Positions 1 through 64,000 of a stretch of DNA of 64,000 bases are shown piece by piece. Source of the stretch: Chamaelirium japonicum (lineage: Eukaryota; Streptophyta; Magnoliopsida; Liliales; Melanthiaceae). Numbering within the stretch: position 1 is the stretch's first letter; each line of letters begins with the position of its first letter. The stretch is taken from assembly GCA_947650365.1 (NCBI GenBank), contig OX393554.1:34627877-34691876 (forward strand), read 5' to 3'. The position numbers and the translations under genes are program-made. A model generated the notes under the pieces. It made no database searches. It was not told the origin of the DNA and saw only the letters and a program-made list of their open reading frames with translations.

Positions 1-20
1 AAAGGGAGACGAAAACAAAA

Positions 21-231
21 GATTACTTTGACTTACCCCTCCCCCCTATTTTGATATAGGTTCTTGTTGTTTCCCCCCCCCCAAACTTATTCAATATTAA
101 GATTACACTCCCATTTTGACGCTTGGACAGACGATTCTGTAAAAAATGAGCGGGGTAATCCTAATTTCGAATAATTTGGGAGGGTTAAGACTACACATAT
201 TATGAAAAATAGGGGTAAAATCAAAATAACC
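21..231. repeat. Degenerate foldback (MITE-like) with TTACCCC-rich arms
   Basis: The first ~100 bases (GATTACTTTGACTTACCCC, then AAACTTATTCAATATTAAGATTAC) pair imperfectly with the reverse complement of the last ~100 bases, making a long degenerate hairpin. No clear target duplication is visible. Elements with similar TTACCCC-type arms recur at about 24.28 kb and 63.2 kb, which suggests an old MITE family. No coding potential is seen. Confidence 0.45.
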
Positions 232-588
232 CAGATCTTTCTGCCACTGGACTGGGAATCTGATATTGCTACACCCCACCTCTGATATGGTCACTCCCTT
301 TAAGTTCTAGAAGGATTCGTAGTTAGAGGTAGAGGCGCATGCAGACGAAGACATGCATGCCAGATGGAGGGGATGAGGATTCGACATGCAAAGGAGGAGG
401 TGTGTTGGTGCTTTCCGCAGAACCTTTTTCCCGTTCTTATCTAGGGGTGTAAATTGGGCCGGGCCGGGCCATACTGAGTGAAGTCCAACTAGGCCCACCA
501 GGCTGTCTTGGCCTGACATGTTAATGTTTTCTTATTTTTAATTGATCAATTAATTATATAAAAAAAATATTTGCTATACCCCTCAGAT

Positions 589-1063
589 TAGGGGTGGCAA
601 TCCTTGACCCGACCCGCCAACCTGACCCGAACCCGACCCGAAGTTAGCGGGTTTGGGTTTGGCCTAACGGGTTCGGGACATAAACAGGTTGACCCGATTG
701 ACGCGTTTATTTAATGAGTCGGGTTCGTGTTTGTACTTATAACCCGATTGACCCGACTTGACCCGTTTACCATATGGGTCGTGTCAACCCGACCCGACCC
801 AATCAGGCCCAATCCGACCCGTCTGATCCAACCCGACAGGTTTACATGGGTTCTGTTGACCCAACCCGAGCCAACACGACCCCGACTTGTTTAGTAAACG
901 GGTTAAACGGGCCAGGTCGGGTCAACCCGTTTATTAGGCGGGTCGGATTTGGATTTAAGATTTTGACCCGTTTATTAAACGGGTCGGATTCTGGTTGGGT
1001 GTTTTGCCCTTATACCTATGTCTCAACCCGACCTGAACCCTACCCGACCCATTGCCACCCCTA
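589..1063. mobile_element. Non-autonomous hAT-like element with 8-bp TSD
   Basis: The element begins TAGGGGTGGCAAT and ends ATTGCCACCCCTA, so the termini are inverted repeats. It is bordered by the identical 8-bp duplication CCTCAGAT (581-588 and 1064-1071). An 8-bp TSD and a TAGGGGTG terminus are typical of hAT elements. The interior is a low-complexity run of GACCCG/CGGGTC words with no plausible transposase, so it would depend on a transposase from elsewhere. Confidence 0.8.
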
Positions 1064-1194
1064 CCTCAGATTTAGCTGTTGGTTGGGATATTTTGATCAT
1101 TTTCGCCCCCCCCCCATAAAATCTATTTATATAACATGGTACGTCGGTTTTTTGCTGACTAGACAAAACGGAAGATGACTAAGACAAGCTGACT

Positions 1195-1508
1195 GGACAA
1201 AAATGAACCGAATAGATCTAACCATTCGTTCAAAAATCAACCACACGATTTCTCATTGGTTTCAAATCTCAACCCATTTAAACTGCACTGAACACCTAAA
1301 ATCCCGGCCCATTGAAAGTGCACTAAACCTTGACCAAAACGGAACAAAAAAGCTGACTATGACAACCTGACTAGATAAAAATGAACCGAATAGATCTAAC
1401 CATTCATTCAAAAATCAATGCACGATCTCTCCTTGATTTCAAATCTCAACCCATTTAAACTGCACTAAACCCCTAAGATCCCGGCCCATTGAAACTGCAC
1501 TAAACCTT
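1195..1508. repeat. Two-copy tandem duplication, period ~178 bp
   Basis: The block starting ATGAACCGAATAGATCTAACC at ~1203 recurs at ~1381, and the following sequence (ATCTCAACCCATTTAAACTGCACT, CCCGGCCCATTGAAA) is repeated in the same order with small changes. No gene is seen in it. Confidence 0.75.
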
Positions 1509-1744
1509 ACCGTTCATCTCGTGATCGTTGTTTGCATCAACGGCTATAAACCCGCCTGCTCAAATTTCGGTCGCCCCAAACCATCGGGTCGATCTCGAGG
1601 AATCCATTCGAACAAAGACAACTGTGATTAATCGATTATAGGGGGAGGGGAGTTGATCGCGCCGAAGGTGCCCCGCTTCGTGCCAAACGGCACGGGCAAG
1701 GGAATGGTTGTCCCTATGAATGCCGGTGTTGTTCTCGAAAGTAT

Positions 1745-1863
1745 TTTGTTGCCGAAGGAGTTCAAGTGTGTTGCCAGCCGAAGGCGGCCCACTGCAGTGC
1801 CGACAGGCGTGTTGCCGCCAAAGGCGGCCCACTGCAGTGCCGACAGGCACGGGCATGCACTAG
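1745..1863 (+). mobile_element. Helitron-like 3' terminus with short minisatellite
   Basis: Two copies of a ~42-bp unit (GTGTTGCCGCCAAAGGCGGC...CAGTGCCGACAG) end in a small hairpin, GTGCC-GACA-GGCAC. After 11 bases comes CTAG followed by T. A hairpin ~11 bases before CTAG/T is the known form of a Helitron 3' end. A related end occurs at 17189. The 5' TC terminus was not found, so the element length is unknown and the class is provisional. Confidence 0.45.
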
Positions 1864-3199
1864 TGTTAACATGGCAGTGACGACATGCATATGCAGCCAG
1901 CAGAGCTTTAAAGCCACCGGTGTCGTGCCGGGCTGGCAACGGTCGAATACATAAATCTAAATTATCAATTTTTAAAGAAACCAAACCATCTCTAACTCAA
2001 TTTTTTCTTACGTTTTTTTATTTATTCCCGTTTCATTTTAGAGCAGTGGAAATCTATTAGATTTTCTACTATATTTGATTTATTTTCTTCATTTTCCTTG
2101 TAAAAAAACAACAAAAATTAAGTGGAGTGGAAAAAACTTTTACATAAATTATTTCCTTTATCTTATTTAATTGGAAACCAAAAGATCAGACCCTTGTAAG
2201 ACAAAACAAACATTTGAATCCTTATTCCATCAACAATATTGATCTTAATTAGGCATTGGTTCTATCCAACATTACAAGATGAAATTACTCAAGTTTTTAC
2301 CTATATTATTTTCTAAACTTAGAATCAGCCATTGTCGAGAATTGAGAGAAAAAAAAAAATAATGAGATCTTACAAGAGTGATCGAGAGTGACTTACTATT
2401 AAGCATCGAGATTAATGTTTTTTGGCACCAAGGCTGAAGAGAAAAGAGGAGAAGCACTGCAAGGCTGCAACAGCTTGCAAGGTGGAGCGAAATAATGGGC
2501 GGCGCAGCAGCGTCGAAGGAGTTAGAGATGAAAGCGCATGCAAATACCCTTGATCCCAGATCTAGTTAGATAGCTAGCTCGAAAACTGATTGTGAGAACG
2601 GGACGGTTCTACAACTTCTACACATGAATAAGTTGTGGGAAAAAATGTTGCTAATAACAATTTGCAAGTCGTGATATCACAAGGCATGAAAGAAACTCTC
2701 AATTCTCTTCCACTCCGCTTATGGCCTTATCGGATGCAAACATACAAGGTCCTAAATGATCAAAAGATACAAAAGCACGCAAGAGGTTTTTAAGTGGAAA
2801 TTCAATCGGGAAAAAGCACCCTGGCAAGCCGAATGAGCCCCTTCACTACAGCTACCCGCGACAAGGTAAATGGATTACAGAAAACCCCAGAAGTTACCCC
2901 CGATGACCTTATGCTGACGAGCCCAGCCGCTCCTTACAGTGACGACCGGACACACCCTATCTCATCATCCGCTCCTTACGACCCCATGCTTTTGAGCCTG
3001 CTCCTAATGGTGACAAGTGGCTGCACATCGCTATTAATAGTACACCCGTCACATTTCTTTGCTTAAATTTGCATCCCAATTCCTCGTCCCAGTACGTTGA
3101 TGTGGCTTTGTTTCCTTGGCAACTAATGCATCCCACCTAACCTATGATGAGCGTGGGTGCTGATTGTAACCCCTGAAGCGCCGCCTCGATGGCCTTCCA
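1864..3199. other. Intergenic, no recognisable gene
   Basis: AT-rich sequence followed by ordinary-composition sequence. An open stretch at 2794-3066 (+) has no recognisable domain. No RNA gene or transposon terminus is seen. The right end probably contains the breakpoint of the truncated copia fragment that follows. Confidence 0.5.
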
Positions 3200-3711
3200 C
3201 CAGCAGCGAGAGATTGAATAAGAGCGCCCATAGCAATAGAAAGATACTCAAGGACGCAATCAGATCAAAAGATCTTGATGCGTCGACCTAACTGCGTATG
3301 AACCATGGAGGTAAAATCCTGATAAACTTGGAGTACATCTTAGCGACGACGTAAAAGATACTTCCAGGTTGTAACGACTAAAATCATCGACAAAAGAAAC
3401 ATAATATAAATAACCATTCATAAATGGGAGAGGAGAGGGTCCCAAATATCATAGTGAACTAGATCAAATGGAGCAGAGCTTTGAGATGTCTAGATGAAAA
3501 GGAAAGGGTTGCAGTTTCTGCAAGCTTACAAGCTAGCAGTACAAGTAGATAATGACAAAAAAGGACCATAACATAGAGCTCCAGACTTGAGTAATATCTT
3601 AAGTCGTGATTTTGACACATGACCCAATCTTCTGTGCCACAAGTCGACATCAAAAGTGACATCTCCATAAAAACCAGAAGATGATTGAGATGGAGAGTGT
3701 AGAAACTTCAT
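3200..3711 (-). pseudogene. Ty1/copia integrase remnant
   Basis: The minus-strand frame at 3526-3711 contains DLWHRRLGHVSKSRL, the zinc-binding start of copia integrases (GAG-pre-integrase region). The frame at 3260-3445 contains YYVSFVDDFSRY, the start of the catalytic core. Downstream, in a third frame, a degenerate 'SDCVLEY' corresponds to the second catalytic aspartate block. The frames are not contiguous and the final catalytic glutamate region is absent. It is a dead fragment. Confidence 0.7.
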
Positions 3712-5652
3712 CTAGTACAACCCGTTTGTCCTACGATATGCTCCAATCAGTCGGCCAGAGCACATATCCTATACAGAGAAAGAAGTAGAAGTAAATGTCA
3801 TAGAGCAGCCAGAATCACATAAAGACTAAAAGAAATAAGGTGCATGTGAAGTACTGTCGAAGCGTGAAGCACAGAGGATAGCGAGTGGCGACTAGTGGGA
3901 GCGGAGGTTGCAGTAATGGATCCAAACTGTGAGATGGACTAAATGAGAACCATCCACAGTATGGATCAATGGGAGGTGTGTCGTAGGCTGGAAGCAGTGA
4001 GCAGTAAGGCATATGGAGTCATGTGGTATGATGCAACCCGAATCCAATATCCAAACAACAGAACTACCATAAGAGATGAAGAAGACTGAAGCGCTTGAAG
4101 GTCCAGGAGGAGTGGCAGACTACTAAGAGAGTCAAACCTGAGGTAGCTCCTTGCGAAGTGATTATAGATCACCAACCCAGGCTATAGAAGCAACAATAGC
4201 TGCAATGTGAGACGGTCGACCACGTCCTCATCTTCGAAAATCCGAATGTCTCTTAGAAAGTTCTAAGTATGGAGGATGTTTCTATGGATGAAGCAAATAA
4301 CAGGAGTCCACGTCATGCCCTGTATTATAACAGTGGCTGCATAACAGCTTGCCTCGTGAAGCAATGGCAACAAAAGAAGGCACAGAGATAATCTGAGGGC
4401 CTTAAATAGGAGGCGGTGGTGCAGCAGCTAGTACACCATGAAGACTGGGTAGAAGAGACAAAGCTCTGGAGGCGAGTGTACGTAGATGAGTCTCCTCGGC
4501 TATTAGCTCTGTGACAAGCTCATCGAAGTGAGGAAGGGGTATCCCAGTGAAGAAGTTGCCTCGTACCTCGCCAGAGCACTGAACTCAAGATGAAGAGCAG
4601 TGAAGAACTGGTAGATCTGAAGACGATTCTAGTAGAGCTGATACTCCAGAGCATGCAACGGATCAAGGACAGGAGCAAGATATGTAGATCCCGCCAGTAG
4701 GACTGTATCTTATAGTAAAACTATTGAATGGAGAACTCGTCCTGTTGTCCCGACTTGGCCTAAGTAAGAAGTTGATACTCTCGTGTGTCACTTTTCTTAA
4801 CAAAGAGAGAAGTGAGATATCCCAGATCGTAGCAGCGGTGTCAAGACAAACAATGTACCGGTGCAAGAGAACGATCCACAGAGGCAACGAGATAGACCTT
4901 GATGCACTAATCATGAAGCTGCCATGGACCATACTCAGCATTATAAAAGTGTAGGCAATAGAGTCATCAAGGTGCCCTTGAAGATTGCAAATCCTTGAGA
5001 GCAGATTCCACCATGGCCGACCATACCAGCCAGTCGAAAGCTTCTTGGAGAAGACAACATATTGCAAGAGGAAAAAAAATCCCTAGGCACTTCATAGGGA
5101 GTCACGATTGGCAAGGTCGAAGGGGTCGTCATCGACAAGGATGAGGTCATTGCACAAGAAGAGAGGCCACAAGGCAACAACATTTTGTACCGGCGGTGTT
5201 AAGGTTCGGAAACACGTCGCAGGAGATGGCTGTAGGCACATTGGGCTCATGAGTATCAAAGACGTTAACGAATAGAGATGCATGCTCGGGATCAGAGGCT
5301 ATGAGCAGGTGCAGGCTGGAGACTGGCTAGGCTACGGTCTCACAAGATCAGGCAGACGGCGTGGCTGCGAGCGCACCAGTTATGGGCTCGCAAAGAAGGG
5401 TGCAGTCAGTGCGAGTTGAAGGTGGCTGGGCTGCAAGTTCACGAGATAGGGACACGGGTTCGCAAGATCAATCGCAGATGGTGGCTCGCGAGGGATAGAG
5501 ACAGCGGGGTTGCATGCTCATGGACAACAACAAGCGATGTCCGGGCCCGGATCAGCCACGATACACTAGATCGCGTGTTACAGAGGCAGCACAGCTGCGA
5601 GATCGCGAGTGTCCGGGTGTCGATCATGACGGCGCGGGCGCGAAATGATAGC

Positions 5653-5655
<3 letters not shown>

Positions 5656-5738
<83 letters not shown>

Positions 5739-5757
5739 CACGGATCGAAGAAAGTCA

Positions 5758-5794
<37 letters not shown>

Positions 5795-5818
5795 CACGGA
5801 TCGAAGAAAGTCAAGGGA
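5656..5818. repeat. (GA)n microsatellite with duplicated 26-bp spacer
   Basis: An 82-bp GA tract is followed by GGCACGGATCGAAGAAAGTC, then a second GA tract (5761-5793), then the same spacer again. The unit (GA tract plus spacer) has been duplicated. It lies in the leader of the truncated copia element, between the PBS and gag. Confidence 0.9.
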
Positions 5819-5849
5819 GCCAGTGATGGTGTCGATGGCAATCAACCTA

Positions 5850-5861
5850 GTTCTGATACCA
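5850..5861 (-). promoter_or_regulatory. Primer binding site of the truncated copia element
   Basis: On the minus strand TGGTATCAGAAC lies two bases inside the LTR end. This matches the 3' end of initiator tRNA-Met with one change from the usual TGGTATCAGAGC. Confidence 0.75.
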
Positions 5862-5863
5862 TT

Positions 5864-6375
5864 TGACAAACCCTAAGTGAGGGAAAAAGAAAGAGGGGGA
5901 GAGACAGGCTACGGTTTGGAGAGAGAATATATTGATCTCCATTATGGGCCAATATGCCAAGTATATAGATAATACATGTGCAGCCTCCATATATAGTATA
6001 TGTGCATATACATAATAAACACAATATCTTAACACATGAAAAGGAGATATCAAAAACTTACTACAGAGGGCTAACATACGGGGGAACATCGAGGGGCAGA
6101 CAGGCTAACGTGCAGGGCATCTCTAAGGTATAGGGGAAATCCCGAAGGCCTCTTGAAGCTCAATCAAATAGATAAAAATATTGAAACAAAGTTGGCCCAG
6201 TGTACAAAACTACTCATGAAGCCCAAAGCCCATTCGCAGCCCATGGCCCATGTGTTATTTACCAACCCTTGACCAAGACCAAAAAGAAAACCCATGTGCA
6301 CTCCCCTAGCCACTTAGTCATCTGGCTTTATTTGTTATGATAAATAATTAATATAGTTTTATAATATACCTAACA
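5864..6375 (-). repeat. 5' LTR of the truncated copia element
   Basis: On the minus strand it begins TGTTAGGTATATTATAAAAC and ends GGGTTTGTCA just before the PBS, giving the TG...CA form of an LTR. No second copy is present in the window, so the partner LTR is lost or outside. Confidence 0.65.
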
Positions 6376-6913
6376 TCAACTCCATTGAAATATTGTTGCT
6401 GCCCTCGAAATGTTTTGTTGCCACCTCCCTCAAAATATTGTTGGAGGCCCTCGAAATGTTTTTTGTCGCCCTCAATTACAATAAATAATCGAAATATTTA
6501 TTCATGCCAGCAATTCTAATAAACAGATGACCTAAATACGATAAGAACAACCCTAATAGCGGATCGCACACGTTCATTATTTAAAATAAATAACCTCCTA
6601 AGATAAGAAAAACAATCTCTAGTAACCGATTCCGGGGGTAAGCGAGGGTCTCAATACAATCCTCGCGCATCATGCTCGATAGTTGATGCCTAAGTTAGAT
6701 GCAAAGTATTTAACTTAGATGCAGAAATTCAAAGCATTTCCCACAACTTAAAATCAAAACCACCTGGCAATTGAAAGCTGGAGTTGAAGGATGGCACCTT
6801 CTGTTCTCAAATTCACCACCAACACAACCCTCCCTCACCCTTTTCAAACCTTGTGGAAGCTTTCACTTACATTAGAAACAGATAATTTATATTCAGACCA
6901 CATGCACTCCATA
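6376..6913. other. Region downstream of the Rab gene
   Basis: Between the copia remnant and the Rab stop codon. On the minus strand AATAAA at 6497-6502 is a possible polyadenylation signal about 410 bases after the stop codon. Near 6.4-6.5 kb CCCTCGAAATGTTTT is repeated. No further gene is seen. Confidence 0.4.
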
Positions 6914-7376
6914 TCATGTACAAGCACATGCAGACCCTTTCCTCATAGCACTAGTTTCCATCACAGAACCCTCAGAAAGAACTGCCACTGTGGTCCCTTT
7001 CAGCATGAAGACATCACCTTCAGCACACTTCCTTCCTTCTCCACACTCCAAGGCCTTTCTAGAGACCACCCCATGGATCTCCTCTATAAGCCTTAGGAAA
7101 GCACTCTCCACATTTTCGCCGCTAAGCGCTGATGCCTCCGAGAAGAAGAGCCCTTGTTCCTCCGCGAATTCCATCGCGTCTTCTGTCGAGACGGCCCTTT
7201 GGTCCGCGAGATCAGCCTTGTTCCCGATCAGCATGACAACAATGGAGTTGTCAGCATGGCCCCTTAGCTCCTCAACCCACCTTGCGACGTGATCGAATGT
7301 GTGCCTTTTGGTGATGTCGTAAACTATCATTGCCCCGAGAGCTCCTCTGTAATAAGCACTAGTGACTGCTCGGTAC
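6914..7376 (-). CDS. Rab GTPase, RABA type, exon 2
   Basis: Second and last coding exon of a plant Rab11-class (RABA) small GTPase. These GTPases switch between GTP and GDP forms on trans-Golgi/recycling-endosome membranes and steer secretory vesicles. The exon follows an acceptor TTGTGTTGCAG and completes the split Arg81 codon. It encodes [13 protein letters not shown], the G4 motif GNKAD (132-136) and the G5 motif SAL (163-165). The protein ends CACT, so Cys231 and Cys233 form a CXC-type geranylgeranylation signal. Joined to exon 1 the reading frame is 705 bases (234 aa plus stop), a normal length for the family. The C-terminal words [14 protein letters not shown] and VSRKALE look most like the RABA3 subgroup. 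That subgroup call is from memory and less sure than the family call. Confidence 0.93.
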
Positions 7377-7556
7377 CTGCAACACAAGAACTAAATTGGT
7401 ATGAAAGGGAGAAAATTAACCGTGACGACATTTATAAAGATGACGATGATGATGGCGGCAACAACCATGATGTATCGCTGATTTCGATGTTTTACATAAT
7501 CATATAGAAGTAGGGGAAGTACGGGAGAAAAGGATCATAAAGAAGTCAGCCGTCAG

Positions 7557-7880
7557 TGTTGGAAGATTAGTCCCACCTCGGTAAAGTAGAGGGCAGAAAC
7601 GATCCTTATATGTATGTTGAGACCTCATCTCAATACCCGGGTTTTGCGATTAAGGAAATCTCACATGGTATCAGAGCCTAACCGTACACTCACCTATCGG
7701 GTGTGGTCCCCACACATCTATCATCCACGTGACAAGGACCACAAAAAGATTGGCCTGCACGTGAGGGGGAGTGTTGGAAGATTAATCCTACCTCGGTAAA
7801 GTAGAGGGCGGAAATGATCCTTATATGTATGTTGAGACCTCATCTCAATACCTGGGTTTTGGGATTGAGAAAATCTCACA
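7557..7880 (+). mobile_element. TRIM/SMART-type miniature LTR retrotransposon
   Basis: Two 109-bp LTRs (7557-7665 and 7772-7880), beginning TGTTGGAAGATTA and ending AATCTCACA, surround an interior of only 106 bp. The PBS TGGTATCAGAGC touches the 5' LTR and the purine tract GTGAGGGGGAG touches the 3' LTR. The 5-bp target duplication GTCAG flanks both sides (7552-7556 and 7881-7885). The LTRs differ at 8 of 109 positions, so it is moderately old. It has no coding capacity and must be mobilised in trans by a copia-type element. Confidence 0.92.
7666..7677 (+). promoter_or_regulatory. PBS of the TRIM element
   Basis: TGGTATCAGAGC, complementary to the 3' end of initiator tRNA-Met, lies directly after the 5' LTR. 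Confidence 0.9.
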
Positions 7881-7885
7881 GTCAG

Positions 7886-9119
7886 GTCTATGTGCCATGT
7901 CCAATGAGTCTTCAAGTTTTATGTCAATAGAGATCATGTACAACTTAATAGGGGAGAAAAACATGCTCTTAGACCTGTCAATGGATCGGGATTTCATCCG
8001 AAACTGGTCCAAATCCAATCCGTTAAGCCGTTTTGGATGATATTTTTTAATCTAATGACCCGATAACGGTCCGAATCCGGTAACATGTTTAGCTAACAAA
8101 TCGGATATGGATTAGGCCAATCCGATCTTTTAAGAACCTCGTCCGACAAATAATAACAAACATATTTTATTTTTTTGACCGTTAGATTAGATTGCTTCAT
8201 ATCTAAGTCCCTAAGGGTTAATATGAAAAATGTTCTCTTGATTCTTCAATCGAGACTCATATTTTATCATGGCCTTTCCGAGTCCTGAGTTTGGAATTGA
8301 CTGCTCTTCTGCAGATTCAACGCTCAATGATATCAATAGGCCGATGTAGACTTGTTAATGGACTGGATTTTGGTCTGAATCCAAACCAATCCATAACAAG
8401 TTTGGATTGGGTTTTTTTTAATCGGGTGCCCAATAACGAACCGAATCTGATAGCTCATTTACTTATTTATAACGAGCTACGGTGTTAGCTCCAAATATAA
8501 AAAGCTTACTTGTAACTCTTTGTACCTGATTCGCTTGTAACCTTCTTTTTTCAATAAACTGGTAGGGGTCTAAACTGAACCCCCCTCCTATTTTGAGGGA
8601 TTCAAAAAACGGATAGATAAAGAGTGCAAGAGTAGTTGTCGTCGTCTCAGATTTGTTAATATGAGACCTTGTACTCTTAGAGTATAGTTGTCGTGGTCTC
8701 AGATTTGTTGATATGAGACCATATACTCTTGGTTTTCTAGTGGATTTCTCTCTATCATCGCCCGTGGTTTTTTCCTCTCATCTGAGGAGGGCTTTCAAGT
8801 AAAATCTTTGTGTTGTGATGTGTTCTTTCTTTACTTTTGTTGATTTCACTAGATCGAAGCCTTGATCATTGTTGATCAATTTTTCACTGATCTCTTACTA
8901 TTTCTACCCTTTCAGTCGTCTTTAGACTATTTTGTATGGTTAGATTTTACAATTCACGATAGATCCGCCTCAAAACACCTAATCTTTTCAAGCTAGACCG
9001 TTGAATCAAAAATCAAATCGACGCATTTCAAAAGAGTATAGGCAATCATCTTAAGTGTGTTAGAGAGAATTGGGTGGGTGTAAATGAGAGATGTATTTAG
9101 GGTGTAAGTGAGAGATGTA

Positions 9120-9123
<4 letters not shown>
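7886..9123. other. Intron sequence, no gene; short tandem duplication near 8.65 kb
   Basis: A ~52-bp unit (AGTTGTCGT.GTCTCAGATTTGTT.ATATGAGACC) is repeated twice at about 8632-8735, and each copy contains an inverted repeat (GGTCTCA...TGAGACC). At about 7970 and 8345 there are starts resembling hAT ends (GACCTGTCAATGGATCGG, GACTTGTTAATGGACTGG) but no matching right ends. No coding sequence is seen. Confidence 0.4.
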
Positions 9124-9192
<69 letters not shown>

Positions 9193-9299
9193 TTCAAGGG
9201 TTAATGCAGGTTAGTTTTTTTTTTTTTTTTTTCGTCTTTCATTCAATTCTTTCATTTCTTTACTTTTTTCATTTTGATTTTGTTTGTGCATATAAGTAG

Positions 9300-9352
<53 letters not shown>
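9124..9352. repeat. (GT)n(GA)n and (CT)n microsatellites
   Basis: A GT run (9124-9156) passes directly into a GA run (to 9189). After a T-rich stretch comes a CT run (9304-9352). They lie just upstream of the copia insertion in the Rab intron. Confidence 0.95.
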
Positions 9353-9417
9353 ATTTTGTTTGTGCAGATAAGTAGTTTCCTCCCCCCTCCCCCCCCCCCT
9401 CCTCTCTCTCTCTAATG

Positions 9418-10327
9418 TGTTACAAAAATTGGTTTTGATAGAATAATGAAAAAACCGGTTTTTGGTTTAGTCCCATATTGCCCGTGGGGAGATCTTTTAA
9501 TGCGTTTTTAATGGAACTCCTTTCATTGGGCTTTGTAGCTTCCCAAGAGCCAGGCCATAGCCCACCACACACGCGCGCGCGCGCGCCGAGCCGGGCCGGG
9601 CCGGGCCGGGCTCGGGCCGAGGCCGCGGCTCGCGAGCCGCGTGGACGCGAATGGTCTTCGGGCCTTGTTTTACACTGGGTTTTAATTTTTTTAATGTTTA
9701 ATGGAGATTTATTTCTTCCGTTACACTATTCACGAGGCTGAGCTAGGTTCATTGAACCTGGACCTCTGCACTGTCACATGCAACCATTTCACTTGACAGA
9801 GCAGTGAATGCTCATCAGTGCGTTGCATGCAATGGCTGAGAGTGTGGGGACGTTATGGCTAAGGACCTCTATATAAGAGAGGGTCCGGTGAAGCCAGAAA
9901 CACACCAAGCTAAGAGCTCTCTCCACTTTCTCTTTTCTTTCTCGTTCTCTCTTGTCTGGAGTGTCTGGAGTACGCTGAGAGTCCAAAAGGGGTTCCCTTC
10001 GGTGCTGAAGAGGAGTCCAGTCGTTGTACCCTGGGGAGCGTTCGTCGGAGGCCTTGAAGCACCTACCGAGGCGGCGAAATAGCTTTCAGGGCATTGTGCT
10101 AGCACAAGCCTCGACAACTGCTAAGTACCTTGTTCTTCTTCCTTCTTCCACCTCTTTGCCATATCTGTAGACAACCTTAGGACAACCTAAACCTTGTTTG
10201 ATTGTTGTGTTCAACCTTGCATGCTAAACCCCTTTAGATTGTTCAATTTGTTTTGCACTAGATTTGTTTCATCTCTACATTATGTTAGTCATCGTTTGAT
10301 TGTATTCATAGAGTAGAATACCCAACA
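9418..10327 (+). repeat. 5' LTR of copia element A
   Basis: 910 bp, begins TGTTACAAAAATTGG and ends TACCCAACA. A TATATAAG box lies at 9870. The GC-rich CGCGCG/GGGCC tract around 9570-9640 differs slightly in length from the other LTR. Confidence 0.95.
9870..9877 (+). promoter_or_regulatory. TATA box in the 5' LTR of element A
   Basis: TATATAAG within CCTCTATATAAGAGAGGG, about 450 bases into the LTR. It is the likely core promoter for the genomic RNA, with the same box in the 3' LTR at 15510. Confidence 0.7.
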
Positions 10328-10584
10328 GCTGAAAGCTATTTTCTTCGTTCTATTCTATTCCGGTTAGATCTAGATCCAATACGAGAGTGTTTAGATCTAG
10401 TCTCTTGTTACCTGTTAGAATTCCTTTGATTTTTCATAAGTTTGACGGTGTCGAGGAAAGCTTGACAAACCGGCATTAAATTGCCCTAGGAAGCTTGGTA
10501 CTTAAGCGAGCCAAGTGCTCCACCTCCTTCCTGGAGCTGACCTGGCCGTCAAATTTTTAAAAATTCAAAAGGAACTCTTCCTAG
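10328..10584 (+). other. Leader of copia element A with non-canonical primer site
   Basis: 257 bases between LTR and gag-pol start. The sequence touching the LTR is GCTGAAAGCTATTTTC, which does not match the 3' end of initiator tRNA-Met. The LTR edges are fixed by a perfect TSD, so the border is not in doubt. The primer may be an internal tRNA region or another tRNA. That is inference. Confidence 0.6.
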
Positions 10585-13500
10585 ATGACTACTGAGATGG
10601 AGAGGAAACCTAGCAAGTCTAGTGAGAAACCTGAACCATTCGATGGGAAGAACTTTAAGAGATGGCAGATGAAACTTAGGTTCTATCTGACTGTCCTTAA
10701 GGTTGTCGACCTTATCTCTTCCGAGAAGTCTACCCTTATCTCTAAGGATGATGGCTCATCTAACCAAACCGACTTAGACTCCTGGGAGAGGCAGGATTAT
10801 CTGTGTAGGAACTATATCCTCAACTGCCTTGTCCCCGACCTATATGATGTTTACTTCACCTGCAAGTCCGCAAAAGACCTGTGGAACTCCTTAGAGAAGA
10901 AGTACGCCACAGAGGACGCCGGGTCGAAGAAATTTGTGGTCGGGAAGCTGCTAGAGTTCAAAATGGAAGATGGGAAATCTGTAGTCTCCCAACTTGAGGA
11001 GATACAGATTATCATCCATGAGGTCATTGCTGAGGGGTACAAAATCTGCGAGGGATTCCAAGTTGCAACTATCATAGAGAAGTTGCCTCCCTCGTGGAAG
11101 GAATATAAGAACAGTTTGAAGCACAAGAGGAAGGAGATGACCCTGGAAGACCTTGTTGTCCGAATCCGTATAGAGGAGGACAATCGAGTGTCTGAGCAAA
11201 GGGAGCGAGCCTCTATGATGAAAGGAAAGGCCAACCTCGTGGAGGGGAAGTCTTCCAAAAAGAAGGCTCTTGCTCCTAAGCCCTGGGAGAAGAACAAGCA
11301 ATCCAAGCCCCAGTTCAAAAAGAAGCCGAGGGGAGACTGCTTCGTTTGTGGCAAGCCAGGTCACCTGGCTAAGGAGTGCCGCTTCAATGCAGCTAATCGG
11401 CCGAAGAACAAGTCCGAGGCGAACGTGGCACAGAGCGGCTACTTCTCGGCAGTGGTGACGGAGGTCAACCTAGTCAGCAACCTTGCAGACTGGTGGGTGG
11501 ATACGGGAGCTACCCGACATATATGTGGGTCGAAGAGCTGCTTCTCCACCTACACACCTGCAGAAGAAGGCGAGTCGCTGTACATGGGGAACTCCTCAGT
11601 TGCTCAAGTTGCTGGGAAAGGGAATGTGACTCTGAAGTTCACCTCAGGAAATCTTCTGACTCTGAAGGAGGTGCTTCACGTCCCAGACATCCGGAAGAAT
11701 CTGGTCTCCGGAGCAATGCTGAGCAAGAAGGGCTACAAGCTTGTATTTGAGTCGGACAAATTTGTCCTGACTAAGGGAGGGTCTTTTGTGGGAAAGGGTT
11801 ATCTTGATGAAGGCTTATTTAAGCTCAATGTAACCTCTTTCAATAATGATAATAAAATATCTTCTTCTGCTTACTTGTGTGATTCTTTTGATCTGTGGCA
11901 TGCTAGACTAGGACACGTTAACTCTAAAACCCTTAAAAGGTTAGTTAACTTAGGTAGTGTACCTAAATGTGTTCCATCCTCAAATGGAAAGTGTGGCATA
12001 TGCGTAGAGGCTAAATATGCCAAGAAACCTTTTAAGAGTGTAGAGCGTAGCCTAGAAACCCTAGACTTGATCCACTCAGACGTGTGCGACCTTAAAGGTT
12101 ACACTACGAGAGGAGGGAACAAGTACTTCATCACATTTATTGATGATTGTTCCAGACATTGTTCAATCTTTCTCCTTAAGAGTAAGGACGAGAGCTTGTC
12201 CAAGTTTAAATCCTATAAGTCTGAGATAGAAAACCAGTTAGGGAAGAGGATCAAAGTCCTTAGGTCGGACAGAGGAGGTGAATATGAGTCCGGAGAATTC
12301 ACTAAATTTTGTGAAGACAACGGTATAATTCATCAGACCACTGCTCCATATTCCCCTCAGTCTAATGGAGTAGCTGAGAGGAAGAACAGGACCTTAAAGG
12401 ACATGGTCAATGCCATGATGATCAGTTCAGGGGTACCTACGAACCTGTGGGGGGAAGCTGTGCTCTCAGCAGCACATGTTTTTAATAGAATCCCATTTAA
12501 GGAATCTGAGCAGACTCTTTATGAGATTCTGAGAGGTAGGAAGCCATCCTATAAATACCTCAAAGTGTGGGGTTGTTTAGCGAAGGTATCCATACCTAAC
12601 CCTAAGAGGACCAAGATAGGTCCTAAAACAGTTGACTCTGTATTCATAGGATATGCCCAGAACAGTAGTGCGTATAGGTTTTTAGTAATCCATTCTGAAA
12701 ACCCATACATAGATGATAATACCATCATTGAGACTAGGGATGCCGAATTTTTTAAAAATCGGTTTCCTTATAGAGATAGGTCTGAAAAACCTCAAGAGCC
12801 CAGTACGCTTGAGAGGCCTGCTCCTAGACAGAGGGATGACTCTTCAGATAATGAAGAGATCGAACCTAGAAGGAGCAAGCGAGCTAGGACTGGTACTTCA
12901 TTTGGGCCTGACTTCATTACATATCTAGTGGAAGAGGATCCAACTAGTTATAATGAAGCCATGACCTCAGCTGACTCCATCTTTTGGAAGGAAGCTGTAA
13001 ACAGTGAACTTGAATCCATAACATCCAACAACACCTGGGAGTTAGTGGAGCTTCCTCCTGGTTGCAAAACTGTTGGGTGTAAATGGATATTCAAGAAGAA
13101 GCTTAGGGCAGATGGATCTATAGAGAGATATAAGGCTAGGTTAGTAGCAAAGGGCTATAGGCAACGAGAGGGAGTGGACTTCTTTGACACTTACTCTCCT
13201 GTGACCCGGATTACATCCATTAGGGTGCTTATAGCCATAGCCGCTATCCATAGCCTTGTGATTCACCAGATGGATGTAAAGACTGCATTCCTGAATGGTG
13301 AATTAGAGGAAGAGATCTATATGGATCAGCCAGAAGGCTTCGTAGTGCAAGGTTTAGAGCAGAAGGTTTGTAGACTAAAGAAATCTCTTTATGGTCTCAA
13401 ACAGGCTCCAAAACAATGGCACGAGAAGTTTGACCATGTGTTAACTTCAAGTGGTTTCAGAATTAATGAATCAGATAAATGTATCTACACTAAGGTCAAT

Positions 13501-14481
13501 AACTTGACTTGTGTGGTCATATGTCTCTATGTAGATGATATGTTGATCTTTGGAACCAACTTAGAAGTAGTGGTCAAGACCAAGGACTTCCTGAGTAGGC
13601 ACTTTGATATGAAAGACTTAGGAGCTGCAGATGTCATTCTTGGAATCAAAATTAAGAGAGATTCCAATGGCATAACTCTATCTCAATCTCACTATGTCGA
13701 GAAAGTGCTTAGGAAGTTCGGTCATATTGATTGTCTACCTGCTAGAACGCCATATGATCCTTCAGTACACCTGAAGAAGAATTTAGGGCATAGTGTATCA
13801 CAACTAGAATATTCTAGGGTAATTGGCAGTCTCATGTATATCATGAACTGCACGAGACCCGATATTGCCTATGCGATAGGTAGACTTAGTAGATACACTA
13901 TTAACCCTAACCAAGAGCATTGGGATGCTCTAATCCGAGTTCTAAGGTACTTAAAACATACATTAGATTATGGCATTTTCTATAGTAGGTATCCAGCTGT
14001 CCTAGAAGGATACAGCGATGCTAATTGGATTGCGGATTCCTCAGGAACCAAATCCACTAGTGGGTATGTGTTTACCCTTGGAGGGGGTGCAATTTGTTGG
14101 AAATCATCCAAACAAACATGCATTGCCCGATCCACTATGGAGTCGGAGTTCATAGCACTAGATAAAGCTAGTGAAGAGGGTGAATGGCTAAGGAATCTCA
14201 TTATGGATATTCCTTTTTGGCCAAAGCCTATTCCTGCTGTCCCAATTCATTGTGATAGCCAAGCAGCTATAATGAGGGCCAGGAATAACTCCTATAATGG
14301 AAAGTCACGACATATTCGTCGTAGACATAACACTGTTCGACAGATGTTGAAAGATGGGATAATTACTATTGACTATATTAGGTCAAAAGATAATTTAGCT
14401 GATCCCTTAACTAAAGGACTAGCTAGAGAGTTAGTTCTAAGTACATCGAGGGGGATGGGGCTGAGGCCTATAAACGAATAA
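10585..14481 (+). CDS. Ty1/copia Gag-Pol polyprotein (element A)
   Basis: A single open frame of 1298 aa holding all copia domains in order. Gag comes first, with a CCHC knuckle [14 protein letters not shown] (252-265). Protease follows with catalytic DTGA (Asp306). Integrase has its zinc motif (His439, His444, Cys470, Cys473) and catalytic triad Asp499, Asp562, Glu598, the last two separated by the usual 35 residues. Reverse transcriptase has Asp897 and YVDD (982-985). RNase H has Asp1145 and CDSQAA around Asp1224. There are no stops or frameshifts, so it could encode a working virus-like particle and replication machinery. The order protease-integrase-RT-RNase H defines copia rather than gypsy. 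The start ATG follows the leader closely and begins MTTEMERK. Lineage within copia was not assigned. Confidence 0.96.
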
Positions 14482-15044
14482 GTCTCCGATAACGGTAACC
14501 CAACCTACGTGATTGGAGATCCCAAAATCGAGGTTCAATGGGAAAACAAGTTATTCGAGGGATTTGTGGGGGTGCTATCAAATTCTCCCCTCCCTATGAT
14601 GTGATAGTACATTCTGTATCGCTGAGAGGCTGAGTTTTAGACTCTTAATGCTAACTATAGCTGGCATACCAGTGGGGTGTATAGATACAGAGCACTCTTG
14701 ATAGTAAGCACCTATATGAGTGTAGAAGTGTGGCCGCTTCTATGAGAATTGAGGCTAATTCTCTAGAACACTCAAGAAAACTGGGGAAAGCTCATGGCCA
14801 TAAAGAGCACAACCGCATGGGACTCTATGATGTATATGAAAGTATGGGTGAGACTTGTCGACTAGACTTACAATATATAGCTGTACAGTTCAAGACGTAA
14901 GTTCACTGTCAGCTAGTAGGTCCTGCAGTCTACACTAAGCAAAGGTTCAAGTCGAAAGACACCTTATGTCTATACATACTTTTATAAGTACTCCAGACTA
15001 CTTCTTTCAATTTGGTTTTCGATATTTTCATTATTGTGGGGGAT
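14482..15044 (+). other. 3' untranslated interior and polypurine tract of element A
   Basis: Non-coding stretch after the gag-pol stop, ending in TTGTGGGGGAT directly before the 3' LTR. That purine tract primes plus-strand DNA synthesis. No extra ORF of note. Confidence 0.8.
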
Positions 15045-15967
15045 TGTTACAAAAATTGGTTTTGATAGAATAATGGAAAAACCGGTTTTTGGTTTAGTCC
15101 CATATTGCCCGTGGGGAGATCTTTTAATGCGTTTTTAATGGAACTCCTTTCATTGGGCTTTGTAGCTTCCCAAGAGCCAGGCCATAGCCCACCACACACG
15201 CGCGCGCGCGCGCCGAGCCGAGCCGGGCCGGACCGGGCACGGGCTCGGGCCGAGGCCGCGGCTCGCGAGCCGCGTGGACGCGAATGGTCTTCGGGCTTCG
15301 GGCCTTGTTTTACACTGGGTTTTAATTTTTTTAATGTTTAATGGAGATTTATTTCTTCCGTTACACTATTCACGAGGCTGAGCTAGGTTCATTGAACCTG
15401 GACCTCTGCACTGTCACATGCAACCATTTCACTTGACAGAGCAGTGAATGCTCATCAGTGCGTTGCATGCAATGGCTGAGAGTGTGGGGACGTTATGGCT
15501 AAGGACCTCTATATAAGAGAGGGTCCGGTGAAGCCAGAAACACACCAAGCTAAGAGCTCTCTCCACTTTCTCTTTTCTTTCTCGTTCTCTCTTGTCTGGA
15601 GTGTCTGGAGTATGCTGAGAGTCCAAAAGGGGTTCCCTTCGGTGCTGAAGAGGAGTCCAGTCGTTGTACCCTGGGGAGCGTTCGTCGGAGGCCTTGAAGC
15701 ACCTACCGAGGCGGCGAAATAGCTTTCAGGGCATTGTGCTAGCACAAGCCTCGACAACTGCTAAGTACCTTGTTCTTCTTCCTTCTTCCACCTCTTTGCC
15801 ATATCTGTAGACAACCTTAGGACAACCTAAACCTTGTTTGATTGTTGTGTTCAACCTTGCATGCTAAACCCCTTTAGATTGTTCAATTTGTTTTGCACTA
15901 GATTTGTTTCATCTCTACATTATGTTAGTCATCGTTTGATTGTATTCATAGAGTAGAATACCCAACA
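15045..15967 (+). repeat. 3' LTR of copia element A
   Basis: 923 bp. It is 13 bp longer than the 5' LTR owing to small duplications in GC-rich tracts (for example an extra CTTCGGG). Outside these tracts only a few substitutions are seen. Confidence 0.95.
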
Positions 15968-16187
15968 TAATGCACACAGTTGTTTGTTTTAATTTTTTTG
16001 TGTGTAAGATCTAAAGGACTTTTATTACATTATCAAGAGGAGGAAAATCTGGATGATGGAAAAGGTTCAACAATTAATCTAAGCAACGATGACAAACGGT
16101 GAATCTTTTCCCCATCTACTTCTTTCAATTTTTACTTTACTTTTTTACTTTTTGATTTTATTTCTTCTCTTAGATATGAACCGGTGT

Positions 16188-16288
<101 letters not shown>

Positions 16289-16799
16289 TCGGTGGTTCAA
16301 AGTGAGTTATTTTTTTCTTTCTTATTTCTTTCCTTTTTTTTTTCCTTTCCCTTTTTCCTATACATTTTGTTTCTTCTTCAAGAGCAGAGTGATAATGGGT
16401 AGTTGAGAGAGCTGTTCACCTCCGTCATATAAACAACTGCTTGCTTCAGTGAAGGATAGAGAGGGGTTCCCCCCCTCCCTTCTCTAAACGACCTTCCGAC
16501 TCCTTTTGGTTATGGGTACTCCCTCTCTCTTTCTCTGGGATAAATGAGACAATTTATTTTATTTTTATTTTTTTTGATAGTTCAAATAAAGTTTTCAAAT
16601 ACTAATATATTTTGATAAATGAGAAGGTTCTTGCTTTGACCGGTTGCTTTACTGGGGTTGTCGGTCCACCGGGGCGGGGTTGTACGAGTTGGGTATTAGC
16701 GTCAAAGGCGGCCGCTTAGGTGGCAGGGAATATCCCAACAGTGATCGTTGTTGGTGGTATCGGGGTTGTCGGTCCGTCTGGGCGGGACCTTTGTAGGCC

Positions 16800-17189
16800 G
16801 GTGTTGCCGCCGAAAGTGTTTTGTTGCTGTAGGCGAACATGTGTGTTGTCGCCGAATATGACGATGTGGGTGGTGGTGGTGATGCCCGAAGGATGTGTTG
16901 TTGCCGAAGGCAGTCTGCTGCAGTGCCGCCAAGTGTGTTGTCGCTGAAGGTTGTTCGTTGTAGTGCCGACAGGTGTGTTGCCGCTGAAGGTGTCCCGCTG
17001 CAGTGCCAACATGTGTTATATCGCCAAAGGTGGCCCGCTGCAGTGTCGACAGGTGTGTTGCCGCCGAAGACATCCCGCTGCAGTACCGACATGCGTGTTA
17101 TCGCTAAAGGAGGCCTGCTACAGTGTCGACAGGAGTGTTGCCGCCGAAGGCGGTCCGCTGCAGTGACGACAGGCACGGGCATGCACTAG
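16800..17189 (+). mobile_element. Helitron-like 3' terminus with ~40-bp minisatellite
   Basis: About seven diverged copies of a 39-42-bp unit (GTGTTGCCGCCGAAGG...CCGCTGCAGTGCCGACAG) run up to the terminal CAGGCACGGGCATGCACTAG followed by T. The same unit and terminus occur at 1745-1863. In this copy the terminal stem is weaker (GTGAC). The upstream block starting near 16.63 kb (GTTGTCGGTCCACCGGGGC) is probably part of the same element. No 5' TC end was fixed. Confidence 0.45.
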
Positions 17190-18389
17190 TCCATATATAA
17201 ATCACAAATTCGCAATAGAAAAAGAGAAGTCCTAACCCCACACAGCCGACACCCTTTGTTCTTATCTTACTACCTCACTCGTCTCTCCTCGGCAGTACAG
17301 GGTAATGCAGCATCCGTCCATGGCTGTCGGCGCACGATAATTCCGTATGTGGACCTCGGTCTTACGACATCTGATCTCCCTCCGTCTCTCCCCTCTCAAC
17401 CCGACAATTTCCCTCCTCCCGATGTGCAACAAGCATCGTCAACTATTTTCCATCGATTGCAGACGTCGAGCACCCCGATCGAGACCCTCTCTCTTTTTCC
17501 AATTTCGGCTTGTATTGTTTCTCATTGATTACAACCCCTCCGACTGGTACAATCGTGCACAATCTTACCCGGTGCACTGACCGTTTCTCGTTGACCTCTT
17601 AACTTAATGTGCTTCATTTTCAATCAGATAATTTTGAACTTTTAATTTTGTTATTTTTTTTGCATCTACATATGGTTCACAAGCATTTCTAATTGGGCAA
17701 AAAACGCCCAATCCAACCAACCCGTCCATTGTTTTACAAATTGAGCAATCCGAGCAACCCTAACGGGCAAGCACAGATTGGGCTTCCACGGATTCCATGG
17801 ACAAAACCGATTAAGAAGTATGTAAGTCGGATTGGGCATGGGCAGGCCCTTCAACTTGCCCAAGTCCCTAATTAGTGTTCACTTTGGGTGAACAAAATTG
17901 CACTCTTAGAGCATCTCCAACGGGCTCCGAGCGGACCTCCGAAGGAGGACGTGGCACGCGGAAGAATTTCGGCCGCTCCAACCACTCAAAATCAGTCCGT
18001 AATATGAGCACCAAAAGCCGGGGTGGACGTTAGCTGGCTCCCATTGGTTTGGCCCGACAAGTCTAATTGACAATTTGAATATCATTGGTGATTCGAGCGG
18101 ATCCCACCGGTGGCCTATGGGGCCAGGCCAATGGGAGCCAAGCAACATGCACCCATGGGTGAACAAAAGGAAAATCCAATTTGAGCACACCAAGGTACAT
18201 ATAGCATATTCACGGATATTCTCCAACGGTGGGGGCATTGGCCACACGGCTTGGTGCGAATGCCGATGCACTGAGCACTGGCCAATTCCTCTTTCATTCC
18301 AATCCACACACATATACCCACCCACTCATCAGAAAGTTGGAGCATTCCACTCTCTCCTATTAGTCCAATCTAACCCTACAGATAACCGA
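17190..18389. other. Intron sequence, no gene
   Basis: Contains TTAGAGCATCTCCAACGGG near 17.91 kb, a phrase common at termini of plant MITEs, and a degenerate partner (GTTGGAGCATTCC) near 18.34 kb. Together they may mark an old ~430-bp MITE. No exon-like sequence is seen. Confidence 0.35.
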
Positions 18390-18627
18390 GGGTGAAACTA
18401 TGGGCCATAGGTTGAACCCAAGGGGAATGCCACACCATCGGCTACCAGGGAATGCCGCCGCCTGTCACCACCACCAGCTGTCGCCGACGTTAAGTGGTTG
18501 GTAACTTGGTGGTCGGCGGGGGTGATGTCCGGTGGTCGGCGATGGTGGGCGGCATTCGGTGATGGGCGCAGCGACCGATGGTGGTGGCATCTCCCTTGGG
18601 TTAATCCCATGGCCTATAGTTTCACCC
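18390..18627. mobile_element. MITE with ~35-bp imperfect terminal inverted repeats
   Basis: The left end GGGTGAAACTATGGGCCATAGG and the right end CCTATAGTTTCACCC are inverted copies, and the similarity extends inward through AACCCAAGGG and CACCATCGG. No obvious target duplication. The interior is rich in CCACC/GGTGG words. It lies near the 5' end of the Rab intron. Confidence 0.65.
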
Positions 18628-18945
18628 ATGGTCCACATAAGTCTTTAACATAGGTCTAGATTTGGGGGTAGATTGGGCCAATAGGAGCGAGGGGAATGCT
18701 ACAACCTCCTATCATGGAACAAAATCACACTCCCATGCAGTATGTCCGTGAGTGTGTCTCCCATTATGTCTCAATAGCAGTGCTCGTGAACAAAATCGCA
18801 CTGGGTTTTGCTAACGCTGCACCCTAAAAAAGAAAAAAGAAAAATCTCAGGCTCAGACCAGAGCCAGATTAATGGTTTATATGGGACCCGAAATCTGACC
18901 CCTCTTTTTCACCTCTGCATGGCTTTACGAGAATTAGAGAGAAAG

Positions 18946-18948
<3 letters not shown>

Positions 18949-19004
<56 letters not shown>
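18949..19004. repeat. (GA)n microsatellite near the splice donor
   Basis: 56-bp GA run starting 11 bases inside the intron from the Rab exon 1 donor (CT-rich when read on the gene strand). Confidence 0.95.
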
Positions 19005-19010
<6 letters not shown>

Positions 19011-19015
19011 TGTAC

Positions 19016-19257
19016 CGTTCTTGTCCGGCGGTGTCCCAGATCTGGGCCTTGATGCGCTTCCGGTTGAGGGTGAGGGTGCGGGTCTGGAACTCGACCCCGA
19101 TGGTGGAGCGGGAGTCGAAGGTGAACTCGTCCCTCGTGTACCTCCCCAGCACCTGCGTCTTCCCCACCGCCGAGTCCCCCACCACCACGATCTTGAACAC
19201 GTAGTCTATCACCTCCTCCGCCGAACCCTCCCCTCTCTCCTCCTCCTCGCTCCCCAT
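19016..19257 (-). CDS. Rab GTPase, RABA type, exon 1
   Basis: First coding exon of the Rab gene, 242 bases, ending with two bases of the Arg81 codon. It encodes a short acidic N-terminus and then [17 protein letters not shown] with the P-loop (G1) at 27-34. The effector/switch I block [11 protein letters not shown] (51-61), with its conserved Thr52, and WDTAGQE (74-80, G3) follow. The start MGSEEEE is chosen because about 18 acidic residues before the GTPase fold is normal for RABA proteins. An in-frame ATG 48 bases upstream would add a low-complexity tail encoded by the GA repeat and is less likely. Codons are strongly G/C-ending, unlike exon 2. The exon is boxed between CT/GA microsatellites on both sides. 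Confidence 0.93.
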
Positions 19258-19337
19258 CTCTCTCTCTCTCCCTCTCTCTCTCTCTCTCTCCCCCTCAATA
19301 TACATAGAGAGAGAAAGAGAGAGAGAGAGAGAGACCA
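19258..19337. repeat. CT/GA-rich microsatellites in the Rab 5' leader
   Basis: A CT run abuts the start codon and a GA run follows at 19308-19333, so the gene's 5' leader is almost pure CT/GA repeat. Such repeats are common in plant 5' UTRs and can bind GAGA-type factors. A role here is inference. Confidence 0.85.
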
Positions 19338-19622
19338 GCGGCGGATTAGGTGGACGCCATTGATGGTGTCTCCCTATTGGGCAATGGAGGGGTTATCCTT
19401 TAATCATGGTTAAGCCTCGCTTTCCACATTGAAACTCATCAGAGTACAGCTCGTGTGTGTGTGTTAAAGGGGAAGGGGACCCACCCTTGCTGACCGGAGT
19501 ACACAACAGAGAGGTACGATAAGTAGTGGGGAGTGTGATTGGCATGGCCGAAGCTTTGTACGTTTGTGTTTGGCTAAATGCTGACCGGCTACGTTATCTG
19601 CCCTAAGGTTTCAATGCATCAC

Positions 19623-19627
<5 letters not shown>

Positions 19628-19688
<61 letters not shown>
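19628..19688. repeat. (TA)n array
   Basis: 61 bp of TA directly abutting the left end of a foldback element, about 370-430 bases upstream of the Rab start codon. Confidence 0.97.
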
Positions 19689-19690
<2 letters not shown>

Positions 19691-19727
19691 GGACGGGGAG
19701 TCTGGACCTCAGGTGCAGCGTGAACGC

Positions 19728-20565
19728 TGTGGGGGAAAATCTTCGTGCTGACCCGAAGACCTCGCCTCACCAGTCAATTGGAGTTGAAATGGAAGATCGT
19801 TGTTTGATCTGTTGTTGAGGTTGTCGTTCTCAATACTTAAACAGAGAAATGCATTCAGAGAGTAGACACGAGAGGTGATCTCGGAGTTCAGCCGAAGCCT
19901 ACGTCTCCGTACTATAGGGAGCAACCCGAATTCACTAACACTTATGTTGAAGTGATCTCGACAGGCCGAGTATCACTAGGAACACTCTGTTCTCTTCGAA
20001 GGAGAGAAGAAGATCAAAGAGAGACGATAGATGGGGAGCTGAGAGATTCCAGAGCTCTGGATTCTGAAAATCAGATCTCGGAAGTGGAAAATGGATTTCG
20101 GATCTTTTTACACTCGAAGGCTCTGCTATTTATAGGATTCTCTGGTGGTAAATGGCGGTTTCTGCTGCAGCATCTGGGGATCCTCCAGGTAAAGCTGGCG
20201 GGCCCCGCTACCGTCTTCTGGGGGATTCCACAGGCTCTTGGTCCCACCAGGCAGGGCCGGTGGGTCCCGCGATAGTCCTCGTGGGCCCACCAGGCAGGGC
20301 CGGTGGATCCCGTGGTGGTCCTCGTGGGCCCACCAGGCAGGGCCGGTGGGTCCCGCGGTGGTCCTCGTGGGACCACCAGGTAGGGCCGGTGGGTCCCGCG
20401 GTGGTCCTCGTGGGCCCACCAGGCAGGGCCGGTGGGTCCCGCGGTGGTCCTAGTGGGCGCATCAGGCAGGGCCGGTGGGTCCCGTGGTAGTCGTTGTGGT
20501 CCCACCAGGCAGGGCCGGTGGGTCCAGTGGTAGTTGGTAAACTTCTGCCAAAATTTGCACCCACA
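19728..20565 (-). mobile_element. Solo LTR, Tat-like Ty3/gypsy
   Basis: 838 bp beginning TGTGGGGG and ending CCCACA on the plus strand, with the 5-bp target duplication AACGC on both sides (19723-19727 and 20566-20570). On the minus strand it starts TGTGGGTGCAAAT, like the Tat LTR at 62521, and has a TATAAATA box (plus 20127-20134). It is probably the recombination remnant of a full element. It contains a 43-bp minisatellite. Confidence 0.85.
20244..20540. repeat. 43-bp minisatellite, about 7 copies
   Basis: Units begin CCACCAGGCAGGGCCGGTGG and recur every 43 bases (20244, 20287, 20330, 20373 and on). They are very GC-rich, with a few changes per copy, and lie inside the solo LTR. Long ORFs on both strands here are artefacts of the repeat. 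Confidence 0.93.
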
Positions 20566-21185
20566 AACGCTGCACTGGAGCCAACCCCCGCGCGACAGGT
20601 GTCCAAGAAACGGCCGGATCGCATTTAAAACGCCAGGATAAACCGCAGTCGTCCGATCCGTTAGATCGGACGCGAGATCCGGCCGTCCGGATCTCAAATA
20701 CACGGGAGCCTCCGCCCGCCGTCCGATCGGTTTGCCCCCGACGTCCGCCCGCCGTCTGATCTGTCCATCGCACCCCCGCCCGGTGTTCCAATTGGGCTGG
20801 TGATTCCCATCCGTTCGATCAAGCGAATCGAACGGATAAAATCAATTTTCGCTGTTACTGTAGCCGCTACAGTAACAGCGAAAATTGATTTTATCCGTTC
20901 AATTCGCTTGATCGAACGGATGAGAATCACCTGGCCCAATTGGAACACCGGGCGGGGGTGCGATGTACGGATCAGACGGCTGGGGCAAACCGATCGGACG
21001 GTGGGCGGAGGCTCCCGTGTATTTGAGATCCGGACGGCCGGATCTCGCGTCCGATCTAACGGATCGGACGGCTGCGGTTCATCCTGGCGTTTTAAACGCG
21101 ATCCGGCCGTTTCTTGGACACCTGTCGCACGGGGGTTGGCTCCGGTGCAGCGTTCACGCTGCACCTGAGGTCCAGGCTCCCCGTC

Positions 21186-21320
<135 letters not shown>

Positions 21321-21342
21321 GAGAGAGAGAGAGAGAGAGAAA

Positions 21343-22153
21343 ACGGGGTATGAGCTGACAGCCCATTTGCAACTTTGGGCTATCAGCTCACAGCCCTCCG
21401 ATCTATATCAGCTGCTGTCCGTTTTAATAAAAGAAAAAAAACCGTTTGACCCGCTCTCTCCTCTCTCCATCTCTCTCTCGCGACCCCTGCCCCCCGGACC
21501 GGCGCCCTGCGCCCGGCTCCGACCTCCAGCCCCCCTCCGACCCAAATGCCCCCTGCTACCCCGGCCCTGCGCCTCCGATGACCTGCGCCCCCGGTCCCCT
21601 CCGGCGACCTACAGCTACCTGCGCCCCCGGTCTCCTCCGGCGACTTGCGCCCCCGGTCCCCTCCGGCGCCCGCTTCAGTCCCGGCCCCCCGTCCGCCCCC
21701 GACCCCTGCCCCCCGGACCTGCGCCCCCGGTCTCCTCCAACGCCCTGCGCCCGGCTCCGACCTACAGCGACCTGCGCCCCCGGTCTCCTCCGGCGACCTG
21801 CGTCCCCCGGTCTCCTCCGGCGCCCTGCGCCCCCGGTCTCCTCCGGCACCCGCCCCCGGTCCCCTCTGGCGCCCGCCTCCGTCCCGGCCCCTCGTCCGCC
21901 GACCCCTGCAACCGCCCCCTGCTGGTCGGAGGGTTGCTGGTCGGAGGGGGCTGGAGGTCGGACCCGGAGCACGAGACGTCGGGCTGGTGCTCGAGCTCGA
22001 GAGAGAGAGAGAGAGATCGAGAGAGAGAGAGAGGGTTGACAGGTGTTCAGCAGTGTTTTTTTTTTTTATAAAAATGGACGATTCGTGATGGGGATCGGAG
22101 GGCTGTGAGCTGACAGCCCAAAGTTGCAAATGGGCTGTCAGCTCATACCCCGT
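21343..22153. mobile_element. TIR element with GC-rich repetitive cargo
   Basis: 61-bp terminal inverted repeats (21343-21403 and 22093-22153), starting ACGGGGTATGAGCTGACAG and differing at about one position. The interior (about 21470-21960) is extremely C-rich on the plus strand, with repeated GCGCCCCCGGTCTCCTCCGGCG-type words giving proline/arginine-rich ORFs in all frames. No transposase is seen. GC-rich cargo inside short TIRs is reminiscent of Pack-MULEs, but the cargo could equally be an expanded minisatellite. (TA)n arrays abut both sides. Confidence 0.75.
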
Positions 22154-22663
<510 letters not shown>

Positions 22664-22689
22664 ATATATATATGAGGTAAGGTAGCCTA

Positions 22690-23038
22690 CTTCATGGAGT
22701 AGGCAACTTACCTACTCCATGGGTTAAATGGATGCCACATGGCATTTTTTAACCGGAGTTAAGACTTTGTCAACTTAGGTTCACCCCTCTCAACAATTGT
22801 CAAAAAATATTTTTGAGAAAAACACATGCAAGTGGTATTTTAAGCATGCAAAAAAAAAAAATTATAATGCACAGTTTACCCTTAAATTTGCTACAATTTG
22901 ATCGGATTGATTTAGATTTTTTCATAATCCTAATCTATCCAAAATGGATTAACCATACATTCACAAAATACCCAATTAAAAAGTGTCATGTTGCGTCTAT
23001 TTAGGCCATGGAATAGATAAGTAGCCTACTTCATGAAG
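22690..23038. mobile_element. Small inverted-repeat element
   Basis: CTTCATGGAGTAGGCAACTT...CTACTCCATGG (22690-22725) is inverted at 23003-23038 (CCATGGAATAG...GTAGCCTACTTCATGAAG). The interior is AT-rich and non-coding. No target duplication was fixed. Confidence 0.55.
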
Positions 23039-23052
23039 CATATGACCCTTTC

Positions 23053-24280
<1,228 letters not shown>

Positions 24281-24535
24281 AAATTTGACTTACCCCTCCA
24301 AAATTATATACCAATTAGTAAGTCGCCACCTTTTAATTGTTATTAGACTTACCCCCACTTAAAAATTTGACTTATACCCCCATGACTATATGATATTTAG
24401 GCATACCCCCAGTTTTGGCTAATTATCATGTAGCAATTTGGGGAGTAAGTCAAATTGGGAAGGTAAGTTTAATAACTATTAAAATAGGGGTGACTTACTA
24501 ATTAACATATAAATTTGGGAGGATAAGTCAAATTT
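24281..24535. mobile_element. Foldback MITE, TTGACTTACCCC family
   Basis: The left arm AAATTTGACTTACCCCTCC...AATTAGTAAGTC...ATTAGACTTACC is inverted on the right as GGTAAGTTTAATAA...GACTTACTAATTA...GGATAAGTCAAATTT. Arms are about 115 bp. Related degenerate copies lie at 21-231 and about 63.2 kb. Confidence 0.75.
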
Positions 24536-24900
24536 GCCAAACTATTTTTTATCTCAGTGTTTTCAAAATTTGAGATAAATAACTGAAATTAATTATCTAG
24601 ATTTGTTTAAGATTTGAGATAAATAACAGAACTATTAATCACGGTTTGCTAATAAATTGATATTAGAACTGAATATAGAGATCTTTAACCTTGTTTTCTT
24701 AAAAATCATAATTAATAACCAAACTTATTTATCTCGGTTTTTTAATAAACCAAAATTAAAACTAAACATAGGGAAAACTTTAGTCTCTTTTTCTAATAAA
24801 ATTGTAATAAATAACTTTTTTTTCTAAGTTTTCGATAAAAATTAGGTCATATCTTGAACAATAATCTCGGTTGTTTGAAAAACCAAGATGGATTATCCAT
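24536..24900. other. AT-rich sequence, nothing recognised
   Basis: AT-rich stretch with repeated 'aaccaaaattaa/ttatctcggttt' phrases. No ORF or terminus is seen. Confidence 0.4.
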
Positions 24901-24908
24901 AAGAATAG

Positions 24909-25094
24909 AGAAATGCAATTCAGCCCTAAGGTTTTCCTGATTCTGCTCAGCCAGATTGATGTGGCAGCGTACGAGTGGTACGAGGTTGAATCTCACTAGC
25001 GACATTTAAATCTCTAACACCACCAATCGTACTCTGCCACGTCAATCGGACTGAGCAGAATCAGGAAAACCCTCGGGCTGAATAGTATTTCTCC
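24909..25094. mobile_element. MITE with 8-9-bp target duplication
   Basis: Arms ATTCAGCCC...GGTTTTCCTGATTCTGCTCAG and the inverse CTGAGCAGAATCAGGAAAACC...GGGCTGAAT. The flanking direct repeat AAGAATAG (24901-24908 and 25095-25102) extends to nine bases if the next A is shared. The length suits a hAT (8) or Mutator-like (9) origin. Confidence 0.8.
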
Positions 25095-25102
25095 AAGAAT
25101 AG

Positions 25103-25723
25103 AAGATCTTAATTTATTTATAAAACTATTTGGCCCCCTGTTGTAATGAGGATTTGGACCTCTCCATTATTAACAATACTTGATTGCAAACCAATCTATA
25201 GCTCTAGGTTGTGCATGCCAGCACTAATAGGACCTATATCAGTTTAAGGAGCAGTAATTCCATAAAGTGTATGGTACCATAAGGTGGTCAGGCCGATGCA
25301 TCTACTATAAATTCTCATAGTATGGGGCGCGATGCGGAAGCGAAATAGAATTCAATCAACTAGAGGGGGTGAAAAAGTGGAACGACTAAAAACGCTCAAT
25401 TAAAATGCACTTCGATAGATTTTCGTTTCTGGCATATAATCCTAAAAATTTCTCAAATGTAATTAGCGATCGAATAAGCATTCAGAATCAACATGGGAGA
25501 TTTTTAGGTGTTTGAAGTGATTCCCTTCTTCAATCTTAACCCTTGCTAAGATTATACATTATATGAGGTAAGAGATTACAAGACTCGACTCACCTAGCTA
25601 GCCCAATTATTGTGTAGTCTCACGCTGCCCTGCCTTTCCACGAGTACGTTGTCCGATCTCTACTAACACCTAATACCTTCGGTCCACCAGCAAGATATTG
25701 CTCCTCCTCACACTCGTGCCCAT
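25103..25723. other. Intergenic, no recognised gene
   Basis: No ORF of note, no RNA gene and no terminus seen. It leads directly into the copia B target duplication. Confidence 0.4.
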
Positions 25724-25728
25724 GACCC

Positions 25729-26161
25729 TGTTGGGTTTATGGCCCATGCAAGCCGCCAACCCCTATAGGAGACCAAGTCGGACTGTGTGGGTGCAGGCCT
25801 TGGTCAGGTTGCACTCACCACTTTAAAGGGTTATGTGACTAGGACCCTAATCGTGTGGCCATCCTTTGTGCACATGGAGGGTTGGATCTTGATGGATGAG
25901 AGAAACCCTAGTGCCTCCCTATATAAAGGGAATAGGATGGACGTCCCCCTACTCATGCATACGAACCGTCCTTGTGATCGGAGATCAGGAGTCGCCATCG
26001 CTCCACGGATTGCTTCAGAGTAGGGAAGACATCCATCGTTCGTCGCTTCTGGAGATCTGCATCGCGTTCATCGTTCTCGACGTTTGGAATCAAGGTAATC
26101 CTAAATCGGTTGATTTATGCAATGATCAGATCGATCTTTGGAATCGTGCTAGATCCCTACA
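25729..26161 (+). repeat. 5' LTR of copia element B
   Basis: 433 bp, TGTTGGGTTTATGG...GATCCCTACA. A TATATAAA box lies at 25920-25927, giving transcription start a little downstream. Confidence 0.97.
25920..25927 (+). promoter_or_regulatory. TATA box in the 5' LTR of element B
   Basis: TATATAAA in CCCTATATAAAGGGAATAGG, with the same box at 32720 in the 3' LTR. Likely core promoter of the genomic RNA. Confidence 0.75.
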
Positions 26162-26163
26162 AT

Positions 26164-26175
26164 TGGTATCAGAGC
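26164..26175 (+). promoter_or_regulatory. PBS of copia element B
   Basis: TGGTATCAGAGC, complementary to the 3' end of initiator tRNA-Met, two bases after the LTR. Confidence 0.95.
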
Positions 26176-27726
26176 GAGACTTCTGATCAAAACAAAAATC
26201 ATCTGGTTCTTTACCTGTCGGATTCGCCTCACCATGGTTTTCACCATGGAATGTCTTCCTTTTGGTTGTCGACCCCACATCGATCTCTGATCGGCGGCTT
26301 TGGTCGCCGGTTGATGGCGGACTTGAGATCCACCCATGGTCACCCTTCACTCCGGAGCAATTGTTGCCGGAACCCGCTGCGATTTCCCCCTCTCTGGACA
26401 AGGATCTTTCATCGCACCGGCCACACGACGTGATAGCGGCACCGCCCTCCGTGAAGGCAGTGATGACTGCGAGATGGGCATGCAAGCAGGTGGCCGTCCG
26501 GCATCCGGACGTCGGTGGTGTACGGTTGTAGAGGAGGCGATCGGCATCTGGGCTTCGGTGGCGTGCTTTGGTGGTAACCAGCCGCCACTCAATTCCGATC
26601 AGATCTCATTGATAGGGATAGAGTTGGGTATTTTAATTTTTTAAACCCTAATCTATCCAAATTACTATATTGCCCAGGTGCACTTTTGTTTAAGTTGTTC
26701 CCTAGGTTCATTCTATTATGCTAGGATATACCATCAGGTATATTTTAAATGTTATGTTGTAACTATGTTGAGCATTGCATCTCCAATGCCTTGTTAACAT
26801 TTAATCTGAACCGAACCAAGTCAGTGCATCCATATCCAACTAGTCCAGACTAGCCTGGTTTTAACCGGGTTTAGATTTTATATTTTGTGTAATTAACCAT
26901 ACCATGCCTGATGTTGTCAAACAAACTATGGTTCCAAGATTTTTGACGCATTCCGGACTCAATTTTGGAGTCCATTTCCGCTAATTACACTCTGATAATC
27001 CAATTTAGAATGTTTGTTGTATTATTATATATTTTTACAATCTTCATCTTCGCCTGTGTTTCGAATTAAAGTTTGCATGTGCATAGACAACCTTGTTATG
27101 CACGCATGTATGGAATCCAAGTAAAGTTTTCATCCCTATGAGTACCATACTAGTGCATGTTGTCGTTTAAACCTTGTAGGGATAGAAAATCAGGCGTTAG
27201 ATCGTACAGTTAGGTCTTTCCTGGGGTTTAGGAGGACCGCATAGTGACCGTCTGAGAGACATAACCAAAGTGGGGCGGATTAGCCCAAAGGTAGGCGTCC
27301 CATAGAGGTTTTGGGTTCCCAGATTTTGGACATTTTTTCCATTAAGGTCACTTGGCATTCCGCCGCATAAAAGTTTTGAATCTGCCCAAAGGTGTTTCAA
27401 TTCTGAATGTGGTGGGATGAGTGGAATAGTCACCTTCATTTGGGGAGATAGGATAACCCTCTTGCCCAAAGGTAGTGGATAGTGTCTTATTCAAACCAAG
27501 ATGTAGATGACTAGATCCACACTACAGTTAGGGAGCATAAATGCATGTCAAGGGATCTGCCCAAAGATGAGTCTTGACTGTGCAAGTAGCGTCCCTAGAA
27601 GTGAACCTTGGCACATGAAGGATCACTTCGACGATTCGAACCAAACCCCTGGTTTGAGTCGATAATAAAGTTAAAGTACAGTTAAATTTTAAAGTAAAGT
27701 AAAATATTATTGTATGTCTTGCAGCA
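26176..27726 (+). other. Long leader of copia element B
   Basis: 1.55 kb between the PBS and the gag-pol start, unusually long for copia. Short ORFs (for example 26262-26531) have no recognised domain. 'GCCCAAAG' phrases recur between 27.29 and 27.56 kb. It may hold packaging or translation signals. That is inference. Confidence 0.6.
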
Positions 27727-30700
27727 ATGGAAGCGTTAGCCATCACCAAGAACCTAGCAGGCATTGAGCCTTTGACGGGTTCTAACTTTACCTCGTGGAA
27801 AATGAACATTGAGATCCTGGTGGATTTCATGGACTACGAGTTTGTTCTCTCTGATCCTAAGCCTCCAGAAATCACAAATGCATCCACTGAAGTGGAAAAG
27901 GCCCACTTTACCAAGTGGGAAAAGGGCAACAGACTGGTTATGAAAGTAATCAGGGCTTCGATCAGCGAAGTATTAAGGGGAGGCATAGAAAAGACAGAGA
28001 CAGCAAAAGGATTGATGGCCCTTCTGAAGACTCAGTTCTTAGGGAGCAAGAAATCACAGCAATATAATTATATGTTTCAGATTATGAATTTGAAATATGA
28101 TGGCAATGGTGGTGTGCGTGAACATCTACTGAAGTTGTCTAAGCTAGCCATCGGTCTCAGGGAGCAGGGACTTCCGTTTGAGGAGGACATGTTAGTCCAT
28201 ATTGCCGTGATCTCCCTTCCCAAGACTTTTGACACCTTTAAGGTGAACTATAATGCACAAGATACCAAATGGGACCTGAATCAACTTATGAGCTTGTGTG
28301 TTATTGAGGAGGAACGTCTTAAAGGAGGCAAACAGGAGTCAGCCCATCTGAGCACAGCTAGCTCCAGCAAAAGGCAGTTCAAGAAAAAGGCTTCTTTTGG
28401 GAAGAAGAAAGTTTTTGATAAAGGCAAAGGCAAGTTTCCAATCAAGCAGCAGCAGAGAGCCCAGGATCAACCAGCTGGATGTTGGTTCTGTGGGAAAGAT
28501 GGTCATATGAAGCAGAGCTGTTTGAAGTATAAAAGTTGGCTAGCTAAGAGCCAAGGAGGTACATCTTCAGCTTTGGTATGCCATGAGTCTAATACAGTAA
28601 ATATTCCATCCAATTCCTGGTGGGTTGACTCAGGTGCTTCTGTGCATGTTTCCCATACCCTGCAGGGAATCAGAAGCAGGAGAAAACCCAGACCGGAGGA
28701 TAAGCTGTTCTTGGGGAACGATGCTTGGATGCGGGTGGAGGCAGTTGGTACTTTCAGTTTGGTGTTGGACTCTAGGCATATTTTGGAACTAAAGGACACT
28801 TTCTATATTCCGACATTTAGGCGGAATTTGATTTCTATTTCTAGACTTGTTGCTACTGGTTATGCTTTTGTTTTTAGAGATAGTACTCTTTCTGTTATGT
28901 TTAATAATGCTACAGTTGGTAGAGGTTGTTTAGCAGATGGTTTATATAGTTTGTCTCTAAATGATCGTAGTTCGACTACTTTGCTTACTGAGGTAGAGGA
29001 TTCCATCATATCTGGGTCTAAGCGCTCCATGTTGGCAGAGGATTCTGCAGTGCTTTGGCACAAGAGATTGGGACACATCTCCAAGAAAAGGATAGAACTT
29101 CTTGTGAAAGAAGGGATTCTTCCTAAGTTGGACTTTTCAGATCTTGGCACGTGTGTTGATTGTGTTAGGGGAAAGCTGACCAAGCAGAGAAAGTTTTCTG
29201 CAACCAGAGCTACAGGTTTATTGGATTTGATCCATACAGACATTTGTGGTCCGTTTCCCGTTAAGGCTCGTGGTGGTCAGAGGTACTTTATCAGCTTCAT
29301 AGATGATTTTTCTAGATACACTTATGTGTATCTCCTTCACCATAAGTCCGAAGCCCTAGAGGTTTTCCAATCTTATCAACTGGAAGTTGAGAAGCAACTT
29401 GATAGAAAAATCAAGGTTGTTCGTTCGGATCGTGGTGGAGAATACTATGGCAGGATGGACCATGATGGGGTGAATTGTGGACCATTCGTTGAGTTTCTTC
29501 GTAAGCAGGGGATAGTTGCTCAGTACACCACACCAGGGACTCCAGAACAGAACGGTGTTTCTGAAAGGAGGAATAGAACTTATCAAGAAGCAGTTCGTAG
29601 TATGCTAAGTCATTCCTCACTTCCTGAGAGTTTCTGGGGAGAGGCCTTGAAGACGGCAGTATACATTCTAAATAGAGTCCCTTGTAAGGCTGCACCTGAT
29701 ACTCCTTATAAGAGATGGAAGGGATCGGTGCCTAGTCTTCATCATCTCCATGTTTGGGGATGCCCTGCAGAGGCGAAACTATATAATCCAGAAATAAAGA
29801 AGTTAGATTTTCGGACCGTTAGATGCTATTTCATTGGATATCCAGAGAGATCCAAGGGATACAGATTTTATTGTCCTTCTCGGCCTATGGAGATAGTGGA
29901 AACCAATAGAGCCAAGTTCCTAGAGGATGATCAATTTAGTGGGAGTTTCAGGCAGTTAGATACTTTCTTTCAAGAAGATTCTTCTTCTATACCTGAGTCT
30001 GTGCCACGGTTAGTTGTTCCAGTTCCAATTCCTGTTGCACCGGTTGCACAAGTCTTTCCAGATCCGGCTCCTCCTGAGGAACCAGAATTTCCACCTGCAC
30101 CAGCTTCTCCAGCTCCTTCCCCACCTCCAGTTCCAGTTCCAGTTAGAAGGTCTGAGCGACAGTGTAGGTCTGCTATACCAGATTACTATGAAGTTTACTT
30201 TCAGGAGGCGCAGCTTGAGGGAGTAGACATGGATGATCCCCTATCTTTTGAGGAAGCCATAGGATGTGATGAATCTCAACAGTGGCTGATGGCCATGAGA
30301 GAGGAGTTACAGTCCATGGAGAAGAATAAAGTTTGGAAGCTTGTTCAATTGCCACCAAATCGAAAAGCAGTTGATAGCAAATGGGTTTTTAAGACTAAAA
30401 GAGATTCAAATGGCAAGATCGAGAGATTCAAGGCTAGGCTAGTGGCCAAGGGCTTCAGGCAGAAGGAGGGTGTTGACTTCAGTGAGACCTATTCTCCAGT
30501 ATCTTCTAAGGACTCATTGAGGACCATCCTAGCATTAGTGGCACACTTTGATCTAGAACTTCACCAAATGGATGTGAAGACAGCCTTTCTGAATGGAGAT
30601 TTAGAAGAGGATATTTTCATGTCTCAGCCCAAGGGTTTTATAGCCAAAGGGAAAGAGCAGCTGGTTTGTCGGCTTGAAAAGTCTATTTATGGACTTAAAC

Positions 30701-31812
30701 AGGCATCCAGGCAGTGGTACTTGAAGTTTGACCAAGTGGTTTCTAGTTTTGGTTTCAAGGAGAATCTCGCAGATAGATGTATATATCTCAAATTCAGTGG
30801 GAGTAGATTTGTCATTCTTGTGCTTTATGTTGATGATATTCTTCTTGCAAGTAACGACATTCATCTAGTCCATGACACGAAGCACTTTCTGTCAAAGAAT
30901 TTTGATATGAAGGACATGGGACATGCTGACTATGTCCTTGGCATAAAAATCCATAGAGATAGAGCAGCGGGAGTTCTGGGTCTCACACAGAAGGCATATG
31001 TCGAAAAAGTCCTGAAAAGGTACGGTATGGATAGGTGCGCTCCTGGTGAGGCACCCGTTGTGAAAGGTGATATCTTCTGTAAAGATCAATGTCCTAAGAA
31101 TCAATATGAGAAAGATCAAGTGGATCTGAAGGAGTATGCTTCGGTTGTTGGGAGTCTAATGTATGCTATGACCTGTATTCGGCCAGATATAAGTTTTGCG
31201 GTTGGTATGTTGGGTCGGTATCAGCAAAATCCAGGTATAGCTCACTGGAAGGCAGCGAAGAAGGTTCTTCGTTATCTGCAACGAACCAAGAATTTTATGC
31301 TATGCTACAGGCGTTCTAGTGAACTTCGAGTTGTTGGCTATTCGGATTCAGACTTTGCGGGTTGCAAAGATTCCTTGAAGTCGACATCGGGGTATATTTT
31401 CTTATTAGCAGAGGGAGCTATCTCTTGGAGAAGCTCCAAGCAGACAGTAGTCACCGACTCCACCATGCATGCAGAATACATCAGTTGTTTTGAGGCAACA
31501 CGTCAGACAGTCTGGTTGAAGAATTTCATAGGCGGTTTGAACATTGTGGACTCCATTCATAAACCCATCATGATTTTTTGTGATAATGAGGCAGTCGTCC
31601 AACACGTGAAGAATGAGAAAATTACCAGGAGGAACAAGCACATTGACATCAAATTCTTGATGGTCAGTGAGAAGGTTCATCATAAAGTCATTGAAGTTTC
31701 TCACATCAGCACTGACTTGATGGTGGCAGATCCTCTCACCAAGGGTCTCCCGCCTAAGGTTTTCAAAGAGCATGTGACTCGAATGGGTTTGGTAGAATCT
31801 CTGTTATTCTAG
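27727..31812 (+). CDS. Ty1/copia Gag-Pol polyprotein (element B)
   Basis: An open frame of 1361 aa. Gag starts [20 protein letters not shown] and contains a CCHC knuckle [14 protein letters not shown] (252-265). Protease carries DSGA (Asp301). Integrase has its zinc residues (His445, His450, Cys476, Cys479) and the triad Asp505, Asp568, Glu613. The last spacing is 44 residues instead of 35 because of an insertion after GGEYYG, a variation known in some plant copia groups. A proline-rich linker around residues 755-810 precedes RT. RT carries Asp949 and YVDD (1034-1037). RNase H has SDSDFAG (Asp1207, Asp1209) and CDNEA (Asp1286). No interruption is seen. It is clearly a different family from element A, with different LTRs, PBS and linker. 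Confidence 0.97.
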
Positions 31813-32528
31813 TTTTTTTTTTGTTAGTTTGTTGTTTGCTTTAAGTTTCTACCTGTTCAGTTAATCTTTGTTATCTTGAACTGCATATGCTACTAAATTT
31901 GCTTAAAGTCATTTACAGTTGTGCTTGATATTATGATCATGCATGTCAAAATTTCATTATGGAAAATAAAGATGCATATTAAAGTTGCCTGGAGTACGGC
32001 GTTACTCAAAGTAGACTTGGGCTAGACATGATTTGGCACCATGTCGGAAAGTCTTTGCTCTGATGGAAGGATGACGGGATGTCATATGGCGGTTTGCCAA
32101 GGTTACATCAGAGTGACATGCTTAGGCATGAAGTTGGACACCATGAGTGTGAGCACATTGACCAATTTATATAAAGGTGTATCACTACTCATTCCACACA
32201 ATAAACAGTCACAATAAAGTTAAAGATCCTAAGTTTTTAGGTCATGCTGATTTTGTGACCATGGAACTGGACTAGTGCCAGATGAGAGTGCGCTAGTACA
32301 TTCATGATCCAATGTCAGTATTGCCTATGGATGAAGGTGAAAGTAAAGTTGTCCATTGGTCTCCTAATTGGGGTGTATTTTTCAAAAAAAAAAAAATCAG
32401 TGCGCACTGTGAAGGTTTTATAAAAGGGGTGGCTTGCTAATTGTTTTTCTAAATTTTGTTAAAAAAAAAAAAAAAAGGTTTTAAAGGAAACAATTCTCGC
32501 AGTGGCTCGAAAGGGCCAAGTGGGAGAT
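31813..32528 (+). other. 3' untranslated interior and PPT of element B
   Basis: About 0.7 kb of non-coding sequence with two A-runs (32388-32398 and 32461-32476), ending in GGCCAAGTGGGAGAT just before the 3' LTR. Confidence 0.8.
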
Positions 32529-32961
32529 TGTTGGGTTTATGGCCCATGCAAGCCGCCAACCCCTATAGGAGACCAAGTCGGACTGTGTGGGTGCAGGCCT
32601 TGGTCAGGTTGCACTCACCACTTTAAAGGGTTATGTGACTAGGACCCTAATCGTGTGGCCATCCTTTGTGCACATGGAGGGTTGGATCTTGATGGATGAG
32701 AGAAACCCTAGTGCCTCCCTATATAAAGGGAATAGGATGGACGTCCCCCTACTCATGCATACGAACCGTCCTTGTGATCGGAGATCAGGACTCGCCATCG
32801 CTCCACGGATTGCTTCAGAGTAGGGAAGACATCCATCGTTCGTCGCTTCTGGAGATCTGCATCGCGTTCATCGTTCTCGACGTTTGGAATCAAGGTAATC
32901 CTAAATCGGTTGATTTATGCAATGATCAGATCGATCTTTGGAATCGTGCTAGATCCCTACA
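32529..32961 (+). repeat. 3' LTR of copia element B
   Basis: 433 bp, one base different from the 5' copy. Confidence 0.97.
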
Positions 32962-32966
32962 GACCC

Positions 32967-33315
32967 AACGCCTTGAGTCGTTATGCCACCTCTTTGCGAA
33001 GACAAATTCGACTACCCGACCATAATCCAATCCGACACACTAATCAGATACCACGAACCCGACAGTTTAATCTCCCCCTCAAAGGAGGCTCCGCTCTCCA
33101 AGCAACCAAACACCCTCAAATGTAAAAGTTGATGATAAGTCATAGATCCTAGTGTTTTCCTATAAATTAAAATCAATACTTGCAATAGAAAAGCCCTATA
33201 TGAATCTCTCTATATGAATTGACAAAGAAATATTAAGAGAGATCGGAAGGAGAAATAATCAAAACCCTAAATGGAGCTCTAGGTTTCTCTCTTGAAGAAC
33301 AAACCCATTATGGAA

Positions 33316-33377
<62 letters not shown>

Positions 33378-34570
33378 GTGGCTGTAAAAATCTTCCCCAA
33401 GGATGATGAACCAAAGATTTACGCATAAAGAGGAATACCACCTATTTATAGAAATTTGTTGTAGCCCTCGGCCTAATGTCATCTGAATAACCGTTCAGAC
33501 GCCAGTCCAGCCTTGGCAATCTGAACAACTATTCGAACGTACTGTGGAAACCAGTCAAAGTAGTATGGACGAATAAGGATCGTTCGAACTGATACCAAGG
33601 CATCCGAATAGTTGTTCGAATGTTCCCCAAGGCATCCAAACAGTCGTTCGGACAGACTGAAGACTATGTTCGAACAGTTGTTTGGATGGTCCCGTGATAA
33701 CACCAACACTTAGAGAATTCTAAGTGTGGCCGCCAGATGATACTGGTCCACCCACTCCAAATAACCCCAAGCATCGATATACACAAAACAAAAAAAAAAA
33801 AACTAGAAAAAAACCTATGTGATGCACGGGGATCTAGATCTATATAGAGTGATCGATGATATGGCCAACACACCCTGTGGGCAATAGGTTTCCAAATGCC
33901 ACTGAAGTCATAGAGATTGATACGATATCTTGGGAGGTTTCATGGTCGATGTGTCCCTTAATCCGTCAATGCCATTGCCTGATGCCATTGCCTGATGCCA
34001 TTGATCGCCACCATTATTTATCACAACCATGGTCACCATCCATTCACAGCAAATCCACCAATGCTAGTGCTGCCAATTCCTACCTTTCAATCATTGCCAC
34101 CATCCATTCATTGCACTCTAAGAAAAAATCCACTTCACCTCTAATTTTTCACACACAACTAGAAGAGTAATGTGGTATATATCGGGTAGATCAATCCTCA
34201 GCTGATAATAGCCACTGGATCATGATCTAACGACTGAAAACCAAAATAAACCCCTCCTGCATACTAGTCGTCCGGACAATGGTCCAAACAGGTTTATCAC
34301 AGTCCGAACAATGGTTCGAACGTGAGACCCAGGAAAACCCCGGTTAGGGCAAAGTCGTTCGGACAATGTTCCAGATCCAATGTACCTTTCATCCCAGAAT
34401 AGTCTGGACCACTTTCCAACAGTACGACCCTTTGTCTAGTTGTTCGAACCATTGTACGGATGCAAAACAATACTTATCCGGACAACTAGTGTGGACGTCC
34501 AACACTTAGAAAAAAATCTAAGTGTTGGATTCTCTCAACTTAGACTTTGACAAAAACAAAATCCTAGATA
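32967..34570. other. Intergenic repeat-like region, unclassified
   Basis: Contains a (CT)n run (33319-33374) and many GTTCGAAC/GTTCGGAC words at about 33.48-33.70 and 34.26-34.50 kb. Two palindromes share the phrase AACACTTAG...CTAAGTGTT, at about 33704-33727 and 34499-34528. The second has a 12-bp stem around AAAAAA. The repeated words suggest an old retroelement LTR, but no borders or TSD could be set. No gene is seen. Confidence 0.4.
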
Positions 34571-34575
34571 TGCAC

Positions 34576-36665
34576 TGTATGCGCAGAAAAAGATACGGGT
34601 CGTCTTTATTGCAAATCACACGAGATTACAGAGTGGCCGGGACCCGGTGGCTCGGGTGTGGCGAGTCCGGGTGCGGCGAATATTTGATCAGGAGATTGTG
34701 GGAGAGATCCTCTGGAGGGTCCCTTTGATCCGCGTCTCCACGTGGTATTCGTGCGAGAGCTCTGAAGGGGTTGCCCAGGACAGAGGTCTTTACAGGGTGA
34801 GGGTTTCTTGAGAGGCTAAGGAATATCGACCGTTGATTTAGTCTCGTTCGTGCTTCGCGCTTTCTCGGCTAGGGAGGTTTTAGGCTTCGTTCCTCGGTCT
34901 TCGTGTCTTCCTTGAACCTTGCTAGACCTCGGTGTCCTTGATCGTCGATTCGCGGCGTCGATCGTGTTTTTGGCGTCAGCTTTGGCTTTGGCTTTCGGCT
35001 TTGGCGTTGCTTTGGCGTGGCTCTGGCTTTTGCTTTGCTTTAGCGCTTGCGCTTGAACGTAGGCTGGTAGAGGCTTGCGATGCTTTAGTTCTTCCGGACT
35101 TCGCGTCGTATCGGCTAGAACGTGCGGTGCTTTGCTCGTGACCGTCGTAGTTGCTTGGCTTTGGCACGTGCGTTGCTTTGGCGCGGGCTTTACCGGTGCG
35201 TTTGCTTTGGCTTCTTGCGTTGGCTTTGGCTTTTAGCTTTGACTCGATCTTCTTCTCGAACGGCGATGGCTACTTCTTCAAGACTTTTTTATTCTTCCAG
35301 CTTCCTCGACGGTTGTGGCGTCGGCTTGGCTTTTCGGCGGGGGTAGCACCGATCTTCGTGCGACTGTTGTAGCATCGGCTTTTATTGATGAAGACGGTGG
35401 GGGTAGCACCGATCTTCGTGCGATGGTTGTAGCGTCGGCTTTTGTTGATGAAGACGGCGGGGGTAGTACCGATCTCCGTACGACGGTTGTAGCGTCGGCT
35501 TTTGTTGACGAAGACGGCAGGGGTAGCACCGGCTTCAGGCCTTCTTCTCCAAGCTTTCTTCTTCGTGCGAGGAATCGATGCCTTTGTTGAAGACGACGGG
35601 TGTTGTCGGCTTCGATCTTCTTCTCCGGCCTTTGCTTATGGCGTCTTCGGAGTTGATGAAGATCGTTGGAGAAGTCGGGATGACGACGACTCCGTGTCTT
35701 CTTCTCCAAACTTTCTTCTTCGTGCGAGGAGTCGAAGCTTTGATCTTCGAGTGCAATGTCTTCACGTTGATGAGGACTTAAAGGGCCAAGGATTCCCGTA
35801 GGACGTGCTTGTCGTGCCTCGTGAAGCCTTCGGTCTTCAAGCGTTGGAGCTTCTCTTGCAGAGCCTTTTCGTCTTCAGCCTTCGGACCTTTGATGCCTTC
35901 CCCCACCCCTTCTATTTATAGGCAAAGAGGGGCGTTTGGGAGAGATATGGCCGAAATCTTTTTGTTTCATCCAATATCTCCCCCCATAACCATCAAGATA
36001 TTGTTTCTTTATTTAGGGAAACAAACTCGATCCCCTCCTTTTTAGTTGGGGTGGTTACGGGCAAGATGTGACTTGATCTTTGAAGATTGAGTTGTCATCT
36101 TTGCACTTTCGAATCGGATGGTGACACGACGTCATCTTGTCCGTCGGATCGAGGGATCGTCGTGGATCTACAGTTGTGTAGACGTCCACGCCACCTCCCC
36201 CCGCATCGAGGCGGTTTGGATTTTCTTTCTTTTCTTTTTCTTTTCTTCTTCTTCTTTTCTTTTCCTTTATGGCCGGCCCCACCTCCCAAAAGGAGGGGGG
36301 CACGGTTTTCTATGAAGGGGGGGCCGGTGGCCCCCCTCTTTGTGTTCGAGCTGCGGGTCTAGTGGGACCCTTTTGCTTTGGGTCAGTCGCCTTTTATTTA
36401 CGGGCCGTTGTGAGCTAAGTTCGCATGCGGGCCGTTGTGTGCGGGCCCGGTTTCACATGCAGGCCGTTGTGTGCGGGCCAAGTTTCGCATGCGGGCCATT
36501 GTGTGCGGACCAAGTTTTGCGTGCGGGCCAAGTTTTGCGTGCGGGCCGTTGAGTGCGGGCCCATTTTGCGTGTGCGAGTCGGGTTCGACCCGTGGGCCGT
36601 TGTGTGCGGGCCTGTTTTACGTGTGCGAGTCGGGTTCGACCCGAGGGCTAATTTCGGTGCCCACA
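34576..36665 (-). repeat. 3' LTR of the Tat element
   Basis: 2090 bp, reading TGTATGCGCAG to GGTGCCCACA on the plus strand. It includes a 60-bp tandem repeat (units at 35341, 35401, 35461 and 35521), GGCTTTGGC-rich low complexity (about 34.97-35.25 kb) and ~31-bp GGGCCGTTGTGTGCGGGCC repeats (about 36.40-36.62 kb). The minus-strand TATAAATA is at 35913-35920. The first ~330 bases differ from the other LTR at about 14 positions. Confidence 0.95.
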
Positions 36666-36667
36666 AA

Positions 36668-36676
36668 TGCCCCCTC
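36668..36676 (-). promoter_or_regulatory. Polypurine tract of the Tat element
   Basis: Minus-strand TTGAGGGGGCATT directly precedes the 3' LTR (TGTGGGCACC). This confirms the minus orientation. Confidence 0.75.
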
Positions 36677-36746
36677 AAGTTTGAGTGCGCCCGCGGGAAA
36701 CGTGTAGCGCTTGGACTTGACTCGCGTATTCGTGTGGGATTAGGTC

Positions 36747-36753
36747 TTTATAA
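36747..36753 (+). promoter_or_regulatory. Candidate TATA box for the antisense gene
   Basis: TTTATAA in GGTCTTTATAAGGACCCCCG on the plus strand, about 80 bases inside the element from the 3' LTR and followed by a pyrimidine-rich leader. It is correctly placed to start a transcript toward the antisense gene. Function is inference. Confidence 0.4.
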
Positions 36754-36830
36754 GGACCCCCGTTTCTTCGTTTCTCCTTATCGTCGAAAGTTCCCGGCGG
36801 CTTGGAGACGAAGAATCTTGCTAGGGTTTC

Positions 36831-37497
36831 TTGCTTTGCGACGATGACGTGGAGGATGAAGATAGTCACCCCATGGAGTTTGAGAAGACGATGAGACTGC
36901 CGGATTGTGGAGGGTGGAGGGTCGCAGACGAGGTTGTATTCCTTCTTCTTCTTCTTCTTCTTCCTGGTTCTGGACTGCGCGCGCGGGAGCGGCAGCGGCA
37001 GTGGCGGCGCGGCGTGCGGGAGTGGCAACAGCAGCGGCGGCGCGCGCACGGGGCACGGGGGCCGATGCTGCGGGGCGCGCGCGGTAGGGGGTTCGGCGCG
37101 CGCGGGAGCGGCAGCAGCAGCGGCAGCGGGCGCGGTGGGCGCGGTGGCCGGCGCGGCAGGCGGGCCCGGCGGAGGAGGCGGAGCGGTGGCCAGCGCAGGA
37201 GGCGGCGCGGTGGCCAGTGTGGCAGCAGGGGCCGGCACCAAGGCCAACAGCCCCCCCTGCGGGTTTTAACCAGGAGAGAGGGGGTTGCGGCTTTTTGCTG
37301 TGGCCCCCCTCTTGTTTCTTTGTTTTGGCATACGGGGCCTGCAGCTTTTTAGCCGAGGCCTCCTCTTGATTTTCCTATTCGTATGATAGGGGCCGCAGCC
37401 TTTATCCGAGGCTTCGTCTCGATTTTTTTTTTTTTTGCTATTCAACTTGTACTTTTCTTGCGATCTGACTTGGGCTCTGCCTTCCTTCTTTTTCCAG
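36831..37497 (+). other. Leader region of the antisense gene, GCN-repeat rich
   Basis: An open stretch starts at 36831 (acidic start, then low complexity). It continues into a GGCAGCGGC-type repeat (about 36.98-37.25 kb) encoding Gly/Ala/Arg-rich nonsense in several frames. CCTTCTTTTTCCAG at 37484-37497 has the form of a splice acceptor, so part of this stretch may be a 5' intron. No domain is seen. Confidence 0.35.
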
Positions 37498-39278
37498 GTC
37501 TCGGCGTTACGAGAGTTTTCCGAGTTCTGGCTGGATCGTCGATGCGGTCTCCCATGGGAGTACGCATCTTCGTTTCCCTTTTGCACAAGTCTTCCACCAC
37601 CGTGCTTTGAGACAGGAGGACAGACCATCGGTACTTCAGCTTTCGACGCACGAGCGAATTCGTGAGGATGGCGTGGCCGACGGCTCTTGTCGTGTGTTGA
37701 AGCTTGGCGAGCGCACTCTTACCGATGAGGGATCTTCACAGCAGATTGTTCGACCGAGTTTGGGATTACCATTCCATCATACCAGCGAGGAATCGGTCCC
37801 CGTCCCAGTTGTTGCCTTGAAGATATGCTCTCGCCGTACGCGATGGGGTGTGGAGATTCAACCGCGTGGTGGTGTCACATATCTAGGAGGTTTCCGGGAC
37901 TGGATGTGAGAGCTATCTGGCGCGTTGGAGGCAGAGCCAGGGATGGAGTGCCTGGTGAGGTTTGTGGAGCTGTCCTGTTGAGTGTACAGCCGGCCGGATG
38001 GTATGTACCGGGCTCTTTGCGAGCAGTGGTGCCCTGAAACCAACACTTTTTTGATCGGAGCTGGTGAAATCGGGATCACCCTTCGTGGTGTTCATATTAT
38101 CTCTGGATGTCCAGAAGTTCGGAGCTACTATCAGGAGGAGGTTCCTTCTTTGGAGGTCTTGACGGATCCAGACGAGTCTTCTAGCTTCTGTCTTTTGCTT
38201 TTTAAGGCATATGCTATTATAGCGGTGCGTGAGCAGTCAGACCGAGTACTCCACTCATCTTGGGTGGACTTCTGGTTTCGAGGAGAATATCGCCATATTC
38301 CCCCTTCGAATCACCCGATGTGGAGGTACACATCGTCGAAGAAACTGGCACCTGGCACTTTCCGGCGGCCGATTGAATCTCTGAGGAAAGAATGGTGCTC
38401 CATGGCGGGAGCGCAGCGTCCCTGGGAGGTTTTGGGACTGGAGGAATGCAGCGACGCTTGGCGGGCTGTCTATTGGCCGGCAGGGTTGGTGCTCTTTCTT
38501 TGTCGCTTTGCCCTGCCCTGGAATAGGGATGTGATACACCCTGGGACCTTCCTTGCGGCTGCTCGGATGGCGAACGGGGAACTTCTCAACCTGGCACCGG
38601 CGATCCTTTGCTCGCTGTATCAAGGGCTTAGCAGAACATACTGGAGTTTATCGAGCACGGATAATGCGAGAGGGGAAGTGGGCCGAGCCAGTTTCTTTTG
38701 CCCCCTTCATTATCTATGGTTGGATTGGGCTCCACTTTCCGAAGGGGATCTTTGAGGCGCGCGGGCCTTCGACCTCAGTACCCTTCCTTCCTTGTGTAGG
38801 AGGTGTGATGAATGCTTATTATGCATGGGAGCGTCCGAAGCCCAGTGCTCGAGAGTGTTTGAGACGTATGGGCCCTTCCGACTTCGACTTTGTATCGGAG
38901 AATGCGCTTGTACCTTTCGCGAGATCCTTGGTATGCGATGGGCCGGACATGCCTGAGCACTTGTACTGGAGTATGGTAAGTTGCAAACCCGGGTATCTTG
39001 TTTGGCGTCATGGGGACACAGTGGAGGTGGCACGATATTCTCCTCACCGGTTTGCTCGACAGTAGGGTTTTCGCCAAGAGTTGACGGGGACCCCTTTGCG
39101 AATGAAGTCATGTTACACTCCCCAGGAAGCGTACCGCCTTTGGAGAGCACTTTATGATCGCTTTACTGGGTGTATTTTCTCGCCGGGGATTAAGCCGGGC
39201 GGAAAGGATGCTGCAACTCCTGGATATCGTCGCTGGGTCAATGAGTCAGTACTTCCTTCCTGGCTAGCTTTCCACTAG
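37498..39278 (+). pseudogene. Antisense plant-mobile-domain (PMD) gene, domain part
   Basis: Lies on the strand opposite to the retrotransposon's own genes. The frame from 37982 contains ETNTFLIGAGEIGITLRGVH, then SSWVDFWFRGEYRHIPP and ARMANGELLNLAPAILCSLY. These are characteristic stretches of the aminotransferase-like plant mobile domain, found in MAIN/MAIL-type proteins and in some plant transposons. The domain continues in another frame from about 38.62 kb (WAEPVSFAPFIIYGWIGLHFPKG, RYSPHRFARQ, QEAYRLWRALYDRFTG, ending near LPSWLAFH). Breaks seen: a TGA at 37979-37981, a frameshift near 38.62 kb and a TAG at 39063-39065. PMD function is not well defined; MAIL1/MAIN affect gene silencing and genome stability. 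Opposite-strand ORFs in the 3' region of Tat elements are known as a class. This copy is decayed. Confidence 0.7.
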
Positions 39279-39325
39279 ATATCCTTGCTAGTAGCGAGCG
39301 AGTTGACTTTTCTTTTGACCCTTCG

Positions 39326-40704
39326 GTGGGGTTGGAGGATCGCCGCCTTTGGTTCGAGGAGCGACGATCGGAGAGATCTCACGGTCATCGAGAGAGTGCT
39401 TCCCGGGCTTCTCCTTCTGTACAAGAGGTCGAGATGGCTTCGTCTACCAAGGTTCAGAGTCTTCCTGAGACTCCGACTTCTTGGAGTGGACGTGTTTCTT
39501 CCAAGAGAAGGAAGTTGGATTTCTTGTGTGAGGCAGCTTTGGATGGCACTAGTAAGGCAGGGCCAGCTCGAGAGGGAGAGCCAGGGCTTTTTGCCGATGA
39601 GGTAATTCCTCTTTCTGGGGTAGCTTTATCAGATGTCGCAGGTATATCTCATTTCTAGTTGCTCATGGATTTCTTTCCTTGTATTCTTATTCCGTTGGAT
39701 GAGTTGTTTAACTCTCATCTTGGTAGGTTCTGCTGGAGTGGGCTGCGAGTCTGCCCCCAATAGGGTTAGGCATGAATGTTATCCCATCAGAGCGACGTTG
39801 ATCGAGAGTGACGAGCTGGATGTACCCTGGGATAACTTAGAGCTTTTGGGAGCGTGTGGAGCAGATTTTGCCGGCAGTGCTGTCAACCTGGATGATATTG
39901 ACATGGAACAGTTGGGCTTTGGGGAGGAGGATAAGGTCTCCAGTGTAGGGAGAGAACAGACTCCTCTAGTTAGGCCTGGTAGCCTGGTAGAGGTTACTCC
40001 TACGGTCGTCCCGTCGGAAGGTTCGCCTGTAGCTTCTCCTTCAGCTCCAGTGGCGTCGTTGACTGTTACCACGGCGATGGTTCAGGAGGCGGTTCCCGTA
40101 CTTGAGCCTTCAGGACCGGAGCCTACCTTGTCTGTGCACTCAGGGGCTGACAAACAAAAGTGTGGTTCGTGGGGCCTTCTTTCTGCGCTTCTTTTAGAGA
40201 GTTGTCGGAAGTATATCCAGGCGACGCTTGCACCTTTTCAGGAGGATGGTCTTGATGCTTTGAATGGCTGGTGGGCCCTCGAGGGACCTGAGTTTTGCGA
40301 GAGTCTAGCGGCTTTCCAAGTAGATGGTTCTTTGTTTGAGGAGCGCATGCGTGCTTTCTTGGTGGACAGTGAATCTCATCGCTTGAAATGGGCTTCGATG
40401 GATGATGACCTTTCCTTGATACTAGCAAAGGCTGAGGACGAGGAGCGTCGACTGGAGGAACGGCATACACTTGCCACCGCGCGCCTTGTTCGGGCACGGA
40501 AGAAGCTAGAGGCCGCTCGCGCATCTTTTGAGAAAGCTGAGATGATCGATCGAGAAATGGTTTGGAGAAGATCTTACGAAGCAACGTATTGAGTTGACGA
40601 CGCATCGGGAGCGGACAGCTTCTCGGTCTTCGGAGCTGCAGCGCATGGAGGTTGCTGGCGGCGAGCTGCTTCAACGTCTTAAGGAGCTTAATTCGCTTTA
40701 CTAG
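39326..40704 (+). pseudogene. Antisense PMD gene, C-terminal part with intron and coiled coil
   Basis: A serine-rich, basic stretch (SWSGRVSSKRRKLDF, possibly a nuclear signal) runs to 39641. A canonical 85-bp intron follows, and coding continues at 39727 in the matching frame with an acidic region (LDDIDMEQLGFGEEDK). Around 40.43-40.60 kb a heptad-like charged helix begins (EDEERRLEERHTL, ARKKLEAARASFEKAE). The frame then slips by one near 40.55 kb and the helix continues in the new frame to a stop at 40702-40704 (LQRLKELNSLY). A PMD followed by a coiled coil would suit a protein-interacting nuclear factor. That is inference. No homologue of the tail was recognised. Confidence 0.6.
39642..39726 (+). 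other. Spliceosomal intron of the antisense gene
   Basis: GCAG|GTATAT at the left and CATCTTGGTAG|GTTC at the right, with a T-rich interior. Without it the stop in the exon-1 frame (TTCTAG) is bypassed and the two flanking frames join in phase. The size is typical for plants. Confidence 0.7.
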
Positions 40705-40950
40705 CAGTGTTGCCTTTCTTTTTCTTTCTTGTCACTTTTGCTGGATAGACTCTTAGTTTTGCTTTCCTTCGTTTGATGATAACTTAATATTATGCATCTA
40801 TTTCTTGGACTTGTCTTCTGGAATAACAGTGTCTGGTTGTTTTTTTTTTTGTTTAGACTGAACCTTTACAGGCTGCCTAAGTACCCTACTAAGAGGGATC
40901 AAGTCGCACGTAGTTCTTTTTTTTTTTTTGCAAGAAGTGTAGCCCTGCTT

Positions 40951-42303
40951 TTAGGCGTAGTACCTTTTGAGGTACTTGCCACTGATAGGGCCGAGTGTAG
41001 GCCCTTCTGGAGTGGTGAGAAGATATGCACTGTTGGAGTAGACCTCTTTGACAGCGTGCGGTCCATCCGACTTGGCGTCGAACTTCTTTCCTCCTCGATG
41101 CGAAAGAATGATGGGGCGTTTGACTGCCAGCACCAGTTCTCCTATTTGGAAGGATCGAGGGCGAATTCTTTTATTGAAGGCTTGCGTTAACCTGGCTTGA
41201 TAGCATTCCAAGCGTTGCTGGGCTTCGAGGCGCTTTTCATCCAGTGCTTCCAATTCTGCTAGGCGAAGTTGGGCGTTGTCGCCGTTGACGAGGCCTTCTT
41301 GGATGGCTATCTTGAGTGACGGGATCTGGAGCTCAAGCGGGAGGACAGCTTCTACTCCATATACCAGTGAGTACGGAGTTGCTTGTATTGGCGTGCGAAA
41401 AGAGGTGCGATATGCCCATAACACTTCACCCATGCGTTCGTGCCAGTCTTTCTTTGACTTCGAGGTGCCTTTCTCCAAAAGCTTGCAGAGAGTCTTGTTG
41501 AAAGCTTCCGCTAGACCGTTGGCCGACGCGTTGTACATGGTTGAACACCTTTGCTTGATATCGAACTTGGCACAAAACTGGCTGACAGTGGCATTCTTGA
41601 ATTGCTTCCCGTTGTCCGTGACGATATAGCGAGGGATTCCGTACCGAAAGATGATGTTGTTCTGGATGAAGTTGATGACAGAGTGCCTGGTAACTTCTCG
41701 CAATGGTACTGCATCAGCCCACTTGGAGAAGTAATATGTTGCTGCCAGGATGTAAAGATGCTGCTTAGATGACTTGGGTAGTGGACCGACAATGTCGAGT
41801 CCCCATCCATCGAAGGGCCATGATGCGATGGTTGGATGCAAAGGTTCCGGAGACTGACGGATGTAGTCGCCATGCAATTGGCAAGCATGACATCTCTTTC
41901 CAAACTCGAGGGAGTCCTTGATCATAGTGGGCCAGTAATATCCCATCCGCCTGATGCGGAAGTGAAGCTTTGGACCGGACTGGTGTGAGCCATAAATCCC
42001 GGCATGGACTTCTTCTAGTGTTGTTTCTGCTTCTTCTTTTGCAAGACATCTCAGGAGCGTACCATCGTAGCTTCGACGGTACAACTCGTTGCTGAAGTGG
42101 AAGAATTTCAGAAACCACCGGCGAATGTCGACCTTACGCTTTGGATCTTCAGGGAGCTTCCCGTGGACAAGAAAGTCTATGAATGGTTGTCTCCAATCTA
42201 GCTCGTCGGTCATGAGGACGTGTACTGCATTGACTTGGTCTGGGATTCCCATAGGGAGGTCCTCCTCGGTGATCACCATCCTCTTGCAGATAGGGATGAT
42301 GGG
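40951..42303 (-). pseudogene. Tat integrase (open 442-codon part of pol)
   Basis: Part of the broken pol gene but itself uninterrupted. In the piece counted from Met at 42279 the zinc motif is His92, His99, Cys130, Cys133. The catalytic triad is Asp162 (GLDIVGP), Asp222 (VTDNG) and Glu258 (NGLAEAFNK), with 35 residues between the last two as in gypsy integrases. The end (PRSFQIGELVLAVKRP, then HAVKEVYSNSAYLL) is the GPY/F-like C-terminal region. It is in frame with the preceding RNase H piece but separated from it by the TAG at 42304-42306. The catalytic residues are complete, although the element as a whole is dead. Confidence 0.9.
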
Positions 42304-43293
42304 TTAGCTTTTCTCTGGGAATGGAAGTGTAGCCGCTAAATTTGCGAGCGCATCAGCCTGCTGGTTAAGGTTTCTGGGGACATGCTGGATTGAAGAAGTT
42401 TTGAGCGTACCAAGGAGTTTCAGAGCTCGCAGATGTAATGGCACGAGGTCTTCTTTGTTAACTTCGTATGCTTCCAATATTTGCTGAATGACGAGCTGAG
42501 AGTCGCCAAAAATTTTGAGCCCTTGAAGTTTCATATCATTGGCGAGTTCGAGGCCAATAATCAAGGCTTGATATTCCGCCCTGTTATTGGAGCATGGTTC
42601 TGATAGTAGAAACGAGAAAGGAAGTATTTTATCGTTTGGCATGACAAAGATAACTCCTGCTCCTGCCACGTCTTGCCTTGTCGCGCCGTCGAAGAACATC
42701 TTCCAAGAAGGGGCGATATCGATGCAGAATACTTCTTCGTTTGGGAGTTCTTCTGATAGTTTCCATTCGGCTGGAAAGGGGTATTCTGCCAGGAAGTCCG
42801 TGAGAGCTTGACCTTTGACCGCTTTTCGAGGGACGAATGTGATGTCAAACTCGAGAAGAAGTAAAGCCCACTTGGCCAAACGTCCGGAGAGCACTGGTCT
42901 TGACATGATGTATTTGAGTGGGTCGGCTTTTGAGATTAGTCTGATGGCATAAGCTAACATATAGTGTCACAGCTTCTTTATGGCGAAAATGAGTGCCAGA
43001 CAGACCTTCTCGATCGGGGAGTAGTTTAGCTCTACGCCGATGAGAGTGCGACTCAAATAGTAACATGTTGTTTCCTTGCCTAGCTCGTTGTCTTGAGCCA
43101 GGAGTGCCCCCAAGGACTGCTCCTGGGCACTGATGTAGATGACCAATGGCTTTCCTTGAACTGGTGCTGTTAAAACTGGAGGCTTAAGTAAGTAATTCCT
43201 GATGTTTTGGAGGGCTTCCTGACAAGCTTCATCCCACTTGAATGGTGCTCCTTTCTTCATGAGGCGACTGAAGGGCCTACATTTTCCAGCTAA
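42304..43293 (-). pseudogene. Tat RNase H and additional RNase H (aRH)
   Basis: From the right: the RNase H tail of the RT (YISAQEQSLGALLAQ, YYLSRTLIGVELNYSPIEK), a TAG at 42967-42969, then the thumb-like linker and a complete second RNase H. In the piece from 42960 its catalytic residues are Asp91 (FFDGA), Glu129 (NRAEY), Asp153 (GDSQL) and Asp203 (QADAL). This archaeal-type second domain is diagnostic of Tat elements. The right end is cut off by the solo LTR. The RT palm and fingers are missing. Confidence 0.88.
42925..43087. repeat. 163-bp segment duplicated across the solo LTR (copy 1)
   Basis: The RNase H-coding stretch from GGCTTTTGAGATTAG to TTGCCTAGCTCG occurs again at 45901-46063 in the same orientation with four differences. 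Confidence 0.93.
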
Positions 43294-45900
43294 TGTCACG
43301 CCCCATACTCTGAGTAGTCCCAGAATTGAATAGAACAGGTCAGAATAGGGAACGTGAAGGGTGGTAATTTTTTTTTTTAATTATACTAAGTAAATTCCAT
43401 AGACATAAAGGAGATAGCAATGACAACACGAGCTAAATCAAAAACTACAAAAACTCAGATTCCAGAGAACTAATTGCTATCCAACAAAATAATACAAATT
43501 TTAATAAAATTGCCCCAAGCATAGTCCACTACTAGCGGAAGAAAGAAAACGAGGGAAATGTCAAGTGTCCTTGACTGCTTATTGACGCTCCAGCACACTC
43601 ACACTGCTGCACCAGCACCGACTGCTACCGAACTGAAGATCTACTGCTGCTACTAACCTGCACCCAAATATGGGTGTCAATCGCAGTGATAACCCACTGT
43701 TAATAGAAGATATTTATCTACTTTTAACTGTCAAAGATAAGTTGATAATTTACCAGATGACAAATCGACTTCTAAGCCCAGTAATTATTACATCTCACTA
43801 AAATATATAGAACTATAAGTTATTTAGAAATGTGAATTATTCGGTTAACCAAATTGGTTAGCCTATGGAATGGACCGTCGGTTTTGTCCCTGAAGACCGC
43901 AGACCGACAACACGTTACAAAAGGGGTGATTTTCACACCGGTTCACCCAAACACCTCCTTGGTCCTACACCGGCCCAAGTAACCGCTTTCCCTAGTTGGC
44001 CAAACTAAGATTTTTTCGTCTCTCACGGAGGAGCACCGAGCCCAGCTTGCTGACTTTTCTTCGATCACCACTAGGTGGCTTCCAGGAAGATGGTATCCCC
44101 TGTTCAGTTTAGGTTAACTCATTTATATATTATTCCAATTATGCCCCTCCCGTCAAGATAAAACGGCGAGGGAAGGATACCATGTCCCTTGCCAAATAAC
44201 TATAGGGGTCCATCTCCTACAGCTATTGGCTTTCTACTAATATTAAACCTCTACATATGTCCTAACAATTAAGGACTAGCGAGTTAACACTTGATTCTAC
44301 TTATAACTTGTATAAATAAAAAAAATAATAGAAGAATTTAAAAAGAAGACTTTGGGTAGTGTAGGCCCTAGCATGCTTCTATGTTTTGGTTACATAACAT
44401 GGTTCAAGATAGTGGTAGATCCATATTACAATTCAGAACTTAGATTGAAACACAATTTAAACATCTTATGTTTTGAAACTTATAACATGAAATTATCCAC
44501 CACTAGTTACGATGAAAATTGATTAAATAGCATATCATAAAAATCGGCTTGTCATTATCCATAAGATGAAAATAATATTTGAATTCTATGCTAATCAGAT
44601 ACAAAATATAGATGATACAATATTATACTAAAGGAATATTTAATATATATAACTTATTAACCGACGAGTGATAATCCCATGAAGGAAATCACCTGGATTA
44701 AGGATCGGAAACTCCTCGGCTCGATCGAAAGGAACCGATGCAACGGTTACGATTGGGACTTTGGGTGTTGAGACGAAGGTCTGTTTATATAGAAAATGAT
44801 GGTGTTCACGATATTAGCTTTAATTTAAACCAAGTTAGGAGTGTAAAAAAAAAAATTACCTAAGGAAATCAAAGTTGAAAGTCGGCTTGATCAATGTGGA
44901 ATACACGAGAGTTGCGACGATGCTATCAATCCAACAATCAAAAGGGAAAAATTACTGATAAGAGGGTGTGGCTGCACTTTCACCTTGAGGGCACACAAAT
45001 AAGAGAAAAAGGGGAAAGATGGCTAGATCATTCGTTCAATAGAGATGGGAAGAGGAGATAAGGATAACAAATTTTAGAGAGGTTAGAGAAAAGGAGGGGA
45101 GAGATCACAACAGAATTTTTGTTTAAAAAAAATAGGGCCGGCTGATTCCCGAGTGAAAAGGAGGGCTCGGGATAGGTAAAGGTTGAGAGAGAGAGAAAAA
45201 GGGTGAAAAAAAAAGGTTTGGTTTAGGGTCGTCCATCACAGATCGGATGGAGGGGCTGATCCCTCTATGTGATTGGGTCTGTACTGTGAACAGTAACCCC
45301 GCGGTTACTGTTCACGGGTACTATTTTCTTTTTTTGTTTTGTTTTGTTTTGTTTTGTTTAATTGGTATAAATAAATACACAAAAAAATAGGAAAAACTCT
45401 ATATATGAAAGTTACTCAGAAAAACTCCCCGGATCCATCCGAGCCATCGGATCGAGATTTTGAAAATGTTTTAAAATAGTTGCTAAATATAATAATATTA
45501 TTTTATTTATAAAAGAAATGCAAATTGTAGGACCATGTTTGACAAATCAAACACCGTCCGATTCTCCCGATTTCAGAGTCGATGGGTTTGGACTCAAGTA
45601 GGGAATTACTATATGTTTCTAGCTACTCCCGAAATCCCAAACTTCATCGGAAACCCGGATCAAAACCATAAATTGTGGATTTTAATACAATTGTACAGAT
45701 ACAAAAGAGATTGACAGGAATCGATCAAAAGAGCGGTACTGAGTAGTAACCAACCATATGCAAGTTAACCTAAAGAAAGACCACAGTTGGTTGTTCGGTA
45801 AACACACTAAAGCTTCACTCGACAACTTGACACGGTAAACTAAAAAGGAAAACACCCTATAATCAAATATTTAATAAAGAAAAGATTACGGGTCGTTACA
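43294..45900 (-). mobile_element. Solo LTR, Tekay/Del-like Ty3/gypsy, without matching TSD
   Basis: 2607 bp with termini TGTCACGCCCC and GGGTCGTTACA on the plus strand (minus: TGTAACGACCC...GGGGCGTGACA), the style of chromovirus LTRs. Flanks GCTAA (left) and GGCTT (right) do not match, and Tat sequence on the right is a duplicate of sequence found left of the insertion. A 13-bp inverted repeat GTGAACAGTAACC/GGTTACTGTTCAC lies at 45286-45315. No internal coding sequence. Confidence 0.75.
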
Positions 45901-46063
45901 GGCTTTTGAGATTAGTCTGATGGCGTGAGCTAACATATAGTGTCACAGCTTCTTTATGGCGAAAATGAGTGCCAGACAGACCTTCTCGATCGGGGAGTAG
46001 TTTAGCTCTGCGCCGATGAGAGTGCGACTCAAATAGTAACATGCTGTTTCCTTGCCTAGCTCG
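45901..46063. repeat. 163-bp duplicated Tat segment (copy 2)
   Basis: Second copy of the RNase H segment at 42925-43087. Its right edge joins GAGGATCCTCATGCG, the start of the RT region, with a frame change, marking the RT deletion. Confidence 0.93.
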
Positions 46064-47103
46064 AGGATCCTCATGCGTACCCAAGTTGATTTCCTTTAGA
46101 TCGTCGATGGTAGATTGCCCCCCTTCTTCGAGGACGGGCAACGGAGTATGTTGCATGGATCTTGGCTTGGAGCTGATGCGCATCCTTCGTCTTGGCACTA
46201 GCACTTCCCTGATTTCGTGTATTGCCTTGGATGGCTGCACTGGATTTCGAGTTGGCGGAGTTTCATCCCACTCCATCCTTTTAGCTTTCTGAGTTCGAGG
46301 AGCTTTAGCTGGAAGGACTTCTGCAATAAGGTCCTTTGCTTGGTAAAATTTGGCATCAGCGAGGTATGCTTCGGCCTCATTGAATGGCTTATCATCTGCA
46401 ATAATGCATTTCTCCAGACCTTCCTCATAGTACTTGAGGCATTGGTGCCAGGTAGAAACTACGACACCGTTTTCATGTAGCCACGATCATCCTAGCAAGA
46501 GACGATATGATGTCTGACAGTCGATGATATGGAAGAGAACTATCGTGTCAAGCTGGTTGATGGAGAGTTTTAGACGAATGATTCCTACGGTGGACTGTCC
46601 GCCTTGGTTGAACCCTTGGATGACAAGCTGGCTTTGTGAGAGCTGGTTGGTAGTAATGCCGAGCTACCGCATTGTTTAGATGGGCATGATGTTGGCGGAG
46701 CCGCAATCCAACAGGATTCGATTTACCGGCTTCTCGTTGATGTATCCCGAGACGTAGACAGGTCGATTGTGCAGTAGTGCTCCGAGCTACAGATCTTCGT
46801 CCGAGAAAGTTATCGCCGCACTGCAGGAGACAATAGTTTTGTTTTTCTTAGCGTCTTTCTTCTTTCTTTTGTAGCTGTCTGGATCTGCCAAAGCCTCGGC
46901 CATTGCTAGACGAGCCTTCTTTGGGAGGTGTAGTGCTTCTATGAGTGGCAAGTGCAAGATTGCCTCATCGTGGGCAGCAGCACTCTCTTTGTCAGAATTA
47001 TCCTCCTCGTCGTCGGTGTTGCTATCTTTAGGAGACTCGATCTTGTCTCCTTCTTCCGGTGTCACGTGGATTTCAACCATGCAACAAGAAGCTTTGTGCT
47101 GTT
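46064..47103 (-). pseudogene. Tat protease and pol N-terminal remnant
   Basis: The minus-strand frame, shared with gag, encodes an acidic/Lys-rich linker (DDEEDNSDKESAA), then a retroviral-type aspartic protease with LLDCGSANIMP (catalytic Asp at 46706-46708), then GLEKCIIADDKPFNEAEAY and DLKEINLGTHEDPR, which normally opens the RT region. Stops at 46787, 46676, 46664 and 46487 break it. RT sequence ends after EDPR where the 163-bp RNase H copy begins in another frame. Confidence 0.8.
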
Positions 47104-47107
47104 GTTC

Positions 47108-50100
47108 TGTCACGCCCCAGAAATCTGAATATCGATCCCTGGGGTGTAAAATGAGAAAAAGAAGAGGGTTTGGGTCTGGTCAATTAATTACACCAATTTG
47201 GGTTCTCATAGAGCTTCTTCTACGCTCTGTAATATGAAAAACAAGAAGGAGGGAGAAACAAGAGTGAAATCTTTTAAATTTGATTTCTCGAAAACATTTT
47301 TTTATTGAAAAGCAAAGAAAGAGAAATGTCACTAGAGAGAAGGCATTATCTAGTCAGGCTCGACCTTCAAAAGTCATATCCTCTCAGGATGTGTAACATG
47401 TCGGTGCCACTACATGCTGACAGGAGTCTATCTGAGGGAGCACGAGGCTCAAGCCACTACGGCTAGCCAAGTAGTCTCATCCACTCCCTAACACTCAGGT
47501 GCACCAGTCTAGAGTTCCTATCTACAGGGTTAATCAATTTAGTCATTTATATGCACTTATATTTTCATCATGATCTATCCTAGGCTTGGAGCCTTGAGGA
47601 GAGGCCTACCCAAAAGAATTCAGCTGGAACCATTGCAACTACAACCATAGAATACTAACTAACTGATAAAAACTCTTATTCCAATACAATTACAATATCT
47701 GAAGAGAAAAGACTACAAGATTAACGTACTAAGCAGAAAGATAACACTGCAACTCTAACTCCGCCTCTGGACTCCTACTGCTACTCCTGAGCCTCCGGAC
47801 TTGCAACTGAGCCTACTCGTGGGAAAGAGTAGCCCCCAATAGGAAATTGGGAGATTAGCCAAATTAATGGCTAGTGACATCCTAATAGTCTTTAATAATA
47901 TGAGACAACTAATCTTAATAAATTAAGATAAGATCTATCAGTTCTAGTAGGATCAATGTTTGCATAATGATACCTAAACCTATCAGTAGTCTATATTCAC
48001 ATGCAATTCCTACTGTCACTAGGTTCTCTAACATAAAGTCCATTCAATGTTCTACAGCATTAAAGTACAAATTAAATAAGACATTCATCTAAAGTCACGA
48101 GATCATCATGTGAACAGTCATACAATTCTAAATTCATATACAGATAAAACATACTCTATCAAAATGTGAACCCCGGATATTTTGTTCATCCTGCCCCCGG
48201 TCGGGCATTACTATAGGGCCTTTTATTTCGATATAGAGGGCCAACTCTCTCGTCGTGCATCCACCAACACCATACACCAGTCACCCAGATGATCATAAGG
48301 GGTTTCCCGTCTTTCACGGTGGAGCTCTACCGCCCAACTTGCTTTACTATGGGGACTTCAACTCCCTGGGACAGGGTTGCTAGGCCAATCCCTACTCGAG
48401 GGCACCTCCTATTGGCTTTACCACAACCCTTGCCCGTGACCCCTAACCTACTTAACTTTGGCTGTACGCGCAGGGTGGTTCACGACCCTTGCGCGCACGG
48501 GGTCCCTACGTACCCTCTAACCAGGTAGATTCGCATACAATATCTTTCAACATATACAATGAAGCTACAAAAAATCTATTTAATGCTTAACAATTTCCAA
48601 CAATTTACCCCTGGTCTCGTACTCCCTCGTAACCAATGCGACATAATAAATAAATAAAGTAAGACACTCATCCCGGTGACCCGTATGCTAGGGTTGCCAT
48701 ACTCCTCTCAGGATGGTGGGCCCCGATAATTATTAGTTATTCAATTTATTGATTAATTTAAGGGAATCCTAATTACGGTATCCATATAATCAAAAGCAAT
48801 CATTATTATTATTATTATATTAATATTTTAAGCATGCATCGCCGGACTCGTGACTCCGCATGTAAGGCGGGGTCCACTTGACCCCATGCGACGATGCCCG
48901 GCGGGGCCCGTATGTAGTGTCATGGACACCTACCCTTAGTCATTCTCATTTCCCACTATTAAAGACCACGCAAGGGTAGTAGATGTCACCTGGTTGGCAC
49001 ACACGACTCCTGCTAGTTGCCTCTGATCTGTCTCCGCTGGATTACCATACTCATGGTCTGATAACAAACACAGATCTATATCACAACTCTATCAATTAAA
49101 ACAAAAGAATCTACGATGAGGGTTCTATGCCAAGGATAGTCGGGCACCCTCGATAGGGGACCAATATTGAGTCGACAGCACGCAAATCCGTGCGACTGAA
49201 GAATTCGAACCTAAACAATACTAGGTCAATCAAGTAATTAGAAACTAAACCTACTCATCGAATCGGGCTCGAAGAACCCTTTCCGATTGTTCCAGTTTCG
49301 TTGGAATCCGACTTCGGTCGGAGGTTTTAGGGTCAAACCGATAAAAACCGGTCTATAATCGGTTCAATAGGGTAGAAGGGTCTCTAGGGTCCCAAATTAG
49401 GTTCAACACATCATCCTCGATTATCTGAGCATGATGCCACTGGTTTCGTCCGAATCCAAGTTCTGACGATGAAACGGCGGTCAAACCAAGTACCATGATA
49501 AGATTGGGTCCAAGGATAAAACAGGGGATTAAACAGTATAATTACTATACTAAACTATGACTAATAGGTAGGACTTTCCGAGCCGGTCGAAATGGCATTG
49601 GTTTCGTCCAATTCCGAGTTCGAACGGAGAAATGGCAGTCAAACCAAAATTGACTGGTTCACGGGTCTGGTTCAGGTGAACCAGACCGGTTCACTGTGTT
49701 GGTCGGGTCAGGTCTGCTGGGTCGGGTCGGGGCTATGGTGCAATGTCGGGTCGGGTTCAGGGTTAAATAGGTCGGGTCTAGGGTTAAGAAACTAACCTGG
49801 AAATTACAGATTTACCCCCCCCCCCCCCCCCCTAACTTCATCTTCTCCATGAGAGCCAGCCGCGGGCTGGTTCTTGCACGACGGTGGCCGACAGGAGGGG
49901 CGGCCTGGAGCGCCGACGAGCGCTCAGCCGGCCTCTCCCGTACCACCCCCACAAAAGAGGTACGGGGGGAGGCAGCCGGAGCGGCTGTCGGAGCCCGAGA
50001 GCTCAGCCGGAGGGGGCTTCACGAGGGGTTGGTCGGAGGTCGGTGGTCGCCGGGGAGGGGCTCGGTGCGGCGACGGTGTCCGCCCGTGCGGGCCGCGGCA

Positions 50101-50272
50101 AGGGATGAAGGTGGGGGTCGCGGAGGAGGATGGGAGGAGGAGGGTGGCTGACCTGGGGGTGTTGGTGTGCTCGCCGGTGCTCCGGCGAGGGGTGGGTCGG
50201 GATGCTTGATCCTCTCCCTTGATCTCTTCTTCTTCTCCCTCTCTGCCTCTCGTTCTCTCTCTCTTCGTCCTG

Positions 50273-50304
<32 letters not shown>

Positions 50305-51234
50305 TTCTCTCCCGTTCTCTCTCCCGTTCTCTCTCTCTTCCTCTCATTCTCTCTCTATCTCGTTCTCTCCCGTTCTCTCTCTCTCTATATATATATGTAT
50401 ATAGGTCGGTAAAGAGATGAGGTGGGGGGATAGGGTCGGTTAAGGCCTTCTGAATAAGGGGGAGGGGATAATTATGGTGGAAAGATTTGGCTCGATCCTC
50501 TCGAATCAAGCTCGATCCTCCCATCCGAATTTTTGGATTTTAAATCCCGGGGAGGCCGATCGAGAGGGTCTAAACCCAACTAAAGGTTTGGGAGAAAGGT
50601 CCTAGGGCTGATCAGGCTTGGTCCCGGGCCCTGAACTGGGCTCGGTTGGAACCCGAGTGCGATTCGTCCATCAACCGGGTTGAAAAGAATAATAAGTCGT
50701 AACTATCAAATCGGAAGTCGGAATAGGGCCCGAGAGGATTCGTTGGAAAGGTTTCGCCAACGCGAACGCGTTAGCACTTAGTAAATAATTTTCTAACCTC
50801 TGAATCTCTCAAAAAGAATAAAAGATTCCAAAACTTAAAATAGCAATAACTATTCACCCGGATGTTGGATCGACCCTAACTCAGGCTCATTGGAAGGCTC
50901 TCTTAGAGCCTCATCTAACGTATCATGTTTCGTTATGATCCGATCACCCGATCTCTTGTGGAGAACAAAACAGCTATAACTATCGATCAATTATCGCTTT
51001 TCTAGGGTTTGTCTGTCGGGCTGCCGAAACTGACTGCGCATACACCTAATCGTTGCACAGAATGCACCATCGTGACATGCTCGAAATTACGGAGAATGTG
51101 AATGTAAAATATCTCATAGGTTTACGATCCATTTATCAGGAAAAAGCCCAAAAAAAAAAAGTCTGACTGTAAGAAGATGAAACTAGCCATTGAGGATTTC
51201 TATTATTCTCAAATCTAACACCACAGGTGTTACA
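47108..51234 (-). repeat. 3' LTR of the LARD element
   Basis: 4127 bp, TGTCACGCCCCAG to CAGGTGTTACA on the plus strand. It includes a poly(C) tract near 49.82 kb, a GC-rich island (about 49.85-50.20 kb), a CT-rich tract and a TATA-rich block (50385-50404). The 212 bases at 50990-51201 are absent from the other LTR. Confidence 0.93.
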
Positions 51235-53049
51235 ACCTACACACCTTAAAGAAATTTTCGTCCCGAAAATTCAACTACAAAAACTATATATACGAGTCCA
51301 CTCATCTCTACTACCAAAACAAGAAGATTCTAGCAATGAAAAGCTAACTATAACGAGCGCGAACATCCTCACTAACACTACCAACAAGAAAGCCAAGTCA
51401 CTACACCAAATCTTACTAAAAGAAAACCCTGACCCTCTACTGCTCACAATCCTACTCTCTCTACTAACTTAAACATTATACGAGTCGACTCTCATAATTA
51501 TTAGGATAGAAATGAACCTCCTAATTCTCACATCGCGAATACAAGTTTTGGTTTCCATTTTTCATTCTAAGCATTACGGATTATACCATAATCATGAGTT
51601 TTGATCATTAACCCTGCATAGATAAGGGGCATCCCCCTTATTAGTACTACCAAGGGGTGTCCCCCTCGGTAGGGTAACTATCAAAACTCATATATTCAGA
51701 AACTTAAAATACACTCAATTGTCAGTGCCGATATAAAAGGTATATCCACTTATATAAGCACCCATACACCCGTATATAAATTTTTTTCTTTCGGTATCGA
51801 CATTACAATCATAGGAATGTATATTCTACTAGTACGCCTAATGTGTCTCAACTAGTACGCCTAACGTGTATCTAATACTAAACTAAAATCCTATAAGATT
51901 CCTATGAGACTAACACCTACACTAATCGAACTACCAATACTGCTCAAGGGCCTAAAGAACAAATGCCCCAAAATCTATTTCTCAAGTGGGTCCGTACTAG
52001 ATAGCCACGCTCTAGCAATAGATAGTTATCTCATTGGATCACTCCAAGACGAAGGGACCGATTCTAAACCAGAACTATTATGAGTTGGCTGAAGAAACTA
52101 CCTACTAGAAAACTAATGGCCAACTAATATCGACTGAGCAGATCGATACCAAGTACTAAATTCTACCCTAAACTAATCATCGAGATGGTTAGACGAAAAC
52201 CTCGCAACTATACAAAAATTAGAATAAACGACCTGAGGCAATTAGAGACAACTTAGAAAAAGGACAACCGAGAAAACTTATCATAATCTCAACATTCTGA
52301 GAACTAAAGGCAATCACTCAAAAGAAACTGAAGCAAACGAAAGTTACTAGAATCGAATAATAATTAGAAACAAAGCGGGGTGAACCGACAGAATAATGAT
52401 CATTCTTAAGATTCCAACTGATAAGATATTCTCAAATTTTATAAACGTAGGCAATCATTTTGACATCGTCGCTAATATCTTTTTAATACTCAATTATCTC
52501 AATTTTATCTTAACATCACTGTCATCTAGCCAGTGCGCTCTTTTCCGCGAGTTCTAATAAGAACTGCGAAACAAACCGCCAAAGCCTCCGAAGAGTCAGT
52601 GCGTAGCCTCAGTATGTCCTCTATCGGACAGTCACAAACCACCTCCAAAGTTCCCGAGAAACAATATGTAGTCGCCAAATTCTCCAATGAGAAAGTGTGT
52701 AGCTGCCAAAGTTCTTATTGAGAACATTGCATAGCCACAGTATGTCCTCTACCGGACAGTCATCACCACCGCCAAAGTTCCCTAGGAACAGTGCGTACTC
52801 TTTCGCAAGAGTCACTATCAAGGTATCACGTAATCTACTAACCATGGGAAATTCAAACTACCACCTGAGATTTTCATCTCCTGGTGTACTTCTTGAAACT
52901 ATTATCCCCAAGAGTCATCATCATTACTTATAGGATCTATTTAAAAAAAGACACATAAGCTCTACACCAAACTAAATATAACCCACGATACACAAGAGAG
53001 ATCTAACAAGTAAACTAATTTAATTATTACACCTATATTGAGATAATGG

Positions 53050-53260
53050 ATAATCCTAAAAACACCGACTAGGTCTCTAATACAAATGGTCAACAAGCGT
53101 CAATGAATCCTAAAACACCAACTAAGTCTCTAGTACTAAGGGTCAAGGAAGATCAAGGGATTCTAAACACCGACTAGGTCTCTAATACTAAGGGTCAACA
53201 AAGATCAAGGAATTCTAAAACACCGACTAGGTTTCTAGCGCTTAGGGTCAACGAAAAACA
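53050..53260. repeat. Tandem repeat in the LARD interior, ~4 copies
   Basis: Units with ACACCGACTAGGTCTCTAAT and GGGTCAACAAAGATCAA recur about every 55-60 bases with moderate divergence. Confidence 0.8.
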
Positions 53261-53922
53261 ACAAAACCAACATAAAGGGCAACCTCACAACCATGCCAGA
53301 TAAACCATCAAGGATATACATCCTTCTAGATATATTCAAATACATCCATCACAAAACCAATCAACTAAATCACTAACTGGAGTTGAATCTCTAGTCCTTG
53401 GTCAGCTCCTTACCACTAGAAAGTCTACAAGAATTTATATTAGGAGACTCCCAACCTATACTCTGATATAGACTCAAATACTATACTTCTGTCTAGGGAT
53501 CAAGAAATACCACCCTTGGTTAAGATGTTCCACGTGGCTCCTTCTTAAAAATTATCACCCGAGTTGTGATGACTAACTCTAAACCTAAACATTATAGCAC
53601 CTCAGAGTTCTAATACAATCATATGTATACAACATATAGATTAATTCATGAGTCTTGATCAATCAAAAACTCAATCATGGATAGTTCTTAGTTATAGATC
53701 AATTCCTCAAACAAAACCAGTTCTCCAAATATGATTAACCCTAGGTCCTTATCCTTAGAAATAATCGCTATACCGCCACTAGCTACAACGATAATTCTAT
53801 CGACTCAATATCTATACAATCTCTAGAAAACATTCTAACACCACTAGAGTCTAAACTTTCCAAAAAAAGAACCGTAAAACACGACCCACATCCTAACAAA
53901 ACCCCTAGGAACATATCCCTAA

Positions 53923-53934
53923 GCTCTGATACCA
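53923..53934 (-). promoter_or_regulatory. PBS of the LARD element
   Basis: Minus-strand TGGTATCAGAGC, complementary to initiator tRNA-Met, two bases inside the 5' LTR. Confidence 0.93.
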
Positions 53935-53936
53935 GC

Positions 53937-56900
53937 TGTCACGCCCCAGAAATCTGAATACCGATCCCTGGGGTGTGAAATGAGAAAAAGAAGAGGGTTT
54001 GGGTCTGGTCAATTAATTACACCAATTTGGATTCTCATAGGGCTTCTTCTATGCTCTGTAATATGAAAAACAAGAAGGAGGGAGAAACAAGAGGGGAATC
54101 TTTTAAATTTGATTTCTCGAAAACATTTTTTTATTGAAAAGCAAAGAACGAGAAATGTCAATAGAGAGAAGGCATTATCTAGTCAGGCTCGACCTTCAAA
54201 AGTCATATCCTCTCAGGATGTGTGACATGTCGGTGCCACTACATGCGGACAGGAGTCTATCTGAGGGAGCACGAGGCTCAAGCCTCCTACGGCTAGCCAA
54301 GTAGTCTCATCCACTCCCTAACACTCAGGTGCACCAGTCTAGAGTTCCTATCTACAGGGTTAATCAATTTAGTCATTTATATGCACTTATATTTTCATCA
54401 TGATCTATCCTAGGCTTGGGGCCTTGAGGAGAGGCCTACCCAAAAGAATTCAGCTGGAACCATTGCAACTACAACCATAGAATACTAACTAACTAATAAA
54501 AACTCTTATTCCAATACAATTACAATGTCTGAAGAGAAAAGACTACAAGATTAACGTAATAAGTAGAAAGATAACACTGCAACTCTAACTCCGCCTCAGG
54601 ACTCCTACTGCTACTCCTGAGCCTCCGGACTTGCAACTGAGCCTACTTGTGGGAAAGAGTAGCCCCCAATAGGAAATTAGGAGATTAGCCAAATTAATGG
54701 CTAGTGACATCCTTATAGTCTTTAATAATATGAGACAACTAATCTTAATAAATTAAGATAAGATCTATCAGTTCTAGTAGGATCAATGTTTGCATAATGA
54801 TACCTAAACCTATCAGTAGTCTATATTCACATGCAATTCCTACTGTCACTAGGTTCTCTAATATAAAGTCCATTCAATGTTCTACACCATTAAAATACAA
54901 ATTAAATAAGACATTCATCTAAAGTCACGAAATCATCAAGTGAACAGTCATACAATTCTAAATTCATATACAGATAAAACATACTCTATCAAAATGTGAA
55001 CCCCGGATATTTTGTTCATCCTGCCCCCGATCGGGCATTACTATAGGGTCTTTTATATCGATATAGAGGGCCAACTCTCTCGCCGTGCATCCACCAACAC
55101 CATGCACTAGTCACCCAGATGATCATAAGGGGTTTCCCGTCTTTCACGGTGGAGCTCTACCGCCCAACTTGCTTTACTATAGGGACTTCAACTCCCCGGG
55201 ACAGGGTTGCTAGGCCAATCCCCACTCGAGGGCACCTCCTATTGGCTTTACCACAACCCTTGCCCGTGACCCCTAACCTACTTAACTTCGGCTGTACGCG
55301 CAGGGTGGTTCACGGCCCTTGCGCGCACGGGGTCCCTACGTACCCTCTAACCAGGTAGATTCACATACAACATCTTTCAACATATACAATGAAGTTACAA
55401 AAAATCTATTTAATGCTTAACAATTTCCAATAATTTACCCCTGGTCTCGTACTCTTCTCGCAACCCATGCGACATAATAAATAAATAAAGTAAGACACTC
55501 ATCCCGGTGACCCGTGTGCTAGGGTTGCCATACTCCTCTCAGGAGGGTGGGCCCCGATAATTATTAGTTATTCAATTTATTAATTAATTTAAGGGAATCC
55601 TAATTACGGTGTCCATACAATCAAAAGCAATCATTATTATTATTATTATATTAATATTTTAAGCATGCATCGCCGGACTCGCGACTCTGCATGCAAGGCG
55701 GGGTCCACTTGACCATATGCGACGATGCCCGGCGGGGCCCGCATGCAGTGTCATGGACACCTACCCTTAGTCATTCTCATTTCCCACTATTAAAGACCAC
55801 GCAAGGGTAGTAGATGTCACCTGGTTAGCGCACACGACTCCTGCTAGTTGCCTCTGATCTGTCTCCGCTGGATTACCATACTCATTGTTTGATAACAAAC
55901 ACAGATCTATATCACAACTCTATCAATTAAAACAAAAGAATCTAGGATGAGGGTTCTATGCCAAGGATAGTCGGGCACCCTCGATAGGGGATCAATATTG
56001 AGTCGACAGTACGTAAATCCATACGACTGAAGAACTCAAACCTAAACAATACTAGGTTAATCAAGTAATTAGAAACTAAACTTACTCATCGAATCAGGCT
56101 CGAAGAACCCTTTCCGATGGTTCCAGTTTCGTTGGAATCCGACTTCGGTCGGAGGTTTTAGGATCGAACCGGTAAAATCGGTCTATAATCGGTTCAATAG
56201 GGTAGAAGGGTCTCTAGGGTCCCAAATTAGGTTCAACACATCATTCTCGATTATCTGAGCATGATGCCACTGGTTTCGTCCGAATCCAAGTTCTGACGAT
56301 AAAACGGCGGTCAAACCACGGTACCATAATAAGATTGGGTCCAAGGATAAAACATGGGATTAAACAGTATAATTACTATACTAAACTATGACTAATAGGT
56401 AGGACTTTCCGAGCTGGTCGAAATGACGTTGGTTTCGTCCAATTCCGAGTTCGGACGGAGAAATGGCAGTCGAACCAAAATTGACTGGTTTACGGGTCTG
56501 GTTCAGGTGAACCAGACCGGTTCACTGTGTGGGTCGGGTCAGGTCTGCTGGGTCGGGTCGGGGCTGCGGTGCAATGTCGGGTCGGGTTCAGGGTTAAATA
56601 GGTCGGGTCTAGGGTTAAGAAACTAACCTGGAAATTACGGATTTACCCCCCCTAACTTTATCTTCTCCATGAGAGCCAGTCGCGGGCTGGTTCCTGTGCG
56701 ACGGTGGCCGACGGGAGGGGCGGCCTGGAGTGCCGGCGAGCGCTTGGCCGGCCTCTCCCGCACCACCCCCACAAAGGAGGCGCGGGGGGAGGCAGCCGGA
56801 GCGGCCATCGGAGCCCGAGAGCTCGGCCGGAGGGGCCTTCACGAGGGGTTGGTCGAAGGTCGATGGTCGCCGGGGAGGGGCTCGGTGCGGCGACGGTGTC

Positions 56901-57099
56901 CGCCCGTGCAGGCCGCGGCAAGGGAGGAAGGTGGGGGTCGCGGAGGAGGATGGGAGGAGGAGGGTGGCTGACCTGGGGGTGTCGGTGTGCTCGCCGATGC
57001 TCCGGTGAGGGGTGGGTCGGGATGCTTGATCCTCTCCCTTGATCTCTTCTTCTTCTCCCTCTCTGCCTCTCGTTCTCTCTCTCTCTCTCTCCGTCCTGT

Positions 57100-57135
<36 letters not shown>

Positions 57136-57834
57136 GTTCTTTCTCTCTTCCTCTCATTCTATCTCTATCTCGTTCTCTCCCGTTCTCTCTCTCTATATAT
57201 ATATATATGTATATAGGTCGGTAAAGAGATGAGGTGGGGGGATAGGGTCGGTTAAGGCCTTCTGAATAAGGGGGAGGGGATAATTATGGAGGAAAGATTT
57301 GGCTCGATCCTCTTGAATCAAGCTCGATCCTCCCATCCGAATTTTTGGATTTTAAATCCCAGGGAGGCCGATCGAGAGGGTCTAAACCCAACTAAATGTT
57401 TGGGAGAAAGGTCCTAGGGCTGATCAGGCTTGGTCCCGGGCCCTGAACTGGGCTCGGTTGGAACCCGAGTGCGATTCGTCTATCAACCGGGTTGAAAAGA
57501 ATAATAAGTCGTAACTATCAAACCGGAAGTCGGAATAGGGCCCGAGAGGATTCGTTGGAAAGGTTTCGCCAATGCGAACGCGTTAGCGCTTGGGAAATAA
57601 TTTTCTAATCTCTGAATCTCTTAAAAAGAATAAAAGACTCCAAAACTTAAAATAGCAATAACTATTCACCCAGATGTCGGATCGACCCTAACTCAGGCTC
57701 ATTAGAAGGCTCTCTTAGAGCCTCATCTAACGTATCCTATTTCGTTATGATCCGATCACCTGATATCTTGTGGAGAACAAAATGGCTACAACGATCGATC
57801 AATTATTCTCAAATCTAACACCACAGGTGTTACA
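53937..57834 (-). repeat. 5' LTR of the LARD element
   Basis: 3898 bp, highly similar along its length to the other LTR apart from a 212-bp deletion near 57.80 kb and a shorter poly(C) tract. The minus-strand TATA-rich block is at 57193-57217. Confidence 0.93.
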
Positions 57835-57838
57835 GTTC

Positions 57839-60337
57839 AACTGGGAGGAAGTAATCGGGGAAGAATTCTTGCAACGTTGGCGGTTCTGGATGGTTTTGCA
57901 GGAGGAGATCATCTGGATCTACTGGCGGTACTTTGAATGCCTTCCTCCTTGGAGCTTTACTTTTCTTTTTATGGGTTCTTCGTTAAGGAAGCCTTCTTGT
58001 CATCTGATCTAGCTTACGACTCCTTGCCGTCCATGGCCTTCGCCTGCGAGGTAGCATGATCCATGCGTCTTCATCAGTGGATTCTCCCTCGCCAAGGTGA
58101 AGGTTTGGAGCGAAAACTGCAGGTTCTTCATGGGTCGGGGAGACTTGCTCCTTTGGGGACTCCGCTGGCTCGTCTTCTGACCCCCAGCCGGTGGGTTTGA
58201 TTTCTTCTATCGAGACAAGTAAAGGTTTGGAGTAGAGGACGTAGTAGTCGAATTTACCTGAGGGTTGGCCTCACAGACCGACCTCCGGGTCTCCTTGCTC
58301 GTACCTTGTTTGGAGAATTTGTTGAGACATGGCTTTGTTTGGGCGAGAGGCCGATGTAGGCGACAGTTGCCCCCAGGGTAATAATGTTTCTTCCTCAGCA
58401 AGCGTAGGAGCGTGTCGTCGTCGCTTTGAGACTTTCCGTGGCGGAGCTAACTTCGTAATTGGTCTCTAGCGATTGATGCGCAACTTGGGCCTTTTCTGGT
58501 GTGCAGCAATGAGCACTGGTTGAAATGAACCGACGGTGATGGACGTCATGTTTGCTGTTGCGACGTCACCGGAATTGATCTCAATTTTCCCTTGCTTTGC
58601 GAGTGTCATGATCTTTTCTTTGAAGACGAAGCATTTCTCGATAGGATAGCTAACCACTCGATGGTATTTGCAGAAGAGTGGATCGTTGACACGATGCATC
58701 TGTTCGGGCCTTTTTGAAGGAGGATGCTCGATCATCTTCTCTTGTAGCAACTGATCGAACATGGAGGAGACTTCCGAGTTTGGAAAGGGATACTCTTTGG
58801 CCTCAAGCTCTTTAAGAGTCATCCTTAACTATCTTTGGGGTGGAGGCGGTGGTACGGCAGCTCCTTTTTCTTGATCTGACTTACCACTGATTTTGAGTGG
58901 CTTGGAGGCCAGGGCGATGTCGGTGACGTTAACTTGCTTTGATTTGGGTGCCGGTGGTTTGTCTTTCTTTTCCACCTTCAGGAAGTCTTTGGCCTTTGAG
59001 TCCCCGCGATTTGCTAAGCTGAGCTCCATGTCGTGAGCTCGAGTTGCGAGTTCTTCGAAGGACCAAGGCTTGATCCCCTTGAGGATGTAGAGTAAGCCCC
59101 AATGCATGCCTTGGGTACACATCTCGATAGCCGAGTCTTCAGACAAACGGTCTCGTGAATTTAGGGTGAGATTCCTCCATCGATCGATGTAGTCGATTAC
59201 TGATTCGTCCTTTCTTTACTTGACGGCAGTAAGCTCGGTCATGCTAACGATGCGTCGAGTGCTGTAGAAGCGGTTGAGGAATTCCCTTTCCATCTGATCC
59301 CAGCTGTCAATGGATCCTGGAGGAAGATCAACATACCAGTCAAAAGCATTACCTTTGAGGGTGCGAACGAACTGCTTCACCATCTCATCGCCTTATGTAC
59401 CGGTATTGTTGCAAGTTTCGACAAAGTGGGCAATGTGTTGCCTTGGATTGCCTTTCCCATCGAAATGCTGGAACTTTGGTGGCTGGAACCCGGTAGGGAA
59501 GCGCAACTATTGGATCCTTGTGGTGTAAGGCTTTGAGTATGCCGTCGTGATCAGAGGTAGACTACCGCCGTAGGAACGCATCATGTCGGCCACCAATGCT
59601 TGTATTTGTTGGGCATTCATTATTGTTGCCATTAAAGGTTGTGCGGCCACTGAGACTGGCATGGGAGCCGAAGAGAGTGCAGGAGTAGTCGCTAGAATTG
59701 CAGGAACAACTTCTACAGGAGCGGGAGTTGGAGACAGAGCCAGAGCAGCTACTGGAGAAGCAGAAAGTTGGCTGAATGCCGTAGCATCCCTCACACTTAG
59801 CCTTTGAATCAAGGTATTGATGTGACGATCCTTCTCCTCCATTAGTCGGATGATTTGCGCCATGTGTTCACCCATTTGCATGACTTGGAGCTGGAGAGCG
59901 GACGGAGGATGATGTCGTAGGACGTCTCGATCTTGCATGCCTGTATTCTCGCCATCATCGTCGGAGACGTAGTTGCGCCGACTTGGTTCTGCTTGATGAC
60001 GGACGTTTGCCCCCTGCAAAGGAGGTGTAAGGTCCACTGAAGAACCCGAATGGGCTCCGGGTTGGGGCTGGACCTCCCCAAATTTCTGGACTTGAATTCC
60101 AGGATCGAGGCTTGTTTCTTCATCCACCAAGGCCTCATTGGCGCTTTGGCGAGCATCTTCGGCAGCAGTTTCTGGTGTGAAGAAGTCCGCAAGAGTTTGA
60201 GTATGCCGAGTATAGACTCGTACTACCGGGGGAACATCATCCTCCGGGTTTTTTGGATCGCCATGTTGGAGTAGTGGAGACTCGGCGATAGGCGAAAGGC
60301 TTGTTGGAGCAAACGTATCATCGTTCGTCCCGGCCAT
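57839..60337 (-). pseudogene. Tat gag, decayed by nonsense mutations
   Basis: One reading frame from MAGTNDDTFAP at 60337 down to the LARD insertion, with no frameshift but stops at 59507, 59393, 59216, 58829, 58466, 58271 and 57983. N-terminal stretches are Pro/Ala-rich (ALSPTPAPVEV). The central block (about 59.15-59.50 kb) resembles the retrotransposon-gag family core. The C-terminal part has CKYHRVVSYPIEKCFVFK, the zinc-knuckle-like motif typical of Tat gag. Gag would form the virus-like particle. This copy cannot make a full product. Confidence 0.85.
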
Positions 60338-60385
60338 GGCGAACTTGCAGCAACTCTTTCGAACATACGGATGAAAGGAGAGGAG

Positions 60386-60403
60386 GTCCCACCGAGCGTG
60401 CCA
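60386..60403 (-). promoter_or_regulatory. Putative PBS of the Tat element
   Basis: On the minus strand TGGCACGCTCGGTGGGAC begins six bases after the LTR end. The form TGGCACG.(C/T)CGGTGGGAC is familiar from plant Tat-type elements. The tRNA was not identified. Confidence 0.6.
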
Positions 60404-60409
60404 GAAATC

Positions 60410-62521
60410 TGTATGCGCAGAAAAAGATATGGATCGTCTTTATTGCGAATCACACGAGATTACAAAGTGGCCGGGACCCGGGGGCTCGGGTGTGGCGAGT
60501 CCGGGTACGGCGAATATTTGATCAGGAGATTGTGGGAGAGATCCTCTGGAGGGTCCCTTTGATCCGCGTCTCCACGTGGTATTCGTGCGAGAGCTCTGAA
60601 GGGGTTGCCCAGGGCAGAGGTCTTTACAGGGTGAGGGTTTCTTGAGAGGCTAAGGAATATCGGCCGTTGATTTTGTCCCGTCCGTGCTTCGTGCTTTCTT
60701 GGCTATGGAGGTTTTAGGCTTCGTTCCTCGGTCTTTGTGTCTTTCTCGATTCTTGCTAGACCTCGGCGTCCTTGATCATCGGTTCGCGGCGTCGATCGTG
60801 TTTTTGGCATCGGCTTTGGCTTTGGCTTTTGGCTTTGGCGTTGCTTTGGCGTGGCTCTAGCTTTTGCTTTGCTTTGGCGCTTGCGCTTGAACGTAGGCGG
60901 GTAGAGACTTGCGATCGATGCTTTAGTTCTTCCGGACTTCGCGTCGTATCGGCTAGAACGTGCGGTGCTTTGCTCGTGACCGTCGTAGTTGCTTGGCTTT
61001 GGCACATGCGTTGCTTTGGCGCGGGCTTTACCGGTGCGTTTGCTTTGGCTTCTTGCATTGGCTTTGGCTTTTAGCTTTGACTCGATCTTCTTCTCAAACG
61101 GCGATGGGTACTTCTTCAAGACTTCTTTATTCTTCCGACTTCCTCGACGGTTATGGCGTCGGCTTGGATTTTCGGCGGGGGTAGCACCGATCTTCGTGCG
61201 ACGGTTGTAGTGTCGGCTTTTGTTGATAAAGACGACGGGGGTAGCACCGATCTCAGTGCGACGATTGTAGCGTCGGCTTTTGTTGATGAAGACGGCGGGG
61301 GTAGTACCAATCTCCGTATGACGGTTGTAGCATCGGCTTTTGTTGACGAAGACAACAGGGGTAGCACCGGCTTCAGGCCTTCTTCTCCAAGCTTTCTTCT
61401 TCGTGCGAGGAATCGACGCCTTTGTTGAAGACGACGGGTGTTGTCGGCTTCGATCTTCTTCTCCGGCCTTTGCTTATGGCGTCTTCGGAGTTGATGAAGA
61501 TCGTTGGAGAAGTCGGGATGACGACGACTCTGAGTCTTCTTCTCCAAGCTTTCTTCTTCGTGCGAGGAGTCGAAGTTTTGATCTTCGAGTGCAAGGTCTT
61601 CACGTTGATGAGGACTTGAAGGGCCAATGATTCCCGTAGGACGTGCTTGCCGTGCCTCGTGAAGCCTTCGGTCTTCAAGCGTTGGAGCTTCTCTTGCAGA
61701 GCCCTTTCATCTTCAGCCTTCGGACCTTTGATGCCTTCCCCCACCCCTTTTATTTATAGGCAAAGGGGGGTGGTTGGGAGAGATATGGCTGAAATCTTTT
61801 TGTTTCATCCAATATCTCCCCCCATAACCATCAAGATATTGTTCCTTTATTTGGGGAAACAAACTCGATCCCCTCCTTTTTAGTTGGGGTGGTTACGGGC
61901 AAGATGTGACTTGATCTTTGAAGATTGAGTTGTCATCTTTGCACTTTCGGATCGGATGGCGACACGACGTCATCTTGTCCGTCGGATCGAGGGATCGTCG
62001 TGGATCTACGGTTGTGTAGACGTCCACGCCACCTCCCCCCGCATCGAGGCGGTTTGGATTTTCTTTTCTTTTTCTTTTCTTCTTCTTCTTTTTTTTTTTT
62101 CTTTTCCTTTATGGCCGGCCCCACCTCCCAAAAGGAGGGGGGCACGATTTTCTATAAAGGGGGGGCCGGTGGCCCCCCTCTTTGTGTTCGAGCTGCGGGT
62201 CCGGTGGGACCCTTTTGCTTTGGGTCAGCCGCCTTTTATTTACGGGCCATTGTGAGCTAAGTTCGCATACGAGCCGTTGTGTGCGGGCCAGGTTTCGCAT
62301 GCAGGCCGTTGTGTGCGGGCCAAGTTTCGCATGCGGGCCGTTATGTGCGGGCCAAGTTTTGCGTGCGGGCCGTTGTGTGCAGGCCAAGTTTTGCATGCGG
62401 GCCGTTGAGTGCGGGCCCATTTTGCGTGTGCGAGTCGGGTTCGACCCGTGGGCCGTTGTGTGCGGGCATGTTTTACGTGTGCGAGTCGGGTTCGACCCGA
62501 GGGCTAATTTCGGTGCCCACA
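60410..62521 (-). repeat. 5' LTR of the Tat element
   Basis: 2112 bp. It carries the same internal tandem repeats as its partner and is slightly longer, mainly through small indels in repeat and T-rich tracts. Its ORFs are repeat-derived and mirrored in the other LTR. Confidence 0.95.
61751..61758 (-). promoter_or_regulatory. TATA box of the Tat 5' LTR
   Basis: TATAAATA on the minus strand, about 760 bases into the LTR and conserved in the other LTR. It is the likely core promoter of the element. Confidence 0.6.
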
Positions 62522-62526
62522 TGCAC

Positions 62527-63214
62527 AAAGCACGATAAAAGTATGATTGATAAAACTGATGCATGCAAAATCGATAAAAATCATGTAGCGCATGTTGGTT
62601 CGACCTAGAGTACAATACGCCTCCGCTAACCCTAACATAAAAATCAATTAAAATCACTTTGAGTACTTAAAAGGGTGATAGAAGATAAACGATAAAATTG
62701 CATGCAAAATGATGAGATCGAGAGCATGATTCTCAAGTGAGCATCTAAAGTCGTGAGATGGACTGCTAAGTGATCAGATTATCTTAAACCGTTGTGATGC
62801 ACTTGACTGATCTTCGGGAGCACGAGTACTACCTCGACTCAACAGTAAAGGATATGTAATTTCTTATAGATTGGTTCGGATACACAAATTAAGCCAACAA
62901 AGAAGTGACCTACAAGCGATAACAAAGGAGACTTCTCACTCGATCTTTTGCCATACGCTATGAAAAGAAAGTGTGTAAGTTATCCTCTAGTTATTCTTCC
63001 TCGCAAATATGTGAGTGTTATTGATTGTTGACCTACATATGCGATCGATCATCTTCTACATCTTGGATTATATTGGTATGATCACCTAGATCTTCAGCTA
63101 CATCGGCATCGAGATGCGACAGTCCCGACTCCCTTGAATGAGTTTCTTCTTATCTCTCTTTCTTTCTTTTATGTTTCTTATTAAAGTTTTTTTAATCACA
63201 AAAAAAAATATTAG
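62527..63214. other. Intergenic, no recognised gene
   Basis: AT-rich sequence right of the Tat target duplication. No ORF, RNA gene or terminus recognised. Confidence 0.4.
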
Positions 63215-63415
63215 GTTTCTTTTGATCTTACCCCCACTTAATTGGGGTAACCAGAAAGTACACTGACAATAATTTTTTAGTTTTACCCCCGAAAATTGCT
63301 TTCCATTGTAAAAGGCCATGTGGATTTGCGATCAACAAAGGATAAGATTTGAAAATTAAGATTAGAAGGGGTATTTTTTAATTGCCCTAATTAACTGGGG
63401 GGCAAGGTTAAAAAA
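63215..63415. repeat. Degenerate TTACCCC-type foldback
   Basis: TTTGATCTTACCCCCACTTAATTGGGG on the left faces an inverse CCCTAATTAACTGGGGGGCAAGGTTAAA on the right. Similar in style to the elements at 21-231 and 24281-24535. Confidence 0.4.
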
Positions 63416-63812
63416 ACTCCTTATTAGTAGGCACGTATTGCCTGTGCATGATGACACTAGGTGACGACTGCTCGGAGCAGGTTTTGCTCGGCGGCGCCTG
63501 TTGGGCATTTGGTGCCATTCCTTCTTGCCCAAAAAAAAAAAAAAAAAAGGAAATTTTATTCATACCCCATAAATCTGTAATTAGGCCCCATTTCCAGCAA
63601 ACTTGAGCACACTCCATTTTTTTTTTTCATACCCCATTCCTATTCCAGAAATACCCTTCCCCCTTACACCCCAGTTAAATGGCCCGTCCCAACTTGATTA
63701 TACCACAATCAAACACATACCGACTTAAATTTACCCCAATTATATGCACTCTTGAATACATCCCACTCTTAAATAAACCCCATGCAGTTGGCTTGTACTT
63801 GAAGGCACAAGT

Positions 63813-64000
63813 AGGGCTGCAACTTAGGCAGGCCAACCCGAACCCAACCCGAATTTGGGCGAGATAACCTGAGCCCAACTCAAATTATTTCTCCTCTACC
63901 ATATTGAAGCCGATCAACCCACCCCGCACAAACATCAACCCAGCCAACCCGACGGGTTGGGGTTGGGCTTGGGCTAAGAAAATTCAAAGAGACATTGGTT
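63813..64000. mobile_element. Possible hAT-like left end, cut by the window
   Basis: TAGGGCTGCAACTTAGGC followed by AACCCGAACCCAACCCG-rich sequence resembles the hAT element at 589-1063. The right end and TSD lie beyond the window, so this is tentative. Confidence 0.35.

What the first reader, a model, noticed from the sequence alone, without database searches (positions are those of the whole stretch)
36747..40704. Antisense plant-mobile-domain gene with its own intron inside a Tat retrotransposon
On the strand opposite to gag-pol the 3' region carries a decayed gene with PMD motifs (ETNTF...GEIGITL; NLAPAILCSLY; YSPHRFARQ), an 85-bp GT-AG intron that joins two frames in phase, and a C-terminal coiled coil. 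A retrotransposon that copies through genomic RNA keeps an intron only if the intron belongs to the opposite strand, which fits exactly. PMD proteins are linked to silencing, so such a gene might be an anti-silencing or host-derived module. Antisense ORFs are known as a class in Tat elements; the spliced PMD plus coiled-coil architecture is what deserves study.
Basis: partly seen in the sequence, partly recalled or inferred. Interest (0 to 1): 0.88.

Follow-up and report, generated by a model that had tools for sequence, protein, structure and literature searches.

The report
Spliced antisense gene in plant retrotransposon
A plant jumping gene carries, on its opposite strand, an extra gene with what look like its own promoter and two introns, kept by natural selection while the element spread; it probably makes a nuclear protein related to plant proteins that help silence jumping genes.

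Summary
The window holds a Ty3/gypsy Tat-lineage element on the minus strand (34576-62521, TSD TGCAC, LTRs 94.5% identical; another LTR element nested inside). Between pol and the 3' LTR, on the plus strand, lies a decayed gene with a significant plant mobile domain (PF10536, E=2.5e-14). In 31 aligned copies of this region the plus-strand frame is under purifying selection (median omega 0.31; PMD 0.14 in distant pairs; four of five other frames about 1, the fifth shares wobble positions). The 85-bp intron is supported: GT 30/31, AG 31/31. A second, upstream intron was not in the finding: a TATA-like box and an 89-nt first exon lie just inside the 3' LTR, and a 565-1242-bp intron joins exon 2 in phase. 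An NLS-like motif is kept in 29/31 copies. The coiled coil is not established; nothing shows host origin or an anti-silencing role. PMD extra ORFs in Ogre and antisense ORFs in Retand elements are published. An intron-containing, selected antisense PMD gene was not seen in my literature searches. Verdict: real, a new variant of a known kind.

The parts
34576..62521 (-). Ty3/gypsy Tat-lineage LTR retrotransposon (host element), interrupted by a nested LTR element
   Evidence: LTR pair 94.5% identical over 2113 columns; flanking 5-bp repeat TGCAC at 34571-34575 and 62522-62526; RNase H, second RNase H and integrase in that order
34576..36665 (-). 3' LTR of the element
60410..62521 (-). 5' LTR of the element
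   Evidence: left edge exact to about 1 base
59507..60337 (-). gag-position ORF (276 aa); named by position, no domain search was run on it
40951..43299 (-). end of pol: RNase H (42967-43299), additional RNase H (42304-42960), integrase (40951-42279)
   Evidence: ORFs; Pfam
36746..36756 (+). TATA-like box of the antisense gene, about 80 bp inside the 3' LTR edge
   Evidence: (C/T)TTTATAAGG in 10 of 12 copies
36844..36932 (+). predicted exon 1 (89 nt, basic N-terminal peptide; interrupted by a stop in this copy)
   Evidence: length mod 3 = 2 in 11/12 copies, ATG in 10/12, stop-free in 9/12, donor GT in 11/12; pN/pS 0.34 against 0.93 and 0.96 in other frames, 11 copies
36933..37497 (+). predicted intron 1 (565 bp here, 565-1242 bp in 12 copies), low complexity
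   Evidence: acceptor AG in 14/14 copies
37498..39641 (+). predicted exon 2: N-terminal region, plant mobile domain, linker with NLS-like KRRKL motif (about 39485-39527)
   Evidence: PMD; omega; motif 29/31 copies
37982..38755 (+). ORF carrying the PMD match in this copy
   Evidence: PF10536 E=2.5e-14
39642..39726 (+). intron 2, 85 bp, GT-AG
39727..40704 (+). predicted exon 3: variable 21-bp minisatellite region and charged, probably helical C-terminus; stop shared with L017 by alignment
40020..40070 (+). approximate site of the 21-bp (7-aa) minisatellite; extra units in ten other copies
   Evidence: insertions of +21, +42, +63, +84 and +168 relative to the window

Best explanation
The region is a three-exon, protein-coding accessory gene of a Tat-lineage LTR retrotransposon, placed antisense to gag-pol. 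Model: a promoter just inside the 3' LTR drives an antisense pre-mRNA; two introns are spliced out; the mRNA is translated into a protein of about 1,070 residues. That protein has a short basic N-terminus, a plant mobile domain, an NLS-like basic motif and a charged, probably helical tail, and would enter the nucleus. Because the introns are on the strand opposite to the genomic RNA, reverse transcription copies them unchanged. Selection on the protein implies that it helped the element spread. Most likely it acts in the nucleus on expression or silencing of the element, by engaging or mimicking host PMD complexes of the MAIN/MAIL1/PP7L type. Shown from sequence: domain, frame conservation, exon-intron conservation. 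Inferred: transcription, splicing, nuclear entry, function. The window copy is decayed.
For: PMD match over its cut-off and in a second copy over its N-terminal half (44.8 bits), with a weak sub-threshold match of the C-terminal motif (13.7 bits). Plus-frame omega 0.20 (CI 0.17-0.25, 1024 codons) between window and L017, near the integrase value of 0.15. Median omega 0.31 over 465 pairs of 31 copies, below 1 in 464; of the other five frames three have medians of 1.02-1.09, one 0.97, and the reverse frame that shares wobble positions 0.39. Omega falls from 0.54 to 0.23, and in the PMD from 0.51 to 0.14, as dS rises (26 of 31 copies): what selection during spread followed by neutral decay predicts. 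Splice sites and phase kept on both introns. Exon 1 frame pN/pS 0.34 against 0.93 and 0.96. Intron 1 differs in length in every copy while exon 1 keeps phase in 11/12. Extra minisatellite units in ten copies are multiples of 21. NLS-like motif in 29/31 and TATA-like box in 10/12. A relative, 58% identical over 39% of the query, is held from a JGI metagenome.
Against: No transcript or protein data. Intron 2 is short and conserved as a whole (mean site conservation 0.954, 49% of sites invariant), so its GT and AG alone are weak evidence; it also varies less than third codon positions. One reverse-strand frame also has omega 0.39, because it shares wobble positions, but it holds 28 stops in each of window and L017. 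One of 325 pairs has omega of 1 or more. Exon 1 was not found in 2 of 14 copies within the 1.2 kb fetched upstream and carries a stop in the window copy. The nuclear and silencing steps rest on motif and domain names. Only one genome was sampled, and the search for more distant relatives in it did not complete.
Confidence: 0.6

Rival explanations
1. The same selected, spliced antisense gene, but its product serves integration or nuclear import of the pre-integration complex (a DNA-binding or chromatin-tethering factor) rather than silencing.
For: NLS-like motif in 29/31 copies; a nuclear localisation is reported for the antisense protein of maize Grande, and a role like retroviral accessory factors is proposed (PMC7264820, passages); the TRP28 domain of antisense Retand ORFs is predicted to bind DNA (PMC11963269, parts 1-3 of 5 read).
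Against: The only domain over its cut-off is PMD, which in Arabidopsis is tied to silencing and gene regulation (PMC5418596 and PMC7156037, passages). No DNA-binding domain was found; the other matches were weak and under their cut-offs.
Confidence: 0.25
2. The antisense RNA matters more than the protein: it pairs with genomic RNA, feeds small RNAs or trans-regulates the element, and the ORF is incidental.
For: Antisense transcripts are proposed to act this way for such elements (PMC7264820, passages).
Against: Codon-level purifying selection in one frame in all three exons with near-neutral controls, and extra units in multiples of 21 in exon 3, point to a protein.
Confidence: 0.06
3. A recently captured host PMD gene in genomic form, introns included.
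For: It has introns and a PMD; other PMD loci exist in the same genome (L001-L008).
Against: Against the eight best PMD loci, the only match under E=0.01 is 27% identity over 96 aa; among eight more loci the only one at E 0.001 is 47% over 32 aa. Many other PMD matches end at profile position 181, where an intron is my inference; this gene's PMD runs on in one exon. Its intron region is shared by 40 scored matches, window included. A published tree puts gypsy PMDs in separate clades (passages).
Confidence: 0.05
4. Chance ORFs in a decayed 3' region; the intron is imagined to bridge frames.
For: The window copy has stops and frameshifts, and no RNA data exist.
Against: PMD E=2.5e-14; 0 of 300 first-order Markov simulations reach an open run of 257 codons; omega and splice conservation in 31 copies.
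Confidence: 0.02

Closest known systems
PMD-containing extra ORFs of Ogre/Tat and other Ty3/gypsy elements (Steinbauerova 2011, cited in papers seen but not held; Neumann 2019 PMC6317226; PMC9289625)
   Same: PMD PF10536 in an extra ORF of an angiosperm Tat element; reported in 57% of Ogre elements and as the commonest non-canonical domain found in plant gypsy consensuses
   Different: Here the gene is antisense, between pol and the 3' LTR, and split by two introns. From recall, the Ogre extra ORF lies in sense upstream of gag. Surveys by unbroken ORF (250 codons; 600 bp) would see exon 2 of an open copy, but not that it is one exon of a spliced gene
Antisense aORFs of Retand elements with Transposase_28 (TRP28, PF04195) (PMC11963269); maize Grande gene23; Silene Retand
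   Same: Same place and orientation (pol to 3' LTR, antisense); own upstream promoter and nuclear product reported for Grande
   Different: No TRP28 match in any piece scanned at E up to 10 (exon 1 not scanned); PMD instead. None of the five additional antisense domains listed in that survey is PMD. Introns are not described in the parts read
Host PMD proteins MAIN, MAIL1 and their PP7L complex
   Same: PMD domain; silencing context in Arabidopsis (passages)
   Different: Encoded by host genes; sequence identity to the PMD loci of this genome that were tested is low; extra tail and NLS-like motif here
HBZ of HTLV-1 (antisense gene of a retrovirus; splicing recalled, antisense position and nuclear product in PMC11963269)
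   Same: Alike in layout: antisense regulatory gene at the 3' end, own promoter, spliced, nuclear product (the last three inferred here)
   Different: No shared protein domain or homology claimed; here the first exon lies just inside, not in, the LTR
Pea Ogre gag-pro/pol intron
   Same: Intron in a Tat element
   Different: [quoted passage not shown] here the introns belong to the opposite strand

Membership tests
Ty3/gypsy Tat lineage, angiosperm Ogre/Retand type | Additional RNase H between RNase H and integrase | tested here: met
   RT_RNaseH_2 at 42967-43299, RVT_3 at 42304-42960, rve at 40951-42279, in pol order on the minus strand; criterion from PMC6317226
Ty3/gypsy Tat lineage, angiosperm Ogre/Retand type | LTRs with target-site duplication | tested here: met
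   TGCAC on both sides, TG...CA ends
Ty3/gypsy Tat lineage, angiosperm Ogre/Retand type | Ogre or Retand placement by RT-RH-INT tree and primer type | not tested
   No reference sequences held; primer site seen but not matched to a tRNA
Plant mobile domain (PF10536) | Score over the curated cut-off | tested here: met
   53.7 bits against 34.9; 44.8 in L017
Plant mobile domain (PF10536) | C-terminal part of the domain present | tested here: inconclusive
   Profile 273-295 matched at E=0.034 only, in L017; the motif is visible by eye
PMD-A (gypsy clade of Ikeda 2017) | Position in a PMD tree | not tested
   No reference tree sequences held
Retand TRP28 antisense ORF | Transposase_28 domain PF04195 | tested here: not met
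   No match at E up to 10 in the exon 2 and exon 3 pieces of the window and L017; exon 1 not scanned
Spliced antisense gene | Splice sites and phase kept across copies | tested here: met
   Intron 2: GT 30/31, AG 31/31, and 9 of 9 further places. Intron 1: GT 11/12, AG 14/14, phase 11/12
Spliced antisense gene | Spliced antisense RNA observed | not testable with these tools
   No RNA data held. A spliced-junction query found no processed copy among 40 scored of 659 candidates
Coiled-coil protein | Significant heptad pattern | tested here: inconclusive

The most novel reading that the evidence does not exclude
A plant LTR retrotransposon lineage carries a eukaryotic-style antisense gene (own TATA promoter, three exons, two introns that survive retrotransposition because they lie on the opposite strand). 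It encodes a nuclear PMD protein that mimics or poisons the host MAIN/MAIL1/PP7L silencing module: a plant counterpart in layout to the antisense HBZ gene of HTLV-1. Surveys by unbroken ORF would record its middle exon only and miss that it is a spliced gene.
Probability: 0.3. Interest if true: 0.82.

Novelty: new variant of a known kind. Interest (0 to 1): 0.62.

Why it matters
Antisense extra ORFs of plant retrotransposons have been known for years without a function, and reviewers have asked for a look at antisense and spliced transcripts (PMC7264820, passages). Here is a family (40 scored matches of 762 first-look candidates) in which such a gene shows introns and strong protein-level selection, with a domain that in host proteins is tied to transposon silencing. 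It gives an exact exon map to test by RNA sequencing, and it suggests that ORF-based surveys record such genes as single exons. It also bears on the open question, stated in PMC5418596, of how gypsy PMDs relate to the host silencing PMDs.

Tried and rejected
Structure: AlphaFold2 on the PMD piece with one relative gave pLDDT 34.5 and was discarded; no fold search was run.

Protein relatives: two searches of the protein collection gave one relative, P0001 (in 104 only the 8000 best of the candidates were scored). Solved structures: no match at E up to 10. Viral contigs: no match to the peptide patterns.

Other PMD loci of the same genome (L009-L016) were compared with the window's pol and gag; none matched at E 1e-3 within the fetched flanks. 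Ten proteins, nine of them ORFs from five of these loci, were scanned with Pfam: L012 has a Copia polyprotein downstream of its PMD. They were not followed further. L015 turned out to hold an LTR of this family, which led to the second copy, L017.

Coiled coil: tested twice, not convincing. One script failed on a stop, one timed out and one stopped part-way after printing four of the per-part results (those four are cited); all were rerun in corrected form.

Two further frame models for exon 1 were worked out by hand from the sequence and dropped, because the phase did not fit exon 2 or the frame closed.

Papers searched for PMD in retrotransposons and seen only in passages, without bearing on orientation or introns: PMC8616336, PMC6123737, PMC11152179, PMC12786077.

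Host capture and chance-ORF explanations were rejected as stated under rivals.

Full report
What the element is. The window lies in an unnamed 1.52-Gb genome. Two direct repeats, 34576-36665 and about 60410-62521, are 94.5% identical over 2113 columns. They are flanked by TGCAC on both outer sides. The element reads on the minus strand: gag-position ORF 59507-60337, RNase H 42967-43299, a second RNase H 42304-42960, integrase 40951-42279. An additional RNase H between RNase H and integrase marks the angiosperm Tat elements, Ogre and Retand (PMC6317226, passages). I could not place it in either by a tree. A second LTR element sits inside it (repeats 47107-50994 and 53936-57806, 95.5%).

The observation. 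On the plus strand between the integrase stop and the 3' LTR, ORF 37982-38755 matches PMD (PF10536) with 53.7 bits against a cut-off of 34.9, E=2.5e-14. First-order Markov simulations of the region never reached an open run of that length (0 of 300). The 85-bp GT-AG intron 39642-39726 shifts frame 2 to frame 3 in phase. The copy is decayed: in-frame stops and small frame-shifting indels interrupt it.

A region fetched around another PMD match happened to contain an LTR of this family, and the next 7.5 kb held the antisense region and integrase (L017). Window against L017, over 1024 codons in the predicted frame: dN 0.094, dS 0.461, omega 0.20 (0.17-0.25). By part: N-terminus plus PMD 0.12, rest of PMD 0.14, linker 0.41 (0.22-0.72), exon 3 0.34, tail 0.20. 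The other two plus frames gave 1.37 and 1.12; minus frames gave 1.13, 1.30 and 0.27. The last shares wobble positions with the real frame and holds 28 stops in each copy. The integrase of the same pair gave 0.15.

Thirty-one copies. One request on the intron region was answered: 762 first-look candidates, 40 scored, all 40 at least 92% identical, 30 loci (one is the window). With L017 this made 31 rows. Over 465 pairs the predicted frame had median omega 0.31, below 1 in 464. By part: PMD 0.22 and 0.23, linker 0.35, exon 3 0.44, below 1 in 457 to 461 of 465; tail 0.29, below 1 in 406 of 455. The other plus frames had medians of 1.09 and 0.97; minus frames 1.02, 1.07 and 0.39. Fifteen disjoint pairs ran from 0.22 to 0.61. 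In 26 copies (5 with rearranged ends left out), omega fell from 0.54 for pairs with dS under 0.1 to 0.23 for dS over 0.4, and in the PMD from 0.51 to 0.14; one of 325 pairs was at 1 or more. That is what is expected if the protein was selected while elements moved and each copy then decayed.

Intron 2. The donor is GT in 30 of 31 copies, the acceptor AG in 31 of 31, and the length 85 in 28 of 31 (82, 86 and 87 in the others). Nine further places all have GT, AG and 85 bp (a tenth row there repeats L047, and L062 and L063 are near-identical). The intron as a whole is well conserved (mean 0.954 per site, 49% invariant), so the dinucleotides alone would be weak evidence. The weight lies in the frame change at the intron with selection on both sides. 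A query of the spliced junction found only split matches, no processed copy, among 40 scored of 659 candidates. That agrees with an intron that genomic RNA cannot lose.

A first exon and intron that the finding missed. In the window-L017 alignment similarity rises sharply at a TTTTTCCAG|G acceptor, 37497/37498 (45% of aligned sites differ in 37304-37496 against 13% in 37498-37600). The first in-frame ATG after it lies about 135 codons on, so a start is needed upstream. A conserved block also lies between the 3' LTR edge and about 36963. I fetched the upstream part of 12 more copies. With window and L017 that made 14; an exon of 89 nt (36844-36932) was found in 12 of them. In L053 and L054 it was not found within the fetched stretch, about 1.2 kb above exon 2. 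It is 89 nt in 10, 53 nt in one and 88 nt in one; its length leaves the phase needed by exon 2 in 11 of 12. It starts with ATG in 10 of 12, is stop-free in 9 of 12 (not in the window, L059 or L048), and ends at GT in 11 of 12. The acceptor is AG in 14 of 14. Intron 1 ranges from 565 to 1242 bp, a different length in each of the 12. Pooled pN/pS in exon 1 is 0.34 in the predicted frame and 0.93 and 0.96 in the others (11 copies, L048 left out). A TATA-like box, (C/T)TTTATAAGG, is kept in 10 of 12.

The protein. Exons sum to about 1,070 codons in window coordinates. Exon 1 is basic. The PMD N-terminal half matches clearly in the window and L017; the C-terminal motif only weakly (E=0.034). A KRRKL basic motif in the linker is kept in 29 of 31 copies; that it is a nuclear localisation signal is inference from recalled rules. 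Exon 3 contains a 7-residue, 21-bp minisatellite with extra units of +21 to +168 bp in ten copies (L035, rearranged there, is not counted, and L040 also has a frame shift nearby). The coiled coil was not established. No TRP28 match and no other domain over its cut-off was found in the exon 2 and 3 pieces. One relative from a JGI metagenome is 58% identical over 39% of the PMD query.

How it most likely works. Antisense transcription from the TATA-bearing segment, splicing, translation and nuclear entry are inferred from sequence. Reverse transcription preserves the introns because they are on the other strand. Selection implies that the protein mattered to the element. PMD proteins of Arabidopsis act in silencing, with PP7L (PMC5418596 and PMC7156037, passages), so regulation or evasion of silencing is the leading idea. 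Nuclear import or integration support is a real rival. RNA-only function is hard to square with codon-level selection.

What is known. PMD extra ORFs occur in 57% of Ogre elements (PMC6317226, passages), and PMD is the commonest non-canonical domain found in plant gypsy consensuses (PMC9289625, passages). Gypsy PMDs form clades of their own (PMC5418596). Antisense ORFs between pol and the 3' LTR are typical of Retand, 97% of clusters with TRP28; the five additional domains listed do not include PMD (PMC11963269, parts 1-3 of 5 read). An upstream promoter and a nuclear product are reported for maize Grande (PMC7264820, passages). Steinbauerova 2011 is not held, so its orientation data were not seen. 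My searches listed no title or abstract on an intron-containing antisense PMD gene; one search listed 15 of 85 papers, and the library lacks most subscription journals.

Verdict. The feature is real and larger than reported: a three-exon, selected, antisense PMD gene. It is a new variant of a known kind (PMD extra ORF, antisense aORF). Interest is fair to high because it makes the function of antisense aORFs testable. Transcription, splicing and function remain unproved.

Noticed in passing
27727-31812 (+): A 1361-aa uninterrupted Copia-type ORF with gag, integrase and reverse transcriptase domains, next to the Tat element.
   Followed up: no
47107-57806: An LTR element nested inside the Tat element, hence inserted later (LTRs 3.9 kb, 95.5% identical, starting TGTCACGCCCC).
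   Followed up: no
40020-40070 and copies L028, L031, L032, L034, L040-L045: 21-bp minisatellite in exon 3 whose unit number varies between copies; the extra units in these ten copies are multiples of 21 bp, +21 to +168.
   Followed up: partly
36960-37490: GC-rich, low-complexity stretch inside predicted intron 1; the intron has a different length in each of 12 copies (565-1242 bp).
   Followed up: partly
L062 and L063 (G000:C8, about 134 kb apart): Two near-identical copies, with two further pairs at the same spacing on that contig, that look like a segmental duplication rather than separate insertions.
   Followed up: no
L001 (G000:C4:7686103-7687191): A PMD gene with a single 693-aa open frame and the full domain (334.7 bits), unlike many other PMD matches here, which end at profile position 181.
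   Followed up: no
copy alignment (26 of 31 rows), PMD, exon 3, intron 2 and 3' flank: Third codon positions vary more than the intron or the 3' flank, partly at CpG sites (PMD third positions: 0.857 conservation in CpG against 0.915 elsewhere); methylation-driven mutation may inflate dS.
   Followed up: partly
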